From: Sphingorhabdus sp. Alg239-R122
GTDB taxonomy: Bacteria > Pseudomonadota > Alphaproteobacteria > Sphingomonadales > Sphingomonadaceae
Direction of reading: 5' to 3'
Assembly: GCF_900537065.1 (NCBI RefSeq)
Contig: NZ_UNRC01000003.1
Coordinates: forward strand, 186,001-250,000
Length of the DNA: 64,000 bases
The notes below the pieces were generated by a model that had not been told where the DNA came from, did no database searches, and saw only the letters and a program-made list of their open reading frames with translations. Shown here one piece after another: positions 1 to 64,000 of the stretch (positions are counted from its first letter, which is position 1; each line of letters opens with the position of its first letter). Both the position numbers and the translations under genes were made by a program.

Positions 1-1630
1 AGAGCTGTTCACCGCTATCGGCCGCATAAGCGCGCATTTGACCCAGCGCTGTACCCTGAAACACCAGATTGCCAGCTGTTGTCATGGTGCCGCCGTTCCA
101 TGGCGTTTCCTGGTCAACCTTCCATGCTATCTCTCCTGTAACCGGATTGATGGCGACCAGCCGCCCTGTTGTTGCCGCGATAGCAGCCTTCACGGCGGCA
201 CGGTCATCGGGCAGGGTAAAGCCTTCGCCGCTCGCGCCGGTATTGAAACCGATCGGCTTGCGTGCCTTGTCCAGATCATTCATCGGCGGCAGGTATGCCG
301 CCGCAATCTGCTGCGCCGGGATATAGACTAGGCCTGTGTCCGGGCTGTAGCTCATTGGATGCCAGTTATGCGCGCCAAGCGCGGACGGCATGGCCAGAAA
401 AGGTTTGCCCGTCCGGTAATAGCGCGCATCAGGGTTTTCGATGGGGCGTCCGGTTTCCAGATCATATCCTGTCGCCCAGTTGATACCGTCGATAAACGGT
501 TCGGCGGAAACCAGCGATCCATCGGCGCGGTCGAGCACAAAGAAAAACCCGTTTTTGGGTGCCTGCATCAATACCTTGCGGGCCACGCCTTCATAGGTAA
601 GGTCGGCCAGGATTATCGGCTGGGTAGCGGTGAAGTCCCAACTGTCTGCCGGTGTCTGTTGATAATGCCAGATATATTCACCGGTTTCAGGGTTCAGCGC
701 GATGATGGAAGAGAGGAAAAGATTGTCACCTTCGCCATTGGAGCGTGCACCGTGATTCCATGGGTTACCATTGCCGGTGCCGATATAGATCTGGTCCAGT
801 TTGTGGTCGTAAACGATGGCATCCCACACCGTTCCGCCGCCGCCTGATTCAACCCAGTCGCCGCTTTCCGACCATGTTCTGCGTGCGGTTTGCAATACAT
901 CATCACTGGCCGCACCATCGGCTTCGCCGGTCGGATTGGGAACTGTATAAAACCGCCATTTGAGTGTGCCGTCATTCGCGTCATAGGCGCTGACATAACC
1001 GCGTACGCCAAATTCCGCGCCGCCATTACCGATCAGCACCATGTTTTTCACCACACGCGGCGTCCCGGTGATGGTGTAATTGCCGTCCTCTGGCGTCGTT
1101 TCACTCACCCATAACTGCGCGCCAGTGAGCGCGTCGAGCGCAATCAGCCGGCCATCCAACGTGCCGACATAAATCTTGCCCTTCCAGAATGCGACGCCGC
1201 GATTGACAACGTCACAGCACGCCTTGGCTGCCGTTTCACCCGGCACTTCGGGATCATAGGACCATAGTTCCTCACCAGTTTTTGCATCATAGGCGAACAC
1301 TTTTGACCAGGCAGTGGAAATATACATCCGGCCATCCACTACGACTGGCGTGGCTTCCTGTCCGCGCGCATCAGGCAGGTCAGCATACCATGCTATGCCA
1401 AGCTCGCTGACATTGTCGGTATTGATCTGCGTCAGCGGGCTATAGCGCCGTTCATCATAGCTGTAACCGGTCGCTGCCCAGTTTTTGCCATCACCTGGAT
1501 TCGCAAGATAAGCAGCATCGACTGTGGTGGTTTCGCTACGTTCCTGCTGTGTCTGCTGTACTTTTTCACAGCCTGTCAGCGCAAGCGCCGCCGCCATCAT
1601 GCCAACTAAAATGCCGCGCCCGCTGGGCAT
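1..1630 (-). CDS. PQQ-dependent alcohol dehydrogenase, methanol/ethanol family, lipoprotein (partial)
   Basis: The gene runs off the left edge; about 543 residues are visible from the ATG at 1630, which has an AGGAGAAG ribosome site just upstream. Family members oxidise alcohols in the periplasm with pyrroloquinoline quinone and Ca2+ (or a lanthanide). The sequence shows repeated beta-propeller W-motifs, the adjacent Cys138-Cys139 pair (AKACCDVVNRG) that forms the vicinal disulfide over PQQ, a GTGNGNPW segment and a DSWDFTATQP segment typical of the quinoprotein ADH group. The N-terminus is a lipoprotein signal with lipobox LTGC (Cys21), which is unusual because most relatives are soluble periplasmic proteins. 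Whether a C-terminal cytochrome c domain is present cannot be seen. Family is sure, substrate is not. Confidence 0.9.
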   Translation of the reverse strand, partial: MPSGRGILVGMMAAALALTGCEKVQQTQQERSETTTVDAAYLANPGDGKNWAATGYSYDERRYSPLTQINTDNVSELGIAWYADLPDARGQEATPVVVDGRMYISTAWSKVFAYDAKTGEELWSYDPEVPGETAAKACCDVVNRGVAFWKGKIYVGTLDGRLIALDALTGAQLWVSETTPEDGNYTITGTPRVVKNMVLIGNGGAEFGVRGYVSAYDANDGTLKWRFYTVPNPTGEADGAASDDVLQTARRTWSESGDWVESGGGGTVWDAIVYDHKLDQIYIGTGNGNPWNHGARSNGEGDNLFLSSIIALNPETGEYIWHYQQTPADSWDFTATQPIILADLTYEGVARKVLMQAPKNGFFFVLDRADGSLVSAEPFIDGINWATGYDLETGRPIENPDARYYRTGKPFLAMPSALGAHNWHPMSYSPDTGLVYIPAQQIAAAYLPPMNDLDKARKPIGFNTGASGEGFTLPDDRAAVKAAIAATTGRLVAINPVTGEIAWKVDQETPWNGGTMTTAGNLVFQGTALGQMRAYAADSGEQL

Positions 1631-1737
1631 GCCTGCTTCTCCTGTGTTTCAGGGGAAAAGCTTAGCCATGATGCGGGGTAAAGGTCCAGCCGTTATTTTA
1701 CATTATCCACCGCTATCACTTGCCAGATCAGCAACGC

Positions 1738-2562
1738 TCAATAGGGCGGATTATGAAGGCCCTTGGGGCTTTCGGTAAATATCTCACAGCCGGTTTCAGT
1801 AATGCCGATGCTATGTTCAAACTGCGCAGACAGCGAGCGGTCACGCGTAACCGCTGTCCAGCCATCATCCAGCAATTTGACGCCCGGCTTGCCGACATTG
1901 ATCATCGGTTCGATTGTAAAGAACATGCCTGGTTTCAGCTCGGGCCCTGTGCCTGGCCGTCCCACATGCACCACTTCGGGCGCATCATGGAACAGGCGGC
2001 CCAGGCCATGCCCGCAAAAATCACGCACAACGCCATAACGGTGTTTTTCTGCATATGTCTGAATTGCGTGACTGATATCGCCCAGATGGTTGCCGGGCTT
2101 GGCCTGCTCTATGCCCAACATCAGGCTTTCATAGGTCACATCGACCAGCCGCCGTGCCTTGATCGGCACATCACCCACCAGGAACATCCGCGAAGTGTCA
2201 CCATGCCAGCCATCAATGATGACAGTCACATCGATATTGGCAATATCGCCTTTTTTCAGTTTTTTGTCAGACGGGATGCCGTGGCAGACAACGTGATTAA
2301 GCGAGATGCAGCAACTATGCGTGAAGCCGCGATAGCCGAGCGTTGCAGGTGCACCGCCTTCGCGCAGCATATGGTCTCGCACCATGTCATCCAGCTCACC
2401 TGTGGTAACGCCGGGGACAACATGCGGGACCAGCGCGTCGAGCACTTCTGCGGCCAGGCGGCCTGCCTTGCGCATGCCCTCAAAACCGTCTGGTCCGTGC
2501 AGTTTAATGGTCCCATCACGGGTGACATCGGTGTCTGTATCTACAATCTGATATTCGTTCAT
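1738..2562 (-). CDS. map: Methionine aminopeptidase, type I
   Basis: This protein of 274 residues removes the initiator Met from nascent proteins in the cytoplasm. All metal ligands of the family are present: Asp111 (NIDVT), Asp122 (HGDTSR), His185 (CGHGLG), Glu218 (FTIEPM) and Glu249 (QFEHS), plus the catalytic His94 in CHGIP. I chose the ATG at 2562 (MNEYQIVD). The reading frame stays open upstream to 2709, but that extension has no resemblance to the family and would make the protein too long. The ribosome site before 2562 is weak. It stands alone, downstream of an intergenic region shared with the divergent gene at 2729. Confidence 0.95.
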   Translation of the reverse strand: MNEYQIVDTDTDVTRDGTIKLHGPDGFEGMRKAGRLAAEVLDALVPHVVPGVTTGELDDMVRDHMLREGGAPATLGYRGFTHSCCISLNHVVCHGIPSDKKLKKGDIANIDVTVIIDGWHGDTSRMFLVGDVPIKARRLVDVTYESLMLGIEQAKPGNHLGDISHAIQTYAEKHRYGVVRDFCGHGLGRLFHDAPEVVHVGRPGTGPELKPGMFFTIEPMINVGKPGVKLLDDGWTAVTRDRSLSAQFEHSIGITETGCEIFTESPKGLHNPPY

Positions 2563-2728
2563 GCCAAGCGATATAATGCCGTTACGCACGAATTGCGAGA
2601 AGATAGTTATGTGATAATGGAGACATGTTGACCGCAGGATGGCTCGCCCGGTTTTATGTACCCTTTGTAACCATCGCGCCGTAGCGAGCGAATAACTTTG
2701 ACCAAACATTATAAGGGGAGCAGGGAAT

Positions 2729-3367
2729 ATGTCGTCTACTTTAAAAAATGCAGGCTTGCTAACGGGTGGTGCACTGATTGTCAGTGTTGTTACGCAGATT
2801 GTTTACATGATGACGCTGGGCGGGGCAGATGAGCCTACGCATGCCGGTTATACAGCCTATTTTGCGGAGCGCGGTGCTGAAATTGGCACGGTGTGGATGA
2901 TTGAACTTGCCGCGTTCACGCTTGTGACAGTCGCGGCGCTGACCGCTCTGGCACGACAATGCGCTATGCCAGCGGCATGGGCGGCACTGGCGCTTTCAGG
3001 TGTGTTCAATGCGATACAGGTTGCCATGGGCCTATCGTTCTTCCCTGCCATAATCAGTGCAGGTGAAGAATTTTTCCCGCTGTTTCGTGTTGTTGTGGCC
3101 GGTGCGTTTTTCTTTTACTTTCTTGCCAAAGTGCTCATCGGCCTTGCCGCCGCCGGATTTGGAATGTCCCTGCTACGCAGTGCGGGCATCGCTGCCAAAA
3201 CTGTTGGCGGGTTGGCGCTGCTCAGCGGTGTTGCTGCCACAATTGTCAATATCATTGCCCTGCCGCAGGGAACGGGGCTGGTTTTCCCGGCAGGGGCGAC
3301 GGGCACGGCAGCGGCCTTTATCGGCGGCATTGCTATCCTGATGGCTGTGCGCCAGGACACCGAATAA
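2729..3367 (+). CDS. Multipass membrane protein of unknown function
   Basis: This protein of 212 residues starts at an ATG with a good AAGGGGAG ribosome site. Hydrophobic segments lie near residues 8-29, 56-74, 82-100, 116-150 and 158-205, giving about six membrane helices; a short charged loop (ADEPTHAGY) follows the first. There is no motif I recognise and no clear catalytic residue pattern. It is transcribed divergently from map and stands alone before the molybdopterin-fold gene. The composition is ordinary for an inner-membrane protein. Function unknown. Confidence 0.75.
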   Translation: MSSTLKNAGLLTGGALIVSVVTQIVYMMTLGGADEPTHAGYTAYFAERGAEIGTVWMIELAAFTLVTVAALTALARQCAMPAAWAALALSGVFNAIQVAMGLSFFPAIISAGEEFFPLFRVVVAGAFFFYFLAKVLIGLAAAGFGMSLLRSAGIAAKTVGGLALLSGVAATIVNIIALPQGTGLVFPAGATGTAAAFIGGIAILMAVRQDTE

Positions 3368-3424
3368 CGCCCTGACAGCTTTGACAGGCAGCGTAGGTGG
3401 GGGTGCATTCGTATCCACTTTATC

Positions 3425-3463
3425 GTGCACGGTAAATGCACTTGGCGCTTTACCACGGTGCAT
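3425..3463. promoter_or_regulatory. Imperfect inverted repeat before the molybdopterin-fold gene
   Basis: GTGCAC-GGTAAA (3425-3436) is mirrored by TTTACC-ACG-GTGCA (3449-3462) with a 12-nt centre. It sits about 20 nt before the ATG at 3484, and a TTGACA box lies at 3381-3386 with no good -10. It could be an operator or an RNA hairpin; nothing in the sequence tells which. Confidence 0.3.
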
Positions 3464-3483
3464 GGGTTAATTAGTGTCACTGC

Positions 3484-4242
3484 ATGACAGCACACCGCAT
3501 CTACACCGCCGCACTGATCGTAATTGGTGATGAAATCCTTTCCGGACGGACACAGGACAAGAATATCGCGCAGATTGCGACCTGGCTCAATGTACAGGGC
3601 ATCCGTCTAGCCGAGGTAAGGGTAGTGGCTGATGTGCAGGAATCAATTGTCGAGGCGGTGAACATATTGCGTGCGCGCAATGACTATCTGTTCACGACAG
3701 GCGGCATTGGACCGACGCATGATGATATTACCGTGGATGCTGTTTCTGCAGCGTTGGGCGTGGATGTTGTGCATCATCCAAAAGCGGTGGCCGTGCTGGA
3801 AAAATATTATGCTGACAAGGGCGGTGTGAATGAAGGCCGTCTGCGTATGGCGCGTGTGCCCGATGGCGCCGACCTCATTGAAAACCGCATGTCGGGTGCG
3901 CCGGGTATTCAGATTGAGAATATGTTTATCATGGCAGGTGTACCGCATATCACGGCAGGCATGCTGGATGCCCTTACTGGCAAGCTGAAGGGCGGTGCAC
4001 CGCTATTGTCCGCCACGGTCGGTTGCTGGATTCCTGAAAGTGAAGTGGCGAGCCTGCTACGCAAAACCGAAAAAGCGTATGAAACATGCCAGATCGGCAG
4101 CTACCCCTTCTTTCGCGAAGGTAAGGTCGGTGCCAATTTCGTGGTCCGTTCGACCTCGCAAGACGATATGGAAGCGTGCTTGATCGCGCTTATCAAGGGA
4201 TTGAATGACGACGGATATGAGACTTTTCCGGACGGAATTTAA
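3484..4242 (+). CDS. Molybdopterin-binding (MoCF/CinA N-terminal type) protein
   Basis: This 252-residue protein matches the COG1058 family: an N-terminal MoCF-biosynthesis fold with the opening [14 protein letters not shown] and the loop [17 protein letters not shown] that binds a nucleotide or pterin. It lacks the C-terminal nicotinamide-nucleotide amidase domain of full-length CinA, so it is the short form. Short-form members have been linked to pyrophosphatase activity on nucleotide sugars or FAD, but substrate cannot be read here. Its stop codon overlaps the stop of the convergent ferredoxin by four bases (4239-4242). Confidence 0.88.
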
Positions 4243-4556
4243 TCTTCCTCCGCAATTTGCACACGCAAACCTTCGAGTTTATCTTCGACCGTGATCTGGC
4301 AGCTCAGCCGTGACTGTTCATTGCGGTGGTCACTGCTGTCGAGCAGGTCATTCTCGTCTTCGTCCATGGGTGTCAGCCTGTCATTGAAATCCGGATCCAC
4401 ATGGACATGGCACGTGGCGCAGGAACAGCAGCCACCGCACAGCGCAAGTAGCTCATCAAAGCCATTGTCGCGGATAACTTCCATCACGCTCAGGCCGTTT
4501 TCGGCTTCGATTGTCTTTTCGGTTCCGTCACGGCTGACGACGATAATATTGGGCAT
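4239..4556 (-). CDS. 2Fe-2S ferredoxin, adrenodoxin type
   Basis: This protein of 105 residues carries the CX5CX2C...C cluster signature: Cys40, Cys46, Cys49 (in [10 protein letters not shown]) and Cys86 (RLSCQI). Relatives are small cytoplasmic electron donors for cytochromes P450 or for Fe-S cluster assembly. Two extra cysteines (43 and 44) sit inside the loop, where most homologues have Ser or Ala. The start is ATG 4556 (MPNIIVV). An upstream extension to 4661 would add a basic stretch unlike the family. It is divergent from the glycosylase gene and convergent with the gene before it. No cytochrome P450 gene lies nearby, so its partner is unknown. Confidence 0.93.
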
Positions 4557-4660
4557 GGTTGGGCCTTTGTTCGAATAAAGTTTCAATTGCGTACTTGCCG
4601 CTGCTATGACTTTTTGTGCGGCAAATGGCAAGAGTGTCTTGTGCCGGGAAAGGCAAGGCA

Positions 4661-5278
4661 ATGGGGCTCAGCAAACAACAGATAATTGACGGTTTAACCG
4701 CAGTTTCCAAAAACGAACCCTTGTTGGCGGATGCGATTGAGCGCACCGGCTATCCTGAGCCGCGTATCAGGGAGCGGGGATACCAGACATTGCTACGCAC
4801 CATTGTGGGTCAGCAGGTTAGCGTCGCGGCGGCATCATCAGTGTGGAACAAGTTGGAGGCGCATCTGGGGGATGGCTGTCCGGCTGAAGCTGTGCTGGAG
4901 TCCGATTTTGATGCATTGCGCACCTGCGGTCTGTCACGCCAGAAACAGGGCTATGCCCGTTCGCTGGCGGAGCTTATCACCACGGGTGAATTGCCGTTGG
5001 ATAATCTGCCGGCCGATGATGAAAAGGCCATTGAATATCTGACCAGAGTGAAGGGTATCGGGCGTTGGTCCGCTGAAATTTACCTGTTATTTGCTGAAAG
5101 CCGTGCCGACATATGGCCCGCCGGTGATCTTGCCGTGCAGGCGGGCATTGGTAAAATACTGAACCTGCCCGAACGCCCCAGCGAAAAGGAAGCGCGCGCG
5201 CTTGCTGAACCCTGGTCTCCGCACCGCGGGGCAGTCGCGATATTCACCTGGCACAGCTATAATAATCCGGCGCTGTAG
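4661..5278 (+). CDS. DNA-3-methyladenine glycosylase II (HhH-GPD family)
   Basis: This 205-residue protein should remove alkylated purines from DNA as the first step of base-excision repair. It shows the helix-hairpin-helix [15 protein letters not shown] (near residues 125-140) and the catalytic Asp downstream in WPAGDLAVQ, which define the AlkA-like HhH-GPD group. It lacks the N-terminal AlkA domain, so it is the short form common in Alphaproteobacteria. I start it at ATG 4661, after GGGAAAGGCAAGG; in-frame ATGs at 4616 and 4625 are possible but less likely. It is divergent from the ferredoxin. Confidence 0.9.
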
Positions 5279-5301
5279 TTACTGTTACCAAGCATAGTGA
5301 T

Positions 5302-5353
5302 TGTAAAGAGTTATTGACAGACAAGAGTTCTTTACAGTAAAGAACTCTTTACA
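5302..5353. promoter_or_regulatory. Promoter with nested palindromic operator for the XRE operon
   Basis: A -35 box TTGACA lies at 5314-5319 and a candidate -10 TAAAGA at 5338-5343 (18-nt spacing). Between and over them lies a perfect inverted repeat with 13-bp arms (5323-5335 and 5337-5349) around a single centre base. A second, outer perfect pair, TGTAAAGAGTT (5302-5312) and AACTCTTTACA (5343-5353), shares its right arm with the first. This is what an autorepressor operator is expected to look like; the regulator encoded next is the obvious ligand (inference). Confidence 0.75.
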
Positions 5354-5365
5354 GGTCGATTCGAT

Positions 5366-5379
5366 AGGAGGTCAGGTTG
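5366..5379 (+). promoter_or_regulatory. Strong ribosome site deciding a TTG start
   Basis: AGGAGGT at 5366-5372 is a near-perfect Shine-Dalgarno sequence four bases before TTG 5377. No ATG fits the conserved N-terminus of the small regulator, so the start codon is TTG. Confidence 0.8.
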
Positions 5380-5586
5380 GAAAACCGGTTGAAAGATCTG
5401 CGCATGCAGCGGGAATGGAGCCAGGGAGAACTGGCTCGCCGCCTGGGTGTATCGCGCCAGACGATCAACGCGGTGGAAACCGACAAATATGATCCCAGCC
5501 TGCCGCTCGCCTTGCATATGGCAAAATTATTCGGTGTGCCTGTTGATGAAATATTCATCGACTACTGGCAGCCTGAGGAGGATTGA
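5377..5586 (+). CDS. Small XRE/Cro-type helix-turn-helix regulator
   Basis: This 69-residue protein is almost entirely a helix-turn-helix domain: QGELARRLGVSRQTINAVE near residues 13-31 is the turn and recognition helix. The short form without any sensing domain belongs to the group that is usually cotranscribed with a membrane protein, as here. The start is TTG 5377 behind a perfect AGGAGGT. The stop is one base before the ATG of the membrane protein (5588), so translation is likely coupled. The palindromes around its own promoter suggest that it represses itself and its partner. What signal relieves repression is unknown. Confidence 0.9.
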   Translation: MENRLKDLRMQREWSQGELARRLGVSRQTINAVETDKYDPSLPLALHMAKLFGVPVDEIFIDYWQPEED

Positions 5587-5587
5587 G

Positions 5588-6247
5588 ATGAGTACCGAGA
5601 ACACAAAAAAGTCGTGGCTGCGCAGATGGTTGATCCCGATGATAATTGGTGCAATTTTCGGCTATTCCGCGATCTGGTTACTGGATAATGTCGTTGGTGT
5701 AGACATAAAGGCAGCTATGCAGGGCTATTCCACCGCCCAGCTTCTGGCGATGCTGATGTCCGTGCTGTTCGTGCTCATTGCAGTTATTTTACTGGCACTG
5801 AGTTTTAGCGCAAAAGCCCTATCTGCAAACCTGCCCGATGGCGAAGAGCTGGACGAAGCCGAATTGAAGGAAATGACTCCCATGCTCCGCCTGAGTGCAT
5901 TGGCCATGAGCGCATATGCCGTCATATTGTGGCTGCTCAGCACTATTTCAGGTGATGTGAATGGTTCTTCGCATCTGGGCCATCTACTGATCATTGCGGT
6001 CATGGTTGCAGTGCAGTTGGGTGTAAATATATTATTATGGATACGGCACGATGAATTATACAAAGCTATCATGCGTGAAACCGCTGGTATTTCCTACATA
6101 TTGATTGAAATGATCATTATTTTATGGGCTGCAGCGTCAATTTTCGGTTTCGGCATCAGCTTCAATCCGCTTGATGTCGTTCTCGTTATGCTTTCCGTAT
6201 ATTTTGTTGTGGGTACAGTAGTGTCGGTGCGGCGCGGCTTTGCCTAG
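5588..6247 (+). CDS. Five-helix membrane protein paired with XRE regulator
   Basis: This 219-residue protein follows the regulator by one base. Hydrophobic helices are seen near residues 14-32, 53-76, 103-121, 132-152 and 163-212 (the last stretch likely two helices). An acidic loop (DGEELDEAELKE) separates the second and third helices. No catalytic or transporter motif is recognised. In similar gene pairs the membrane protein is of unknown role; a part in sensing or in counteracting the regulator is only a guess. The stop codon lies inside the left arm of a strong hairpin (6243-6267). Confidence 0.8.
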   Translation: MSTENTKKSWLRRWLIPMIIGAIFGYSAIWLLDNVVGVDIKAAMQGYSTAQLLAMLMSVLFVLIAVILLALSFSAKALSANLPDGEELDEAELKEMTPMLRLSALAMSAYAVILWLLSTISGDVNGSSHLGHLLIIAVMVAVQLGVNILLWIRHDELYKAIMRETAGISYILIEMIIILWAAASIFGFGISFNPLDVVLVMLSVYFVVGTVVSVRRGFA

Positions 6248-6267
6248 GCAGGTTTGTCCTGCCTAGG
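6243..6267. terminator. Hairpin shared by two convergent genes
   Basis: CCTAGGCAGG (6243-6252) and CCTGCCTAGG (6258-6267) form a perfect 10-bp stem with a 5-nt loop. The left arm contains the TAG of the plus-strand gene and the right arm contains the TAG of the minus-strand gene. There is no T-run, so it may act as a bidirectional attenuator or RNA-end stabiliser instead of a classic terminator. Confidence 0.6.
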
Positions 6268-6772
6268 TGCTGAGATCAGGATTCAGGCTTTCCACTTCGC
6301 GCAGATACGTTTTGGGCTTTTTGAAATACTTGCTTTTCAGGTTGGTTTTCAGGCCCAATAACCGTGCGACCTCACCTACGAAATGGACACAGTTGCTTTT
6401 GTTCAGGCTATAGCTTTTCTGCTTTCTATTCCGCCATTCCTCAACCTTGGCAATGACGCGGGCATATTGTGCATCGGTGAGCACGATGGAGAAATGCCGG
6501 TTGCTGTCCGCAACATATTTGGGTTTGGAAGTTTCTATCTTGCCCTTGACCCGGCCCCACAGGATTCCGGGGGAGATGTTGACGGCGGTAAAGCCGTAAT
6601 TGGTGTCCACTTTCTCACCCGTGCTGTCGAGAGTACCTTTCAGTACGATAAAGGCGTGCGGAAAGTGGCTGCCAAAATCATGGCTGTAAAAAGTGATGGT
6701 GACAGCTGCATGCGCCGTATGTGCAAAAAGCAGAAACGGTAAAATCAGGGCAGCATAAATCCAGGTGCGCAT
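6263..6772 (-). CDS. Exported papain-fold-like protein (His-before-Cys order)
   Basis: This protein of 169 residues has a cleavable signal peptide ending at AHTAHA (about residue 22). The mature part has a conserved-looking early His (SHFPHAFIVLKG, near residue 35) and a later Asn-Cys in KSNCVHFVGEVARLLGL. This His-then-Cys order recalls permuted NlpC/P60 or LRAT-like papain folds, which cleave or transfer acyl or peptide bonds; this is a fold guess. The ATG at 6772 lies one base past the stop of the upstream permease gene, with AAGGAA inside that gene as ribosome site, so the two are one operon. Why an osmolyte transporter would carry it is unknown. Confidence 0.7.
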   Translation of the reverse strand: MRTWIYAALILPFLLFAHTAHAAVTITFYSHDFGSHFPHAFIVLKGTLDSTGEKVDTNYGFTAVNISPGILWGRVKGKIETSKPKYVADSNRHFSIVLTDAQYARVIAKVEEWRNRKQKSYSLNKSNCVHFVGEVARLLGLKTNLKSKYFKKPKTYLREVESLNPDLST

Positions 6773-6773
6773 A

Positions 6774-8330
6774 TTATTCCTTGTTTTCCAGTTGTCCCGC
6801 CAGCCAGCGGGCAGATTCGGCGGGGCTTTTCTTGTCATCTTCACGATCGACCATGTAGTTGGCTTTGCGCATTTTTTCCACTGAAATCGCATTTAAGAGC
6901 GGCTGGATAGTGGCGATAAATTCTGCATCGTTCGCATATTTGGGGGAGACCATTAGTAATGCATCATAAGCGGGCACGGCGCCTTTGGGATCATCCAGCA
7001 CGACAAAATTATTGGCGGCAATACGTCCGTCGCTGGAAAAGGCGGAAATGACGTCTGCCTGCCTGCTCGACAATGCCTTGTACATAAATGTCGGTTCAAA
7101 CGCGCGTTCACCTTTAAACCGGAGTGGATAGGCGTCTTTCACCATCTGCCATTCAGGACGTTCCAGGAACTCCAGATCAGTGCCGAATACGAAATCGGGA
7201 GAGACACGGGCAAGGTCATCCATTGTTTTAATATTGAGGTTTTCTGCATCATCCGGGCGCACCGCAAACGCATAGGTGTTTTCAAAACCCAGTGGCCCTG
7301 CAACATTGACGCCATATGTGTCGCGCGACCAACGAGTGATGGTGTCGATCATTTCGGGCCGCGGTACGCTGTCGGTCCGATCCATTTCATTGGTCCAGAC
7401 CGTGCCAGCATAGTCGATCGAGATATTTACGTCATCATTGGTTACCGCCTGGAACATGACTGCGCTACCCAGGCCTTCGCGGTAACGCACATTATAGCCC
7501 GCATCTTCCAGCCTATGGCCGATGAGTTTGGCCAATATATATTGTTCGCCGAACCGTTTTGAACCGATAATGACAGTATCTTTACCATCGCCGCTGGCCC
7601 CTATAGGCGCGAGCGCAAAGACAAGCCCGCCCGCCAGTAATGCCGCCGCGGTCCAGCCGCGGCGTTTGCGCCGTGTGGCAATCGCATTTTCGATTGTGCC
7701 GAGCAGCATGTCGACAATGATGGCAAGCGCCGCCGATGTCAGGCACCCTGCAAGTACCAGCGACCAGTTCTGTGTCTGTAGTCCGGCAAAGATAAGATCG
7801 CCCAGACTCGGTTGGCCTACGGTGGTGGACAGCGTGGCCGCGCCGATGGTCCATACCGCCGCCGTGCGGATACCTGCCATGATGGTGGGTGCGGCGAGCG
7901 GTGCTTCGACCAACCGCAATTTCTGTGCCCGGGTCATGCCGACCCCGTCCGCAGCCTCAACAATGGCCGCATCCACGCCGTTCAGGCCAGTCACTGCGTT
8001 GCGCAATATGGGCAGCAGGGCATAGAGCGTCAGTGCAAGCAGGGAGGGCAGGAAACCAAGCGGCTGTATCAGGTCGCCAAACAGGGCAGTGAGGGCGAGC
8101 AACAGTGGGTAAAACAGGGCAAGCAGGGCCAGTGCGGGGATTGTCTGAACAAGGCTGGCAAATCCGAGTGCGACATTCGCGACATGCCGGTTGCGCGAGG
8201 CCCAGACCGCCAGTGGCAGCGCAATAAGCAGTGCCAGCGCGAGCGCGGCAAAGCTGAGCTGCAGATGCTGTGCGAGCAATTCGGGTACACGCTGAAATGC
8301 GGGAGCGATATTATTCAGCCATTCATGCAT
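6774..8330 (-). CDS. Osmoprotectant-type ABC transporter, permease fused to substrate-binding protein
   Basis: This 518-residue protein is a natural fusion. Residues 1-230 are an OpuB/ProW-type permease with the EAA-like loop (EAADGVGMTRAQKLRLVEAPLAAPTI is the region near 125-150). Residues 255-518 are a type II periplasmic binding domain (IIGSKRFGEQYILAKLI, then DYAGTVWTNE) of the glycine betaine/choline/carnitine class. A last membrane helix (near 225-245) carries the binding domain into the periplasm. It imports compatible solutes or related quaternary amines; the ligand is not certain. The ATG overlaps the ATPase stop as TGATG at 8328-8332. Confidence 0.92.
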   Translation of the reverse strand: MHEWLNNIAPAFQRVPELLAQHLQLSFAALALALLIALPLAVWASRNRHVANVALGFASLVQTIPALALLALFYPLLLALTALFGDLIQPLGFLPSLLALTLYALLPILRNAVTGLNGVDAAIVEAADGVGMTRAQKLRLVEAPLAAPTIMAGIRTAAVWTIGAATLSTTVGQPSLGDLIFAGLQTQNWSLVLAGCLTSAALAIIVDMLLGTIENAIATRRKRRGWTAAALLAGGLVFALAPIGASGDGKDTVIIGSKRFGEQYILAKLIGHRLEDAGYNVRYREGLGSAVMFQAVTNDDVNISIDYAGTVWTNEMDRTDSVPRPEMIDTITRWSRDTYGVNVAGPLGFENTYAFAVRPDDAENLNIKTMDDLARVSPDFVFGTDLEFLERPEWQMVKDAYPLRFKGERAFEPTFMYKALSSRQADVISAFSSDGRIAANNFVVLDDPKGAVPAYDALLMVSPKYANDAEFIATIQPLLNAISVEKMRKANYMVDREDDKKSPAESARWLAGQLENKE

Positions 8331-9118
8331 CAGCCGTCTGCCTTTCTGGCGAGCAATCGTTCGGCCTGTCCGCGCGGCACCGCAACCAGGCTTTCGGCCT
8401 CATCTCCGTATCCGCCCGCTAGCAATTGCGCGGGGCTGGCATCAGCTGCAATCTTGCCTGCTGACATTACCCAGATACGGTCTGCGATAAGCAAGGCCTT
8501 GGCCATGTCGTGCGTCACCATGATGGTGGTGAGGCCGAGCCGGTCATGCAGTGCGCGGTAGCTTGTCGCCAGATTTTCACGGGTAATCGGATCAAGCGCG
8601 CCAAAAGGCTCGTCCATCAGCATTAATCCCGGTTTTGTCGATAGTGCACGGGCCACACCGACGCGCTGCTGTTGCCCGCCGGAAAGTTGGTCGGGCATGC
8701 GTGACGCCATTTCAGTGGGCAAGTCTACGAGTTTGAGCAACTCGGTAATTTCACCTGTGGGCAGGACCGGGCGGCTGCCAATACGCGAACCGATGGCAAT
8801 ATTATGCGCAATATCCATATGCGGGAACAGGCCGATATTCTGGAATACATAACCGATGGAACGGCGTAGCTCATGCACTTCGTGCGTCGTCACATCCTCA
8901 CCGCCAATTTCGACCTGGCCTGATGTCGGTTCGATCAGGCGATTGACCATTTTGAGCAGCGTGGACTTGCCTGATCCCGATGCGCCAACGAGCGCGATAA
9001 ATTCGCCTGGTTCGATATGCTGGCTGATATTGTCGACTGCGACAACATTGCCGTAATGGCGTGACAGTCCGATAAATTCGAGCGAAGGTCCGCGTTTTTT
9101 TAGGAGTGTGTCCGGCAT
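8330..9118 (-). CDS. Osmoprotectant-type ABC transporter ATP-binding protein
   Basis: This 262-residue ATPase energises the fused permease encoded next. It shows Walker [10 protein letters not shown] (45-53), Q-loop Gln93, signature LSGGQQQRV (145-153), Walker B LMLMDEP (165-171) and the H-loop in VTHDM. It belongs to the ProV/OpuCA group, but ends without the tandem CBS domains that sense ionic strength in OpuA and OpuCA, so regulation by salt is not expected to act here. It heads the minus-strand operon; the region 9119-9199 is shared with the divergent SDR gene. Confidence 0.92.
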
Positions 9119-9199
9119 GTGAGCGGCACTATAACCATTGTCGTGTGCGGCTGGCTAGCCTATAGATACTTGCATCAGTGTTAATAACAAAATGAGAGC

Positions 9200-10027
9200 A
9201 TGCCGATGTCCATTACAAAAACCATCTTTATCACCGGGGGCGCATCAGGGCTGGGCCGCGAAGTGGCGCGCTATTTTGCGGACAAGGATTGGTTTGTCGG
9301 GATTGCCGATATCAATGCAGCGGGCATAGCGGAAACCGCGGCCATGCTACCGGATGGCATGAGTTCACGGCATCTGCTCGACGTTACTGACCGGGACCAG
9401 TGGGCGCGTGCGGTGGAGGAATTTGGTGCCGCCACGAACGGACGTATGGATGTCATGTTCAACAATGCCGGTATTGGTAGCGGTGGCCCGATTCAGGATA
9501 TGGAGCCGGCAGAAATCGATAAAATGATCGCGGTCAACTTCACTGGCGTGGTGAGCGGTGCGCAAGCCTGTTTCAAAATGCTTGAGGCGACGCCCGGATC
9601 ATGCCTGCTCAACACCGCATCGGCAGCGGGTATTTACGGTTCGGCAGGGCTGAGCGTTTATAGCGGCACGAAATTCGCGGTGCGCGGCATGACCGAGGCA
9701 TGGGATATTGAATGGGAGCCATTTGACATCAAGGTGCGCTCGCTGATGCCCGGCTTTATTGACACCAATATCCTGAGCGCAGTGCCGAATGGCAGCAACC
9801 AGACAGGCAAGGAAAAACTGGAATCGGTGGGCATTGAAGTCAGCCCGGTCGAAATTATCGGTCAGGCAGCATGGGATGCGGTACATGGTAAAAAATTGCA
9901 CACGACTGTCAACAAAACCGCAAAACAGCTTGCATTCATGGCGCGCTGGTTCCCCAAATTGTTACGCAAACGCGCTGCAGGACTGGCAAGCGGGCTTGAA
10001 GATGTGGTGGAAAGCGATACGCCCTAA
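9200..10027 (+). CDS. SDR-family NAD(P)-dependent oxidoreductase
   Basis: This 275-residue classical short-chain dehydrogenase has the cofactor motif TGGASGLG (12-19), the NNAG motif (near 90) and the catalytic Tyr154-X3-Lys158 (YSGTK). An acidic residue in VGIADINA at the end of the second strand suggests NAD over NADP. The substrate cannot be read from sequence. Start may be ATG 9200 or the in-frame ATG 9206. A helical tail (residues 235-275) extends beyond the core fold. Its end overlaps the convergent pterin dehydratase by four bases. Confidence 0.9.
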
Positions 10028-10311
10028 ACCAACGCCTCAATCTGCCGGGCCAGGTCAATGTCACGCTGTGACAGGCCATCGGCATCATGGGTGGTAAGCA
10101 GTATTTCGACCCGGTTATAGACGTTCGACCATTCGGGATGATGATCGGCTTTTTCAGCCAGCAGCGCGACGGATGACATAAAGCCGAAAGCGTTCACGAA
10201 ATCGTCAAATTCAAACGTACGGGTAATGCCGTCACGGTTAGGTTCATGCGTCCAATCAGGCAGTTCGGCAAAGGCCGCCTTGCGTGCTGCATCGTCAAGT
10301 TTTGTGACCAT
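10024..10311 (-). CDS. phhB: 4a-hydroxytetrahydrobiopterin dehydratase (pterin-4a-carbinolamine dehydratase)
   Basis: This 95-residue protein fits the family length. The active-site motif DHHPEW lies at residues 56-61, with a further Asn-Val-Tyr and a TTHD segment at the end of the core. It dehydrates 4a-hydroxytetrahydrobiopterin formed by aromatic amino-acid hydroxylases. No hydroxylase gene is in the window. The start is ATG 10311 behind GGAGAAA; an upstream in-frame ATG at 10353 gives an unsupported extension. It is divergent from ccmA, with its start only 65 bases from that of ccmA. Confidence 0.92.
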
Positions 10312-10376
10312 TAAATTTCTCCGCCATGCTGTCTTGTCTTGTCGCGCCGACATGTTTCGGCCTATGCGTCACAGAC

Positions 10377-11003
10377 ATGGGGAATTTGTCTTCACTTGCC
10401 AAGGGCGAAAGCAGCGGCGGCGCGCATATTGCGGCCGAAAACCTTGCCTGTGTACGCGGCGAAAAGCTACTTTTTCGCGACCTGAATTTTACCTGTGAAG
10501 CGGGAAGCGCGCTGCATGTTACGGGCGCAAATGGCACGGGTAAATCCAGCCTGATGCGGCTTCTGGCTGGCCTGCTGAGGCCCTATGCAGGGGCTGTGCA
10601 TACGGCTGGGCCACTGGCGCTTAGCGATGAACGCCTGGCGCTCGACACGCATTGGACACTGGAACACGCACTGGGCTTCTGGGCGCAGATTGATGGTGCG
10701 GATAAAATGAAAATTGCGTCAGCACTTGAGGCCGTTGATATGCCGGACCTTGCCGATGTACCCGTACGTTATTTCTCAACGGGGCAGCGCAAACGCGCGG
10801 CACTGGCGCGGGTGATGGTGAGCGGCGCGGACATCTGGTTGCTTGATGAGCCTGCCAACGGGCTCGACACTGCTTCAGTGGAGCGGCTGGGCACGCTCAT
10901 GCAGGCGCATCTGGATGGTGGCGGCATCATAATCGCCGCGTCGCATCAGCCATTGCCGCTGGCCCATCCGATCCAGCTTCCGCTTGAGGATTTCCGGCCA
11001 TGA
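10377..11003 (+). CDS. ccmA: Heme exporter ATP-binding protein CcmA
   Basis: This 208-residue ABC ATPase has Walker A GANGTGKSS (50-58), a signature FSTGQRKRAALAR, Walker B WLLDEPANGLD and the terminal ASHQPL stretch seen in CcmA. CcmA works with CcmB in cytochrome c maturation system I, releasing heme-loaded CcmE. The ATG at 10377 is preferred; an in-frame ATG at 10326 would give a 17-residue extension, and neither has a strong ribosome site. Its TGA overlaps the ccmB ATG (ATGA at 11000-11003). The rest of the Ccm system is not adjacent, but the window encodes a decaheme cytochrome that would need it. Confidence 0.9.
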   Translation: MGNLSSLAKGESSGGAHIAAENLACVRGEKLLFRDLNFTCEAGSALHVTGANGTGKSSLMRLLAGLLRPYAGAVHTAGPLALSDERLALDTHWTLEHALGFWAQIDGADKMKIASALEAVDMPDLADVPVRYFSTGQRKRAALARVMVSGADIWLLDEPANGLDTASVERLGTLMQAHLDGGGIIIAASHQPLPLAHPIQLPLEDFRP

Positions 11004-11686
11004 TGAAGCTGCTTGGCATATTGATCTGGCGTGACCTTTCCCATGCTTATGGCTTTGGCGGCTCACAGGGAGCAAAAGCCGGGACGCGGCGTGGCGGTTT
11101 CATATTGCCGGTCATATTCTTTCTGGCGGTGGCAGCCATCTATCCCTTTGCCGTGGGTTCGGATGCGCAGCTTTTGGCGCGCACGGGTGGCGGTGTGATA
11201 TGGGTTGCGGCATTGCTGGCGGCGATACTGCCGCTTGACCGGTTAGTTCAGCCTGACGTTGAGCACGGGTTTTTCGACCAGTGGGCAGTGCGCGGACTTT
11301 CAGAAGAATGGATTATGCTGGCCAAGATTGTCGCGCACTGGCTGTCTTTCGGGCCGCCGCTTATGCTCGCGACCATAATCGCTGCGGGCTTGCTTGGGCT
11401 GGATGCAGCGCAGCTGCGCACTGTGGAGGCCGGGCTGGCGCTTGGGACACCTGGCCTGGCGGCTTTGGGCGTGATGATTGCGGCGCTGACTGCGGGGCTG
11501 AAGGGCGGATCTGCGCTGGGCGGGCTGATGCTGTTGCCGCTTGCCGTGCCAATGCTGATTTTCGGAGCGGGAAGCGTGCTCCCGGACGGTGAAAACGGGT
11601 TGCTCTTGCTAGCGGCGGCGTCACTGGTGCTTGTTGCCATTGCGCCGTTTGCAGCAGGCGCGGCGATACGTGCATTACGGGAATGA
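11000..11686 (+). CDS. ccmB: Heme exporter permease CcmB
   Basis: This 228-residue protein has six hydrophobic segments and the family opening LLGILIWRDLSHAYGFGG, followed by GAKAGTRRGG before the first membrane helix. The conserved LDRLVQPDVEHGFFDQW loop is typical of CcmB. It is the membrane partner of CcmA in cytochrome c maturation. It begins at ATG 11000, inside the ccmA stop; ATG 11003 is equally possible. It is followed after one base by glpD, so the three genes may be cotranscribed, although no functional link is evident. No ccmC, ccmD or ccmE follows. Confidence 0.92.
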   Translation: MMKLLGILIWRDLSHAYGFGGSQGAKAGTRRGGFILPVIFFLAVAAIYPFAVGSDAQLLARTGGGVIWVAALLAAILPLDRLVQPDVEHGFFDQWAVRGLSEEWIMLAKIVAHWLSFGPPLMLATIIAAGLLGLDAAQLRTVEAGLALGTPGLAALGVMIAALTAGLKGGSALGGLMLLPLAVPMLIFGAGSVLPDGENGLLLLAAASLVLVAIAPFAAGAAIRALRE

Positions 11687-11687
11687 T

Positions 11688-13202
11688 ATGACAGATAAAA
11701 TTTACGACCTGCTGATTATTGGCGGTGGCATTAATGGCGCAGCGATCGCACGCGATGCGGCGGGGCGCGGGCTTTCCGTGCTGCTATGCGAAAAAGGCGA
11801 TCTGGCAGGGGAAACCAGCTCGGCAAGCAGTAAGCTGGTGCATGGGGGACTTCGCTATCTGGAGCATATGGAATTCCGGCTGGTGCGCGAAGCACTGCAG
11901 GAGCGTGAGATATTACTCAAGTCTGCGCCGCATATCATTTGGCCGCTGCGTATCGTGCTGCCACATGACAAGGGGCTGCGTCCTGCCTGGCTGCTCAGGC
12001 TCGGTCTGTTTATCTATGACCACCTGGGTACGCGCAAAATCCTGCCGGGCACAAAAACAGTCAAACTGTCCAAAGCGCCCCATGCTGGGATATTGCAGAA
12101 CCGGCTCACCAAAGGTTTTGAGTTTTCCGATTGCTGGGCCGATGATGCGCGGCTGGTGGCGCTCAATGCGCTTGATGCGCATGCAAAAGGTGCGCAGATC
12201 CGGACCCGGACCGAATGCACCGCGCTGCACCGTGAGGAAGGACTTTGGACGGCAACACTGATGCAGCCAGGCGGAACAGCGCAAACAATCCGTGCCCGCA
12301 TCGCCGTCAATGCGGCAGGGATGATGGTGGACAATATACTGGACCGCGCACTTCCAGGCGACGGACGACAGAACCTGCGCCTGGTGAAGGGTAGTCACAT
12401 CGTCACGCGCAAGCTGTATGATGGTGACCATCTCTACATGTTCCAGAATGCCGATGAGCGGATCGTGTTCGCCATTCCCTATGAGAATGACTTTACACTG
12501 ATCGGCACTACCGATGCGCCATACAAACTCTCGGACGGAGAAGTTAAAATCTCCGAAGCAGAAACTGACTATCTGTGCGACGTGGCGAGCGAATATTTCA
12601 AACAGCCAGTCACGCGCGGTGATATAGTATGGACCTATGCCGGGGTACGGCCGCTTTATGATGACAAGAGCGACAATGCCTCGACCGTGACGCGTGATTA
12701 TGTGTTCGATCTCAACACGCGTGACAGCGAGACAGATGGCGAGGGCGCGCCGTTGCTCTCAATTTTTGGCGGCAAGATCACGACTTGCCGCCGCCTTGCC
12801 GAACATGCGATGCAGAAACTGGGTGTCTATCTGGACGATGGCGGTGAACCATGGACATCGGAGGCACATTTGCCCGGTGGGCATATTCCGAACGCCGACT
12901 TTGATGCATTTTTTGCTGAGGTACAAACGGGTTATCCATGGATGAACCCGGCGCATCTCGAACGTATGGCGCATTGTTATGGCACGCGGCTGCATGCGGT
13001 GATTGGCAATTGCACATCGGCGGGGCAGCTGGGTCAATATTTTGGTGCGGGCCTGTACGAAGCCGAAGCGCGCTACCTGATGGCCCATGAATGGGCGCGT
13101 CATGCCGAAGATATATTGTGGCGGCGTACCAAATGCGGACTGCATATGGACGATGAGGAAATAGCAGTATTTGAGCGCTGGGTGGCTGGTGCAGAAAGCT
13201 GA
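11688..13202 (+). CDS. glpD: Aerobic glycerol-3-phosphate dehydrogenase
   Basis: This 504-residue flavoprotein oxidises sn-glycerol 3-phosphate to dihydroxyacetone phosphate at the inner membrane and passes electrons to quinone. The FAD-binding motif LLIIGGGINGAAIARDAAGRG is at the N-terminus (near 8-28), followed by the SSKLVHGGLRYLEH segment that marks the GlpA/GlpD family. The C-terminal cap domain (near 380-500) is complete. The ATG at 11688 lies one base after the ccmB stop. No glpK or glpF is nearby, so substrate may come from phospholipid turnover or be taken up elsewhere (inference). Confidence 0.95.
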   Translation: MTDKIYDLLIIGGGINGAAIARDAAGRGLSVLLCEKGDLAGETSSASSKLVHGGLRYLEHMEFRLVREALQEREILLKSAPHIIWPLRIVLPHDKGLRPAWLLRLGLFIYDHLGTRKILPGTKTVKLSKAPHAGILQNRLTKGFEFSDCWADDARLVALNALDAHAKGAQIRTRTECTALHREEGLWTATLMQPGGTAQTIRARIAVNAAGMMVDNILDRALPGDGRQNLRLVKGSHIVTRKLYDGDHLYMFQNADERIVFAIPYENDFTLIGTTDAPYKLSDGEVKISEAETDYLCDVASEYFKQPVTRGDIVWTYAGVRPLYDDKSDNASTVTRDYVFDLNTRDSETDGEGAPLLSIFGGKITTCRRLAEHAMQKLGVYLDDGGEPWTSEAHLPGGHIPNADFDAFFAEVQTGYPWMNPAHLERMAHCYGTRLHAVIGNCTSAGQLGQYFGAGLYEAEARYLMAHEWARHAEDILWRRTKCGLHMDDEEIAVFERWVAGAES

Positions 13203-13265
13203 ACTTTGGTCCGTCCAAAGAGATGATAGCTTGCCGCTGCTGCGTGCGGCGCCTATCTTGATGCC

Positions 13266-14249
13266 ATGAATATGATATCAAATACATTGGACCTGATCGG
13301 GAATACGCCGCTGGTGCGCCTGAAAGGGCCCAGTGAGGAAACTGGCTGTGACATTTACGGCAAATGCGAATATATCAATCCGGGCGCTTCGGTAAAAGAC
13401 CGGGCCGCGCTGTACATCGTGCGCGATGCAGAAGCGCGCGGCCTTCTCAAGCCCGGCGGGACGATTGTTGAAGGGACGGCAGGAAATACTGGTATTGGCT
13501 TGGCGCTGGTGGCGAATGCTTTGGGGTATAAAACCGTTATTGTCATGCCGGAAACGCAGTCGAAAGAGAAAATGGATACATTGCGCGCGCTGGGCGCGGA
13601 ACTGGTAACTGTACCGGCGGCTCCCTATGCCAATCCTGGACATTTCGTACATACCTCACGCCGTCTCGCCGAGGAAACCGATGGAGCTGTCTGGGCCAAT
13701 CAGTTTGACAATATAGCCAATCGCAAAGCGCATATTGAAACAACTGCGCAGGAAATCTGGACCCAGCTCGACGGGAAGGTTGACGGTTTTACCTGTGCAG
13801 CGGGCACAGGTGGTACGATTGCGGGTGTCGGACTTGGTTTGAAAGAAAAAGACGAAAAAGTAACGATAGCGCTGACCGACCCGCATGGCGCGGCTCTGTA
13901 TGAATATTTTGCCAATGGGGAATTGAAATCGGAAGGTTCTTCCGTTGCAGAGGGCATAGGACAAGGGCGCATAACCGCCAACCTGGAAGGTGCACCGATA
14001 GATACACAGTTCCGCATTAGTGATGAGGAAGGCCTGGAATGGGTCCGCCGCATGCTATCTGAGGAAGGTTTGTGTCTGGGCCTGTCATCGGGTATAAATG
14101 TTGCAGGGGCAGTGGCACTGGCAAAGCAGCTGGGCCCCGGCAAGCGCATTGCCACGATATTGTGCGATACGGGATTTCGTTATCTGTCGACACTTTATAA
14201 TGCAGACTGGCTCAAGTCGAAAAACCTGCCCGTGCTGCCATGGCTCTAG
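13266..14249 (+). CDS. cysK: Cysteine synthase A
   Basis: This 327-residue PLP enzyme converts O-acetylserine and sulfide to cysteine. Lys44 in NPGASVKDRAA is the Schiff-base lysine, and EGTAGNTGIGLA is the substrate-binding loop. The glycine-rich phosphate-binding GTGGT near residues 180-185 is present. Start is ATG 13266 or the in-frame ATG 13272; no strong ribosome site distinguishes them. It stands alone between glpD and two small membrane-anchored proteins. A cystathionine beta-synthase-like role cannot be excluded, but the length and motifs fit CysK. Confidence 0.92.
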   Translation: MNMISNTLDLIGNTPLVRLKGPSEETGCDIYGKCEYINPGASVKDRAALYIVRDAEARGLLKPGGTIVEGTAGNTGIGLALVANALGYKTVIVMPETQSKEKMDTLRALGAELVTVPAAPYANPGHFVHTSRRLAEETDGAVWANQFDNIANRKAHIETTAQEIWTQLDGKVDGFTCAAGTGGTIAGVGLGLKEKDEKVTIALTDPHGAALYEYFANGELKSEGSSVAEGIGQGRITANLEGAPIDTQFRISDEEGLEWVRRMLSEEGLCLGLSSGINVAGAVALAKQLGPGKRIATILCDTGFRYLSTLYNADWLKSKNLPVLPWL

Positions 14250-14267
14250 ATAGCTCTAAGGATTGAT

Positions 14268-14627
14268 ATGGCTATTAATATACAAGGTGACAGTGAACCC
14301 AAAGGACAGGCGATGCACAGGTTGCGCATCGGTATCGCAGGGCTTGTGATTGTAACTGTCCTGACAGGTGGTGCATCCATGCTGTTGAACCGGGCCAGCA
14401 ATGAGGAACCGTTTGAAACTGCGGTCAGCGATGGCGGAACGGCGACAGAACCCAATCCGGTTGCGCAGGATGATGGCAATACCGAACCGCTTGCCGAACT
14501 GGGCGTGGTGCCTGACCTGCCCGCGAGCGAAGAGGAGCAGGAAGCTTCCAAGGAGGAAGCTATCCCAAGTGGCCAATTGGTTCCCGACCTGGAACCGAAA
14601 TCGGATATAGCCAATGACCCGCAATAA
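14268..14627 (+). CDS. Small membrane-anchored acidic protein, unknown
   Basis: This 119-residue protein has one membrane helix (near residues 21-41, IGIAGLVIVTVLTGGASML) after a short cytoplasmic N-terminus. The rest is a low-complexity, acidic, probably disordered periplasmic tail rich in Glu, Asp and Pro. An AAGGA ribosome site precedes the ATG. It ends three bases before the GTG of the next gene, so the two are likely an operon. No family is recognised. A scaffolding or linker role is a guess from composition. Confidence 0.7.
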   Translation: MAINIQGDSEPKGQAMHRLRIGIAGLVIVTVLTGGASMLLNRASNEEPFETAVSDGGTATEPNPVAQDDGNTEPLAELGVVPDLPASEEEQEASKEEAIPSGQLVPDLEPKSDIANDPQ

Positions 14628-14630
14628 CGG

Positions 14631-15437
14631 GTGGCTGACACTCTAATGCGTGTCAGGGCAATCTGGATATTGGCTATACTGGCGGGCATAGCGTTGCTGG
14701 CCGGGCTATATAACCATATGTCTGTACGCGGCGCACCTGCCACGAATGGCGGTGCCAAATCCAGTCTCATGCTAATGACCAGCCTGCCGCTCATATGGGG
14801 CGAGGCGCAAAGTATGGAAGAAATGCTGTCTGGCGATACCACGCAGCATCCTTTTTATACCCAGTTATCCCAGGATTATGACGTAACACCTACCGACAGC
14901 CTGGTTGAGGGTGGCTATCAATTGGCAGTATCCAATCCTGACGTATTGCTGCTGGCGCAGCCGCGTCCGTTGACGCCTGAAGAGCTGGTGGCAGTTGATG
15001 GCTGGGTGCGTTCCGGGGGCAGGGCATTGATCTTCGCGGATCCGATGCTTCGCATGGAAAGCCGTTATCCAATTGGAGACAAGCGCCGCCCACAGGCTGT
15101 TTCGCTGATGACCCCACTTTTTAAGCGCTGGGGTCTCGATTTCGTATTTGATGAAGTGAAGGGTACGGGCCCGATCACCCTGGAAGCCGGACCCCATAAG
15201 ATACTTGCAGTCGATGTCGGTGGCTATGTCCGCCGTGCCAAGCAGGATATCACAATTGCCGATTGTCAGGTCGGTTCTCTCGCTGTGATGGCACGCTGCG
15301 ATATCGGCAAGGGCAGGGTTATTTTGGTTGCTGATGCTGATATGCTTGATAACGAGCTGATGGCTCGATCCGACAATGGTGCTTTTGTCGCACAGTTGCT
15401 GCAGGAAGTGCAGATGGACGCAGACAAGAGCAAATAG
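14631..15437 (+). CDS. Membrane-anchored protein with GldG/DUF4350-like domain
   Basis: This 268-residue protein has one N-terminal membrane helix (near 10-27) and an exported domain. The segment VDGWVRSGGRALIFADPML (near 123-141) resembles the GldG/IFT52-like domain found in auxiliary proteins of ABC transporters and in DUF4350. No ABC ATPase is adjacent. The frame begins at GTG 14631, three bases after the previous stop; ATG 14646 is an alternative that starts nearer the membrane helix. It ends 365 bases before mraZ. Function unknown. Confidence 0.7.
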   Translation: MADTLMRVRAIWILAILAGIALLAGLYNHMSVRGAPATNGGAKSSLMLMTSLPLIWGEAQSMEEMLSGDTTQHPFYTQLSQDYDVTPTDSLVEGGYQLAVSNPDVLLLAQPRPLTPEELVAVDGWVRSGGRALIFADPMLRMESRYPIGDKRRPQAVSLMTPLFKRWGLDFVFDEVKGTGPITLEAGPHKILAVDVGGYVRRAKQDITIADCQVGSLAVMARCDIGKGRVILVADADMLDNELMARSDNGAFVAQLLQEVQMDADKSK

Positions 15438-15802
15438 GACAGCCAGCCGGCCTGAATTTTAATACTGCCTATTTTTGGGATTCCCATGATTCGCCTGTTT
15501 CCCTATAAAAACAGTCGCAGGAATTTCCAGCAAGCACCTGAAACATATAGAACATTATGCGAACGTACAAATCTAACTGTAAAACCCTTTAAACGGGGAA
15601 AATAAATTTTGTTGTAAAACAATGTGTTAAAATTTCAGAACGTAGTTTCACAGATTTTCCCCTTTTATCCCGCACCATAACTTGATACCCCTAACTTAAA
15701 TAAGGGGTGAATATTTCCGCATGCCAGACGGGCGTGCCGGAAGCGTGTTTCTGCGCTTTTCCGGTCGGGGAAGTTCGCCTGTATTCGGGGTGGATCTGGT
15801 AA
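15438..15802. other. AT-rich gap before the dcw cluster
   Basis: No credible gene is seen in these 365 bases. The centre (15540-15680) is AT-rich and is the natural place for the main dcw promoter, but I cannot define a good -35/-10 pair. Two GANTC sites, the alphaproteobacterial CcrM methylation target, lie at 15479-15483 and 15488-15492. Three GGGG runs (15704, 15767 and 15787) sit at multiples of about 20 bases, which may or may not be MraZ boxes. Confidence 0.4.
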
Positions 15803-16312
15803 GTGCAGCAAAGGAAGCATAATTATACGGGCACGAGTTTCTCCGTACGCGGGGAAAAAGACCGTTTTGTGCTGCCTGCGAGTTTCCGCAAGATTGTCAC
15901 TGAAAGCAGCGGCGGCCGTTATCTTTTTCTTTCTCAGCACCCCAATAAGCCCTGCCTGACGGCATTTGGCGAGAGTTATATCGGCTTTATGGAGGCGGAG
16001 ATTGACAAGGCAGAAGCGCGCGCGATTGCGCAGGGCCTCGATTTTGACCGTGACGCCGCTGAAATCAATATGGGTTCGATGATCGAAGAAGTAAGCTTTG
16101 ATGCCAGCGGCCGATTCACCTTCCCGCCGCTGCTGCGCAAGCTTGCCAATATTGACGAAACGGCCGTTTTCCTTGGCAGCATGAAAACCATCACCATCTG
16201 GAATCCCGAAATTTTCCTGCAGCAGGATGAGAAAACGTATGCGGGACCGATGATGAATGTGCGTGAGTTTCTCGCTGGCCAGTCTTCCGGAGGCGGGAAG
16301 AAGAAAAAATGA
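15803..16312 (+). CDS. mraZ: Transcriptional regulator / division cluster protein MraZ
   Basis: This 169-residue protein has two SpoVT/AbrB-like half domains, each with the DxxGR-type core: [13 protein letters not shown] (near 19-31) and [14 protein letters not shown] (near 97-110). MraZ forms rings and represses its own promoter, so it may control the whole dcw run. The start is GTG 15803; no ATG fits the conserved N-terminus. A Lys-rich tail (GGGKKKK) ends the protein. Its stop overlaps the rsmH ATG (ATGA at 16309-16312). The first half lacks the usual Asp-x-Lys-Gly, which is mildly divergent. Confidence 0.9.
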
Positions 16313-17292
16313 CGCACATGCCTAAAACAGATGCTCCGCATATTCCCGTCTTGCTTGAAGAAGTGCTTGACGCTCTCGCCATCACCCCTGGCGAGCGTCA
16401 TGTTGACGCGACTTTCGGTGCAGGCGGTTATACGCTGGCTATGCTGGATCATGGTGCATTGGTGCACGCATTTGACCGTGACCCTGATGCAATAACGAAC
16501 GGCGCGGCTTTGGCCGCTTCACGAGACGGCAAACTGGTGCTCCACCCGCACCGGTTTGCCTGCCTTGACACTGTGCTTGAGGAAGCAGGTGTTGAGCAGG
16601 TTGATGGCATCGTATTTGATATTGGCGTATCATCTATGCAGCTTGACCAGGCCGAGCGGGGCTTTTCGTTTCAGTCAGATGGACCGCTCGATATGCGCAT
16701 GGCACAGGATGGCATGAGCGCGGCGGATTTCGTGAATGAAGCTGACGAAAGCGAAATTGCCGACATTATTTATCTCTATGGCGAAGAACGTAAATCACGG
16801 CGTGTGGCAAGAGCAATTGTCGCTGCACGTCCGCTTGGCCGCACGAGCGAGCTGGCAAATGTCGTGCGCAAAGCGCTCGGACATCGCCCTGGCGCACCCA
16901 AGGATCCTGCCACCCGGACATTTCAGGCCATTCGTATTCATATCAACCAGGAGCTGGATGAACTGAAACAGGGGCTGGAGGCGGCTGAGCGTATGCTGCG
17001 TCCTGGTGGCCGGTTGGTTGTGGTGAGTTTCCACAGCCTTGAAGATCGCATCGTCAAGCGGTTCCTGCGCATGCGCAGCGGCTCCACCGGTAATCAGTCG
17101 CGGCATATGCCGGTCATGGCGGACGCTGGTCCTGCGCCGACATTTGAAAAACCTTCCAAGGCTATTCGCGCCGACAAGGGTGAATGCGCACGCAACCCCC
17201 GTGCACGTTCAGCAACCTTGCGTTGGGCGGTGCGCAGTGACGCTGCGCCGTGGGATGGACAGCCAAATGACAGTGAAAGGATGGCAGCATGA
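16309..17292 (+). CDS. rsmH: 16S rRNA (cytosine1402-N4)-methyltransferase
   Basis: This 327-residue enzyme methylates N4 of C1402 in the decoding centre. It shows the opening [13 protein letters not shown], the SAM-binding [11 protein letters not shown] (near 29-39), the [11 protein letters not shown] motif and the conserved end [11 protein letters not shown]. The start may be ATG 16309 or the in-frame ATG 16318; the first overlaps the mraZ stop as ATGA, matching the style of the cluster. Its own stop overlaps the ftsL start in the same way. Location directly after mraZ is the standard dcw order. Confidence 0.96.
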
Positions 17293-17906
17293 TACTTGCA
17301 GTGAAACGCCTGAAAAACCTTGGCTGGGTTGCGCTGGTCGCCATTGTGCTCATTTCACTTTATCCGCTTTCGCTTAGTGTGGGGGCGCTGCGCAGTGACC
17401 TGCGCCAGACCGAACGAGAGATAGTGCGTGTGAAAAAGGAAATGCGCTACCTTGAAACCGAATTTGCCACCCGCGCCAGCATGCAACAGCTCGAGCAGTG
17501 GAACATGCTGGATTATGGATATGTCGCGCCCACTGCGGCGCAATATCTGGATGGCGAGCGCGCGCTTGCCAATCTGGGGCAGGGGCATGAGAATATCAAA
17601 AAGCCCGTCCGGGTCGCATCGCTGACGCTTGATGGCGTTAGCCCCGCGGGCATTATCGGCTCTCCTTTTGGGGACGGTGTAGATATCGATTCTGCGCCGG
17701 TTGTGGCCGATACGCCCACCGCATCGGATACGAACGATGTGGTGGGCAGGGATCTGGCTGAGGTCATCCAGGCCGAGGCGCCAAAAGCAGAGCCGCTTAC
17801 TGAAGCGCAAAAGGCGACGCAGCGGCGCGAGCAGTTTGCCGCGAAGATGGATATCAACCTGCTGACGCAAAAACCTTCTCCTCTTGAAAAGGAGACTAGT
17901 GAATGA
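17289..17906 (+). CDS. ftsL: Cell division protein FtsL-like
   Basis: This 205-residue protein occupies the ftsL position. A single membrane helix (near residues 11-31) is followed by a coiled-coil ([20 protein letters not shown], near 38-57), as expected of the periplasmic leucine-zipper part that pairs with FtsB in the divisome. [13 protein letters not shown] segment follows. Beyond residue about 100 there is a long, probably disordered tail, which makes it about twice the length of enterobacterial FtsL; long forms occur in Alphaproteobacteria. It overlaps rsmH and ftsI by four bases on either side. Confidence 0.85.
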
Positions 17907-19597
17907 CGGCGCTGGTCGGGAATGGCGGACGCCCCCGCCTCGCCAACATCAAACAGAAAGTCACATTGGTCGCGCAAGTGCGGCTGATTGTCGTTTTGGG
18001 CCTTTTCGCCTTGGCGATCACAACATTGCTGCTGCGGCTATTTTATTATGGTGCTTTCGAAGGGCAGGTTCAGCGTAGCTTGGTTTCCACCGATGTCATT
18101 CCGGTGCGGGCTGACCTTGTGGACCGCAATGGCGTTCCGCTGGCGCGCAATATGAAAATGCGTGCATTGCGTGTCATTCCCGAAAAGATACTGGGGGACA
18201 AGAATAAGCTGGCTATGCAACTGGCCGAGATTTTTCCGGATACACCTGCTTCGACCTTCCTAAAGGCAATGAAAAAGGATCGGCCCAGCTATCTGCGTCG
18301 CCGTCTTGTGCCAGAGGATGCCAATAAAGTGCATGCGCTCGGCGAAGTCGGCTTTGAATTCCCGCGTGAGGATGAGCGCTTCTATCCGCAGCATGGATTG
18401 GCCGCGCATGTACTGGGTTATGTCGATGCTGACCGCAAGGGCGTTATGGGCATGGAAAAAGCACTGGAAGAACGCCTTGTAGATCCTGCCAAGCTGGCTG
18501 AGCCAGCGGCGCTTTCCATTGACATCCGCGTGCAGGCCGCGCTGGAAAGCGAGTTGGGCGCAACCATGAAAAAACACTCGGCACGCGGCGCGACCGGTGT
18601 TGTGCTGGATGTGCATACTGGTGAAGTGCTGGCGATGGCCTCGCTGCCTGAATTCAACCCCAACAAGATTGATGCGACTGCGTTGCGCCATCAGGTCAAT
18701 GACGTGACCTATAGCGTGTATGAGCTTGGTTCTACATTCAAGCCGCTTACAGTAGCGGCCGCGTTGGACGCTGGGACCGTGACCAATCTCGCCACACGCT
18801 ATAATGCAACTGAACCTCTCAAAGTCGGTCGTTTCCGGATCAAGGATGACCACGCGCAGGGGCGCTATCTCAATGTTCCTGAAGCGCTCGTGCACAGCTC
18901 GAACATTGTGACGGCGCGCCTGGCGGACAATCTGGGCAAGGAGCGGATGGAGGAAATGTTCCGCAAATTGGATTTCGATGATCGTCCGGAAATTGAACTG
19001 GTTGAAGCAGGCCGCCCGCTCTGGCCGCAAAACTGGGGCCGTGTCACAAACATGACCGTGTCCTATGGGCATGGCATCGCTGTTACACCCATGCATTTGG
19101 CGAGCGCTTATGCTGCGCTGGTAAATGGCGGTATCTGGCGTCCCGCTACTCTGGAGAAAGTGGGTCCTGACAAAGCCGATCCGGGCCGCCGTGTGTTCAA
19201 GGCGTCGACCAGCGCTCGGATACGGCAGCTGCTGCGTATGATCGTGTCCGACGGCACGGGTCGCAAGGCGGATGCACCTGGTTTCCGGATTGGCGGCAAA
19301 ACAGGCTCTGCCGAAAAGCCCAAAGGTGGCGGTTACAGCAAAAGCTCTCTGGTATCGACTTTTGCGGCAGCGTTCCCGATGGACGATCCAAAATATGTGG
19401 TCATCACCATGCTCGATGAACCTAAGGGTATTGCCGAGACATTTGGCCAGCGCACGGCAGGCTGGACTGCCGCACCGGTTGTAAAGCGCCTCGTGCCGCG
19501 TATCGGGCCGATGCTGGGCGTTGTGCCTGATGAAAGCCGCGATGTCGATGTGTCTGAGCTTACCCCGCTGCTCTGGCGGCCAAAAGGGGAAAGCTGA
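17903..19597 (+). CDS. ftsI: Septal peptidoglycan transpeptidase FtsI (PBP3)
   Basis: This 564-residue class B penicillin-binding protein crosslinks septal peptidoglycan. A membrane helix lies near residues 30-50. The active-site motifs are Ser277-TFK, the SSN motif at 332-334 and Lys466-TG (GGKTGSAEK). The N-terminal pedestal includes the RGxxLA-type region in DRNGVPLARN. It partners FtsW, encoded further down the same run. The ATG lies in the ftsL stop (ATGA), and the stop overlaps murE as TGATG. Confidence 0.95.
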   Translation: MTALVGNGGRPRLANIKQKVTLVAQVRLIVVLGLFALAITTLLLRLFYYGAFEGQVQRSLVSTDVIPVRADLVDRNGVPLARNMKMRALRVIPEKILGDKNKLAMQLAEIFPDTPASTFLKAMKKDRPSYLRRRLVPEDANKVHALGEVGFEFPREDERFYPQHGLAAHVLGYVDADRKGVMGMEKALEERLVDPAKLAEPAALSIDIRVQAALESELGATMKKHSARGATGVVLDVHTGEVLAMASLPEFNPNKIDATALRHQVNDVTYSVYELGSTFKPLTVAAALDAGTVTNLATRYNATEPLKVGRFRIKDDHAQGRYLNVPEALVHSSNIVTARLADNLGKERMEEMFRKLDFDDRPEIELVEAGRPLWPQNWGRVTNMTVSYGHGIAVTPMHLASAYAALVNGGIWRPATLEKVGPDKADPGRRVFKASTSARIRQLLRMIVSDGTGRKADAPGFRIGGKTGSAEKPKGGGYSKSSLVSTFAAAFPMDDPKYVVITMLDEPKGIAETFGQRTAGWTAAPVVKRLVPRIGPMLGVVPDESRDVDVSELTPLLWRPKGES

Positions 19598-21024
19598 TGA
19601 AACTGTCGAGCCTGTCATCGCTGGCCATTGGCGATGATGCCGAACGCATTGTCACCGGTTTCGCCATTGACCATAGGAAAGTTGCACCGGGCACAGTATT
19701 TGGCGCATTTCAGGGTGCAAAATTCAACGGCGAAGATTTTATAGAGGCGGCTGTAACGAGCGGTGCAATTGCCATTATCGCACGCCCGGAAGCTACTGTA
19801 GAAGGCGCGGTGCATATTGCTTCGAAAGAACCGCGCCGTACGTTTGCACAGCTGGCTGCACGCTTTTTCACACCAGTTCCGAAAATGACCGCTGCGATTA
19901 CAGGTACCAATGGCAAGACCAGTTGCGCGGAAATGACACGGCAGCTCTGGCACATGGACGGCAATGTAGCGGCATCCATCGGTACATTGGGCATCACCAC
20001 GTCCAAGGACCAAAATTACACGGGCCTCACCACGCCAGATATTGTCACTTTCCTGTCAAATATGACTGGATTGGCGCGCGAAGGCGTGACCCATGCGATA
20101 TTTGAAGCGTCAAGCCATGGCCTGTCGCAATATCGTACCGAAGGCCTGCCGGTACATGCCGCTGGTTTCACCAATCTGAGCCGTGATCACCTCGATTATC
20201 ACGGCGATATGGACAGTTATTTCAACGCAAAAATGCGGCTGTTTCGTGAAGTGGTAGAGGATAATGGCAGCGTGGTCATCTGGGCCGATGATGCATGGTC
20301 GGACAAGGTTATTGATATTGTCAAAGATCATGGACTGAAGCTGCTTACGGTTGGCGAAAAAGGCGACACTATCCAGCTTTTGTCGCGTACGCCGACACAA
20401 TTGGGCCAGGTCCTGATGGTTGAGCACGAGGAACAAACGCGGCGTATCACATTGCCGCTTATCGGCGCGTATCAGGCCGCCAATGCGCTGACTTCGGCAG
20501 GACTGGCACTGGCAACAGGCGGCAGGGCAGATGAGGTTTTCGACCATGTTGGCCGCCTGCAGCCGGTGCGCGGGCGGCTCGAACGTGCGGTTATCTGTAA
20601 ATCAGGCGCGCCTGTTTATGTCGATTATGCACATACGCCCGATGCACTCAAATCCGCCATTGAGGCGCTGCGTCCACATGTGAAAGGGCGGCTCATCACA
20701 TTATTTGGGGCTGGCGGCGACCGTGATACTGGCAAGCGGCCCGAAATGGGCAAGATTGCCAGTGAAATGTCCGATGTCGTGATTGTCACTGATGATAATC
20801 CGCGCAGTGAAGATCCGGCGGCCATACGCGCCGAAATCATGGCGGCGGTTACCAATGGAGAGGAAATTGCTGATCGCCGCACGGCGATTGCGCATGCCAT
20901 CGCTTTGGCGCAAGGCGATGATATCATTTTGCTGGCGGGCAAGGGGCACGAGCAGGGACAGATTGTGGGAGACCGTGTGCTCCCGTTTGATGACGTGGAA
21001 GTAGCGCGGGAGTGTGCGGCATGA
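19597..21024 (+). CDS. murE: UDP-MurNAc-tripeptide synthetase, meso-diaminopimelate adding
   Basis: This 475-residue Mur ligase adds the third amino acid to UDP-MurNAc-L-Ala-D-Glu. The ATP loop TGTNGKTS lies near residues 106-113, and the motif DNPRSEDP (from residue 400) is the signature that selects meso-diaminopimelate over lysine, so the cell wall is of the A1-gamma type. The C-terminal domain carries GKGHEQGQ. The ATG shares one base with the ftsI stop. The stop overlaps the ATG of a tiny gene at 21021, not the murF start directly. Confidence 0.95.
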   Translation: MKLSSLSSLAIGDDAERIVTGFAIDHRKVAPGTVFGAFQGAKFNGEDFIEAAVTSGAIAIIARPEATVEGAVHIASKEPRRTFAQLAARFFTPVPKMTAAITGTNGKTSCAEMTRQLWHMDGNVAASIGTLGITTSKDQNYTGLTTPDIVTFLSNMTGLAREGVTHAIFEASSHGLSQYRTEGLPVHAAGFTNLSRDHLDYHGDMDSYFNAKMRLFREVVEDNGSVVIWADDAWSDKVIDIVKDHGLKLLTVGEKGDTIQLLSRTPTQLGQVLMVEHEEQTRRITLPLIGAYQAANALTSAGLALATGGRADEVFDHVGRLQPVRGRLERAVICKSGAPVYVDYAHTPDALKSAIEALRPHVKGRLITLFGAGGDRDTGKRPEMGKIASEMSDVVIVTDDNPRSEDPAAIRAEIMAAVTNGEEIADRRTAIAHAIALAQGDDIILLAGKGHEQGQIVGDRVLPFDDVEVARECAA

Positions 21025-21191
21025 TGGAATATAATTTTTACGCGTCCTATCCAAAAGGTTCGGAAATCAGAAAGGGCCGTGTGCGCCGTGCAACTACTGC
21101 GCTGGGCCTTTTGACGCTCCCGTTGCGCGGCTTGATGGAGATTGCGCGGAGTGGTGCTGCATCCCGCTCTGATAAGGATGACGCGCAATGA
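21021..21191 (+). CDS. Small 56-residue protein nested between murE and murF
   Basis: An open frame of 57 codons begins at ATG 21021, overlapping the murE stop as ATGA, and ends with TGA at 21189-21191, overlapping the murF ATG 21188 as ATGA. It exactly bridges the gap between the two genes with the same 4-base overlaps used throughout the cluster, which argues strongly that it is translated. The protein starts MMEYNFYASYPKGSEIRKGR, is basic in its first half, has a short hydrophobic, amphipathic stretch (ALGLLTLPLRGLMEIA) and ends in a charged tail. No family is recognised. It may tune coupling between murE and murF, or bind the membrane or a Mur ligase (guess). Confidence 0.75.
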   Translation: MMEYNFYASYPKGSEIRKGRVRRATTALGLLTLPLRGLMEIARSGAASRSDKDDAQ

Positions 21192-22585
21192 CTCTATGGA
21201 AATCATCCGACATTGAAAAAGCGATAAATGGAAAGGCCAGCATGGATTTTGATGTAACCGGTGTGGAATTTGATTCACGCGAAGTGAGCGAAGGCGATCT
21301 GTTTTTGGCGCTGAAAGGTGAACAGAGCGATGGGCATCTCTATCTGGACAAAGCTTTTGAAAATGGTGCCAATGGCGCAGTGAGTGAGCAGGATTGCGTG
21401 CACCCGCATATCCGTGTGGCGGACAGCACGAAAGCGCTGGATGATCTGGCCAAAGCCGCGCGGACGCGTGTTAATGCCAAAATTATCGGCGTGACGGGCT
21501 CTGCAGGCAAGACTGGCACGAAAGAAGCCCTTTTTGCTGCGCTCAACCGTTCCTCGCACGGCAAAGCGCACCGTTCAGTTAAGAGCTATAACAACCATGT
21601 GGGAGTCCCGCTCAGCCTGTCACGTATGCCCGCTGACACCAGCTTCGGCATTTTCGAAATGGGCATGAACCATAAAGGCGAACTGTCTCAGTTGACGAAG
21701 CTGGTGCGGCCGCATGTCGCGATAGTCACGACCATTGCCCCCGCACATATCGGCCACTTTTCGGGCGAAGAGGAAATTGCGGACGCGAAAGCAGAGATTT
21801 TTGAAGGGTTTGAAGAAGGCGGCACTGCCATTATCCCGCACGACAGTCCGCATTATGAACGTCTGCGCAAGGCTGCGGAAAAGCATGCTGGCGAAGTCGT
21901 CACATTTGGCCTGCATGCTGATGCAGATGCGCGCGCAATAGATATGGTGCCCGCGATAGGTGGTGGCACACTCGTAACCGCGAAAATCCGTAACGCCAAT
22001 CTTTGCTATACAGTAGCAGAGGCGGGTGAGCACTGGGTTCTCAATTCACTTGCCGTTCTGGCGGCGGTGCAGGCAGTCGGCGGCGATATGGCTGCGGCGG
22101 GCCTTGCATTGGCAGAACTTCCCGGCATGGCAGGGCGCGGTGCACGGCACAAAATCGCAATTGAAGGCGGCACGGCACTTGTCATTGACGAAAGCTATAA
22201 TGCCAACCCGGCGTCGATGGGCGTGACCATTGCCGCACTGGGCGCAGAGGCCGCTGACCGGCGGATCGTGCTACTAGGTGCAATGAAGGAACTGGGTGCG
22301 GCCAGCGATACCTATCATGCCGAACTCGCCGTGCCGCTCCGTGCGGCGCAGGTCGATCTTGCTATTTTGGTCGGCGATGAAATGAAAATCCTGGCGGACA
22401 CCATTGCCGCGGATCCGGATCATGCAACCAAGGCGGTGCATGTCGCGGACGCGCTGGAAGCAGAAAAGCTGTTGAAAACTCAATTATGCGCCGGGGATGC
22501 ATTGCTGGTCAAAGGTTCAAATGCCATGGGTTTGGCAGCTGTGGTCGGTTCGCTAACAGATGCGGGCCTGAAGCGCGCGGGATAG
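21188..22585 (+). CDS. murF: UDP-MurNAc-tripeptide:D-Ala-D-Ala ligase
   Basis: This 465-residue Mur ligase adds D-Ala-D-Ala to complete the pentapeptide precursor. The ATP loop [11 protein letters not shown] lies near residues 101-111 and differs from the usual TGTxGKT by Ser and Ala. The motifs NYNNHxGVP-like ([13 protein letters not shown]) and DESYNANP are intact. The start is ATG 21188 within the stop of the small gene before it. It is separated from mraY by 13 bases, the largest gap in this half of the cluster. Confidence 0.95.
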
Positions 22586-22598
22586 GATTGGGAAAGAT

Positions 22599-23669
22599 AT
22601 GCTCTATTGGCTTGGCGAATGGATGGAATTTGAAGGGATATTCAACCTTGTCCGCTATTTGAGCTTCCGTTCCGGTGCGGCGATTTTCACCGCGCTCATT
22701 ATCGGCCTGTTTATCGGCCCGCGCTTTATCTCCATGCTCCGTGTGCGTCAGGGTAAGGGGCAACCGATCCGCGAAGATGGTCCGCAAACGCATCTTGCAA
22801 AAGTGGGTACACCGACAATGGGCGGACTCATGATACTGACATCACTGGTTATTTCTGTCCTGCTCTGGATGGATTTGACCAGCACATTTGTCTGGGCCTG
22901 CCTCGCGGTGACTTTTGGTTTTGGCCTGATTGGCTTTATGGATGACTATGACAAGGTTACGAAAAACAGCCATAAGGGCGTTTCAGGCCGAACTCGATTA
23001 CTGCTGGAATTCATCATCGCAGGTGCGGCCAGCTGGTTCATCCTGCGGCAGACAGGCACCATGCTCTATGTCCCGTTTTTCAATAATATTTCGATCGATC
23101 TTGGTTATTTCTACATACCCTTTGCTGCGTTCGTGATTGTGGGCGCGGGCAATGCCGTCAACCTGACTGATGGCCTAGATGGCCTTGCGACCATGCCAGT
23201 TGTGATTGCAACGGGCACTTTCATGGCGATTGTTTACCTTGTCGGGCGTGAGGACTTCTCCGAATATCTAGGCATTCCTTATGTGGAAGGCGCGGGGCAG
23301 ATGGCGATATTCTGCGCTGCAGTTATTGGCGCGTGCCTTGCATTCCTGTGGTTCAACGCACCGCCCGCTGCGATTTTCATGGGGGATACCGGCAGTCTGG
23401 CACTGGGCGGGGCATTGGGCGTCATTGCTGTGGTATCGCACCACGAAATCGTACTGGCCATTGTGGGGGGGCTGTTTGTTCTGGAAGCGGTGTCGGTCTT
23501 TATCCAGGTGTTCTATTTCAAGCGTACGGGTAAGCGGGTTTTCAAAATGGCCCCTATTCACCATCATTTCGAGCAGTTGGGTTGGGCGGAATCTACTGTT
23601 GTTATCCGTTTCTGGATTATTTCACTTGTGCTTGCACTGGCCGGACTGGCGACGCTGAAGCTCAGATGA
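22599..23669 (+). CDS. mraY: Phospho-MurNAc-pentapeptide transferase
   Basis: This 356-residue integral membrane enzyme moves phospho-MurNAc-pentapeptide to undecaprenyl phosphate, making lipid I. About ten membrane helices are predicted. The conserved catalytic residues are in FMDDYDK (near 113), [10 protein letters not shown] (near 188) and [11 protein letters not shown], with the HHHFE loop near the end. The ribosome site GGGAAAG precedes ATG 22599. The stop overlaps murD (ATGA). Confidence 0.96.
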
Positions 23670-25024
23670 TTACCAGCCTCGCCTTTGCCCATAAAAAATA
23701 TGCCCTGCTGGGGCTGGCGCGCTCGGGCATGGCAACGCTTGATGCGCTGGTGGCGAGCGGCGCACACTGCATGGCCTGGGATAACCGGGAGGAAGCACGT
23801 GAAGCCGCTGCAGGTAAGGCTGAGATTGCAGATCCATTAACGGCAGATTTGACAGGTTATGATGGCATAGTCGTATCGCCCGGTGTTCCGATCAACACAC
23901 ACCCGATAGCGCAGAAGGCCGAAACATCCGGTGTGCCATTGATTGGCGATATTGAACTGTTTGCGCAGGCACGCGCAGCCTTGCCATGGCATCGCGTGGT
24001 AGGCGTAACAGGCACTAATGGTAAATCGACCACGGTTGCGCTCATCTATCACATTCTGAAAGAAGCGGGCGTGCCGTCACTGATGGGCGGAAATATAGGC
24101 CTGCCGATCATGAGTCAGGAGCCGCTTGCTGATGGCGGTGTCTACGTACTTGAGCTTTCGAGCTACCAGATTGACATTACCCGGACGCTGGATTGTGAAG
24201 TTGCGGTATTGCTTAACGTTACGCCTGATCACCTCGACCGCTATGATGGTTTTGAGGATTATGCAGCGGCCAAGGCCCGGCTTTTTGATATGCAGTCTTC
24301 TGGCCATAACGCGATATTCGGTAATGGAGACGATGTAACACAGGGCATTGCCGCGGACGTCGCAGCGCGCGAACAGAACCCCAAAGTAACGCGTATCAAC
24401 GCCGATACTCTCAAGGGGCAAGATGAATGGTCTTCGTTGCAGGGACCGCATAATGCTGAAAACGCTGCTATTGCTATTGCCACAGCAGAGGCGCTGGGCA
24501 TAGGTGAGGAAAAGTGGCGGCCAGCGCTGGGAAGCTTCACTGGATTGCCGCACCGCATGGAACGTATGGCGGAACATGAAGGCATCTTGTTTATCAACGA
24601 TAGCAAGGCGACAAATCCTGCCTCCACCGCGCCGGCTCTTGCTGCTTATACAAATATACACTGGATAGTCGGAGGCTTGCCCAAGGGTGAGCGGCTTGAT
24701 GAGTGCGAACCATATTTTGGTAATGTGAAACATGCTTATACGATTGGTGAGGCGGGTCCGGCCTATGCAAAGCTACTGGCGCAGAAAGGTGTTGCGGTAG
24801 ACGCATCCGAAATGCTGTGTACGGCGGTTATTCAGGCGTTGGAAAATGCATCCTCCGGTGATGTCATCATGCTATCGCCCGCCTGTGCATCCTTTGACCA
24901 GTTCCGCGATTTTGAGGCGCGCGGTGAGCATTTCCGGCAGATTGTGAATGCATTGATCAATCCGGATGAAGATGGCGAAATGCCGGGGCCAATAAATGGG
25001 TCGGCAAATGGGGAAGCGGCATAA
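23666..25024 (+). CDS. murD: UDP-MurNAc-L-alanine:D-glutamate ligase
   Basis: This 452-residue Mur ligase adds D-Glu to UDP-MurNAc-L-Ala in the cytoplasm. It shows the ATP loop [10 protein letters not shown] (near 112-121), [11 protein letters not shown] and NDSKATNP. The ATG at 23666 overlaps the mraY stop as ATGA and fits the family N-terminus; the longer open frame from 23582 is just the end of mraY read in another phase. The stop TAA shares one base with the ftsW ATG (TAATG). Confidence 0.95.
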
Positions 25025-26304
25025 TGGCCAGCGCCCCTGAACATACAATTGCCCCTGAATCTCCCGTCCTCAAATATAAGCGCAAGCTTAACCTGTCGGG
25101 GCGTTTGGGACGCTCGGACCGGTCACACCTTGCGGTCTGGTTTTGGGAACTTGACCGTGTGCTGCTGACTTTCATATTCGTGCTGATGGCGATTGGCCTG
25201 ATTGCGGTGGCCGCTGCATCTCCCGCAACGGCTCAGCGTCTGTCCGATACGACAACCACGCTCAATCCGCTTCTCTATTTTTATAAGCAGCTTGTCTGGC
25301 TTATCCTGGGTGTGCCGGTCATGCTGTTCGTGTCCATGCTGCCCAAGACACAGGCGCGGCGTCTGGCCATAATATTGTGTGCGGTTTTCCTGTTTCTGCT
25401 GCTGCTCGTTCCGCTTATCGGGACATCGGTCAATGGCGCGCGGCGCTGGATCGGCTATGGCCTGACCATTCAGCCTTCAGAATTTCTGAAGCCTGTGTTC
25501 GCGGTGACGCTGGCATGGGTATTATCCTGGAAGGCCAAGGATGCAACTATGCCTGTAGTGGGGTTGTCGATGATCCTGACCGGCACGATTGGTATATTAT
25601 TGATGATGCAGCCCAATCTGGGTGCGACCATTATTTTTTGCGGCATCTGGTTCGTGCTGATCCTGCTCGCGGGCCTGTCGGCGCAGATTATAGGTATATC
25701 AATTGCCGGCGGGCTAGGTGGGCTGGTGCTCGCCTATTTCTTTTATCCTGTTGCTACACAGCGGATCAATACATGGATATTTGGCGGCGGGGAATATGAC
25801 CAGGTTGCCTTTGCACACCGTACACTGACCAGTGGCGGTTTTATTGGCAAGGGCCCAGGCATGGGTACGGAAAAATTCAAACTGCCCGAAGCGCACACTG
25901 ACTATATCTTCTCAGTCATCGGCGAAGAATTTGGCTTGCTGGCCTGTGCAGGCGTTGCGATTGTATTTTTTGCCATCATCGCGCGCGTGCTGATGCGGTT
26001 GCTTGATGAAGAAGATGTGTTCACGATTATGGCAGTGACGGGCCTGACAACGCAGCTGGGCGGGCAGGCGATTATCAATATGGCCGTCAACCTTCAGCTG
26101 TTCCCATCCAAGGGTATGACGCTTCCATTCATCAGTTATGGCGGTTCTTCAATGATTGCTTTGTGCCTTGGCACTGGATTGCTGCTGGCGCTGACGCGGC
26201 GAAACCCCTATCTGAACCGTTCATCCTATGCGAAAGATGGATTTCAGATGAATGGCCAGAAAGGCAGTCATATAAGCGGCCAAACGAGCGGGGAATCAAA
26301 ATGA
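25024..26304 (+). CDS. ftsW: Lipid II polymerase FtsW (SEDS family)
   Basis: This 426-residue SEDS protein polymerises lipid II at the septum with its partner FtsI. It has a cytoplasmic basic N-terminus and about ten membrane helices from residue 45. The conserved segments GARRWI (near 139), QPSEFLKP (near 150), IGEEFG, and the final PFISYGGSS are present. The ATG shares a base with the murD stop, and the stop overlaps murG (ATGA). Confidence 0.95.
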   Translation: MASAPEHTIAPESPVLKYKRKLNLSGRLGRSDRSHLAVWFWELDRVLLTFIFVLMAIGLIAVAAASPATAQRLSDTTTTLNPLLYFYKQLVWLILGVPVMLFVSMLPKTQARRLAIILCAVFLFLLLLVPLIGTSVNGARRWIGYGLTIQPSEFLKPVFAVTLAWVLSWKAKDATMPVVGLSMILTGTIGILLMMQPNLGATIIFCGIWFVLILLAGLSAQIIGISIAGGLGGLVLAYFFYPVATQRINTWIFGGGEYDQVAFAHRTLTSGGFIGKGPGMGTEKFKLPEAHTDYIFSVIGEEFGLLACAGVAIVFFAIIARVLMRLLDEEDVFTIMAVTGLTTQLGGQAIINMAVNLQLFPSKGMTLPFISYGGSSMIALCLGTGLLLALTRRNPYLNRSSYAKDGFQMNGQKGSHISGQTSGESK

Positions 26305-27497
26305 CAGTGACAAAGCATTTTGTTTTAGCGGCAGGCGGGACCGGGGGACATATGATTCCGGCCTATGCACTCGGTGCGGAGCTAATGCAACGCGGTCACC
26401 ATGTCGCACTGATGACCGATGATCGCGGCGCCAAGATCCCTGGGATTTTTGAAAAAGGACAAATGCATATCCTGCCTGAAAGCCGGATGGCGGGTGGCCT
26501 GCTCGGGTGGTTGCGCGGCTTTCGCGGCATTATGGCGGGTCGTAAAATGGCGGGGCAATTATTTGAGAATTTTCAGCCCTCTGCTGTAGTGGGTTTTGGC
26601 GGTTATCCGGCGCTACCAACGCTACTCGCCGCGCAAAAGGCGAAAATCCCGACCGTGATTCATGAGCAAAATGCGGTGTTGGGCCGGGTGAACCGTTTCA
26701 TGGCGCACAAGGTGGATGCAATTGCCACGTCCTATCAGGATGTCGAGCGGCTTGACGTCAAATATCTGCCAAAAACACATCTTGTCGGCAATCCTGTGCG
26801 TGAAGAAGTGCTGGCGCTGCGCGGTGAAGATTATCCGCCGTTTCTTGAAGGCGGTGTGTTTCGCGTTTTGGTAACAGGTGGCAGTCAGGGCGCAAAAATT
26901 TTATCAGAGGTTGTGCCGGATGGTCTCGCCATGCTGCCTGTAAACCTGCGGCAGCGGCTGCAGGTGACACAGCAATGCCGTGCTGAGGATATCGAAGCAG
27001 TTCGCGCGAAATATGCTGATCATGATATTCCAGCACAGCTTGCCACTTACATTGAGGACCTGCCTGACAAACTGGGCTGGTCGCATCTGGTGATTGGCCG
27101 TGCAGGCGCGTCGACCATAGCCGAACTGACGGCCGCGGGGCGTCCTGCGATATTAATCCCGCTGCCCGGTGCCATGGATGACCATCAGACTGTCAATGTG
27201 CGCGAAATGGTGGCAGCAGGCGGTGCGCGCGCGATCCGGCAACCCAATTTTACCGCGACCGAGCTTGCCAAGCAGATACAGAAGATGGCGCTTAACCCCG
27301 AAACACTGGCCAATGCAGCGCGCGGGGCGTGGAATTGCGGGTTGCCCAATGCGGTGCGCGACCTTGCCGATCTGGTGGAAAGCATGGGTGGTGCACCGCT
27401 TACAGATGTGATCAGGATAAGCGGAGCGGAGCGCGAGAGGCGCGCTACCGGTAGCCCGTCACTTGCAAAAGATACAGTTGAAGGACACAGCGCATGA
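26301..27497 (+). CDS. murG: Lipid II synthase MurG (GlcNAc transferase)
   Basis: This 398-residue GT28 glycosyltransferase adds GlcNAc to lipid I on the inner face of the membrane, making lipid II. G-loops are seen as [12 protein letters not shown] (near 10-21) and VTGGSQGA (near 193), with [11 protein letters not shown] and the conserved Pro-Gly-Ala-Met-Asp-Asp-His-Q donor loop. It begins at ATG 26301 inside the ftsW stop. A 30-residue tail beyond the usual end is rich in Arg and Glu. Confidence 0.95.
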
Positions 27498-28900
27498 AGG
27501 CGGTAGGCACCGATATTGGCACAATCCATTTTGTGGGCATTGGCGGCATAGGCATGTCAGGCATTGCCGAAGTCATGCACAATCTTGGCTATGATGTGCA
27601 GGGCAGCGATATAGCCGAAAGCTATGTGGTCGAGGGTTTACGCGATCGCGGCATCAAGGTGATGATCGGGCAAAGGTCCGAAAATGTCGAAGGCGCGGCG
27701 GTGATTGTCACATCCACCGCGATCAAGCGTACCAACCCGGAAGTCGTCTATGCGTTGGAAAACCGCATCCCTGTCGTGAAGCGGGCGGAAATGCTTGCCG
27801 AGCTGATGCGGCTGAAATCTACCATTGCCATCGCGGGCACGCATGGCAAGACGACAACGACGTCAATGGTGGCGGCGATGCTTGACCATGGCGGGATTGA
27901 TCCGACGGTTATCAATGGCGGTATCATCAATACTTATGGTTCCAATGCGCGGCTGGGCGATGGCGACTGGATGGTGGTTGAAGCTGATGAAAGCGACGGC
28001 AGTTTCCTGCGGCTTGATGGCACGCTCGCCGTCGTCACCAATATCGATCCTGAACATATGGAGCATTATGGCAGCTTTGATGTCCTCAAAAAGGCGTTTA
28101 TCGAATTTGTCGAGAACGTACCTTTTTATGGTGCAGCCATATTGTGCCTCGATCATCCCGAAGTACAGGCGATTTTGCCGCAAGTGAAAGACCGCCGGAT
28201 TATCACTTATGGTTTTAGTGCGCAGGCAGATGTGCGCGGTGAAAACGTGACACCAATTCCGGGCGGCAACCGGTTTGATGTGACCGTGAGTGAAACAGAT
28301 GGTACCAGCCGCAAGATTGAAGGCATCGAATTACCGATGCCAGGGCGGCATAATGTACAAAATGCATTGGCCGCCGTCACGATCGGCCTGCAAATGGGCA
28401 TGTCCGACGAAGATGTGCAGAACGGCTTTGCCACTTTTGGCGGCGTCAAGCGCCGTTTTACCAAAGTGGGTGAGGTGGATGGCGCAGTCATTATTGATGA
28501 TTATGGCCATCACCCGGTCGAGATTAAAGCCGTTCTGGCCGCGGCGCGTGAGGGCGCCCAAAACCGCATTATCGCTGTGGTTCAACCGCACCGCTATACC
28601 CGCCTGCGTGATTTGATGGATGAGTTCCAGCAGTGTTTTAACGATGCTGATATTGTCTATGTAACGCCAGTCTATGAAGCGGGCGAAGATCCGATTGAAG
28701 GTGTTGATGCCGAAGCTCTGGTTGCGGGCCTGAAACAGCGTGGGCTGCGTTCGGCGGCAACCATAGCCGATGCTGATGCATTGGCCAAAGAGCTTGCCGA
28801 TACGGTGCAGGCAGGTGATATGGTCGTGTGCCTGGGCGCGGGGGATATCACGAAATGGGCGGCAGGCCTTGCCGATGCGATCAAGGCGAAGCGCGGATGA
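27494..28900 (+). CDS. murC: UDP-MurNAc:L-alanine ligase
   Basis: This 468-residue Mur ligase starts the peptide stem with L-Ala. It has the N-terminal Rossmann motif [16 protein letters not shown] (near 10-25), the ATP loop [12 protein letters not shown] (near 114-125), [10 protein letters not shown] and the C-terminal [10 protein letters not shown]. All hallmarks of MurC over the related Mpl are present. It overlaps murG and murB by four bases. Confidence 0.95.
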
Positions 28901-29805
28901 GTGTTGATACCGCCTTTATGCCCGATGTGCGCGGCAAGTTAAAGCCGGAAGCCCCGCTTGCACCGCTTGTCTGGTTCAAAAGCGGCGGCCGGGCGGACTG
29001 GCTGTTTGAACCGAAAGACGTGGCTGATTTACAGGATTTTCTTGCCAATCTGGATAATGATATTGAGGCGTGGCCGCTGGGGCTTGGTTCCAACCTGATT
29101 ATTCGCGATGGCGGCAAGCGCGGCGTGACGGTCCGGCTCGGCAAAGCTTTTGCTGCTATTGATACGAGCTACGCGGATGAGCTTGTACTGACTAGCGGCG
29201 CAGGAGCCCCGGGTATTTCGGTGGCAAGCAAGGCGCGTGACAATGGCATTGCGGGCCTTGAATTCCTGCGGGGTATACCTGGCACGGTGGGCGGCGCGGT
29301 GCGCATGAACGCGGGCGCTTATGGCCGTGAAGTCTGCGACATACTGGTGAGTGCCGATCTGGTGCTGCGCGATGGCAGTCTGGCCACGGTGCAGTTGGAA
29401 GATATGGGCTATAGCTACCGCCATAGCGAACTTCCCAAGGGCGCGATTGTGGCGGGGGCAACGTTCAAAGGGATTGCTGGCGACCCCAAAGAAATCGGCG
29501 CGGAGATGGACCGCATCGCCGCCGAACGCGAAGCATCGCAGCCGCTGCGCTCGCGCACGGGCGGATCGACATTCAAAAACCCTGAGGGACACAAGGCATG
29601 GCAGCTGGTTGACGCGGCCGGGTGCCGCGGCCTGCGGATTGGCGATGCGCAGGTATCGGAAAAACACTGTAACTTCCTGCTCAATCTGGGCGAAGCGACA
29701 TCGGCGGATATTGAGGCGTTGGGTGAGGAAGTGCGCAAACGCGTCAAAGCCCACTCGGGCGTTGAACTGCAATGGGAAATCCAGCGTGTGGGGGAAAAGC
29801 CATGA
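28897..29805 (+). CDS. murB: UDP-N-acetylenolpyruvoylglucosamine reductase
   Basis: This 302-residue FAD enzyme reduces UDP-GlcNAc-enolpyruvate to UDP-MurNAc using NADPH. The FAD-binding [14 protein letters not shown] segment (near 64-77), the [17 protein letters not shown] loop with its catalytic neighbourhood, and the late GSTFKNP with the active Ser and the terminal Glu region are all present; it is a type II (short) MurB. The start is ATG 28897 in the murC stop. It overlaps ddl by four bases. Confidence 0.95.
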
Positions 29806-30734
29806 CCCTTTCCAAACTGCATATCGCAGTGCTGATGGGGGGGTGGTCCGCCGAACGTGAAGTGTCGCTTATGAGCGGGAATGGTGTGGCCGATGCACTG
29901 GAATCGCGCGGACATAAAGTGACGCGGGTCGATATGGACCGCAACCTGGCCATGGTGCTGGATGGCATAAAACCCGATGCGGTGTTCAATGCGCTGCACG
30001 GTACGCCGGGTGAAGATGGCACGGTGCAGGGCATGCTCGACCTGATGCAGATCCCCTATACGCATAGCGGGCTGGTGACATCAGTGATTGCGATTGACAA
30101 GGAGCTTACCAAGCAGGCGCTGGTGCCGCAAGGTATCCCCATGCCCGAAGGCAAGGTTGTGGAGTGCGCGACGCTGTACAAGGGCGATCCACTGCCACGG
30201 CCTTATGTACTTAAGCCCGTAAATGAAGGGTCTTCTGTCGGCATTGCGATAGTCCGTGATGACAGCAATTACGGTTCTCCTATTGCGCGTGACAGCAAGG
30301 GACCATGGCAGGATTTTGACCATTTGCTGGCCGAGCCTTTCATTAAGGGCCGTGAGCTTACGACCGCTGTTATTGGCGACAAGGCATTGTGCGTGACGGA
30401 GCTGCAGGTCAAATCGGGCTTCTATGATTATGATGCCAAATATACGGATGGACTGACCGAGCATATCTGCCCGGCGGATATTCCCGAAGATATAGCGGAG
30501 CTGTGCCGCGAATATGCACTGAAGGCCCACCGGTTACTTGGGTGCAAAGGTACTTCAAGGTCCGATTTTCGGTGGGATGATGAACTGGGATCAGACGGTC
30601 TGTTCCTTCTGGAAACCAACACGCAGCCCGGCATGACACCCTATAGCCTTGTGCCTGAACAGGCGAAGCATATGGGTATGAGCTATGCCGATCTGGTAGA
30701 GGCAATTGTGGAGGAGGCGCTCGCGAAAGCGTGA
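29802..30734 (+). CDS. ddl: D-alanine--D-alanine ligase
   Basis: This 310-residue ATP-grasp enzyme makes the D-Ala-D-Ala dipeptide used by MurF. It shows VLMGGWSAEREVSLMSG (near 8-24), the ALHGTPGEDGT loop, the ATP-binding KPVNEGSSVG and the terminal LETNTQPGMTP metal/catalytic segment. Start ATG 29802 sits in the murB stop. The end overlaps ftsQ by a GTGA. A run of seven G at 29837-29843 encodes the Gly-Gly of MGGW. Confidence 0.95.
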   Translation: MTLSKLHIAVLMGGWSAEREVSLMSGNGVADALESRGHKVTRVDMDRNLAMVLDGIKPDAVFNALHGTPGEDGTVQGMLDLMQIPYTHSGLVTSVIAIDKELTKQALVPQGIPMPEGKVVECATLYKGDPLPRPYVLKPVNEGSSVGIAIVRDDSNYGSPIARDSKGPWQDFDHLLAEPFIKGRELTTAVIGDKALCVTELQVKSGFYDYDAKYTDGLTEHICPADIPEDIAELCREYALKAHRLLGCKGTSRSDFRWDDELGSDGLFLLETNTQPGMTPYSLVPEQAKHMGMSYADLVEAIVEEALAKA

Positions 30735-31663
30735 CGCAAAAGCATATGGCCAAGGCGAAGACCACCCGTAAGAAAGTCGCACCGCGTAAACGTGCAGCGC
30801 CCAGGAAAAAGGTCCGGAAGGCTTCACCGCTGGACAAGCTGCTGCAGATGCTGCCTTTCACAGAAAGCCAGATACAGCGCGGCGCGACCTGGGGTGTTTT
30901 GCTGCTGATTGCTGTTGTCGGTTATGGTGTGGCAGAATTTTTTGGCGCGCCAGCAGCTGCACGTCAGGAATTTGCAGAAGCCGCAGGCCGTGCAGGGTTT
31001 GAAGTCAAACGTATCGAAGTACGCGGCGTGGACCGTGTCAACGAGCTTAAAGTCTATGAAATCGTGTTGAATGAAAAAGATCGGGCCATGCCGCTGGTTG
31101 ATGTGGAAAAGCTGCGCAGTGATCTGATGGAATTTGGCTGGATCAAGGATGCACGCGTGTCACGCCAGCTTCCCGACACACTGATTGTCGATATTGTCGA
31201 GCGTGTGCCGCATGCAGCATGGGATAATGGCCAGTCATTGACGTTAATCGACAAGGGCGGGGCGGTGTTGGGCGAAGTAAGTGCGGCGCAAGCGCGCGAA
31301 TTTCCGCTTATCGCCGGTTACCGCGCAAATGAGCGAGCAGAGGACCTGTCCGCGCTGCTTGAAGAAGCACCCGCGCTTATTCCACTGGTTACAAAGGCCG
31401 AATGGATTGGCAATCGCCGCTGGAATATCAGTTTCAAATCAGGCGAAACGCTGGCCTTGCCAGAGGGCAGGGCGGAAGCCGCCGCCGCATGGATTAATTT
31501 TGCACGGATGGATGGAATAAACCGGCTTTTGGGCAAGGGTGTGACGTATTTCGACCTGCGCGATCCGGAGCGCGCTTACCTGCGGATGCCGCGCAAGGAA
31601 AAAGAAGATGATAAGGCGCCGGAAAAACGTTCAGGCCGGTCGCAAACGACGCAAGAGGGGTAA
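30731..31663 (+). CDS. ftsQ: Cell division protein FtsQ
   Basis: This 310-residue bitopic protein links early and late divisome proteins. A long cytoplasmic N-terminus rich in Lys and Arg precedes one membrane helix (near residues 54-72). The POTRA domain follows (FEVKRIEVRGVDRVNELKVY, near 92-111), then the beta domain with DLRDPERAYLRM at the end. Start is GTG 30731, which overlaps the ddl stop; ATG 30746 is an alternative. Six bases separate it from ftsA. Confidence 0.93.
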   Translation: MTQKHMAKAKTTRKKVAPRKRAAPRKKVRKASPLDKLLQMLPFTESQIQRGATWGVLLLIAVVGYGVAEFFGAPAAARQEFAEAAGRAGFEVKRIEVRGVDRVNELKVYEIVLNEKDRAMPLVDVEKLRSDLMEFGWIKDARVSRQLPDTLIVDIVERVPHAAWDNGQSLTLIDKGGAVLGEVSAAQAREFPLIAGYRANERAEDLSALLEEAPALIPLVTKAEWIGNRRWNISFKSGETLALPEGRAEAAAAWINFARMDGINRLLGKGVTYFDLRDPERAYLRMPRKEKEDDKAPEKRSGRSQTTQEG

Positions 31664-31669
31664 GGGCAA

Positions 31670-32935
31670 ATGGCAACGCAGCGCGTTGAAAAGATTTTTA
31701 CGGCACTGGATATTGGATCATCCAAAGTGTCCGCGATGATCGCGGGGCAGACAGATAGCGGTGAACTGGTTGTGCTGGGCACCGGGCAGCGCGCGAGTGA
31801 AGGTGTGAAGCGCGGTTATATTGCCGATATGGAACGCACCGAGCTGGCTGTGCGCACGGCTGTGGAGCAGGCGGAACGAATTGCTGGCGTGAATATTGAG
31901 GACGTCTGGGTGGGCTGCTCCTCCGGCGGCCTGTCAAGCAGCGTGGCCAGTGTTGAGATTGACCTGGGCGGCGGACGCGTTGAAAAAGACGATATCAACC
32001 AGCTGCTTGATGCCGGGCGTGAAACAATTGACCCTGCCGGTCGCACGGTGCTGCATGCACAGCCTACGCTTTATACGCTGGATGGCCTGTCAGGTGTGAA
32101 AAATCCTGAAGGCTTGCATGCCGATCAACTTGGAGTTGATATCCATGTGATACTTGCTGATGGCGCGCCGCTGCGTAACATGGACACATGTGTTCGCGCC
32201 GCGCATCTGAACGTGGAGTCGATTGTCGCATCGCCAATTGCGGCAGGTATGGCTAGCCTAAGTACAGAAGAACGTGAGCTTGGCGTCGCGCTGGTCGAAA
32301 TGGGTGCCGGTATCACCAATATTTCGCTCTATGCGGGTGATATGCTGGTCGGGCTTTTCGCCATTCCTTATGGAGGCAACGATATTACGGATGCGATTGC
32401 ATCGGCATTTGGTATTCGCCGCAATCAGGCTGAACGGATGAAGTGTTTTTATGGTTCGGCTACATCCAGCCGTACCGACCACCGTGACATGATACCCGTT
32501 GGCGGCCCCAATGAACCGGTGGCGGCCGGCGACGATCAGAACCGCATCGCCCGTGCAGAGCTTATTTCAGTTATCAAGCAACAGCTGGATTATCTCATAG
32601 GCGAAATTGGCAAAGGCCTTAAAGAGCTGGGCTTTACCGGAAATGGCGGCCGGCAGATCGTGTTGACAGGCGGCGGTGCGGAAATGAAAGGCATTGCCGA
32701 TTACGTCCAGGCGGCACTTGACCGATCTGTGCGTGTGGGTAGGCCGCGCGGGCTTGGCGGATTGCCTGAAGCGCATGGCGGTCCTGCTTTCACAACCCTG
32801 GCCGGGTTGGTGCAGTTCGCGGTTCATGCGCCGGTTGATATCCGCACGATACCAAAGGGATATCAATCCGTTCATAAAATGGCTGGCGGTGCGCTTTTTC
32901 AGCGTGTGTTGAATGCGATTAAGGCCTATTTTTGA
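31670..32935 (+). CDS. ftsA: Cell division protein FtsA
   Basis: This 421-residue actin-like ATPase anchors FtsZ to the membrane. It opens with FTALDIGSSKVSAMIAG (phosphate-1 motif, near 10-26), carries SHS2-type 1C domain sequences and the LTGGGAEMKGI adenosine motif. The C-terminal amphipathic membrane-targeting helix is visible as ALFQRVLNAIKAYF (near 408-421). It ends the run of tightly packed genes; 147 bases with regulatory features separate it from ftsZ. Confidence 0.95.
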   Translation: MATQRVEKIFTALDIGSSKVSAMIAGQTDSGELVVLGTGQRASEGVKRGYIADMERTELAVRTAVEQAERIAGVNIEDVWVGCSSGGLSSSVASVEIDLGGGRVEKDDINQLLDAGRETIDPAGRTVLHAQPTLYTLDGLSGVKNPEGLHADQLGVDIHVILADGAPLRNMDTCVRAAHLNVESIVASPIAAGMASLSTEERELGVALVEMGAGITNISLYAGDMLVGLFAIPYGGNDITDAIASAFGIRRNQAERMKCFYGSATSSRTDHRDMIPVGGPNEPVAAGDDQNRIARAELISVIKQQLDYLIGEIGKGLKELGFTGNGGRQIVLTGGGAEMKGIADYVQAALDRSVRVGRPRGLGGLPEAHGGPAFTTLAGLVQFAVHAPVDIRTIPKGYQSVHKMAGGALFQRVLNAIKAYF

Positions 32936-32996
32936 ACGGTTCGCCGATGAACTGGGGAAAAAAGCCGGTTTTTGTAAAAAAGGTTAATTTTTTAGG

Positions 32997-33011
32997 TGAT
33001 TCGGTGAATCA
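32997..33011. promoter_or_regulatory. Palindrome with two GANTC sites before ftsZ
   Basis: TGATTC-GGT-GAATCA is a perfect 6-3-6 palindrome that contains GATTC (32998-33002) and GAATC (33006-33010). GANTC is the target of the cell-cycle methylase CcrM in Alphaproteobacteria, and in Caulobacter methylation of such sites with GcrA controls ftsZ. The location, 72 bases before the ftsZ ATG, fits such control (inference). Confidence 0.5.
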
Positions 33012-33082
33012 TTCTGTGCCAATAAGGGACTGTAAAAAATTTGCTTCGTATGAATAGCTGAAGCAGGGGAGACAAAGAGCAC

Positions 33083-34687
33083 ATGAGTATCAATATCGGA
33101 CCACCCACAGTTGATGAATTGCGCCCGCGCATTGCCGTAATCGGCGTTGGCGGGGCGGGTGGTAATGCCATCGCCAACATGATCGCCGCCAGCGTTGAAG
33201 GCGTTGATTTTATCGTTGCCAATACCGACGCACAGGCACTGAACAGTTCACCTGCCGAAAGGCGGATCCAGCTTGGCCCTGAAATAACACAGGGGTTAGG
33301 CGCAGGATCGCGGCCGGAAGTTGGCCGTGCAGCTGCAGAAGAGACCATTGTTGATGTGGATGCCGCGCTGGAAGGTGCGCATATGTGCTTTATCGCTGCT
33401 GGCATGGGCGGTGGCACTGGCACTGGCGCAGCGCCTGTGATTGCCAAGGCGGCACGCGAAAAAGGCATATTGACTGTCGGTGTTGTGACCAAGCCGTTTA
33501 CGTTTGAAGGCACACGCCGTGCACGTTCGGCAGATGCAGGCATTGATGAGCTGCAAAAAAATGTCGATACTTTGATCGTCATTCCAAACCAGAACCTGTT
33601 CCTGGTTGCCAACCCGAACACCACGTTCAAGGAAGCATTCCACCTTGCGGACGAAGTATTGCAGCAGGGGGTACGTTCGATCACCGATCTGATGGTGATG
33701 CCAGGCCTTATCAACCTTGATTTTGCCGATGTCCGTTCGGTTATGCGTGAAATGGGCAAGGCGATGATGGGTACAGGTGAAGCCGAAGGCGACAACCGCG
33801 CGCTTGAAGCAGCCGAAAAAGCCATTGCCAACCCATTGCTTGACGGTGTGTCGATGCAGGGCGCCAAAGGTGTGATCATCTCGATTACGGGTGGTGAGGA
33901 CATGCGCCTGATGGAAGTCGACGAAGCTGCCAACCATATCCGTGAACTGGTCGATGCCGATGCAAACATCATTTGGGGTAGTGCCTTTAATGATGATCTG
34001 GAAGGTAAAATTCGTGTGTCTGTTGTGGCGACCGGCATTGATAATGATGGCAGTGTGCAGGCTGAACCTGCGCGCGCATTTTCACTTAACAGCATGTCCG
34101 GTACAAAAACCGAAGAGAAACCGGAGCCGGTAATTGCACCTGCTCCCGAACCGGAAATGGTGGAATTGAATGCCCCGGAGACGTCTCTTGATGACATGCC
34201 CGCTGATGAGACGGTATCGAGTGATTATGAGCCTGTAAGTCTGGACGAGCCCGAAGTGGTTGCGGAAGAAGCCGAAACTGCTGCACCAGGTATGGAGTCA
34301 CTGGACAATGCAGGTGAGGAAGAACCGCTTGATCTTACATTTCCGGCGGATGATGCGGAAGATGAAGGTGTTGTAACAGAAGCTGCAAACGAAGTTGAAG
34401 CTGAAGCAGAGACTGAAAAACCTGCCATTGCGACATATGTTGATGATGCATTGGAAGAAAGCAGCGCAAACGATAGCGATGACCTCCTGCTTGACGCATC
34501 CCAGTCGGTTGAAGAGCCCCGCGCTCCGCGCATAAATACGGGCAACTCTGGCGGAGGCACTCTGTTTGAAAGAATGGCCAATCTGTCACGCGGTGGCAGC
34601 AAGACAGCGGAAAAGGATGAGGAAGACAGCGATGACGACAATCCGCTCAATATCCCGCGCTTCCTTAACCGGCAAAACAACCAGTAA
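33083..34687 (+). CDS. ftsZ: Cell division GTPase FtsZ
   Basis: This 534-residue tubulin homologue forms the division ring. The GTPase core holds GVGGAGGNA (21-29), the G-box GMGGGTGTG (107-115), and the T7 loop [11 protein letters not shown] with the catalytic Asp residues. The core ends near residue 325. A roughly 190-residue, strongly acidic linker (Glu/Pro/Asp-rich) follows, then the C-terminal peptide [10 protein letters not shown] that binds FtsA and other partners. Such long linkers are known from Alphaproteobacteria. The ribosome site GGGGAGA lies before ATG 33083, and a strong terminator follows. Confidence 0.97.
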
Positions 34688-34698
34688 GAGTATATGGG

Positions 34699-34727
34699 GA
34701 GGGGGCTTTGCGGCCCCCTCTCTATTT
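34699..34727 (+). terminator. Rho-independent terminator after ftsZ
   Basis: GAGGGGGC (34699-34706) and GCCCCCTC (34713-34720) form a perfect 8-bp GC-rich stem with a TTTGCG loop, followed by TCTATTT. It should end transcription of the dcw run 12 bases past the ftsZ stop. Confidence 0.85.
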
Positions 34728-34843
34728 GAAAAAGAAACATGGAATATCGTGTGAGACTGCCGATCATATGGCGGTGACTCAGCGATTGTTCAGGGTGAAT
34801 CTTTCAGGATTATCGCACTAAGGCGATATGGGTATTGGGATTT

Positions 34844-36691
34844 ATGCAGTTGCAGCAGATTATTAGGCAAGGCAGATGGAAGCCGGCACTGTTAATGGCA
34901 GGTGTTGCCGCAGTTACTTCTGCGCCGCTCCATGCACAGCAAAGCAATATGCCTGCCCTGCCAGTGCTGCTTGTTCAGGGTAGTGGCACTGTCGAACTCA
35001 GCAATGCCTTGAATCGCCTTGCTCGTAATTCGAAAGACCTGGATGCGCTGATTGATGCTGGCAATGCCGCTCTCCGCCTTAAGGATGCAGATGGAGCGCT
35101 GGGCTTTTTTGCGCGTGCAGAGCGACTGAATCCGCGCAATGCGCGCGTGAAAGCAGGGCTTGCTTCGGCGCTGCTCGGCACTGAAAACCCATATGAAGCA
35201 TTGCGGCTGTTTGACGAGGCATTGCGGCTCGGCATGGCAGAAAGCTTTATCGCTGCGGATCGCGGGCTAGCCTATGACCTGGTTGGCAATAATGCGCAGG
35301 CACAGCGCGATTATACGCTTGCACTTAACCGCGGGGGCGGGGACGAGGTCAAGCTGCGCTATGCACTGTCGCTGGGCATAACCGGAGACACAGATGGTGC
35401 CGCAAGGTTGCTCAACCCCATGCTGCGGAAAAATAACGCTGCGGCCTGGCGTATGCGCGCATTCATATTGGCGATTAATGGCGATCGCCGCGAAGCCCGC
35501 AAGGTGGCACGCGGGACTATGCCCCCGCGTCTTGCCGCCTCTGTTCAACCCTATCTTGACTATATGCCGAAACTGACCAAACCGCAGCAGGCAGCAGCAG
35601 CGCATTTTGGCCATTTCCCGAAAACCGCAAATATAGGCCGGCAAGATCCGCGTAATGCCAGATATGCGGGTGTGCGCGGCGGAACCGGTGCCGATGCCGG
35701 ATTGATACCCGCCGGTGAACCGCTCGGAGCAAATCCAAAGGGCCGGAACGCAAAGAAAAAGGCAAGCAAGAAGAAACGGCGCAGACCTGGGCGTGATCGC
35801 CGGGCAAGCTGGCGGCGCAGCAAGAGCGAAAGTACACGGTCAACCAATCAGCAGAACCGCAGCAATAGGCAGCAGACAGCGGCCGTAGCCACAACCGTTC
35901 CAGTGCCGCCACCGGGTCAGGCTATTGCAAAACCGAAATCGCTTTCCACTGCTGTTGCTGATGTCATGGACAAACCGGTAACGGAGAATGCCAACACAGC
36001 TTCGAAACCGAACAATGATCTTGCCAAGGCAGTAGCGGCTGTCAAGGATAAACCCTTTGAAAACAAAGCAGTGCAGACTGCACAGACCGTAAAGCGTGGC
36101 AACGAAAGTGCAGGCAAAAAGCCGGTGGCGTCCGGCGTCAGAGTAGCTTCTTCGGCAAATAGTTTTGATCTCGCAACTACACCGAGTTCCAGCACGAATG
36201 CGGGTTACACTCCGTCAGCTTCTGCGCTGGATAAAGTTAAACGCGAACAGTCTTTGGCAGCAAAGCGCCCCAGTTTCGAAACGCTTATGTCGGATATAAA
36301 TGTGCCTGAGACAGAGTTGAAGCGCGATAGCCGGGCTGTTGATCTTGCGACTATCACGCCGGCCAAACCCAAGCCGAAACCAAAACCCGTACCTGCCAAA
36401 ACTGCGCCGCCACAACATCCTGCGCGGCACTGGGTACAGATAGCCATAGGCCAGAAAACATCGCTTTTTCCGTCTGAATGGCGCCGCCTGTCACGCAAGG
36501 CACCGGAGGCGTTTGAGGGTGTGGGAGGCTGGATGGTGCCGGTCAACCAGACCAACCGCCTGCTTGCCGGACCATTTGAAGATGCTCGCACAGCGCAGGC
36601 TTTTGTCAATCAGTTGGCCAAGTCGGATATGGCGGCGCTGCCATGGAAAAGCAGTGCAGGCGAAGAAGTTCGTAAAGTCCCCAAAAAATAG
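34844..36691 (+). CDS. TPR and SPOR domain exported protein
   Basis: This 615-residue protein has a signal peptide ending in APLHAQ (near residue 31), tetratricopeptide repeats from about residue 50 to 240, a long low-complexity middle (Lys/Arg-rich, then Ala/Lys/Pro-rich), and a C-terminal SPOR domain (HWVQIAIGQ near 530 to the end). SPOR domains bind glycan strands stripped of stem peptides at division sites, so with its place right after ftsZ a division or septal-wall role is likely (inference). I use ATG 34844; a TTG three codons upstream (34835) is the only alternative. It is convergent with the CcmI-like gene, six bases away. Confidence 0.82.
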   Translation: MQLQQIIRQGRWKPALLMAGVAAVTSAPLHAQQSNMPALPVLLVQGSGTVELSNALNRLARNSKDLDALIDAGNAALRLKDADGALGFFARAERLNPRNARVKAGLASALLGTENPYEALRLFDEALRLGMAESFIAADRGLAYDLVGNNAQAQRDYTLALNRGGGDEVKLRYALSLGITGDTDGAARLLNPMLRKNNAAAWRMRAFILAINGDRREARKVARGTMPPRLAASVQPYLDYMPKLTKPQQAAAAHFGHFPKTANIGRQDPRNARYAGVRGGTGADAGLIPAGEPLGANPKGRNAKKKASKKKRRRPGRDRRASWRRSKSESTRSTNQQNRSNRQQTAAVATTVPVPPPGQAIAKPKSLSTAVADVMDKPVTENANTASKPNNDLAKAVAAVKDKPFENKAVQTAQTVKRGNESAGKKPVASGVRVASSANSFDLATTPSSSTNAGYTPSASALDKVKREQSLAAKRPSFETLMSDINVPETELKRDSRAVDLATITPAKPKPKPKPVPAKTAPPQHPARHWVQIAIGQKTSLFPSEWRRLSRKAPEAFEGVGGWMVPVNQTNRLLAGPFEDARTAQAFVNQLAKSDMAALPWKSSAGEEVRKVPKK

Positions 36692-36697
36692 CGAGTT

Positions 36698-37666
36698 CTA
36701 TTCGATTCCGAGAGCCGCTGCAGCTTCCTTTATCTGTTTCAACTCAGCACCATTGTTTCGAAAGGTACGTTGCGCATCTGTATAGGCTTTTTGTGCCTTG
36801 GCTGTTTCACCCAGCGCAACCCGGCTGCGCATCAGCATGATCCAGCCGCGTGCGTCATTGGGATTTTTCGAAAGACGCGTATCAAGGCCTTCCACCATGT
36901 CGCGGATCATTTTTTCCTGTTGTCCCTGCGGTAATTGCGCGGCATCGCGCATTTGCTGCTGTGTTGGTCCCGGAATAGCGCCCGTTGCCACATCCGGGCC
37001 GGTGGTTTTGAAAGGCGGCGGGGGCGGCGCATTGCTGGTTCCCGCAAGGCGTTTTTCGACCTCAATACCACGTTCTTTGCCGACATTGCGGATGACGCGG
37101 CGAATATCCTCAGCATAGGGTGCATCAGCCGGTGTATCAGCGAGCAGCGCAAACCAGTCGTCTATTGCTTCTGTATGCTTGCCATCAATATCCTTCGCGG
37201 CAGCAACAAAATACCGGGCACGGGCATCTTCCGGATCAAGTTCCAGCGCGCGGGCAAAGGCGGCGCGAGCATCAGGCGCGATATTGGGGTTATTGCCGCC
37301 TAGAACCAGTGCTTCGCCTAACATGGAAAAATATTCAGCATTTTCAGGGTCAAGTGTGGTGGCCCGCTTCATTGCAGTGGCTGCCTCGGCAAACCGCTCG
37401 GTTTCGAAATAGGACCAGCCCAGCATACGCCAGCCTTCGGCATTATCCGGCTCTTCCTGTAATTTCTTTTCAAGGTTTGCAATGACTGTATCCACGTCAG
37501 GGGCTTCTGCCGCAGGAGCGTTTGCGGTAGCATCAGAAGGTGTAATATCATCGCTACGGGTAAGGGCGATTGCTATTGCCACCGCTGCCACAAGGGCAGC
37601 AATAATCAATATTATCAGGCCCAAAGATGGTCTTTTTATACCTGATGCACCTTCTTCATTCGCCAT
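36698..37666 (-). CDS. CcmI/CycH-like TPR protein for cytochrome c biogenesis
   Basis: This 322-residue protein has one membrane helix near residues 14-34 and a periplasmic TPR region (EGWRMLGWSYFETERFAEAA, near 75-94, and further repeats to 300). The layout and repeat wording resemble CcmI (CycH), which presents apocytochrome c to the heme-ligation machinery; the short form lacks the N-terminal membrane pair of full CcmI. The start is ATG 37666 after AGGAGCAAGAA; the open frame extends to 37786 without support. Lying back to back with a gene cluster that encodes a decaheme cytochrome, a link is attractive. A general TPR adaptor remains possible. Confidence 0.7.
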   Translation of the reverse strand: MANEEGASGIKRPSLGLIILIIAALVAAVAIAIALTRSDDITPSDATANAPAAEAPDVDTVIANLEKKLQEEPDNAEGWRMLGWSYFETERFAEAATAMKRATTLDPENAEYFSMLGEALVLGGNNPNIAPDARAAFARALELDPEDARARYFVAAAKDIDGKHTEAIDDWFALLADTPADAPYAEDIRRVIRNVGKERGIEVEKRLAGTSNAPPPPPFKTTGPDVATGAIPGPTQQQMRDAAQLPQGQQEKMIRDMVEGLDTRLSKNPNDARGWIMLMRSRVALGETAKAQKAYTDAQRTFRNNGAELKQIKEAAAALGIE

Positions 37667-37771
37667 TTCTTGCTCCTGTAAACGGTCATGTTCAAATGAC
37701 CTGTATCCCACTAACATCCCGCAATTTGCGGCGGCTGACAACCGGCTATGTGAGACACTTGTAAAATAATA

Positions 37772-37787
37772 AGTGGCATTGATCACA
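37772..37787 (+). promoter_or_regulatory. CRP-like half-matched site between divergent genes
   Basis: AGTGG-N6-TCACA at 37772-37787 resembles the CRP consensus TGTGA-N6-TCACA, perfect on the right half and weak on the left. It lies about 105 bases before the divergent CcmI-like start and 147 bases before the reductase GTG. In view of the cyclic-nucleotide domains encoded next it deserves notice, but alone it is weak. Confidence 0.25.
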
Positions 37788-37933
37788 TTTTGCAGTAAAA
37801 AAGCACTCTAGGGTTCGCACGATATTATTTGGATTGGCCCCGCCCAGTATCCGGAAAACCGGACTGAAGGGCCAAGAGCTGGCAATAGCGCCGGTGTTTG
37901 CGCCCTTGACAGGGCATTGGGGGATGCGGACTT

Positions 37934-40468
37934 GTGAGCGAGATATATCGCGTTGCCATAATCGGGTCGGGGCCAGCGGGCATGAGTGCCGCAGGCCGCG
38001 CAGCTGAGCTTGGCATACCGCATATCCTGCTTGAAAAGACCGACCACCTCTCTGATACAATTTATAAATATCAAAAGGGTAAGCATGTGATGGCGACGCC
38101 CAGTCAGCTCATCCTGCGCTCTGACATGGATTTTGATGCTGGCAAGCGTGAAGAAATTCTGGGTGCTTGGGATGAACAGACAGCAGCGCTGAAAGTTAAT
38201 GTGAAATATAGTGCCGAGGTCAAGGCGATCCGGGGCACTGGACCGGCAATCCCCGGCAGCATCCATAAAATCGTGACACGTAAACGCGATGGCAGCACGA
38301 ACGAGCAGGAGATACAGCGGCACGAAGCACCGTATGAGCTGGAACTGACGAACGGTGAAAAAATCATTGCCGAGACCGTTGTGTTTGCGATTGGTACGCA
38401 GGGCAATCCCAATCGTATGCGCTGTCCCGGCGGCGACCTGCCACATGTGCAGTATCAGCTGGATGACCCGACCGAATATATTGACGAGCATATTATCGTG
38501 GTGGGAACGGGCGATGCGGGTATCGAAAATGCGCGCGGGCTGGCCGAAGATTCTGCGCAGCGCAATATTGTATCCATTCTCAATCGCAAGACCGATTTTG
38601 CTACGGCAAAGGACGCCAATGTTAAGGCGCTTCTGGCCGATGGTGAGGCGGGTAGGCTTAACGTTCGCCTGGAAACCGAAACCGCGTCGATTGAGCCGGG
38701 CTGGATTACGCTCAACACCCGAGATGGTGAAGAAAAAATACAGTGCGACCGGGTAATTGCGCGGATTGGCTCTGCCCCGCCGCGTGCCTTTGTCGAACAG
38801 TGCGGCATTGAGTTTGCCAGCGATGACCGTCTCGCCTTTCCGAAGCTCTCGCCTGTGTTTGAATCGACTGCGCCAGGCATTTTTATCATTGGTGCACTGG
38901 CTGGCTATCCATTGATCAAGCACTGCATGAACCAGGGCTATGATGTTATCGAGTTCATCAATGGCAATAGCGAACTGAAACCGGCGGATGAACCGATACT
39001 TGAGGAAAAGTTTGCCAATCTTCCTGGCAAACGGGGCGTGGCAGAATGGCTGGAATTCTTGCGCGAGAACGTGAGCATATTGAACGGCATGAACCCGCTG
39101 CAAATGCGTGAATTCATGCTTGACAGCAACGTCCATTATTATCGCAAGGGCGATGTAATTTTCAAACGCAATGAACCTGGCTCATCACTGTTCGGAATTG
39201 CTGACGGTAGCGTTGCAGTACAGGTTGATCTGACAAACTCCTCTATAACGGTTCCGATTGAACAAGGGTCTATTTTTGGCGAAGTCGGCCTGATTTCCGG
39301 GCGGAAACGCGGGGCGACCATTGTAGCGGCTGAAGACTGTGTCTGTGTCGAAATTTCGCGCACGGCGGCGCTGAAGCTGCAAAGCCAGGTGCCGGCAGCA
39401 AAAGCGGCGATTGAGCGGATTTCGACGGAAAGGCAATTACTTCAGATGTTTGGTTCTGGCCTGACGCCAGATGACATTGCCGAAGTGGTGGACACCAGTG
39501 AAATCAGGCAGGTCAAAGCAGGTGAGGCAATCATCACGGAAGGCGAGGAAGGTAAAGACATTTACGTGATCCGCGTCGGTTCTATGATTGTCGAGAAGGA
39601 AATTGGCGGCAAACCGGTCTTCCTCTCCTATCTTCCTGCCGGTTCCTATGTCGGTGAAATGGCGTTGATCGCGGGCGGGCAGCGCACGGCGACTGTGAAA
39701 GCGGCTATCAAGTCCGAAGTCATCCGTATTGACGGAGAGGCGTTTCAAAAAGTGCTCGACCAGCATCCCGGCCTTATGGAGCGTGCGAAACGGGATATGG
39801 CTTCGCGGCAGGACATCAATGCCTATGTCGAATCCAAAAAGGATAGTTTTTCGGGCGTTGTTGACATGTATTCGGGAGTTGCCAATTTCTTGGTTGAAAA
39901 TGGCATAGGTGAAGCGACCGATGTGCTGCTGATCGACGAAAACCTGTGCGTCGGCTGTGACAACTGTGAGAAAGCATGTGCGGACAGCCATGAAGGACTG
40001 TCCCGGCTCGACCGTGAAGCGGGGCGCAGCTATGCGCACCTGCATGTGCCTACCAGCTGCCGTCACTGTGAACATCCGCACTGCATGGCCGACTGCCCGC
40101 CCAATGCCATTCACCGCGGCCCCGACGGTGAAGTCTTTATTGATGATACCTGTATCGGCTGTGGCAATTGTCAGCGCAACTGCCCCTATGGTGTGATCCG
40201 CATGGACAAGGTGCCGCCCAAAAAACCGGGCTTGCTCAACTGGTTGTTCTTTGGCCTTGGCCCGGGCCCTGGTGAACCGGACAAGGCATGGGTGAAAAAG
40301 AAATCCGATCCTGACGTAGAAAAGCCCAAAAAGGCGATCAAGTGCGACATGTGCGCCGGAATACGCGGTGGTCCGGCCTGTGTACGGGCATGCCCGACCG
40401 GCGCGGCTATCCGCGTGGCACCCGATGAATTCCTGACTGTTGCGCGACTGGAAAGGGAGGATGGCTAA
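37934..40468 (+). CDS. NAD(P)-linked flavin reductase + two cNMP-binding domains + four-cluster ferredoxin fusion
   Basis: This 844-residue cytoplasmic protein joins three modules. Residues 1-320: a two-dinucleotide-binding flavoprotein domain like thioredoxin reductase/YpdA, with GSGPAG (11-16) for FAD and VGTGDAG (190-196) for NAD(P), but no redox CXXC. Residues about 390-640: two cyclic-nucleotide-binding domains whose phosphate-binding cassettes keep the key residues, Glu450 and Arg459 in the first, Glu575 and Arg584 in the second. Residues 672-820: a DmsB/HybA-type ferredoxin with 16 Cys in four CX2CX2-8CX3C sets. I infer that it passes electrons from NAD(P)H through FAD and clusters to the membrane partner under cyclic-nucleotide control. 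Start is GTG 37934 by fit to the Rossmann motif. The stop shares a base with the next ATG. Confidence 0.88.
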   Translation: MSEIYRVAIIGSGPAGMSAAGRAAELGIPHILLEKTDHLSDTIYKYQKGKHVMATPSQLILRSDMDFDAGKREEILGAWDEQTAALKVNVKYSAEVKAIRGTGPAIPGSIHKIVTRKRDGSTNEQEIQRHEAPYELELTNGEKIIAETVVFAIGTQGNPNRMRCPGGDLPHVQYQLDDPTEYIDEHIIVVGTGDAGIENARGLAEDSAQRNIVSILNRKTDFATAKDANVKALLADGEAGRLNVRLETETASIEPGWITLNTRDGEEKIQCDRVIARIGSAPPRAFVEQCGIEFASDDRLAFPKLSPVFESTAPGIFIIGALAGYPLIKHCMNQGYDVIEFINGNSELKPADEPILEEKFANLPGKRGVAEWLEFLRENVSILNGMNPLQMREFMLDSNVHYYRKGDVIFKRNEPGSSLFGIADGSVAVQVDLTNSSITVPIEQGSIFGEVGLISGRKRGATIVAAEDCVCVEISRTAALKLQSQVPAAKAAIERISTERQLLQMFGSGLTPDDIAEVVDTSEIRQVKAGEAIITEGEEGKDIYVIRVGSMIVEKEIGGKPVFLSYLPAGSYVGEMALIAGGQRTATVKAAIKSEVIRIDGEAFQKVLDQHPGLMERAKRDMASRQDINAYVESKKDSFSGVVDMYSGVANFLVENGIGEATDVLLIDENLCVGCDNCEKACADSHEGLSRLDREAGRSYAHLHVPTSCRHCEHPHCMADCPPNAIHRGPDGEVFIDDTCIGCGNCQRNCPYGVIRMDKVPPKKPGLLNWLFFGLGPGPGEPDKAWVKKKSDPDVEKPKKAIKCDMCAGIRGGPACVRACPTGAAIRVAPDEFLTVARLEREDG

Positions 40469-41370
40469 TGGCTAGCTTGTTCGCCAATCTGACTGGCCCG
40501 AAAAAGCGGCAAAAAACCGCAGGCCGTGAGCGTAATAGTGCGCATGACGGTTTCCTGCGCCATGCAGGTTATCGCTGGCTCAAGATATTTGTGCTGATCT
40601 GCCTTGTCTCGATTGCCAGCTATTTCTGGATTGATGTGCAGCCGCGTCATAATGGCGGCAGCTGGTACGGCTATACGCTGGGTACGATCGGCGCGCTGCT
40701 GATCCTGTGGCTCACCATGCTGGGCCTTCGCAAACGTGCGATGACTGCGGGTAGCTGGTCGTTAAAGGCATGGACTTCCGCGCATGTCTATCTGGGGCTT
40801 AGTCTGATCGTTATCGGCACGCTGCACACCGGGTTCCAATTAGGCTGGAATATCCACACGCTTGCTTATGCATTGATGATGATTGTCATCATATCGGGCA
40901 TGTTTGGCATCTATCTTTATGCGACACAGCCACAAAAGCTCAGCAGCAACCGTGAAGAGATGACCGAAACGCAGATGATTGAGGCGCTGCGGTCATTTGA
41001 CCGGCAGCTGCATGATGCCGCGCAGCCGCTGGAACCGGAGCATGCCGCACTGGTGCAGGGTTCGCTTGAACAGGATCCGTTCAGCGGTGGGTTCTTCAAG
41101 CGGATTACCGGTAAATATCCGGGCTGCAAGACGCGCTATGCCATTGCTGAGCTGCGCCGCGCGCGCACCTATGCGCCGCGCACTGATGATAATCCGACCG
41201 AAAAAGTCGAACAGTTGCTGGAGCGCAAGGAAGACACGATGTGGCGGCTGCGCAAACACCTGCAGATCAAAGCGATGCTGCAGGTTTGGCTTTATATCCA
41301 CGTGCCAATGACATTTGCGCTGATCGCGGCGCTGTCAGCGCATATTGTCAGCGTATTTTTCTATTGGTGA
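40468..41370 (+). CDS. Membrane protein, probable b-type cytochrome subunit
   Basis: This 300-residue protein has about five membrane helices, near residues 37-54, 66-86, 103-127, 132-152 and 276-298, with a soluble insert from about 155 to 270. Histidines fall within or at the ends of helices (AHVYLGL, TLHTGF, NIHTLAY, YIHVPM, SAHIVS), the arrangement of membrane cytochromes b that hold two hemes. It begins in the stop of the four-cluster ferredoxin gene (TAATG) and precedes the multiheme cytochrome, so a role as the trans-membrane electron bridge, perhaps with quinone, is the simplest reading (inference). It is not a clear member of the NrfD or ferric reductase families. Confidence 0.75.
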   Translation: MASLFANLTGPKKRQKTAGRERNSAHDGFLRHAGYRWLKIFVLICLVSIASYFWIDVQPRHNGGSWYGYTLGTIGALLILWLTMLGLRKRAMTAGSWSLKAWTSAHVYLGLSLIVIGTLHTGFQLGWNIHTLAYALMMIVIISGMFGIYLYATQPQKLSSNREEMTETQMIEALRSFDRQLHDAAQPLEPEHAALVQGSLEQDPFSGGFFKRITGKYPGCKTRYAIAELRRARTYAPRTDDNPTEKVEQLLERKEDTMWRLRKHLQIKAMLQVWLYIHVPMTFALIAALSAHIVSVFFYW

Positions 41371-41377
41371 GGGGCTT

Positions 41378-41434
41378 ATGAAGAAAATATCATATGACCC
41401 TTTATGGAGCATGAAGCGGGGAAGGGCGGCATGA
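41378..41434 (+). CDS. 18-residue leader peptide candidate
   Basis: ATG 41378, seven bases after the previous stop and behind GAGGGGCTT, opens an 18-codon frame (MKKISYDPLWSMKRGRAA) whose TGA overlaps the ATG 41431 of the FHA-cytochrome gene as ATGA. It may be a coupling leader or a decayed small gene. No homologue is known to me. Confidence 0.5.
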   Translation: MKKISYDPLWSMKRGRAA

Positions 41435-43317
41435 GCTTCATCGTCCGCCAGATTGCGCTCAAGAGCGATGGCAGTGAAATTGTCCGTGCCGAAAACCATG
41501 TGCAGGATGAAATCCTCGTTGGACGCAGTAGCGAAAACCAGATTCATTTGCCTGATCTTGCCGTTAATCCGGTGCATGCTTCCATCACACGCGATGATGA
41601 TGGCAAAGTACAGGTTCAATCTGTTTCTGATCTGAAATTTGAACTGAATGGCCGCAGTGTCTCCAAAGGTACAATTGACCCGGCACGCGGTGGGGAGCTG
41701 CGTTTTGGCGGGCATGTGATCGCGGTGGGGAAAGATGCGGAAACAAGCGGTATTGTCTGTACCGTGCGCCGCGTCGAGGCATTGTCTGACAGCGCGGAAG
41801 AAAAGGACCAGGCGAAAATATATTCACTGACCGGCAAGCTGCCCAGCAAGCGGCTGAGCGCATGGGGGTTTGTGATACTGGTGCTTGCGGCCTGTCTGGC
41901 CTGGCCGATTTACACATGGGCGACATATCGCGGGGTCGAGGAACGCCCGGACAAATTCCATGCTGACACCATGTGGTCGAGCGGCAAGTTGAGCCTGGCG
42001 CACCAAAGCCTGAAGGATGACTGTCAGGCATGTCATGTCGATGCGTTCGTGTCGGTGCGCGACAATGCCTGCCTGACTTGCCATACAGAAGATGCGCATG
42101 AACATGCGCCCACTGATCGCCAGCTTGTGAGCCGTGGTGAGCTGAAAGGCTTTGCCAAATTCCGCCGCAACGTGGCCATCACATTCAATAAACCACCCGG
42201 CAGGTGTGTGGAATGTCACACCGAGCATGAGGGTGCAGGTGCTATGCAACCCACTGCGCAGCAATTTTGCGCTGAATGCCATGACGGGATGGATACGCGT
42301 TTGACAGATACAAAGCTTCTCAATGCCGCAGACTTCGGGGATTCCCATCCCCAATTCCGTCCTGCGGTGATGACAAAGCCAGGTGGAGATAATCCGCCGA
42401 CTCGCCGTATTTCACTCGATGATAATCCTACCGAGGATAATGGCCTGAAATTCCCGCATAACCTGCATCTGTCAAAAACCGGTGGTGTTGCGCAGATGGG
42501 ACGGCGGCTTGCGGGCAAATATGGCTTTGGCGCATCACTTGAATGCAAGGATTGCCATACGCCCGACAATGACAATGTGCGTTTCCAGCCAGTGGATATG
42601 GAGAAGAATTGTTCAATGTGCCACAGCCTTGCTTTTGATGAGATTGGCGGCACATTCCGGCAACTTCCACATGGCAAGCCTGATCTGGTGCGCGCGGACC
42701 TGCGCGCCTATTTCCGCTCCACCCGGCCCAACCGGCCCATCAACCTGGGTAGCCGCGGGAATAGCAATAATCCGCGCAGAAGACCCGGAGACGTGAATGC
42801 CGCGCGTACGGCGTCCGACTATGCACGTGCTGTCCGTTTCCGTCCAACACGGGCGGCACAGGCCATCCGTGCGGTATTTTCGCGCGGGGGTGCCTGTTAT
42901 GACTGTCACGGAGTGACGCAGCCAACATCGCGCAGCGGGCTCAATTATGGCATCATGCCGGTCAGTCAGACAGATCGCTATATGCACAAGGGCTGGTTCA
43001 GCCATAAGGCGCATAATGACGAAAGCTGTGAAAGCTGTCATGTGGCCGCGACATCGGGCAAGGCAAGCGACCTGTTGTTGCCCGGCATTTCCACCTGCCG
43101 CGAATGCCATGGTGGTGAAGCTTCCAGCAGCGACGTGCCATCAAGCTGCGCCATGTGCCATGACTATCACGCCGATGAAGGCGCACCATGGCTGATCCGC
43201 AATCAGAACAAGCCGAAAACAATCAGTGCACCAGATAAAAAGGCCGCACCGCGCGGCCAGACCGAAAAAGTGGCGCGCAGACAGGGGGGGGTGCGAAATG
43301 ATCGTTCGGGAGGCTGA
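41431..43317 (+). CDS. FHA domain fused to decaheme cytochrome c
   Basis: This 628-residue protein has an N-terminal FHA domain (near 1-105) with ILVGRSSENQIHLPD and the conserved NPVHASI, the elements that bind phosphothreonine. One membrane helix (near 143-163) follows. The periplasmic part carries ten CXXCH motifs at Cys198, 214, 259, 280, 372, 394, 489, 533, 556 and 573, with spare His residues (FPHNLH, FSHKAH) as sixth ligands, in cytochrome c3/NapC-like style. I start it at ATG 41431 after GGGGAAGG; an in-frame ATG at 41404 adds nine residues. Topology predicts FHA in the cytoplasm and hemes in the periplasm. A run of eight G (43284-43291) lies near the 3' end, before the short Arg-rich tail. 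Confidence 0.88.
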   Translation: MSFIVRQIALKSDGSEIVRAENHVQDEILVGRSSENQIHLPDLAVNPVHASITRDDDGKVQVQSVSDLKFELNGRSVSKGTIDPARGGELRFGGHVIAVGKDAETSGIVCTVRRVEALSDSAEEKDQAKIYSLTGKLPSKRLSAWGFVILVLAACLAWPIYTWATYRGVEERPDKFHADTMWSSGKLSLAHQSLKDDCQACHVDAFVSVRDNACLTCHTEDAHEHAPTDRQLVSRGELKGFAKFRRNVAITFNKPPGRCVECHTEHEGAGAMQPTAQQFCAECHDGMDTRLTDTKLLNAADFGDSHPQFRPAVMTKPGGDNPPTRRISLDDNPTEDNGLKFPHNLHLSKTGGVAQMGRRLAGKYGFGASLECKDCHTPDNDNVRFQPVDMEKNCSMCHSLAFDEIGGTFRQLPHGKPDLVRADLRAYFRSTRPNRPINLGSRGNSNNPRRRPGDVNAARTASDYARAVRFRPTRAAQAIRAVFSRGGACYDCHGVTQPTSRSGLNYGIMPVSQTDRYMHKGWFSHKAHNDESCESCHVAATSGKASDLLLPGISTCRECHGGEASSSDVPSSCAMCHDYHADEGAPWLIRNQNKPKTISAPDKKAAPRGQTEKVARRQGGVRNDRSGG

Positions 43318-43322
43318 TATTC

Positions 43323-43346
43323 ATGAAATATGGCATGAAATATGGC
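43323..43346. repeat. 12-bp tandem duplication before the phosphodiesterase gene
   Basis: ATGAAATATGGC occurs twice in a row (43323-43334 and 43335-43346), just past the stop at 43317. It creates ATG codons out of frame with the phosphodiesterase, so the true start lies further on. Confidence 0.7.
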
Positions 43347-43359
43347 GCGAGACGATGCC

Positions 43360-44208
43360 ATGTTAATCGCGCAGATAACTGATATCCATCTGGGCTTTGA
43401 CCCCGATAACCCACGCGAGTTTAACCGCCAACGGCTCGACCGGACACTCGCTGAACTGGTCAGTCTTGATCCGCAGCCGAATCTTCTTTTTGCCACGGGC
43501 GACCTGATCGATCGCGGTGATGAGCAAAGCTATCACCGTCTGCAGGAGGCTTTTTTAGTATTACCCTTTCCAGTGCACATGTGTCTGGGCAATCATGATA
43601 TGCGGTTTAATTTCCGCAAGGTGTTTGGCGACGAGGGCTTTCATGATGATTATCTGCAATATGAAATTGTCGCCGATGGGCTGCGCTTCCTGGTGCTTGA
43701 TACCCTGGAGGAAGGCCGCCATGGCGGCGCTTTTTGTCAGGCACGGGCCAACTGGTTGAATGCGCGGTTGTCCGAAAAGGCAAATATACCGACCATCATT
43801 GTACAGCATCACCCGCCGGTTGAGGTGGGCATAGCCTGGATGAATACACATCCTTGTGAGCCGTGGGTGGCACGGCTTTCTGAATGCCTGCAAGGCCGCG
43901 ATAATGTGATTGCCATGCTATGCGGCCATGTTCATCGGCCGATCATGAGTAAATGGGAAGGGATGGCACTGTCCGTATGTCCTTCCACTGCACCGCAGGT
44001 GGCGCTGAATCTGAAACCGATTGATCCAGAGGCACCGGATAACCGCGACATGATAGTCGCCGCGCCGCCCGCCTATGCGCTGCATTGGTGGAATGGGCGT
44101 GAGCTTATCAGTCATTTCAATACAGCCGAAGAGCATGAAATGCTGGCCCGTTATGATGCGAAAATGCAACCTCTGGTGCGCAGCCTGATCGCCGAGCGGC
44201 CCAAATAG
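43360..44208 (+). CDS. CpdA-like class III cyclic-nucleotide phosphodiesterase
   Basis: This 282-residue calcineurin-type metallophosphoesterase shows all the metal motifs: TDIHLG (7-12), ATGDLIDRG, LGNHDM, the QHHPP His and CGHVHR. Together with the size and the MLIAQITDIH opening this fits the CpdA family that hydrolyses cAMP. The ATG 43360 puts the family opening at residue 1; ATG 43342 is in frame and gives six more residues. It follows the FHA-cytochrome gene by 42 bases on the same strand, so it is likely cotranscribed with genes that contain cyclic-nucleotide-binding domains, giving a matching off-switch (inference). Confidence 0.85.
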   Translation: MLIAQITDIHLGFDPDNPREFNRQRLDRTLAELVSLDPQPNLLFATGDLIDRGDEQSYHRLQEAFLVLPFPVHMCLGNHDMRFNFRKVFGDEGFHDDYLQYEIVADGLRFLVLDTLEEGRHGGAFCQARANWLNARLSEKANIPTIIVQHHPPVEVGIAWMNTHPCEPWVARLSECLQGRDNVIAMLCGHVHRPIMSKWEGMALSVCPSTAPQVALNLKPIDPEAPDNRDMIVAAPPAYALHWWNGRELISHFNTAEEHEMLARYDAKMQPLVRSLIAERPK

Positions 44209-44354
44209 GCCATTCTGCCGGTTTTTGTCGAAATATATGGTTTACTGATCGCTGCATATGCATCCAGCCTTTGCGCTGGCGCGCAAATATGGCTAAACCT
44301 CCGTTCATCTCGCGCCTGGTAAAGGTTTGCGTTCTATAATTAGGAGAGACATTT

Positions 44355-46553
44355 ATGCGTTCGTCGCCCAAATATACATCAATCATTGCTACCGTATCTA
44401 CGCTTGCCCTTGCATTGGGTGTGGCGGGATGCGTGCCCAATACAGAGGAGACAGCATCTGTGTCTGATACTCAAACTGCATCGGCTGATCCGCAAATGGT
44501 GCAGCCTGCTGGCAATATCCTGACCGAAGAATGGACGGGTCCCTTTGAAGGTGTTCCCGCGTGGGACAAGCTGGATGCAGAATTGTTCCCGGTAGCGTTT
44601 GAGGCCTCCATGGCCGAGGTTAAGAGGCAGTTTGAGGTGGTTGTGACAAATCCGGAGCCGGCGACATTTGACAATGTGTTCGTTCCGGTGATGCTGTCAG
44701 GTGAAAAAATGGACCGGCTGTTCTCCTATTGGGGTGTACAAACTTCCAATCTTTCCAGCGATCGTGTCCGTGAACTCGATGCCGAGTGGAGCCCTAAGAT
44801 TTCGGCTTTTTATAATAAGTTGACACTCGATCCGCGGCTTTTTGCGCGGTATAAAGAAGTATATGAAAAGCGCAGTTCGCTTGGCCTGAATGCTGAGCAG
44901 ACGCGTATTGTCGAGCGCGCCTATGACAGTTTTGTGCGCAACGGCGCAAACCTGCCGCCGGCGCAGAAAGAGCAACTAATTGCGCTTAACAGCCGTTTAT
45001 CCGAGCTGTTCACTGATTTTGGCGGGCGTGTGTTGAAAGACGAGCAGACCAACATTTTTGTTAGCGATGAAGCTGAACTGGACGGTTTGTCGGATGCGTT
45101 CAAGGCATCACTTGCCAGCGCGGCAACGGCCGCGGGTAAACCTGGCCAATGGGCGATCAAGAATACCCGTTCTTCGATGCAGCCAACCTTGCAATATGCA
45201 AATAACCGCGCATTGCGTGAGAAAGTCTTCAAAGCCTATGCGGGTCGCGGCGATAATGGCGATGCCAATGACACCAATGCGGTGATTGAGGAAATCCTGA
45301 AACTGCGCCAGCAACGCGCTGAACTGCTGGGTTTCAAAACGCATGCGCATTACCGTATGGCCGATACCATGGCGAAAGACCCGGACAAGGCGATGGACCT
45401 GATGATGAAAGTCTGGCCGGGCGCAAAAGCGCGAGTGAAGGAAGAGGTCGCTGATATGCAGGCGATTGCCGACAAAGAAGGTGCGGGCATTACCATTGAG
45501 CCATGGGATTACCGCTATTACGCCGAAAAAGTCCGCAAAGCGAAATATGATCTCGATGAAAGCGAGATCAAGCCGTATTTTGAACTGAATAATATGGTGG
45601 ATGCCATGTTCGATGCTGCTGGCAAGCTGTATGATATGGGGTTCAAAGAAAATACCGGAACCATACCGGTGTTCCACCCCGATGTGCGCACGTTCGAAGT
45701 ATTCGACAAGCGTGACAATTCAAATATCGGCGTGCTCTATCTCGATAACTTCGCTCGTGACGGCAAACGCTCGGGTGCGTGGATGACCACGTACCGCAGT
45801 CAGAAAGGGCTGGGCGGTGAAGACAATGTGCTTGCGTCGAACAATAACAATTTTACCAAAGGCGCAGATGGTGAGCCGACACTCATCAGCTTGGATGACG
45901 CATCCACGCTGTTCCATGAATTTGGCCATGGCATCCATTACTTGTTGCAGGATGTTTACTATCCCGACCTTGCCGGCACACCGCGTGATTTTGTGGAATA
46001 TCCGAGCCAGGTGAATGAGAATTGGTTGATGACCGAATATGTGCTGAAAAACTATGCCAAGCATTATAAGACAGGCAAACCTATTCCGCAGGCTCTGGTC
46101 GACAAGATTTTCAAATCCGACACGTTTAATCAGGGTTTTGCGACAACCGAATATATGGCTAGTGCAATTGTCGATATGAAATTGCACAACCGCACCGATC
46201 CTGTCACCGATGTGGATAAGTTTGAGCGTGAAACGCTGGAAGAAATCGGTATGCCACGCGAAATCGTGATGCGCCACCGCTTGCCGCAGTTCAACCACCT
46301 GTTCACTTCGGATGCCTATTCTGCTGGCTATTACAGCTATCTGTGGTCTGAAGTCATGGATGCAGACACATGGGCAGCATTTGAAGAGGCGGATGGTCCA
46401 TGGGATCGTACCGTGGCAGACAAGTTCCGCAAGGTGCTTTTGTCCACCGGTAACGAAACAGACCGTGCAGATGCGTATCGCGCGTTCCGCGGACGTGACC
46501 CTGATGTAAACGCGTTGCTGCGTCGCCGCGGCTTCCCGGTGCCGGGCGAATAA
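44355..46553 (+). CDS. M3 family zinc metallopeptidase, lipoprotein (peptidyl-dipeptidase Dcp/oligopeptidase type)
   Basis: This 732-residue thimet-type peptidase cleaves short peptides. His521-Glu-Phe-Gly-His525 (in LFHEFGHGIH) supplies the zinc ligands and catalytic Glu. The length and the helical N-terminal half match Dcp. The N-terminus is a lipoprotein signal with lipobox VAGC (Cys26), so the enzyme should sit on a membrane in the periplasm or at the surface; the enterobacterial forms are soluble. A ribosome site AGGAGAG precedes ATG 44355. A strong terminator follows. It stands alone. Confidence 0.93.
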   Translation: MRSSPKYTSIIATVSTLALALGVAGCVPNTEETASVSDTQTASADPQMVQPAGNILTEEWTGPFEGVPAWDKLDAELFPVAFEASMAEVKRQFEVVVTNPEPATFDNVFVPVMLSGEKMDRLFSYWGVQTSNLSSDRVRELDAEWSPKISAFYNKLTLDPRLFARYKEVYEKRSSLGLNAEQTRIVERAYDSFVRNGANLPPAQKEQLIALNSRLSELFTDFGGRVLKDEQTNIFVSDEAELDGLSDAFKASLASAATAAGKPGQWAIKNTRSSMQPTLQYANNRALREKVFKAYAGRGDNGDANDTNAVIEEILKLRQQRAELLGFKTHAHYRMADTMAKDPDKAMDLMMKVWPGAKARVKEEVADMQAIADKEGAGITIEPWDYRYYAEKVRKAKYDLDESEIKPYFELNNMVDAMFDAAGKLYDMGFKENTGTIPVFHPDVRTFEVFDKRDNSNIGVLYLDNFARDGKRSGAWMTTYRSQKGLGGEDNVLASNNNNFTKGADGEPTLISLDDASTLFHEFGHGIHYLLQDVYYPDLAGTPRDFVEYPSQVNENWLMTEYVLKNYAKHYKTGKPIPQALVDKIFKSDTFNQGFATTEYMASAIVDMKLHNRTDPVTDVDKFERETLEEIGMPREIVMRHRLPQFNHLFTSDAYSAGYYSYLWSEVMDADTWAAFEEADGPWDRTVADKFRKVLLSTGNETDRADAYRAFRGRDPDVNALLRRRGFPVPGE

Positions 46554-46576
46554 GCAGGCATGACACTTAAGGAAAG

Positions 46577-46607
46577 AAGGGGCGGGGTATCTCGCCCCTT
46601 TTCTTTT
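46577..46607 (+). terminator. Rho-independent terminator after the M3 peptidase
   Basis: AAGGGGCG (46577-46584) and CGCCCCTT (46593-46600) form a perfect 8-bp stem around an 8-nt loop, followed by TTCTTTT. It lies 23 bases past the stop. Confidence 0.88.
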
Positions 46608-46657
46608 GCGTGCCAACACCGCATAGTTGCAATCAGCAACTGAAAAGGAGAGCCCCT

Positions 46658-47557
46658 ATGAAAGCATTGCGTACACCCGAGGAACGGTTTGCCGGTATTC
46701 CCGATTTTGATTTTCCGGTAAAATATGTCGATGACCTTCCCGACTATCAGGACCTGCGCATTGCTTATGTGGATGCCGGACCAGAAGACGCAGAACACAC
46801 ATTTCTGTGCCTGCATGGGGAACCGTCATGGTCGTTTCTTTACCGCAAGATGATACCAGTTTTTCTGGAAGACGGCGCGCGGGTCATAGCGCCAGATCTG
46901 CTTGGCTTTGGCCGCTCTGACAAACCGGCACTACAATCAGACTATTCCTTTCATTTTCACCGTAACTATCTGTTAAAAATTGTGAAAAGATTGGATCTTA
47001 AGAATATTACTCTGGTGGTACAAGATTGGGGCGGGCTCCTTGGCCTGACGCTGCCGGTAGACAATGATTTTGCAGGCCGGCTGTCGCGCCTCATAGTGAT
47101 GAACACGGGGTTGGGCATTGGCAAAGCGCCCGGTGAGGGCTTTATGGCATGGAAAAATTATGCACTCTCAACACCTGATCTGCCGATCGGTTCCCTGATC
47201 GCCCGCGGCACGCCACATCTGCGTGAGGCTGAAATCGCGGCTTATGATGCACCGTTCCCTTCGCCCGAATATAAGGCAGGCGCGCAGGTGTTCCCTGCAT
47301 TGGTCCCTGTATCACCTGAGATGGAAGGTGTGGATGTCAGCCTGGCTGCGGCGCGTTTCTGGTCAGAGAAGTGGAGCGGCAAAAGCTTTATGGCCGTGGG
47401 TGTGCTCGATCCGGTACTTGGCCCGGACACAATGAAGAGTTTGCAAAGAATGATAAAAGGATGTCCTGACCCGATGATGATCGAGGATGGAGGGCATTTT
47501 GTGCAGGAATGGGGCGACCCTATAGCCCGGGTTGCGCTAAAAAGCTTTGCAGCATAA
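46658..47557 (+). CDS. Haloalkane dehalogenase, subfamily I
   Basis: This 299-residue alpha/beta hydrolase should split carbon-halogen bonds in haloalkanes, yielding an alcohol and halide. All residues that define the DhlA-like subfamily I are in place: HGEPSW (53-58) for the oxyanion hole, Asp123 as nucleophile and Trp124 in VVQDWGG, Trp165 as second halide-binding residue, Asp251 in GVLDPVLG and His280 in GGHFVQEW. ATG 46658 follows AAAAGGAGAG. The gene stands alone, not on a visible plasmid or mobile element, so it may be a housekeeping or detoxifying form. The substrate range cannot be read from sequence; epoxide hydrolase is excluded by the Trp pair. Confidence 0.9.
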   Translation: MKALRTPEERFAGIPDFDFPVKYVDDLPDYQDLRIAYVDAGPEDAEHTFLCLHGEPSWSFLYRKMIPVFLEDGARVIAPDLLGFGRSDKPALQSDYSFHFHRNYLLKIVKRLDLKNITLVVQDWGGLLGLTLPVDNDFAGRLSRLIVMNTGLGIGKAPGEGFMAWKNYALSTPDLPIGSLIARGTPHLREAEIAAYDAPFPSPEYKAGAQVFPALVPVSPEMEGVDVSLAAARFWSEKWSGKSFMAVGVLDPVLGPDTMKSLQRMIKGCPDPMMIEDGGHFVQEWGDPIARVALKSFAA

Positions 47558-47605
47558 TCCGGCTAGTCAGTTATAACTGGTTCACAGCCGGTTTGCTTAT
47601 AAATA

Positions 47606-47821
47606 TCAGGCGGCGAGTACCTCACCGTCAAAGTCATAATCCGCCATCGCAATGGGCAGTGCAGTGTCGCAGTGCGCGCACTGTGCACTGATGCGGCCAA
47701 CATGCCAATGGCGTCCACCACAGCCGGGGCAATAGTTGTTTTCACCTGCATAATAGAGCGGCATAAAACCGCGCGAAGGCATTTGCTGAGCGAAATCTTT
47801 AGATGGTATCTGAACCGTCAT
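47606..47821 (-). CDS. Small zinc-ribbon-like protein
   Basis: This 71-residue protein has two CXXC pairs, CPGCGGRHWH and CAHC, spaced as in small zinc ribbons. Downstream is an acidic tail. ATG 47821 sits behind AGGGAGAAAAG. It is convergent with the dehalogenase and divergent from the SPFH gene. No function can be named. Confidence 0.75.
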   Translation of the reverse strand: MTVQIPSKDFAQQMPSRGFMPLYYAGENNYCPGCGGRHWHVGRISAQCAHCDTALPIAMADYDFDGEVLAA

Positions 47822-48010
47822 TGTCTTTTCTCCCTGTGACATGGAAACAACCGTTAACGACGAGAAGTGTTCCACAGTCGATGAGAGGATATGCAACTTT
47901 CCACATGAACGCAATGGGAAGCAGGTGTTCAGTGAGTGTTATAATATGTAAAATACATGGACTTAGATGTAAACTGCACGGTAATTTCAGTCCCGCGAGC
48001 ACGAATATGC

Positions 48011-48037
48011 TTGCTTCTTATTGGTTAATGATATAAT
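48011..48037 (+). promoter_or_regulatory. Candidate promoter of the SPFH operon
   Basis: TTGCTT (48011-48016) and a perfect TATAAT (48032-48037) are 15 bases apart, in an AT-rich stretch just before the GAGGAG ribosome site and ATG 48072. The palindrome ATGATATCAT lies at the expected transcription start. The region 47843-48010 shows nothing else. Confidence 0.45.
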
Positions 48038-48071
48038 GATGATATCATAATTAATTTCGAGGAGAAAAATA

Positions 48072-48992
48072 ATGACAGATATGGTTAACCCGGGTGAGGA
48101 TTCTGGGCAAAGACGCGAGATGACCGCCAGTTCTGAACGCGAATCAACGACGGTAAGCGGTTATGGCATGTTATTGGTCCTGTTATTGACAGTTGCCGCG
48201 ATGGTGATGTCGATCTTCATTATTGATCGGATGGGAGAAATTGGCATATTCGCCATGGGGGTAAGTATATTCGCGTTTTCATTTGTTGCGATAGGATTTT
48301 ATTTCCTCAATCCCAATCAGGCGGCGGCGATCCAGCTATTTGGTGAATATAAGGGCACGGACCGTAATACCGGACTGCGCTGGCGCTGGCCCTGGCTGAC
48401 CCGGCAAAAAATATCAGCCCGAGTGCACAATGTGACATCGGAAACAGTCAAGGTTAACGATTTACGCGGTAATCCTGTTGAGATAGCGACCAATGTGGTC
48501 TGGCGTGTGTCGGACACGGCCAAAGCGCTGTTCGATGTCGAGAAATATGAAGAATTTGTCGATATCCAGATCGAAAGCGCGATCCGCGTCATCGGCGGCC
48601 GCTTTCCCTATGACGATTTTGAACATGATCAGACCACGCTACGCGGTGATACTGGAGAGGTGAGCGACCAGCTGGAAGAGCAGTTGCAGGAACGTGTGGC
48701 TGCTGCGGGTGTGACGATTGATGAATGCCGTCTTACGCACCTTGCCTATGCGCCGGAAATCGCACATGCGATGCTGAAACGGCAACAGGCCGATGCAGTG
48801 GTTGCTGCGCGCCAGCGGATTGTCGAGGGCGCAGTCGGGATGGTGGAAACGGCCATCGATATGCTGTCTGAAAAGGACGTTGTTAATCTGGACGATGAGC
48901 GCAAGGCATCCATGGTATCGAACCTGATGGTGGTGCTGTGTGGTGAGCGTGATACCCAGCCGGTGGTCAATACCGGTTCGCTTTACCAGTAA
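48072..48992 (+). CDS. SPFH/band 7 domain membrane protein
   Basis: This 306-residue protein has two N-terminal membrane helices (near 36-56 and 62-80) and then an SPFH domain ([16 protein letters not shown] near 79-94 onward) with the [22 protein letters not shown] core, and a helical oligomerisation tail. SPFH proteins form large ring cages at the membrane, often with proteases. It heads a run of tightly spaced genes: a ribbon-helix-helix protein (21 bases later), a two-helix membrane protein, and an exported hydrolase. Confidence 0.9.
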
Positions 48993-49013
48993 CCTGAAAC
49001 CCGGGAGCAGGTC

Positions 49014-49223
49014 ATGACTGCGAAACCCAAAAAAGCATTCCCACTCCGGCTGGAGCCTGCGCTTTACGAAGCGTTGGAGCGGGCGGCGGCGAACGAGTTT
49101 CGCAGCGTGAATGCGGAGGTCGAAGTACTGCTGCGCGAGGCACTTGCGCGCCGCGGCGTCAAGGTAGCTCCGCCGGAAAAACGCAAGAGAGGTAGGCCGA
49201 CTAAGAATAAAAATGAAGGTTAG
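49014..49223 (+). CDS. Arc-like ribbon-helix-helix protein
   Basis: This 69-residue protein has the Arc/MetJ fold pattern: a beta strand (AFPLRLEPALYEALE) followed by two helices ending near residue 48, then a basic tail (KRKRGRPTKNKN). The strand LRL faces DNA in this family. It directly follows an SPFH gene, a pairing seen widely in Proteobacteria, and may regulate that operon or act elsewhere. No toxin gene is adjacent, so a toxin-antitoxin role has no support here. Confidence 0.8.
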   Translation: MTAKPKKAFPLRLEPALYEALERAAANEFRSVNAEVEVLLREALARRGVKVAPPEKRKRGRPTKNKNEG

Positions 49224-49228
49224 AGAGT

Positions 49229-49489
49229 ATGTTACATATGATGTTTGATAAGAAGTATTGGTTTCGTTCTAAAAAATATGGCCTAGGTTCCTATCCCCAT
49301 ACATGGCAGGGCTGGGCTTTTGTGGGACTGTATCTGGCCTTCATGCTTGGCATGGGAATGTACGCAGCGCGCTATGGTGGTGAAGTAACAATATTATGGT
49401 GGGCCGTAATCATCATTGTAACAGCGCTGTTTACATTCAGCACGTGGAAGAAAACTGAAGGCGGCTGGCGCTGGCGTTGGGGAAAATAA
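49229..49489 (+). CDS. Small two-helix membrane protein
   Basis: This 86-residue protein has two hydrophobic segments (near 28-46 and 53-70) and an aromatic, basic end (GGWRWRWGK). It begins five bases after the ribbon-helix-helix stop; in-frame ATGs at 49238 and 49241 are alternatives. No family recognised. It probably belongs to the SPFH operon. Confidence 0.7.
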   Translation: MLHMMFDKKYWFRSKKYGLGSYPHTWQGWAFVGLYLAFMLGMGMYAARYGGEVTILWWAVIIIVTALFTFSTWKKTEGGWRWRWGK

Positions 49490-49523
49490 GGCATCGACAA
49501 AACATATTGGAAGAGGGATTATC

Positions 49524-50528
49524 ATGACTGGATTTTATTCGGGTGTCGCTGCGCTGGCTCTGTTTGCAGTATCAAGCTGCGCTTATGCAAGTAGTGCGGA
49601 TAAGCAAGGTGTCACATTATCACAAACTACTACACAGGAAATAACTGCCCCTGGTCCGGAAGGCGATTTGGCTGGCACTATGATTGATGCAGGCCCGGAT
49701 ACGCCGCTTATATTGATCATTCCAGGTTCCGGCCCGACTGACCGTGACGGCAACAACCCTCGTTCCTTGAAAGCGGCAAGTTATAAATTATTGGCCGAAG
49801 AATTGGCGCAGAAAAATGTTTCCACGCTTCGTGTTGACAAGAGAGGCATGTTTGGCAGTGCGGCAGCAGTCGTAGATGCCAACAAGGTGACTGTTGGGGC
49901 GTATGTTGACGACATCAATAGCTGGATTAAGACAGTCAGGCAAAATACAGGGCGCGATTGCATATGGATTGCCGGACATTCCGAAGGCGGTCTCATGGTA
50001 CTGGCGGCGGCGCAGGATAATACGGAAATTTGTGGTGTAATTACAATGGCAGCACCGGGGCGTGCGCTAGCGGATGTTCTGCGCGAACAATTGCGCGCCA
50101 ACCCGGCTAATGCCTCGCTTTTGGAACCATCGGAAAAAATAATGCAGGTGCTGGAGGCAGGCAACCGTGTTGATGCAAAGGATATTCCGGCGCCTCTCAT
50201 GCCGCTTTTTGCACCAGCCGTGCAGGACTTTATCATCAGCCTGTTTGCACAGGATCCAGCTGTGTTGGCGGCTGGCGTGAGGAAACCCCTGCTTATTGTA
50301 CAGGGTGAACGTGATATTCAGGTTTCAGTCGCAGATGCACAGAGAATTGCAGCAGCTCAGCCAAAAGCGACACTGAAACTGATAGCTGAAATGACACATA
50401 CGCTGAAAACTGTGGATAGCGATGATCGTGCTGCTAATCAGAAAACCTATACAGACCCGAACCTGCCTGTCTCGGCCGAGTTGGTTGAAACAATAGCGGA
50501 CTTTGTGAAGAAAAGCGTTTCGCTCTAG
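49524..50528 (+). CDS. Exported alpha/beta hydrolase
   Basis: This 334-residue protein has an N-terminal signal (residues 1-22); the cut could follow AYA, or VSSC could serve as a weak lipobox. The hydrolase core shows IIPGSGPTDRDGN (oxyanion region), the nucleophile elbow GHSEGG (near 151-156), a late Asp (ERDIQ) and His (MTHTLK). It resembles the CGI-58/YfhR-like alpha/beta hydrolases found in the periplasm; the substrate is unknown. ATG 49524 follows GGAAGAGGGA. Its end overlaps the convergent nuclease by four bases. Confidence 0.85.
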   Translation: MTGFYSGVAALALFAVSSCAYASSADKQGVTLSQTTTQEITAPGPEGDLAGTMIDAGPDTPLILIIPGSGPTDRDGNNPRSLKAASYKLLAEELAQKNVSTLRVDKRGMFGSAAAVVDANKVTVGAYVDDINSWIKTVRQNTGRDCIWIAGHSEGGLMVLAAAQDNTEICGVITMAAPGRALADVLREQLRANPANASLLEPSEKIMQVLEAGNRVDAKDIPAPLMPLFAPAVQDFIISLFAQDPAVLAAGVRKPLLIVQGERDIQVSVADAQRIAAAQPKATLKLIAEMTHTLKTVDSDDRAANQKTYTDPNLPVSAELVETIADFVKKSVSL

Positions 50529-51370
50529 ACCAGCGCTTCATCCAGCAGGCGCGCGAGGCGCAGACCGGCGCGCTGTATTTGCAGGCGGGCCACTGGAACA
50601 AGGGCGCGGATTTCATCATTGTCGACCTGAGCCCTGCTTTCCATTTTTGGGCCGCATGCTTTCCCATCTTCGGCAGTGCGATAGGCAAAATCGCGTGAGA
50701 TTTCCCAAGCCTCACGTGACCATTCCTCGCTCGTCCCCATGCTCATTTCGCCGCGCTCAGATGCGCTGTAGCGCCGCACAATATTGGCACCATCGGTAAT
50801 GGCGCGCTCGGCCAATGGCCCATCCCACAGCCAGTGCAGGTTCATGCGGCCTTCGACAATGCCATAAGCGGCGGAAACATCATTGCCGCCGCGGTCCGAA
50901 CGGTCACCGGCATGGAGTGGCATATGCAAGTCGCTGGTAAAGTGGACGAGAAAGGCGAACGCTTCAAGACGAACATGTGCGGGCAGGCTTTTATTGGCGA
51001 GGAGCGCGGCATTGCGGTCAATCTGAGCCGATACGCAATTGCCGCCGGGACAATTACCGCGCAGGGTGAAATCCTTGCAGATATCGACATTCTGATAGTG
51101 CCATGGCGCGGTGTAGCCCCAGCGGAGCCGGTCACGGCGTACGCAGTCAGGCCAGACACTGGCATCACTGATAGACTTAAGGTCGCATTCGGGCGTCCCC
51201 AGCAGTGCCTCGGAACGCAGCAGTTCACGGATTTTCGCTGCTGTCGAAGGTTTGATATTCTGCCCGGTAATTTCCGCAATGGTGCGATGCGCATACTCGC
51301 CCCATGCCAGTGCGGGGGCAGGGAGAAGCGCCAGCAGCGCGGCGAACAGGATCAACAGCTTTTTCATCAT
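50525..51370 (-). CDS. S1/P1-type nuclease, exported
   Basis: This 281-residue protein has a signal peptide ending in PALA, so that the mature protein begins with Trp23. The N-terminal Trp is itself a zinc ligand in S1/P1 nucleases. Further ligands are visible: His29 (EYAHR), SDASVWPD, WHYQNVD, FLVHFTSDLHMPLHAGD and NLHWLWD. It cleaves single-stranded DNA or RNA and 3'-nucleotides, here probably for scavenging phosphate or nucleosides in the periplasm. ATG 51370; a second Met (51367) is possible. Confidence 0.93.
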   Translation of the reverse strand: MMKKLLILFAALLALLPAPALAWGEYAHRTIAEITGQNIKPSTAAKIRELLRSEALLGTPECDLKSISDASVWPDCVRRDRLRWGYTAPWHYQNVDICKDFTLRGNCPGGNCVSAQIDRNAALLANKSLPAHVRLEAFAFLVHFTSDLHMPLHAGDRSDRGGNDVSAAYGIVEGRMNLHWLWDGPLAERAITDGANIVRRYSASERGEMSMGTSEEWSREAWEISRDFAYRTAEDGKACGPKMESRAQVDNDEIRALVPVARLQIQRAGLRLARLLDEALV

Positions 51371-51441
51371 ATGCCTCCTCTAGCGACAGCACGCTTGCCG
51401 GCAAGTGTTAATCGACAAACGCATTGCGCCTGTCTGCCTGG

Positions 51442-52080
51442 CTATTGCACTATGCTTGCCTCGCCGCTTTCGATCCAACCCAATATACGCGGTGTTTTGG
51501 GCATATATTCGCCAGTTGTTGCAGTGGTAGAGAAACCGGCATTTTCGATAGCGCTGCTAATACCGCGCGTCAAATGACATCCGCCGGCCATGCGTTTCCA
51601 CATGGGCTCCACACGTTGTTGCCATATATGTACAGCATCATCCGGTGCGCGGCCATGTTCCAGATAGAGTAGTTTTCCGCCGGGCTTCAGGACACGACGT
51701 ACTTCGCGTAATGACTGCGCCTGATTGGTAACGGTGCACAGCGTAAAGGTGATAAGAACCGTGTCAAAACTATCCTCCTCAAACGGCATATCTTCAGCAA
51801 CCCCGCCGACAATATCAAACGGTGTTTGCGACCGTGTTGCCGTTTGCCTTGCACGGTTGATCAGTTCGGTCGATGGGTCGATACCCGTTACGTGATCCAC
51901 TTTTTGCGGATCATAAAATTGCAGGTTAATCCCGCCGCCCGCGCCCAGTTCGAGTATTTTACCTGATGCTTTGGGCACTATCTGCGCTCGCCGCTTCATA
52001 ATCTGCGGTTGCCCGCAGGCATAACAGATAAGACGCGGCATAATATGCCGGCCCCAGAAACTGGGTTGGCTAATATCCAT
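51442..52080 (-). CDS. SAM-dependent methyltransferase, class I
   Basis: This 212-residue protein shows motif I ILELGAGGGINLQFYD (near 41-56), an acidic GIDPS after the second strand, EDMPFEEDSFD and the late LKPGGKLLYLEHG. The GGCHLTRGI segment near residue 165 resembles methyltransferases of the METTL7/thiol-methyltransferase type. Substrate not known. It stands alone after a 71-base gap from the nuclease. Confidence 0.85.
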   Translation of the reverse strand: MDISQPSFWGRHIMPRLICYACGQPQIMKRRAQIVPKASGKILELGAGGGINLQFYDPQKVDHVTGIDPSTELINRARQTATRSQTPFDIVGGVAEDMPFEEDSFDTVLITFTLCTVTNQAQSLREVRRVLKPGGKLLYLEHGRAPDDAVHIWQQRVEPMWKRMAGGCHLTRGISSAIENAGFSTTATTGEYMPKTPRILGWIESGEASIVQ

Positions 52081-52133
52081 TACAGAAATTTGCCATTAAT
52101 ATTCGAGCATGTCACAAACAGGCGGCTTTTGCG

Positions 52134-52751
52134 CTATTCGGGAATAGTCTGTGCTGCGCTCCCTCCTTGATCGATTACGCTGGGATCGCCTTCAACTGCC
52201 CTCAAACAATTATTATCTGCATCAGGAACAGGACATTGTTGCCGTGTAAGGTTTGTGAAATCACATTCCTTATGGCTAAACGTGTTTCTATCTCCATCAT
52301 AGATAATATCAGGGGCATAAGATACAGTGCGCACATTACCGGGCATTGAAATACCGATAGTCAGTTTTGGATCTGATTCCGATACCAATACCCAGCTATT
52401 ATAGTAGCTTTGGCTTTTCGCTTTGACCCAGGCTTGGTCCTGCCTTGCGGATATTTGGCAACTGGCTGCGGTGTAGCTGTCAGACCCGTCACTGGCTTTT
52501 TTGAAACATTTGTCGCTTGGTGCAGGCGGATTGTTGACAAGCTCTGGCAAAAGGCAGGTTACGAGTGCAGGGTCATCCTGAGTCAATGGAGGATTGTCGT
52601 CTACAGGCCCTATTACACCATCGTCATCATAATCTTCATGCTCGTCAGGATCAGTGATATCAGACGATGGTGTGCATGCAGCAAGTGCGGTTAGTAAGAC
52701 AGTTAAAGTAAAAAACTTTTTATACTGGCAATTGGCTATACGGTTTTTCAT
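52134..52751 (-). CDS. Cys-rich lipoprotein with acidic repeat, unknown
   Basis: This 205-residue protein has a lipobox LAAC (Cys near residue 26) after ATG 52751. The start of the mature part has an Asp-rich DPDEHEDYDDDGVIGPVDDNP, whose DxDxDG-like core recalls calcium-binding thrombospondin type 3 repeats. Six further cysteines (TCLLPE, KCFKK, SCQIS, ECDFT, QCPVP, NCLRA) may form disulfides. The base composition is more AT-rich than that of its neighbours, which may mean transfer. No family recognised. Confidence 0.65.
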   Translation of the reverse strand: MKNRIANCQYKKFFTLTVLLTALAACTPSSDITDPDEHEDYDDDGVIGPVDDNPPLTQDDPALVTCLLPELVNNPPAPSDKCFKKASDGSDSYTAASCQISARQDQAWVKAKSQSYYNSWVLVSESDPKLTIGISMPGNVRTVSYAPDIIYDGDRNTFSHKECDFTNLTRQQCPVPDADNNCLRAVEGDPSVIDQGGSAAQTIPE

Positions 52752-52829
52752 TATATTCCCCCATTTACTTCCTAGAGTGAAGCATAAAGTCAAGGAATTG
52801 TCAAAAATGGTGCCAATATATGTATCAAT

Positions 52830-52849
52830 GCCTCTTCGTTATCAGAGGC
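52830..52849 (-). terminator. Hairpin after the isoaspartyl peptidase gene
   Basis: GCCTCT (52830-52835) and AGAGGC (52844-52849) form a 6-bp stem with an 8-nt loop, 12 bases past the stop on the minus strand. There is no good T-run, so termination is only likely. Confidence 0.35.
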
Positions 52850-52860
52850 GTTCGGTCAGT

Positions 52861-53895
52861 TCATTCCTCATCACCGTAAATGCCGACCTGTTTCATGCCA
52901 GCGCTGGTGGCGCGGCCGCGGTACATGCCGGGCGTGTTATAACTCCAGGCCGCAGTGCCGTCAGGCGCGGCGACAATCACGCCGCCTGTGCCGCCCAGTT
53001 CGCCCAGTTCCTTGATAACAGCATCGGCGGCAGTCTTTGCATCTTCGCCCTTCATCCGCATCCGTGCGCAGATTTCATGCGCAACGCCCAGACGGATGAA
53101 ATATTCGCCTGCTCCGGTGGCGGAGATAGCGCAGGCCCGGTTGTCGGCATAGGTGCCCGCGCCGATAATCGGGCTGTCGCCAATCCGGCCCCAGCGTTTA
53201 CCGGTCAGGCCGCCGGTTGATGTGCCCGCCGCCATATTGCCGTCCATATCGACCGCCACTGCGCCGACCGTGCCATATTTCATATCAATATCGAAATAGC
53301 TGGTTTTGGCACCGCTGCCGCTGGCTTCGTCTTCTGCCTGCCGTGCTTTCAGCTCTTCTAATTGGCGATAGCGTTCGTCTGTGGCAAACCATTGCGGTCC
53401 GGCCTGTTCCAGCTCCTGCTCCATCGAAAATTCATTGGCGCCGTCACGGCTGAGCAGCACATGTGGACTTTGTTCCATGACTGCACGTGCCAGCTTGATA
53501 GGATTTTTCGTGGCAGTCACACCAGCAGCTGAGCCTGCATCAAGTGTTTTACCATCCATGATCGCCGCGTCCATTTCATTGCGGCCTTTATAAGTGAAAA
53601 CACTACCGCGCCCGGCATTGAAATTCGGATCATCTTCCAGCACGATAATGGCCGCCTGAACCGCGTCCATCGATGTGCCGCCGCCTGACAGCACTTCGGA
53701 TCCGGCTTCGAGCGCCCGTGTTAGCGCTGCGCGGACTTCGCGATCCTTTTCCTCGGTCAGGTTTTCGCGTTCAATGACGCCCGCGCCGCCGTGGATGGTC
53801 AGTGACCAGCTTTTGTCTGTGGTGTCACTGCCCTGTGCCTGTGCGCCAGTCGCCATAAGAAATACTCCGATTATTGCTGTGAGGAAGCGGATCAT
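52861..53895 (-). CDS. Exported isoaspartyl peptidase/L-asparaginase (Ntn hydrolase)
   Basis: This 344-residue plant-type asparaginase is made as a precursor and cuts itself before Thr in KYGTVGAVAVD (near 210-215), releasing the nucleophilic Thr. It hydrolyses isoaspartyl dipeptides and L-Asn. IHGGAGVI (near 34-41), NAGRGSVFT and GGTGGVI are conserved parts. A signal peptide (cut after GAQA, near residue 20) sends it to the periplasm. Its neighbour upstream is an SDR gene on the same strand, 67 bases away. Confidence 0.93.
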   Translation of the reverse strand: MIRFLTAIIGVFLMATGAQAQGSDTTDKSWSLTIHGGAGVIERENLTEEKDREVRAALTRALEAGSEVLSGGGTSMDAVQAAIIVLEDDPNFNAGRGSVFTYKGRNEMDAAIMDGKTLDAGSAAGVTATKNPIKLARAVMEQSPHVLLSRDGANEFSMEQELEQAGPQWFATDERYRQLEELKARQAEDEASGSGAKTSYFDIDMKYGTVGAVAVDMDGNMAAGTSTGGLTGKRWGRIGDSPIIGAGTYADNRACAISATGAGEYFIRLGVAHEICARMRMKGEDAKTAADAVIKELGELGGTGGVIVAAPDGTAAWSYNTPGMYRGRATSAGMKQVGIYGDEE

Positions 53896-53962
53896 GTGTG
53901 TCTCTCCTTGAGTCGAGGTCAGGACAGGCTAGGAGGCGTTTCGGTAGTGGGCAAGCGGTGAG

Positions 53963-54628
53963 TTACCAGCCCATTTTGCTGCCATCATAAACGCGGAACT
54001 CACCGCTATTTTCCAGTGACAGGTTTTCGATGACCTGCATCATGCCCGCCACGCTGGTTTCGGTATTGATCAGCGCATTTTCACCGCCCATTTCGGTTTT
54101 GACCCAGCCGGGGTGCAATATGCCGATGGCAATACCGTCATCCCTGAAATCAATACTGAGCGATTTCCATGCTGCGTTCACAGCGGCTTTTGAGGAGCGG
54201 TAGATAATTGAACCGCCGCTCTGGTTATCGCTGACGCTGCCCATCTGGCTGGAAAGCACCACCATTTTCTTTACATCGCTCTGTTCCATATTTTTCTTGA
54301 GCTGGGTTGCCATTACCGTGGGGGCAATCGTGTTGATTTCCAGCGTTTCAATCCAGCTATCCTTGTCCAGGTCGCGGCTGCCATAGGACCCTGCATTGCT
54401 GATAAACAGGTCCACCTGGCGGTCGCCCAGCTCGTCAAAAAAATTGTCGACGCTGTGCGGATTGGCAACCGACAGGCGCATTACGGTAGCACCGCTGATT
54501 GCGCGCAAATCATCGGCACGGTCGGGATTGCGCGATGTGCCGATCACATCCCAGCCTGCGGCGGCATAATCGCGCGCGAATTGCAGTCCTATGCCGCGAT
54601 TGGCGCCGGTGATCAAAACTGTTGGCAT
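53963..54628 (-). CDS. SDR-family oxidoreductase
   Basis: This 221-residue short-chain dehydrogenase has TGANRGIG (7-14), SNAGSYG and the catalytic YRSSK. The Arg in GTSRNPDRA suggests NADP(H). The closest impression is of the CsgA/sniffer-like carbonyl reductases. ATG 54628 fits the Rossmann start; the open frame to 54697 would add 23 unrelated residues. Substrate unknown. It is divergent from ispG. Confidence 0.88.
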
Positions 54629-54758
54629 GGTTGTGCGTCCTTTTCCCTGTTCTATGACCTCGGTTTTTTGCGTCACCGCAAATTTCAACCCTCGCATATC
54701 GCAGGGTGCGGCGCTATATAGTTGGTTCGTCCCCCTGAATAGCGGAGCAAGCCTGCGA

Positions 54759-55910
54759 ATGACAACCGAAAATCCTAGCCTGCGTCCATGGCGTGATATT
54801 GAACGCCGAAAAAGCCGTCAGATCATGGTGGGTGACGTGCCTGTGGGGGGCGATGCGCCGATCACCGTGCAGACCATGACCAATACGCTGACATCGGACG
54901 CAAAGGCGACGATTGACCAGATTCGCCGCTGTGAAGAGGCGGGCGTGGATATTATCCGTGTGTCCTGCCCGGATACAGACAGCACAGCGGCGCTGAAACA
55001 GATTGTCCGCGCCAGCCGTGTACCGATCGTGGCCGATATCCATTTTCATTATAAACGCGGGGTCGAAGCCGCCGAAGCAGGCGCGGCCTGCCTGCGCATC
55101 AACCCGGGTAATATCGGCAGCGCGGACCGCGTGAAAGAAGTGGTCGATGCGGCCAAGGCCAATGGCTGCGCCATCCGTATTGGCGTCAATGCAGGTTCGC
55201 TCGAGCGTGATTTGCTCGAAAAATATGGCGAACCGTGCCCCGAAGCGCTGGTGGAAAGCGCGTTGGATCATATCAAATTGCTGCAGGACCATGATTTTCA
55301 CGAATATAAAGTCGCGGTAAAGGCATCGGATGTGTTCCTGGCTGTGGCGGCTTATGCGGAGCTCGCCGATGCGGTTGATTGCCCGCTGCATCTGGGCATT
55401 ACCGAGGCAGGCGGCTTGATTGGCGGCACAGTCAAATCATCGATCGGTATCGGCAACCTGCTCTGGTCGGGCATAGGCGATACGATCCGCGTGAGCCTGT
55501 CGGCTGAACCGGAAGAAGAAGTGCGCGTCGGCTATGAAATGCTGAAATCGCTCGGCCTGCGCACCCGCGGCGTGCGTGTGGTGAGCTGCCCCAGCTGCGC
55601 GCGGCAGGGCTTTGATGTGATCCGCACCGTGCAGACGCTGGAGGAACGGCTCCAGCATATCAACACACCGCTATCACTGTCGGTGCTCGGATGCGTGGTC
55701 AACGGCCCTGGCGAAGCACGTGAAACCGATATCGGCCTGACCGGCGGCGGTAAGGGCAAACACATGGTTTATCTCTCCGGCGTCACCGACCACCATGTCG
55801 CGGATGACGATATGGTCGACCATATCGTGAAACTGGTCGAGGCCAAGGCAGCGGAAATAGAAGCAGGCGATGCGATCAGCGCCGATGACGCGAAGGAACA
55901 GGCGGCGTGA
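54759..55910 (+). CDS. ispG: 4-hydroxy-3-methylbut-2-enyl diphosphate synthase (flavodoxin/ferredoxin)
   Basis: This 383-residue enzyme of the MEP pathway turns MEcPP into HMBPP. It has the N-terminal barrel with [15 protein letters not shown] (near 28-42) and the C-terminal 4Fe-4S domain with [11 protein letters not shown] and [12 protein letters not shown], which hold the three cluster cysteines. ATG 54759 matches the family length; the frame is open from 54591 without support. The stop shares a base with the next ATG (TGATG). Confidence 0.96.
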
Positions 55911-56476
55911 TGCGTTTGACAGTATTTGATCTGACAGCGGTATCAGCTGGAATATTGGCAATTTCTGCCTGTTCTCCTGCAGATCAACTTTCTGCACAGA
56001 CAGAGGCCGCGGCGCCCTCACAGGACCTGCTCGACAGCGATATCGAAAGCGCGTCTATGGATGCGCATCCCGAAGCGCGGCCCTATCAGGAAAGCGGTGG
56101 CGCGATGGCCGATGTTGATGCGGCACTGGTGCGTGCGGCAGAGAGCGGTAAGCGCGTGATCGTGGTCATGGGCGCAAACTGGTGCCATGATAGCCGCGGG
56201 CTTGCGGGCTGGTTCGCCACACCGCGTTTTTCGAACATGCTTGGCGGCAAATATGAAACGGTTTATGTCAATGTCGGCATGCCACAGGAAGGCGAGGGGC
56301 GGAATATAGAAATTGCCCAGCGCTTTGGCATTGAATCTCAGGAAAACACGCCAATGGTGCTGGTGCTCTCCGCCGATGGCACCCTGCTCAACAGCGAGGA
56401 AGATGCCAAAAGCTGGCGCAACGCCGCCAGCCGCAGCGAAGACGCAATTTTCACTTATTTCGACGGATTGGAATAA
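55910..56476 (+). CDS. Thioredoxin-fold lipoprotein with WCHDS in place of CXXC
   Basis: This 188-residue protein has a lipobox ISAC (Cys21) and a thioredoxin-like domain of the Thioredoxin_7 type. The active site reads GANWCHDSR, so only the first Cys of the CXXC pair is kept; a disulfide oxidoreductase role is unlikely unless it is monothiol. The cis-Pro loop is seen in NTPMVLVL. It is cotranscribed with ispG by a TGATG overlap, although no functional link is known. Confidence 0.82.
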   Translation: MRLTVFDLTAVSAGILAISACSPADQLSAQTEAAAPSQDLLDSDIESASMDAHPEARPYQESGGAMADVDAALVRAAESGKRVIVVMGANWCHDSRGLAGWFATPRFSNMLGGKYETVYVNVGMPQEGEGRNIEIAQRFGIESQENTPMVLVLSADGTLLNSEEDAKSWRNAASRSEDAIFTYFDGLE

Positions 56477-56482
56477 CGCGCG

Positions 56483-57163
56483 TTACGCTGCAGACTTGCG
56501 GATAAACCCGTTCCAGATGGCATAGGCCCAGAGCGGCAGCCAGGCGAGCACCAGGCCCAGCGATGCAAGCGGCCAATAACTGGCGCCTGCAAGGCCAAAC
56601 AGGCTGACCAACCCGCCAAGCACCATTATCAGGCCTACCCCCTTGCCGAATATAGTGTCTTTAAGCGCCAGCCAACCAATCGCCATGCCCGCCAGCGCCA
56701 GTCCGGCAAATTTGATGTGCACGAACCAGAACAGCCAGCTGAGCTGCGGCTGTGTACCGGGCAGGTCCGCCGTGATGGCGAACAGTATCTGGTCCTCCGC
56801 CTGGTCACACAGCCCGGCGATGACTGCTATTGCTGCAGCTGTTAAAGCAAGCGTGCGCCCATGCCCCTTGACTGCCATTGCGCCCGTGACAAGGAACGCG
56901 ACAAAGAGCGGGATAAAGGCAAAGACATCGACGGTGTTGAGCGTATCCATCGCACGGACAAGCTGGCTGCGGCACGGGTCTTCACCGAACAGCGCGGTGA
57001 TATCCGCGGGTGTGCGGGCAAATTCGAACGTCAATATGGGGCGCAATTCGCTGGAGCCCCCGCACGCTGTATTCACATTCGGAATAGTGCCAATGATATA
57101 GCTGACTGTCATCACGCCCAGCCCCGCCAATGCGCATAGCCGCCACCAGTTCTTCTCAGTCAT
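56483..57163 (-). CDS. Multipass membrane protein, unknown
   Basis: This 226-residue protein has about six membrane helices: near 7-26, 78-96, 103-120, 140-160, 168-188 and 193-215. The first periplasmic loop (residues 28-70) is long and contains two cysteines (NTACGG and EDPCRS) that could form a disulfide. No motif is recognised. It starts 23 bases after the next gene's end on the same strand, so not necessarily an operon. Confidence 0.75.
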   Translation of the reverse strand: MTEKNWWRLCALAGLGVMTVSYIIGTIPNVNTACGGSSELRPILTFEFARTPADITALFGEDPCRSQLVRAMDTLNTVDVFAFIPLFVAFLVTGAMAVKGHGRTLALTAAAIAVIAGLCDQAEDQILFAITADLPGTQPQLSWLFWFVHIKFAGLALAGMAIGWLALKDTIFGKGVGLIMVLGGLVSLFGLAGASYWPLASLGLVLAWLPLWAYAIWNGFIRKSAA

Positions 57164-57186
57164 TCTTTATTGCCCCCGATTGCCGG

Positions 57187-57717
57187 TTAAAAATAGATAT
57201 CGATATAGTCGGTCAGGCCATCACACCATTCAAAATTGCGCAGCCGCCAGTATTGCCGGTTCTGTGTAATGGCAAAAATCTGGTCGCCTGCGGTGGCGCT
57301 GTCGAGTATGCATTCGCGCCCCGCATCGGGCGTGTCGATAATGGCGATACGGCCGCGAAAGACGAATTCGTTATCTGTGATGCGTACAATATCGCCCAGC
57401 ATGCTTGCTTTACCATCACCGCTGCGCGCACTCTGGCTCGCCGAAATGCGGATCACGCCGCTGTTATCTGATACAGCGACCGGTCCCATATAGTCCCAGC
57501 TGATCCATTGCAGCGTCATGCCGCGCGCATTTGTAAGCTTTTCAAGTGTTTCTGCGCTATCCACCTCAGTCCGGGTGAGCGGCGGCGGTGTGGCCGGACT
57601 GCTTGTTGCCGGTGGAGGCTCATCCATCGCAATATCGGGTTCGCGCGTGCTGCCCATGCTGCATGCGGCAAGGCAGGTTAGCGACATGGCGGCAATGGCG
57701 GCGGAGCTGCGGTTCAT
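57187..57717 (-). CDS. Lipoprotein of unknown function
   Basis: This 176-residue protein has a lipobox LAAC (Cys19) and, after a Pro-rich linker (PPPATSSPATPPPLTR), a small domain near 60-176 that begins LEKLTNARGMTLQWISWDY and ends with EWCDGLTDYIDIYF. This looks like an exported beta-rich domain of the META/DUF306 kind, but that is only an impression. ATG 57717 follows AAGGA. Confidence 0.7.
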   Translation of the reverse strand: MNRSSAAIAAMSLTCLAACSMGSTREPDIAMDEPPPATSSPATPPPLTRTEVDSAETLEKLTNARGMTLQWISWDYMGPVAVSDNSGVIRISASQSARSGDGKASMLGDIVRITDNEFVFRGRIAIIDTPDAGRECILDSATAGDQIFAITQNRQYWRLRNFEWCDGLTDYIDIYF

Positions 57718-57818
57718 CAGGAAATATCCTTGTTGCTGCGCGTAACTATAGCCGTTCGCCAAGATTTGGCAATTTGCCATCTGGACAATCTGCTCTCACG
57801 CGCCGATAGGCTGCGTGT

Positions 57819-58730
57819 ATGAACACCGCTGCCCGCCATAGTGACCATGCGATACTGCCATTCCTCGCGGTGGCGACCGGTATTGCCACATTCGGCGGCA
57901 TGGACGCGTTGATGAAGGGGCTCGCTTTGGCGCTGGGCACCTATAATGCGCTGTTGTGGCGGTGCGGTGCCGCAGTTGTCATGGCGGCGGTCCTGTTCGC
58001 CATCCGCCCCAGCAAATGGCCCGAGAAAGCGGCGCTCAGGCTGCACGTCCTGCGCGGCAGCATCACGTCGGTCATGGCCTTCACCTTCTTCTGGGGCCTG
58101 GCGCGCACGCCGATTGCAGAGGCGATTGCGATCAGTTTTATCGCACCCATCATCGCGCTCTATCTCGCTGCCGTCATGCTGGGCGAGCGGGTGGGGCGGT
58201 CATCGATATTCGCCTCGGTCCTGGGCCTGTCGGGCGTGATCGTGATTGTCGCGGGCAAGCTGGGCCAGGATTTTGACAGCGACGCGAAATGGGGCATTGC
58301 CGCGATCCTGACTTCCGCAGTGCTCTATGCCTTCAACCTGATATTGCAGCGGCAGCAGGCACAGATTGCCAGCCCTGTCGAAATCGGCCTGTTCCAGAAC
58401 GGCATCGTCACCGCGATCCTGCTATTGTTCGCGCCTTTCTTTGCCGTCGTACCCGACTTTGCGGAGCATGGCCCCGCGATAGTAGGCGCAGCGGCACTGG
58501 CGCTTGTTTCGCTGTTGCTGATAAGCTGGGGTTATGCCCGGGAGCAGGCACAGGCTCTGGTGCCGATCGAATATAGCGCCTTTATCTGGGCCATCATTTT
58601 CGGCTGGATATTCTTTGCCGAACCGGTGACCGCAGCGACATTGATCGGCGCAGTGCTGATCGTCGGTGGGTGCTTGATCGTCGCCCGGCGGCGGCCGGAA
58701 ATGGCGGAGCCGGAGCAAGTGGCTTTATAA
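57819..58730 (+). CDS. EamA/DMT-superfamily transporter
   Basis: This 303-residue protein has ten membrane helices arranged as two EamA repeats: the first ends with APIIALYLAAVMLGERVG, the second with YSAFIWAIIFGWIFFAEPV. The family exports small metabolites such as amino acids or nucleosides. Substrate unknown. It is divergent from the lipoprotein gene, and its stop lies in the palindrome GCTTTATAAAGC (58722-58733). Confidence 0.88.
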   Translation: MNTAARHSDHAILPFLAVATGIATFGGMDALMKGLALALGTYNALLWRCGAAVVMAAVLFAIRPSKWPEKAALRLHVLRGSITSVMAFTFFWGLARTPIAEAIAISFIAPIIALYLAAVMLGERVGRSSIFASVLGLSGVIVIVAGKLGQDFDSDAKWGIAAILTSAVLYAFNLILQRQQAQIASPVEIGLFQNGIVTAILLLFAPFFAVVPDFAEHGPAIVGAAALALVSLLLISWGYAREQAQALVPIEYSAFIWAIIFGWIFFAEPVTAATLIGAVLIVGGCLIVARRRPEMAEPEQVAL

Positions 58731-58739
58731 AGCTCTTTC

Positions 58740-59324
58740 TTACTTAACAACCCCGCGAAAGCGCAGTTTTCCGCTCTTGCCCGCCGGGATGGCCTGCGCG
58801 AATTTCCACTGGATATGCGTGACATCGCCGCCCTGTGCAGGGCGCGTGCCGCCTGCGCCGTCATCGACGGTCAGCGCGGAAAGCTTGCCCCATGTCTTGC
58901 CGCCATCAACTGACACGGCGGCCCAATCCTCATCCACACCGGTGAAGCGGACAGCTTTATGCACCGGGTTGACCGCGACAAAGTTGCCTGCGGGTGTGGA
59001 GCCTGCATTGCGGTAGGTGAGGGTGAAAAGCAGCTTGTCGCCCGGCACCACGGTCACATCGCTGGGTGCGACCAGCTCTGCCTTGCCATTCGCATCTGTG
59101 CGCTCAACCTGTATTTCAGAGCTGATCTGCACGGCCTTTGCCCCCGTGGGAGCTGCCGTCTGTGCCGCTGCGGACGTCGCCATGGCGGAACCCAGCAAGG
59201 CGGCCAGGCCCAGCGCGACCGCATAAAACAGCGTGCTCCGCCTGCTATCCACAGAGCCAAACAGCGCCCGGATATCCCCCCTGCGCGCGGTATAGCGAAT
59301 GTGCGTATTATCCATGTGCGACAT
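58740..59324 (-). CDS. Exported DUF11-like repeat protein
   Basis: This 194-residue protein has a twin-basic N-terminus, a hydrophobic signal helix (near 33-52, ending SAAAQ) and one Ig-like domain from about 65 on. The wording VVPGDKLLFTLTYRNAGSTP is typical of the DUF11/conserved repeat (TIGR01451) found in surface proteins. ATG 59324 follows GGGGAAATATC. The N-terminal part before the helix is long for a signal peptide (about 32 residues). Function unknown. Confidence 0.75.
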   Translation of the reverse strand: MSHMDNTHIRYTARRGDIRALFGSVDSRRSTLFYAVALGLAALLGSAMATSAAAQTAAPTGAKAVQISSEIQVERTDANGKAELVAPSDVTVVPGDKLLFTLTYRNAGSTPAGNFVAVNPVHKAVRFTGVDEDWAAVSVDGGKTWGKLSALTVDDGAGGTRPAQGGDVTHIQWKFAQAIPAGKSGKLRFRGVVK

Positions 59325-59861
59325 GATATTTCCCCGTTTATCAGTTCCTTGCAAACCGCGCATCCATGCGGCCCGCAAAGTCATTTTACATTTCATGACA
59401 CCGGTATCGCCGAACATGGTTAATTATGGGTAAACGGGGATGGGGAGAGGGCCAGCCATTCCTTAACTTCCCTTAGCTTCGCACCCAGGAGCGTGTTGAT
59501 TGCGCCATTTGTTGGATAATCGTGTAGGAGATATCCAACATATTTGGGGGGGTAAGTGAGCTGTTAGTGTAATTGTGCACTCGCGCAGGCGGGCGCCAAA
59601 GGGAGTGGGCAACAATATGAAAGCCTTTCGAAGGGAGCCGGAGCCAGCGGTTCGCACGAGGAAACATCAGCGCCTTGGGACTAGCATATGCCGAGATGTG
59701 TAGGACAGGGGTTTGTGAGAAGTACCAGGGTCGAGCGATAAGACTGCCAATGTTGGGTTTGTTGGATATTTATCAACAGCTTAAGTGAATATTTTGCTGT
59801 CCTACAAATATGCCTGGCTGATATCAAGCTCCTCTCAATTGCATTTTACAGGAGCTACAAC
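59325..59861. other. 537-base gap with scattered short repeats
   Basis: No credible gene is seen. The direct repeat TTTGTTGGATA occurs at 59508-59518 and 59758-59768, exactly 250 bases apart. TGTTGGATA (59510-59518) and TATCCAACA (59532-59540) form an inverted pair. TGTAGGACAG (59699-59708) and CTGTCCTACA (59797-59806) are a further perfect 10-bp inverted pair. It may be a decayed mobile element or an integration scar, but no transposase trace is seen. Confidence 0.45.
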
Positions 59862-61433
59862 ATGGGTACAGGATATACGACAATTGCGGCAATGGCCGCC
59901 GCAGGTAACACGGCAGGCAATCTGGAAGATGCCTATCTGAGTGAGCCGGGACGCGAAGGAAAATTCATATTTTCGACAGCTAACCTTTCGGATGAAGTGA
60001 CGGCTGACCCTAATCAAGCGATTTATATCGCCAAGGCTGTTAAGGACGATGGATCAGAAGGTGCCTGGGTTCGGCAGTATGATATGCTGGAATGGCGGTT
60101 CTATGGCGGCGAGACAAACCTGTCCCTGGGCCGCGGTGACCGGCTGACGGGCAGGGGGATCGGCAATACCGTGATCACGAATACGGTCGATGCGCCTATT
60201 ATCCAGGTTCTGGGTGAAGGGAAATCCGCGCCCAGTCGCTATGATTATGTTCAAATCCTTGATCAGGAACTTATTCATGACGGGGATCATGACGCCTCTG
60301 CAATCGAAATTGATGATGCAGCATATGGCATTATTGAACGCGTCAAGCTGCAGGGTCTTAACAGTGCGAAAAAAGGCATCACGCTTGGTAACGATGTCGG
60401 AAATCCGACCGATCTGGCTTATTCCTGGGCACTACGCGACTGTGATATCGATGCATTCAGCGACTGGGGGCTGAAACTCAACACCGGCGGAACCGGTCTG
60501 GTGCTCGATAACTGCACGGTGCGCGGTGCAAAAACCATTATCGGGTCGAGCAATGCAGTAATCCGGTCCGGCCAATATGCGCAAATCGATATATTCAATG
60601 AAAAACCGGGCGCAGATTTCCAGTTCCACATTGCGGACCAGGTTGTTGAGACTATTGATCTTGGGGATTACTGGGCCCGTGTGTCGGGCATTGTGAACAA
60701 TAGCGGTACAAACGCGCGCATAAATCAAGGCTTTTTCCGCAACATCCACTGCAATATGAAAACGATGAAAGGTGATCTCGTCTATCTTGAAAATGCGGAT
60801 AATGTGATTGTCGAGGTGAGCTGTCATAATCCCACCTTTGCCGATGCTGGCAATCTGGTCCATTTTGGCGCGGGTGCAACAGAATGTATTCTTGAATGTG
60901 ATGCATTTAGCGCGCTGGCACCGTTCACTGCTGACCCCGCGTCGAAGCGCTGCGTCAAGCTGGTCAAGGGGCAGGTCAGGCGGACTGATTTTAAGGATAT
61001 CACAACATCACCCAACTGCAGGACAGTGTTAAGGGACGGCGTAGATGGTACGGCGGAAGGTTTCCCCATTGTGCACAATGGCACGGCTTGGAACCTCCAG
61101 CTATTTTCACTGCCCGATGACACTGCCGAGATCATTACCCCGCCAATGCCAGTGGGTTACATGAAAGTGACACGTACCAACGCAGGCGAGTTTGATCATT
61201 GGGGTTATTTTCGCTTTGACGCCCGTTCGGGAGACATAGAGGAAATCAAGTCCGGCAGTGATATGGATGTTTCGACAAGCCTACTGAATGGCGCTACCGG
61301 CACGAATGGCAAGACCACTGTTTCATGTCATAAAGCGGACCCGGACGACCCAACCGCGCTATTATATTTGGAAGCACGAAACGGCGGATCCAAATATGTC
61401 GTTTCGTTCGAGACCATGGAATATGAAATTTAA
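59862..61433 (+). CDS. Orphan beta-helix protein resembling phage tailspike
   Basis: This 523-residue protein has no signal peptide. The region from about 80 to 340 is made of short repeated beta-strand/turn units (GNTVITNTVDAPIIQVLG, IIERVKLQGLNSAKKG, NVIVEVSCHNP), as in right-handed parallel beta-helices of tailspikes and pectate lyase-like domains. The N-terminal TIAAMAAAGNTAGNLED segment resembles the start of some phage tail fibre proteins. No other phage gene is nearby. ATG 59862 follows AGGAG. It may be a phage remnant, a secreted polysaccharide-binding protein or a lyase; catalytic residues cannot be named. Confidence 0.65.
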   Translation: MGTGYTTIAAMAAAGNTAGNLEDAYLSEPGREGKFIFSTANLSDEVTADPNQAIYIAKAVKDDGSEGAWVRQYDMLEWRFYGGETNLSLGRGDRLTGRGIGNTVITNTVDAPIIQVLGEGKSAPSRYDYVQILDQELIHDGDHDASAIEIDDAAYGIIERVKLQGLNSAKKGITLGNDVGNPTDLAYSWALRDCDIDAFSDWGLKLNTGGTGLVLDNCTVRGAKTIIGSSNAVIRSGQYAQIDIFNEKPGADFQFHIADQVVETIDLGDYWARVSGIVNNSGTNARINQGFFRNIHCNMKTMKGDLVYLENADNVIVEVSCHNPTFADAGNLVHFGAGATECILECDAFSALAPFTADPASKRCVKLVKGQVRRTDFKDITTSPNCRTVLRDGVDGTAEGFPIVHNGTAWNLQLFSLPDDTAEIITPPMPVGYMKVTRTNAGEFDHWGYFRFDARSGDIEEIKSGSDMDVSTSLLNGATGTNGKTTVSCHKADPDDPTALLYLEARNGGSKYVVSFETMEYEI

Positions 61434-61464
61434 TAATATATAGTCGCTATGCCTTTTGGTAACG

Positions 61465-61515
61465 ACTGTCGGGGAGTGGTTTTTGGGTGCTTTGCCCTTC
61501 CACTCCCCGCACAGT
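61465..61515. promoter_or_regulatory. Large GC-rich hairpin before acnA
   Basis: GGGGAGTGG (61471-61479) and CCACTCCCC (61500-61508) form a perfect 9-bp stem, extended outside by ACTGT (61465-61469) and ACAGT (61511-61515). No T-run follows. It could end the beta-helix gene's transcript or shape the acnA leader; a second, weaker TGTGCG/CGCACA pair lies at 61566-61603. Confidence 0.55.
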
Positions 61516-61652
61516 TCCGCTAAACCACATCCGAACCATCGATTCACATGGCTTTATGCCCGTTTTGTGCGCCTTGGCTGGCGGTCTTCGCTGCCTTCGC
61601 ACACATTCCCCAAAACGGCTTAAAACACCGAACTTTAAGACGAGGACATTTT

Positions 61653-64000
61653 ATGACGACTACCGGACAGGACACACTTGGCACACGCGATACTATGAAC
61701 GTTGGCGGGGAGAGCGTTGCGTTTTATTCGCTTGTTAAAGCCGCCGCAAAGCTGGGTGATATTTCGCGGTTGCCGTTTACGCTGAAAGTCCTGCTCGAAA
61801 ATATGCTGCGCTTTGAGGATGGGGGCCATACCGTTTCCACCGATGATGCGCAGGCGGTGGTCGACTGGCAGAAGAACGCGCGCTCCGATGCGGAAATTCA
61901 GTATCGCCCGGCGCGCGTGCTGATGCAGGATTTTACCGGCGTGCCCGCCGTGGTCGACCTTGCCGCGATGCGTGACGGGATCAAGGCGCTGGGCGGTGAC
62001 GCGCAGAAAATTAACCCGCAGGTGCCGGTGCATCTTGTCATCGATCACTCGGTAATGGTCGACGAGTTCGGCACGCCGCAGGCGTTCGAGAATAACGTGG
62101 CACTGGAATACCAGCGCAACATGGAACGTTATGAATTCCTGAAATGGGGGTCGAAAGCGTTTGACAATTTCTCCGTTGTTCCTCCCGGCACGGGCATTTG
62201 CCATCAGGTGAATCTGGAAAATATTGCGAAAGCCGTGTGGTCATCGAAAGATGCGAGCGGCGCGCGCGTGGCCTATCCCGATACATGCGTGGGCACGGAC
62301 AGCCACACGACAATGATCAACGGCCTGGGCGTGCTTGGCTGGGGCGTGGGCGGTATTGAGGCAGAGGCGGCGATGCTGGGGCAACCGGTGTCGATGCTGA
62401 TCCCCGAAGTGGTGGGTTTCAAACTGACCGGTGAACTGGCCGAGGGCATTACCGCGACCGACCTGGTGCTCACCTGTGTACAGATGCTGCGCGAAGTGGG
62501 CGTGGTGGGTCGCTTTGTGGAATTTTACGGTCCCGGCGTGGCGGCGCTGTCGCTCGCCGACCGTGCGACCATCGCCAACATGGCGCCCGAATATGGCGCG
62601 ACCTGCGGCTATTTCCCGATTGATGACAAGACGCTTGATTACCTGCGCCTCACGGGCCGTAGCGAAGACGATATTGCGCTCACCGAAGCCTATGCGAAAG
62701 AGCAGGGTTTCTGGCGCCTCGATGACACGCCGGACGCGATTTACAGCAACACGCTTGAGCTGGATATGACCAGCGTTGTGCCTTCGCTATCGGGTCCGAA
62801 ACTGCCGCAACAGCGCGTGTCGATGGCGGACCTGGACGAAGGGTTTAACCGCGATCTGGGCGAAGTATTTGGTGCAGACGATGCGAAGGGCCGTGCTGCC
62901 GTTGATGGTGCGGATTATGATTTCGGGCACGGTGACGTGGCGATTGCGGCCATCACCAGCTGTACCAATACATCGAACCCCAGCGTACTGATCGCCGCGG
63001 GCCTGGTGGCGCGCAAGGCACGTGAACGCGGCCTGCAGCGGAAACCTTGGGTAAAATCGTCGCTCGCGCCGGGGTCACAGGTGGTGACCGATTATCTGGA
63101 CAAGGCGGGGTTGAGCGAGGATCTCAATTATCTTGGCTTTAACCTGGTCGGCTATGGCTGCACAACCTGTATCGGTAACTCGGGGCCTTTGCCGGCACCG
63201 ATTTCAAAAGCGATTAACGACAATAGCCTGGTCGCGGCGTCGGTATTGTCTGGCAACCGTAACTTTGAAGGCCGCGTGTCACAGGACGTGCAGGCCAACT
63301 ATCTCGCATCGCCGCCGCTGGTGGTCGCATATGCGCTGAAAGGCACGGTGCGCGAGGATATGTATGAAACGCCGATCGGGCAGGGCAGCGATGGCGCAGA
63401 TGTGTACCTCCGTGACATCTGGCCCACCAATGATGAGGTTTCAGCCGCCATGCAGGGCGCGGTCAGCCGCGAAATGTTCGAAAGCCGCTATGCCAATGTC
63501 TATGATGGCGATGCCGCGTGGCAGGATATCGACGTGACCGGCGGTGATACCTATCAATGGCGTGCGGGGTCCACTTATGTGGCCAACCCGCCCTATTTCG
63601 AAGGCATGGAAATGACCCCGGCACCGGTGGCGGATATTGCCGATGCCAAAGTGCTGGCATTGCTCGGCGATAGCATCACCACCGACCACATTTCCCCTGC
63701 GGGCGCGATCAAGCAGGACAGCCCGGCGGGCGAATACCTCATGTCGCATCAGGTCGCAAAGGCGGACTTTAACAGCTATGGCTCACGCCGCGGCAACCAT
63801 GACGTGATGATGCGCGGCACATTTGCCAATATCCGTATCAAGAACGAAATGGCGGAAGGTAAAGAGGGCGGCTACACCAAATATGACGGTGAAATCATGC
63901 CGATCTATGACGCGGCAATGCGGCACAAGGCGGATGGCACGCAGCTGGTGGTGATTGGCGGCGAACAGTACGGCACCGGCTCCTCACGCGACTGGGCGGC
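61653..64000 (+). CDS. acnA: Aconitate hydratase A (partial)
   Basis: The gene is cut by the right edge after about 782 of the usual 890 or so residues. It converts citrate to isocitrate through cis-aconitate in the citric acid cycle. Visible hallmarks: [20 protein letters not shown], the 4Fe-4S cysteines in [14 protein letters not shown] with the earlier SCTNTSNPS, and [13 protein letters not shown] and GSSRDWA at the end, which belong to the swivelling domain. ATG 61653 follows GAGGA. The bifunctional RNA-binding role known for some AcnA proteins cannot be read. Confidence 0.95.

Follow-up and report, generated by a model that had tools for sequence, protein, structure and literature searches.

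Our analysis suggests that three genes, A, B and C, encode the inner-membrane half of a single NAD(P)H-fed trans-envelope electron conduit, the outer half of which would be supplied by an unlinked operon, F1-F2-F3-E. The three genes lie in a 64,000-nucleotide stretch of DNA from Sphingorhabdus sp. Alg239-R122, which is referred to here as the window. We give this reading a probability of about 0.55, and it is built on gene content, gene order, co-occurrence and conserved ligand residues. A single trans-membrane pathway with the order NAD(P)H, FAD, 4Fe-4S, heme b and heme c had been proposed by an earlier, sequence-only reading of the same DNA, and the co-occurrence and residue conservation described below support it.

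Gene coordinates together with Pfam and NCBIfam profile searches confirm that there are four genes on the + strand and that they have the domains previously ascribed to them. Gene A (37934..40468, +) encodes an 844 aa protein in which a FAD/NAD(P) reductase (Pfam Pyr_redox_2/3) is followed by two cyclic-nucleotide-binding domains (cNBDs; two cNMP_binding stretches) and a four-cluster ferredoxin (Fer4_11/Fer4_7). Gene B (40468..41370, +) encodes a 300 aa five-helix membrane protein for which two b hemes are predicted from the hydrophobic segments and conserved His residues. Gene C (41404..43317, +; 637 aa) encodes an FHA domain, a helix and a decaheme cytochrome c, as judged from an FHA match, hydropathy and CXXCH motifs. 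Gene D (43342..44208, +; 288 aa) encodes a class III cyclic-nucleotide phosphodiesterase of SpdA/CpdA-like type, with a Metallophos match and the metal residues. The end of A and the start of B share position 40468, so the one-base overlap reported earlier is correct. The reported gap of 42 bases between C and D holds if D begins at the conserved Met7 (43360), which is its likely start.

The reductase domain of A (37946..38986, +) is YpdA-like; it matches TIGR04018 with an E of 1.6e-31 and aligns to the solved structures 7a76 and 7a7b. The score against this YpdA bacillithiol disulfide reductase equivalog is 109.3 bits, below the cut-off of 339.9. For this and the other proteins, residues were counted in complete sequences only (90 rows for A, 86 for B and 80 for C, the window included, some rows being close relatives), and incomplete sequences were dropped. 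Both Rossmann glycine motifs, Arg218 and the 16 cluster Cys residues are kept in 87-90 of 90 rows. PF00027 matches protein A as a whole with an E of 1.1e-35. The first cNBD (39137..39418, +; limits approximate and set by eye) has F448-G-E450 and R459 in 90/90 rows, and the second (39506..39766, +; best PF00027 stretch, residues 525-611) has G574-E575 and R584 in 90/90 rows. The Glu and Arg of the phosphate-binding cassette are the motif of cNMP-binding domains, and both pairs (E450/R459 and E575/R584) are therefore present in every row. The ferredoxin domain (39926..40438, +) is predicted to hold four [4Fe-4S] clusters, its 16 Cys being invariant in 90/90 rows, and A scores 44 bits against PF13247, above the cut-off of 26.2.

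Protein B has five hydrophobic segments and 11 His residues. There are two WX3HX13H motifs in 86/86 rows, within which H106/H120 and H278/H292 form two equally conserved HX13H pairs, and an SGXXG motif is present in 76/86. Because both WX3HX13H motifs are found in all rows, B should hold two b hemes, one between His106 and His278 on the inner side and one between His120 and His292 on the outer side. The positive-inside rule gives an N-in, C-out topology. Consistent with this, two genomes encode A and B as a single fused protein (1123 and 1118 aa), which places the N-terminus of B inside. The sole Pfam match of B is to PF01292 (19.4 bits, below the cut-off of 30.1), and PF01794 (FRD) gave no match at E <= 0.1. 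A structure model of mediocre quality (pLDDT 68) gave no useful fold match and excludes no family: the best Foldseek E was 0.33 and the best Z in VIA was 9.8, to unrelated helical proteins, a chance level that helical bundles can reach. A search of the B profile against solved structures likewise returned nothing useful.

The sequence-only reading had joined B to C through an 18-codon frame. This frame exists (41378..41434, +), its TGA overlapping the ATG at 41431, but it is lineage-specific. In the B-C junction comparison, for which 74 of the 80 C rows were used, a counterpart of 18-19 codons was seen only in two genus-mates; the remaining rows had 0, 5, 6 or 25 codons, or no frame. We have therefore dropped it as a gene and place it outside the system, where it is probably a coupling leader or a chance frame. 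The same ATG is the likely true start of C: this Met, residue 10 of the annotated protein, is present at that column in 74/80 rows, suggesting that C probably begins at 41431 and not at 41404.

In C, the FHA domain (41515..41667, +; PF00498, E 3.7e-5) has a degenerate phosphate-contacting Ser and is followed by a single membrane helix (41854..41910, +; hydropathy peak at residues 151-169) and, by motif count, ten CXXCH heme sites (42022..43161, +). The count is ten in 78/80 rows and nine in two (genomes G191 and G073). Ten additional His residues, conserved in 79-80 of 80 rows, are likely to be the distal heme ligands. In FHA domains that read phospho-threonine, GR and SxxH are the phosphate-contact residues. 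The GR is present in 80/80 rows of C and His58 in 78/80, with Ser/Thr at position 55 (H-3) in only 6/80. Additionally, no match to PF00069 (Hanks kinase) was found in the window's own genome at E <= 0.001; the same search finds matches in 11 of 14 control genomes, eight of them over the cut-off. We have therefore rejected a phospho-threonine switch as the leading view, phospho-control through this domain being poorly supported. We think it more likely that the FHA domain, which lies on the cytoplasmic side of C, serves for docking, perhaps of A.

Protein D is closest among named families to SpdA (E 2.6e-35; 122.4 bits, cut-off 400) and CpdA (E 5.4e-25; 88.4 bits, cut-off 225), and its metal residues (DxH, GD, GNH, H and GHxH) are invariant in 12/12 sequences. 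A homologue of D was seen near only one of seven distant arrays, about 4.7 kb from C, some of these stretches ending soon after C, and D was dropped as a core part. The genome also encodes one CHASE2 class III cyclase. Control of A by a cyclic nucleotide is plausible because the cassette Glu and Arg are present in 90/90 rows, the operon contains a phosphodiesterase, and the genome a class III cyclase. Of the signal input suggested earlier for both ends of the pathway, the cyclic-nucleotide input thus stands as plausible, but the FHA phospho-input does not.

The sequence-only reading had proposed that the three-gene set be sought in other genomes. Of 398 genomes sampled across the phylum, 15, from seven families, have A, B and C, the three genes occurring in the same 15; not among these 15 are four genomes that match A in the reductase domain only (E <= 1e-40) and one that matches B weakly. 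Fisher values are not read as probabilities here, relatedness having made them too small. The order A-B-C-D is present in 12/12 relatives with full-length A, the window's own genome included. It is also seen in the named loci (the 80 best of 532 relatives), whose titles place them all in the Sphingomonadales or Alphaproteobacteria and which include Sphingobium, Novosphingobium, Erythrobacter and Blastomonas: 72/80 have all four genes, and in the other eight the stored DNA ends inside the array. The order A-B-C-D is conserved far more than chance would allow, and A-B-C is a conserved, co-inherited unit.

The partner operon lies outside the window, on a separate contig of the same genome (C2, 178375-187950). 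F1 is a tetraheme cytochrome, F2 an HbpS-like lipoprotein, F3 a possible outer-membrane barrel and E a decaheme-LVIVD protein of about 1,400 residues. The two halves are joined in a single same-strand array in two distant families, as A-B-C-F2-F3-E-F1 in G403 and as A-B-C-F1-GluDH-F2-F3-E in G411. F3 is thus within the array in these two genomes, as it is in G192. Two cultured strains, Sphingobium fuliginis DSM 18781 and Erythrobacter cryptus DSM 12079, likewise have the E operon next to the array. That F3 is an outer-membrane barrel is weakly supported. Its last residue is aromatic in 25/25 sequences, as it also is in 84/86 sequences of B, a non-barrel. The amphipathicity z of three F3 orthologues (0.7, 2.2 and 1.6) overlaps that of five non-barrel controls (-0.8 to 0.8); a PCC3-like barrel scored 3.2, and a protein resembling, by eye, a TonB receptor scored 4.2. 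A structure model of F3 failed (pLDDT 31), its profile found no relative among solved structures, and the best Pfam match was Alginate_exp (E 0.068, in 1/18). The E profile gave nothing useful against solved structures, and our literature search found no account of LVIVD joined with a multiheme cytochrome.

E is found in 12 of 40 relatives, exactly those with full-length A, and the remaining 28 do not have it; in the phylum sample it accompanies A-B-C in 11 of 15 genomes and is absent from the remaining 383. For the neighbour count around E, 3/80 named loci, shorter than 8 kb, were left out. E was not seen in G192, G191, G073 and G040. In G192 the contig ends directly after F3; G191 is 76% complete and G073 and G040 are 98% complete. 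F1-F3 were likewise not seen in the DNA stretches around the arrays of G073, G040 and G191. These three genomes, for which a contig end beside the array does not excuse the absence of E, would fit a system in which A-B-C alone supplies the periplasm with reductant, such as that needed by a peroxidase, by a methionine sulfoxide or thiol system or for the maturation of c-type cytochromes, and in which the E operon is separate and merely co-travelling; yet the contig of G040 ends about 0.7 kb after C. The gene upstream of A also fits such a supply: it is divergent (36698..37786, -), encodes a CcmI/CycH-like TPR protein of cytochrome c biogenesis (PF23914, E 6.7e-26) and has a CcmI-like counterpart in the same position in 79/80 named loci. 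The exact tracking of A by E in the 40 relatives, and the presence of E in one array with A in G403 and G411, argue against two separate systems, and we consider that arrangement improbable.

In the conduit that we favour, electrons from NAD(P)H would pass to FAD on A and then to its four [4Fe-4S] clusters. They would cross the inner membrane through the two stacked b hemes of B (His106/His278 on the cytoplasmic side and His120/His292 on the periplasmic side), enter the ten bis-His c hemes of the helix-tethered C and exit by way of the tetraheme F1, towards F3, the putative outer-membrane barrel, and E, the decaheme-propeller protein. In A, two cNBDs separate the flavin module from the Fe-S module, so that cAMP or cGMP would govern how the two modules are coupled. 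D, encoded in one operon with A, would reduce the local nucleotide concentration, and docking through the FHA domain may bring A and C together. Outward flow from NAD(P)H would be downhill in redox terms and also with respect to the membrane potential, as in NADPH oxidases. It would thus conserve no energy, which would be a reason for gating, and the likely role would be that of a switchable outlet that dumps reductant on an external acceptor, with iron, manganese or a quinone-like compound as candidates.

The same components could instead carry electrons inwards: a donor outside the cell or in the periplasm (Fe(II), Mn(II) or an electrode) would feed E, F1, C and B, and either A would then produce reduced flavin or NAD(P)H or B would hand the electrons to quinone. 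We think this unlikely. On general bioenergetic grounds, reduction of NAD(P)+ from such donors would be uphill and against the membrane potential, and most of the named carriers belong to heterotrophic genera. Additionally, a flavoprotein homologous to that of A is present in or near five loci resembling the PCC3 type of gene cluster (E 2.5e-53 to 1.6e-57), which argues for NAD(P)H rather than quinone as the partner of such inner-membrane proteins. Inward flow is, however, how PCC3 and PCC4 have been drawn: they were proposed in 2017 from gene content, as routes by which an extracellular donor supplies the quinone pool, and the PCC3 carriers include an Erythrobacter that oxidises Mn(II) (He et al., PMC5566968). 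A ten-heme Forkhead-associated cluster is also listed for 27/87 Gallionellaceae iron oxidisers (PMC10734462). One PCC3 inner-membrane gene of Sideroxydans CL21 was up with iron oxidation (PMC12442390), whereas Sideroxydans ES-1 had lower levels of both PCC3 clusters on Fe(II) (PMC8788666).

If outward flow from NAD(P)H is correct, this may be the first bacterial NAD(P)H-to-outer-membrane conduit under allosteric cyclic-nucleotide control, a ligand-gated NADPH-oxidase-like outlet with 24 c-type hemes (10 in C, 4 in F1 and 10 in E), and inner-membrane proteins of the PCC3/PCC4 type would then exchange electrons with NAD(P)H flavoproteins and not with quinone. We offer this wider claim only tentatively. 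Common heterotrophic genera, such as those of the named loci, would then have an electron outlet that cAMP or cGMP sets, and we know of no other outer-membrane electron export that is set by these nucleotides. The inner partner here, A, which overlaps or is fused to the membrane protein B, differs from the one drawn for PCC3/PCC4, and the choice between quinone and NAD(P)H is therefore open to a simple spectroscopic test.

Several known systems share parts of this arrangement. In NADPH oxidases and ferric reductases, helices 3 and 5 carry two HX13H pairs, and electrons pass from NAD(P)H through FAD and two b hemes across the membrane; in contrast, the flavin domain of A is of another family, four Fe-S clusters lie between, a decaheme protein would take the electrons and B lacks PF01794. 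The idea of a conduit of decaheme and porin is shared with MtrCAB and MtoAB, where entry is by quinol/CymA rather than by an NAD(P)H flavoprotein. Membership of the MtrCAB/Mto group was rejected as neither C (E <= 0.1) nor E (E <= 0.001) matches the DmsE/MtrA-family model TIGR03508. A Methylobacter conduit was set aside as the same system, its main text containing neither 'FHA' nor 'cyclic nucleotide' (PMC13322032). An Accumulibacter fusion was looked for and not found, and our literature search found no account of FHA with cNBD and multiheme sets. The feature pair of C does recur, by name only, in Gallionellaceae c-type cytochrome cluster 403, a 'Forkhead-associated protein' with 10 CXXCH that is entered under 'Other' in Table 1 of PMC10734462, where it is given no operon, partner or function. 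If our reading is true, these cytochromes, until now one table line, would gain a likely operon and partners.

The closest likeness is to PCC4 and PCC3, and the pathway is not as undescribed as the sequence-only reading thought possible. The frame of porin, multihemes, five-helix two-heme-b protein and preceding Fe-S gene has already been proposed as PCC4/PCC3 (PMC5566968), but the main text of that paper mentions neither the fusion of an NAD(P)H flavoprotein to the Fe-S protein nor cNBD nor FHA ('cyclic nucleotide' and 'FHA' have 0 occurrences). PCC3 cytochromes range from 10 hemes to dozens, frequently arranged as repeats (PMC5566968), and we noticed neither an FHA nor a cNBD protein in PCC3-like loci; the B profile does match the inner-membrane proteins of these loci (E 1.4e-19 to 3.1e-9). 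PCC4 is described with three periplasmic cytochromes, of 4, 5 and 10 hemes, and with no extracellular one (PMC5566968), whereas here there are 10 (C), 4 (F1) and 10 (E), and no five-heme gene was seen in the stretches examined around the arrays. The ten-heme and four-heme cytochromes are thus common to both, and the PCC4 porin is matched by F3 if F3 is a barrel. The PCC4 inner-membrane protein has five helices, SGXXG on helix 4 and WX3HX13H on helices 3 and 5, as in B; an Fe-S (pfam13247) gene lies just upstream of it in Subgroup II, as A does before B, and in one species the two are annotated as one gene (PMC5566968), comparable with the A-B fusion. Taken together, A-B-C with the F1-F2-F3-E operon is best read as a porin-cytochrome-type conduit, a putative regulated variant of the PCC4/PCC3 type of gene cluster.

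The host genome is 2.5 Mb and 99.96% complete, and the window covers positions 186001-250000 of its contig C3. Gene calls and domain searches recovered on the plus strand, with their domains, all four genes that a sequence-only reading had proposed there. The product of gene A (37934-40468) joins a FAD/NAD(P) reductase domain of YpdA-like type to two cyclic-nucleotide domains and a 16-cysteine ferredoxin domain; that of B (40468-41370) has five hydrophobic segments. C (41404-43317; orthologues suggest a start at 41431) combines an FHA domain with a single helix and ten CXXCH motifs, and D (43342-44208; orthologues suggest 43360) is a metallophosphatase nearest to SpdA and CpdA. A CcmI-like gene lies divergently upstream of A. 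Elsewhere in the window there is an ordinary division and cell-wall cluster (17903-34687; PBP transpeptidase, FtsW, FtsA and FtsZ by Pfam) and, 3' of the array, a haloalkane-dehalogenase-like alpha/beta hydrolase gene (46610-47557; 339.4 bits against an NCBIfam subfamily cut-off of 265) that both genus-mates likewise carry downstream of their arrays.

Full-length A is present in 12 of 40 genomes (the host and its relatives), and all 12 keep the order A-B-C-D with the divergent CcmI gene upstream. Among the best 80 of 532 relatives, A-B-C-D is complete in 72 loci, the stored DNA of the other eight stopping within the array, and CcmI is upstream in 79. In a sample of 398 genomes of the phylum, C was found in 15, spread over seven families; the same 15 carry B (which has one further weak match) and near-full-length A, so the proposed co-occurrence of the three genes holds. 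Four further genomes match A over the reductase domain only. In all seven genomes outside the family of the window the three genes adjoin one another or nearly do, and two of these genomes encode A and B as a single protein (1123 and 1118 aa). D, seen once and not next to the array in the DNA fetched from these seven genomes, is outside the conserved core. Taken together, the data suggest that A, B and C form one inner-membrane electron module (probability about 0.85).

One genome, G040, has a second full-length A (L163, contig C17, 8485-10959), 42% identical to that of the window; the 19.5 kb of DNA fetched around it shows neither B nor C, and the A-B-C array of this genome is on contig C96. 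A also occurs on 12 records of large Sphingobium plasmids (0.9-1.3 Mb), of which one is typed as conjugative. The only record opened, the conjugative-typed pMSHV of Sphingobium herbicidovorans (L138), carries A-B-C-D together with a gene for E, the decaheme protein described below. These records suggest that the unit may move between strains.

The predicted cofactor ligands are highly conserved. In A, all 16 cluster cysteines, the FAD glycine motif and Arg218 are invariant (90 aligned proteins), and another glycine motif is conserved in 87-90 of the 90. Arg218 aligns with an arginine of solved YpdA-type reductases, which use NADPH. In B, His106, His120, His278 and His292 are invariant and two WX3HX13H motifs are present in all 86 proteins, with SGXXG in 76. 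Basic residues make up 0.22 of the segment before helix 1 and 0.38 of that between helices 2 and 3, as against 0.05 and 0.00 in the opposite-side loops, which argues for an N-in, C-out topology; this predicted topology is in accord with the natural A-B fusions. C has ten CXXCH motifs in 78 of 80 proteins and nine in the two from the fused A-B genomes. Past the helix, exactly ten further histidines outside these motifs are kept in 79-80 of the 80 (three more in 23 to 52), which would be enough for ten bis-His hemes.

Electrons would most likely pass from NAD(P)H to FAD and four [4Fe-4S] clusters, all on A, and from these to two b hemes of B and the ten c hemes of C. Outward flow from NAD(P)H is downhill both chemically and electrically and would yield the cell no conserved energy, as might be expected of a gated outlet more than of a principal respiratory chain. 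On these general bioenergetic grounds we lean slightly towards outward flow. For inward flow, transcript data on PCC3, a putative porin-cytochrome complex, point both ways in the text available: Sideroxydans ES-1 has lower PCC3 transcript levels on Fe(II) (PMC8788666), and in Sideroxydans CL21 one PCC3 inner-membrane gene is higher with iron oxidation (PMC12442390).

Both cyclic-nucleotide domains of A keep the phosphate-cassette Glu and Arg in all 90 proteins, and the host genome encodes one class III cyclase, a CHASE2 protein and the sole PF00211 match. Since both are present, binding of a cyclic nucleotide by A is plausible and somewhat more likely than not, with the CHASE2 cyclase as candidate source. 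The cyclase gene (L173, contig C2, 6402-8456) is about 20 kb from the operon that ends in E. The FHA domain of C had also been read as a signal input. GR and the His are conserved in it, but the position three residues N-terminal to that His is Ser/Thr in only six of 80 proteins, and no Hanks-type kinase was found in the 99.96% complete host genome by a search that was positive in 11 of 14 control genomes. This suggests a docking domain; reading of phospho-threonine is improbable.

E has about 1,400 residues, with ten CXXCH motifs and LVIVD propeller repeats. Among the 40 genomes of host and relatives, the 12 that have E are exactly those with full-length A; in the phylum sample of 398 it occurs in 11 genomes, each of them one of the 15 with A-B-C. 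In many relatives it lies near the array, mostly convergent and past D (the flanking DNA stored includes it at 23 of the 77 loci longer than 8 kb among the best 80 of 532 relatives). In the host, E (183742-187950) is the final gene of an apparent operon on contig C2, after F1 (178375-179835), a tetraheme cytochrome with a c554-type relative in G411; F2 (179838-181814), lipoprotein-like, whose homologues in G403 and G411 match HbpS-like; and F3 (181818-183758; 647 aa), whose relatives have no Pfam family. There are one-strand arrays A-B-C-F2-F3-E-F1 in G403 and A-B-C-F1-GluDH-F2-F3-E in G411, and in G192 A-B-C is followed by F2 and F3, where the contig ends. F3 may be an outer-membrane barrel. 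Its last residue is aromatic in 25 of 25 orthologues, but this also holds for 84 of 86 B proteins. The z range of its amphipathicity, 0.7 to 2.2, overlaps that of non-barrel controls, which reach 0.8, and falls short of the values for a PCC3-like barrel protein (3.2) and for a protein resembling TonB receptors (4.2). A single A-B-C/E conduit is counted against by three phylum genomes that have A-B-C and in which E was not found: G191 (76% complete), G073 and G040 (98%). On balance the module probably joins F1-E, and the hemes of C would then pass electrons to F1, F3/E and an external acceptor.

The locus had been called possibly undescribed. This appears to stand for the reductase-cNBD-ferredoxin fusion, the FHA-decaheme operon and E, none of which was found in print (main texts of open-licence literature), where the sole trace was a ten-heme cluster labelled 'Forkhead-associated protein' and listed for 27 of 87 iron-oxidising Gallionellaceae (PMC10734462, Table 1). 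It does not stand for B, which has the features given in the available text for the inner-membrane proteins of PCC3 and PCC4, both proposed from gene content (He et al., 2017; PMC5566968): the SGXXG motif is on the fourth of five helices and WX3HX13H on the third and fifth. In PCC4 Subgroup II a pfam13247 Fe-S gene is upstream of the inner-membrane gene and in one species the two are annotated as a single gene, which resembles the natural A-B fusions; the PCC4 cytochromes, however, have 4, 5 and 10 hemes and do not match the present 10, 4 and 10 (PMC5566968).

The B profile also detects inner-membrane proteins at PCC3-like loci and at one PCC4-like locus, in G096 (L139, 3844-12262). The latter encodes a flavin/2Fe-2S reductase, c554, a cNBD-cNBD-4Fe-4S protein without a YpdA-like domain, the inner-membrane protein and a ten-heme protein in which FHA was undetected, and suggests that the cNBD-ferredoxin fusion may predate the reductase fusion. 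PCC3-like clusters in G399 (L170), G081 (L171), G032 (L021/L161) and G038 (L020/L162) contain or adjoin a gene for a ferredoxin-FAD-NAD(P) protein of 430-459 aa, homologous to the flavin domain of A, and in G185 (L169) such a gene is some 4.4 kb away from the cluster; in a sixth genome, G401, there is no multiheme gene within the 18 kb fetched. The five clusters have 24-heme, or 21- and 33-heme, cytochromes. A barrel-like protein (718-830 aa) is encoded in four of them, and the three of these proteins that were scanned match TPR weakly; the stretch fetched from G081 has barrel-like and 11-heme genes without an inner-membrane protein. The accessible text of the 2017 description does not mention such a reductase near PCC3, and its models draw quinone as the inner partner (PMC5566968). 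In contrast with the quinone drawn there, the homologues in or near these five clusters make an NAD(P)H-type flavoprotein a recurring neighbour of PCC3-like clusters.
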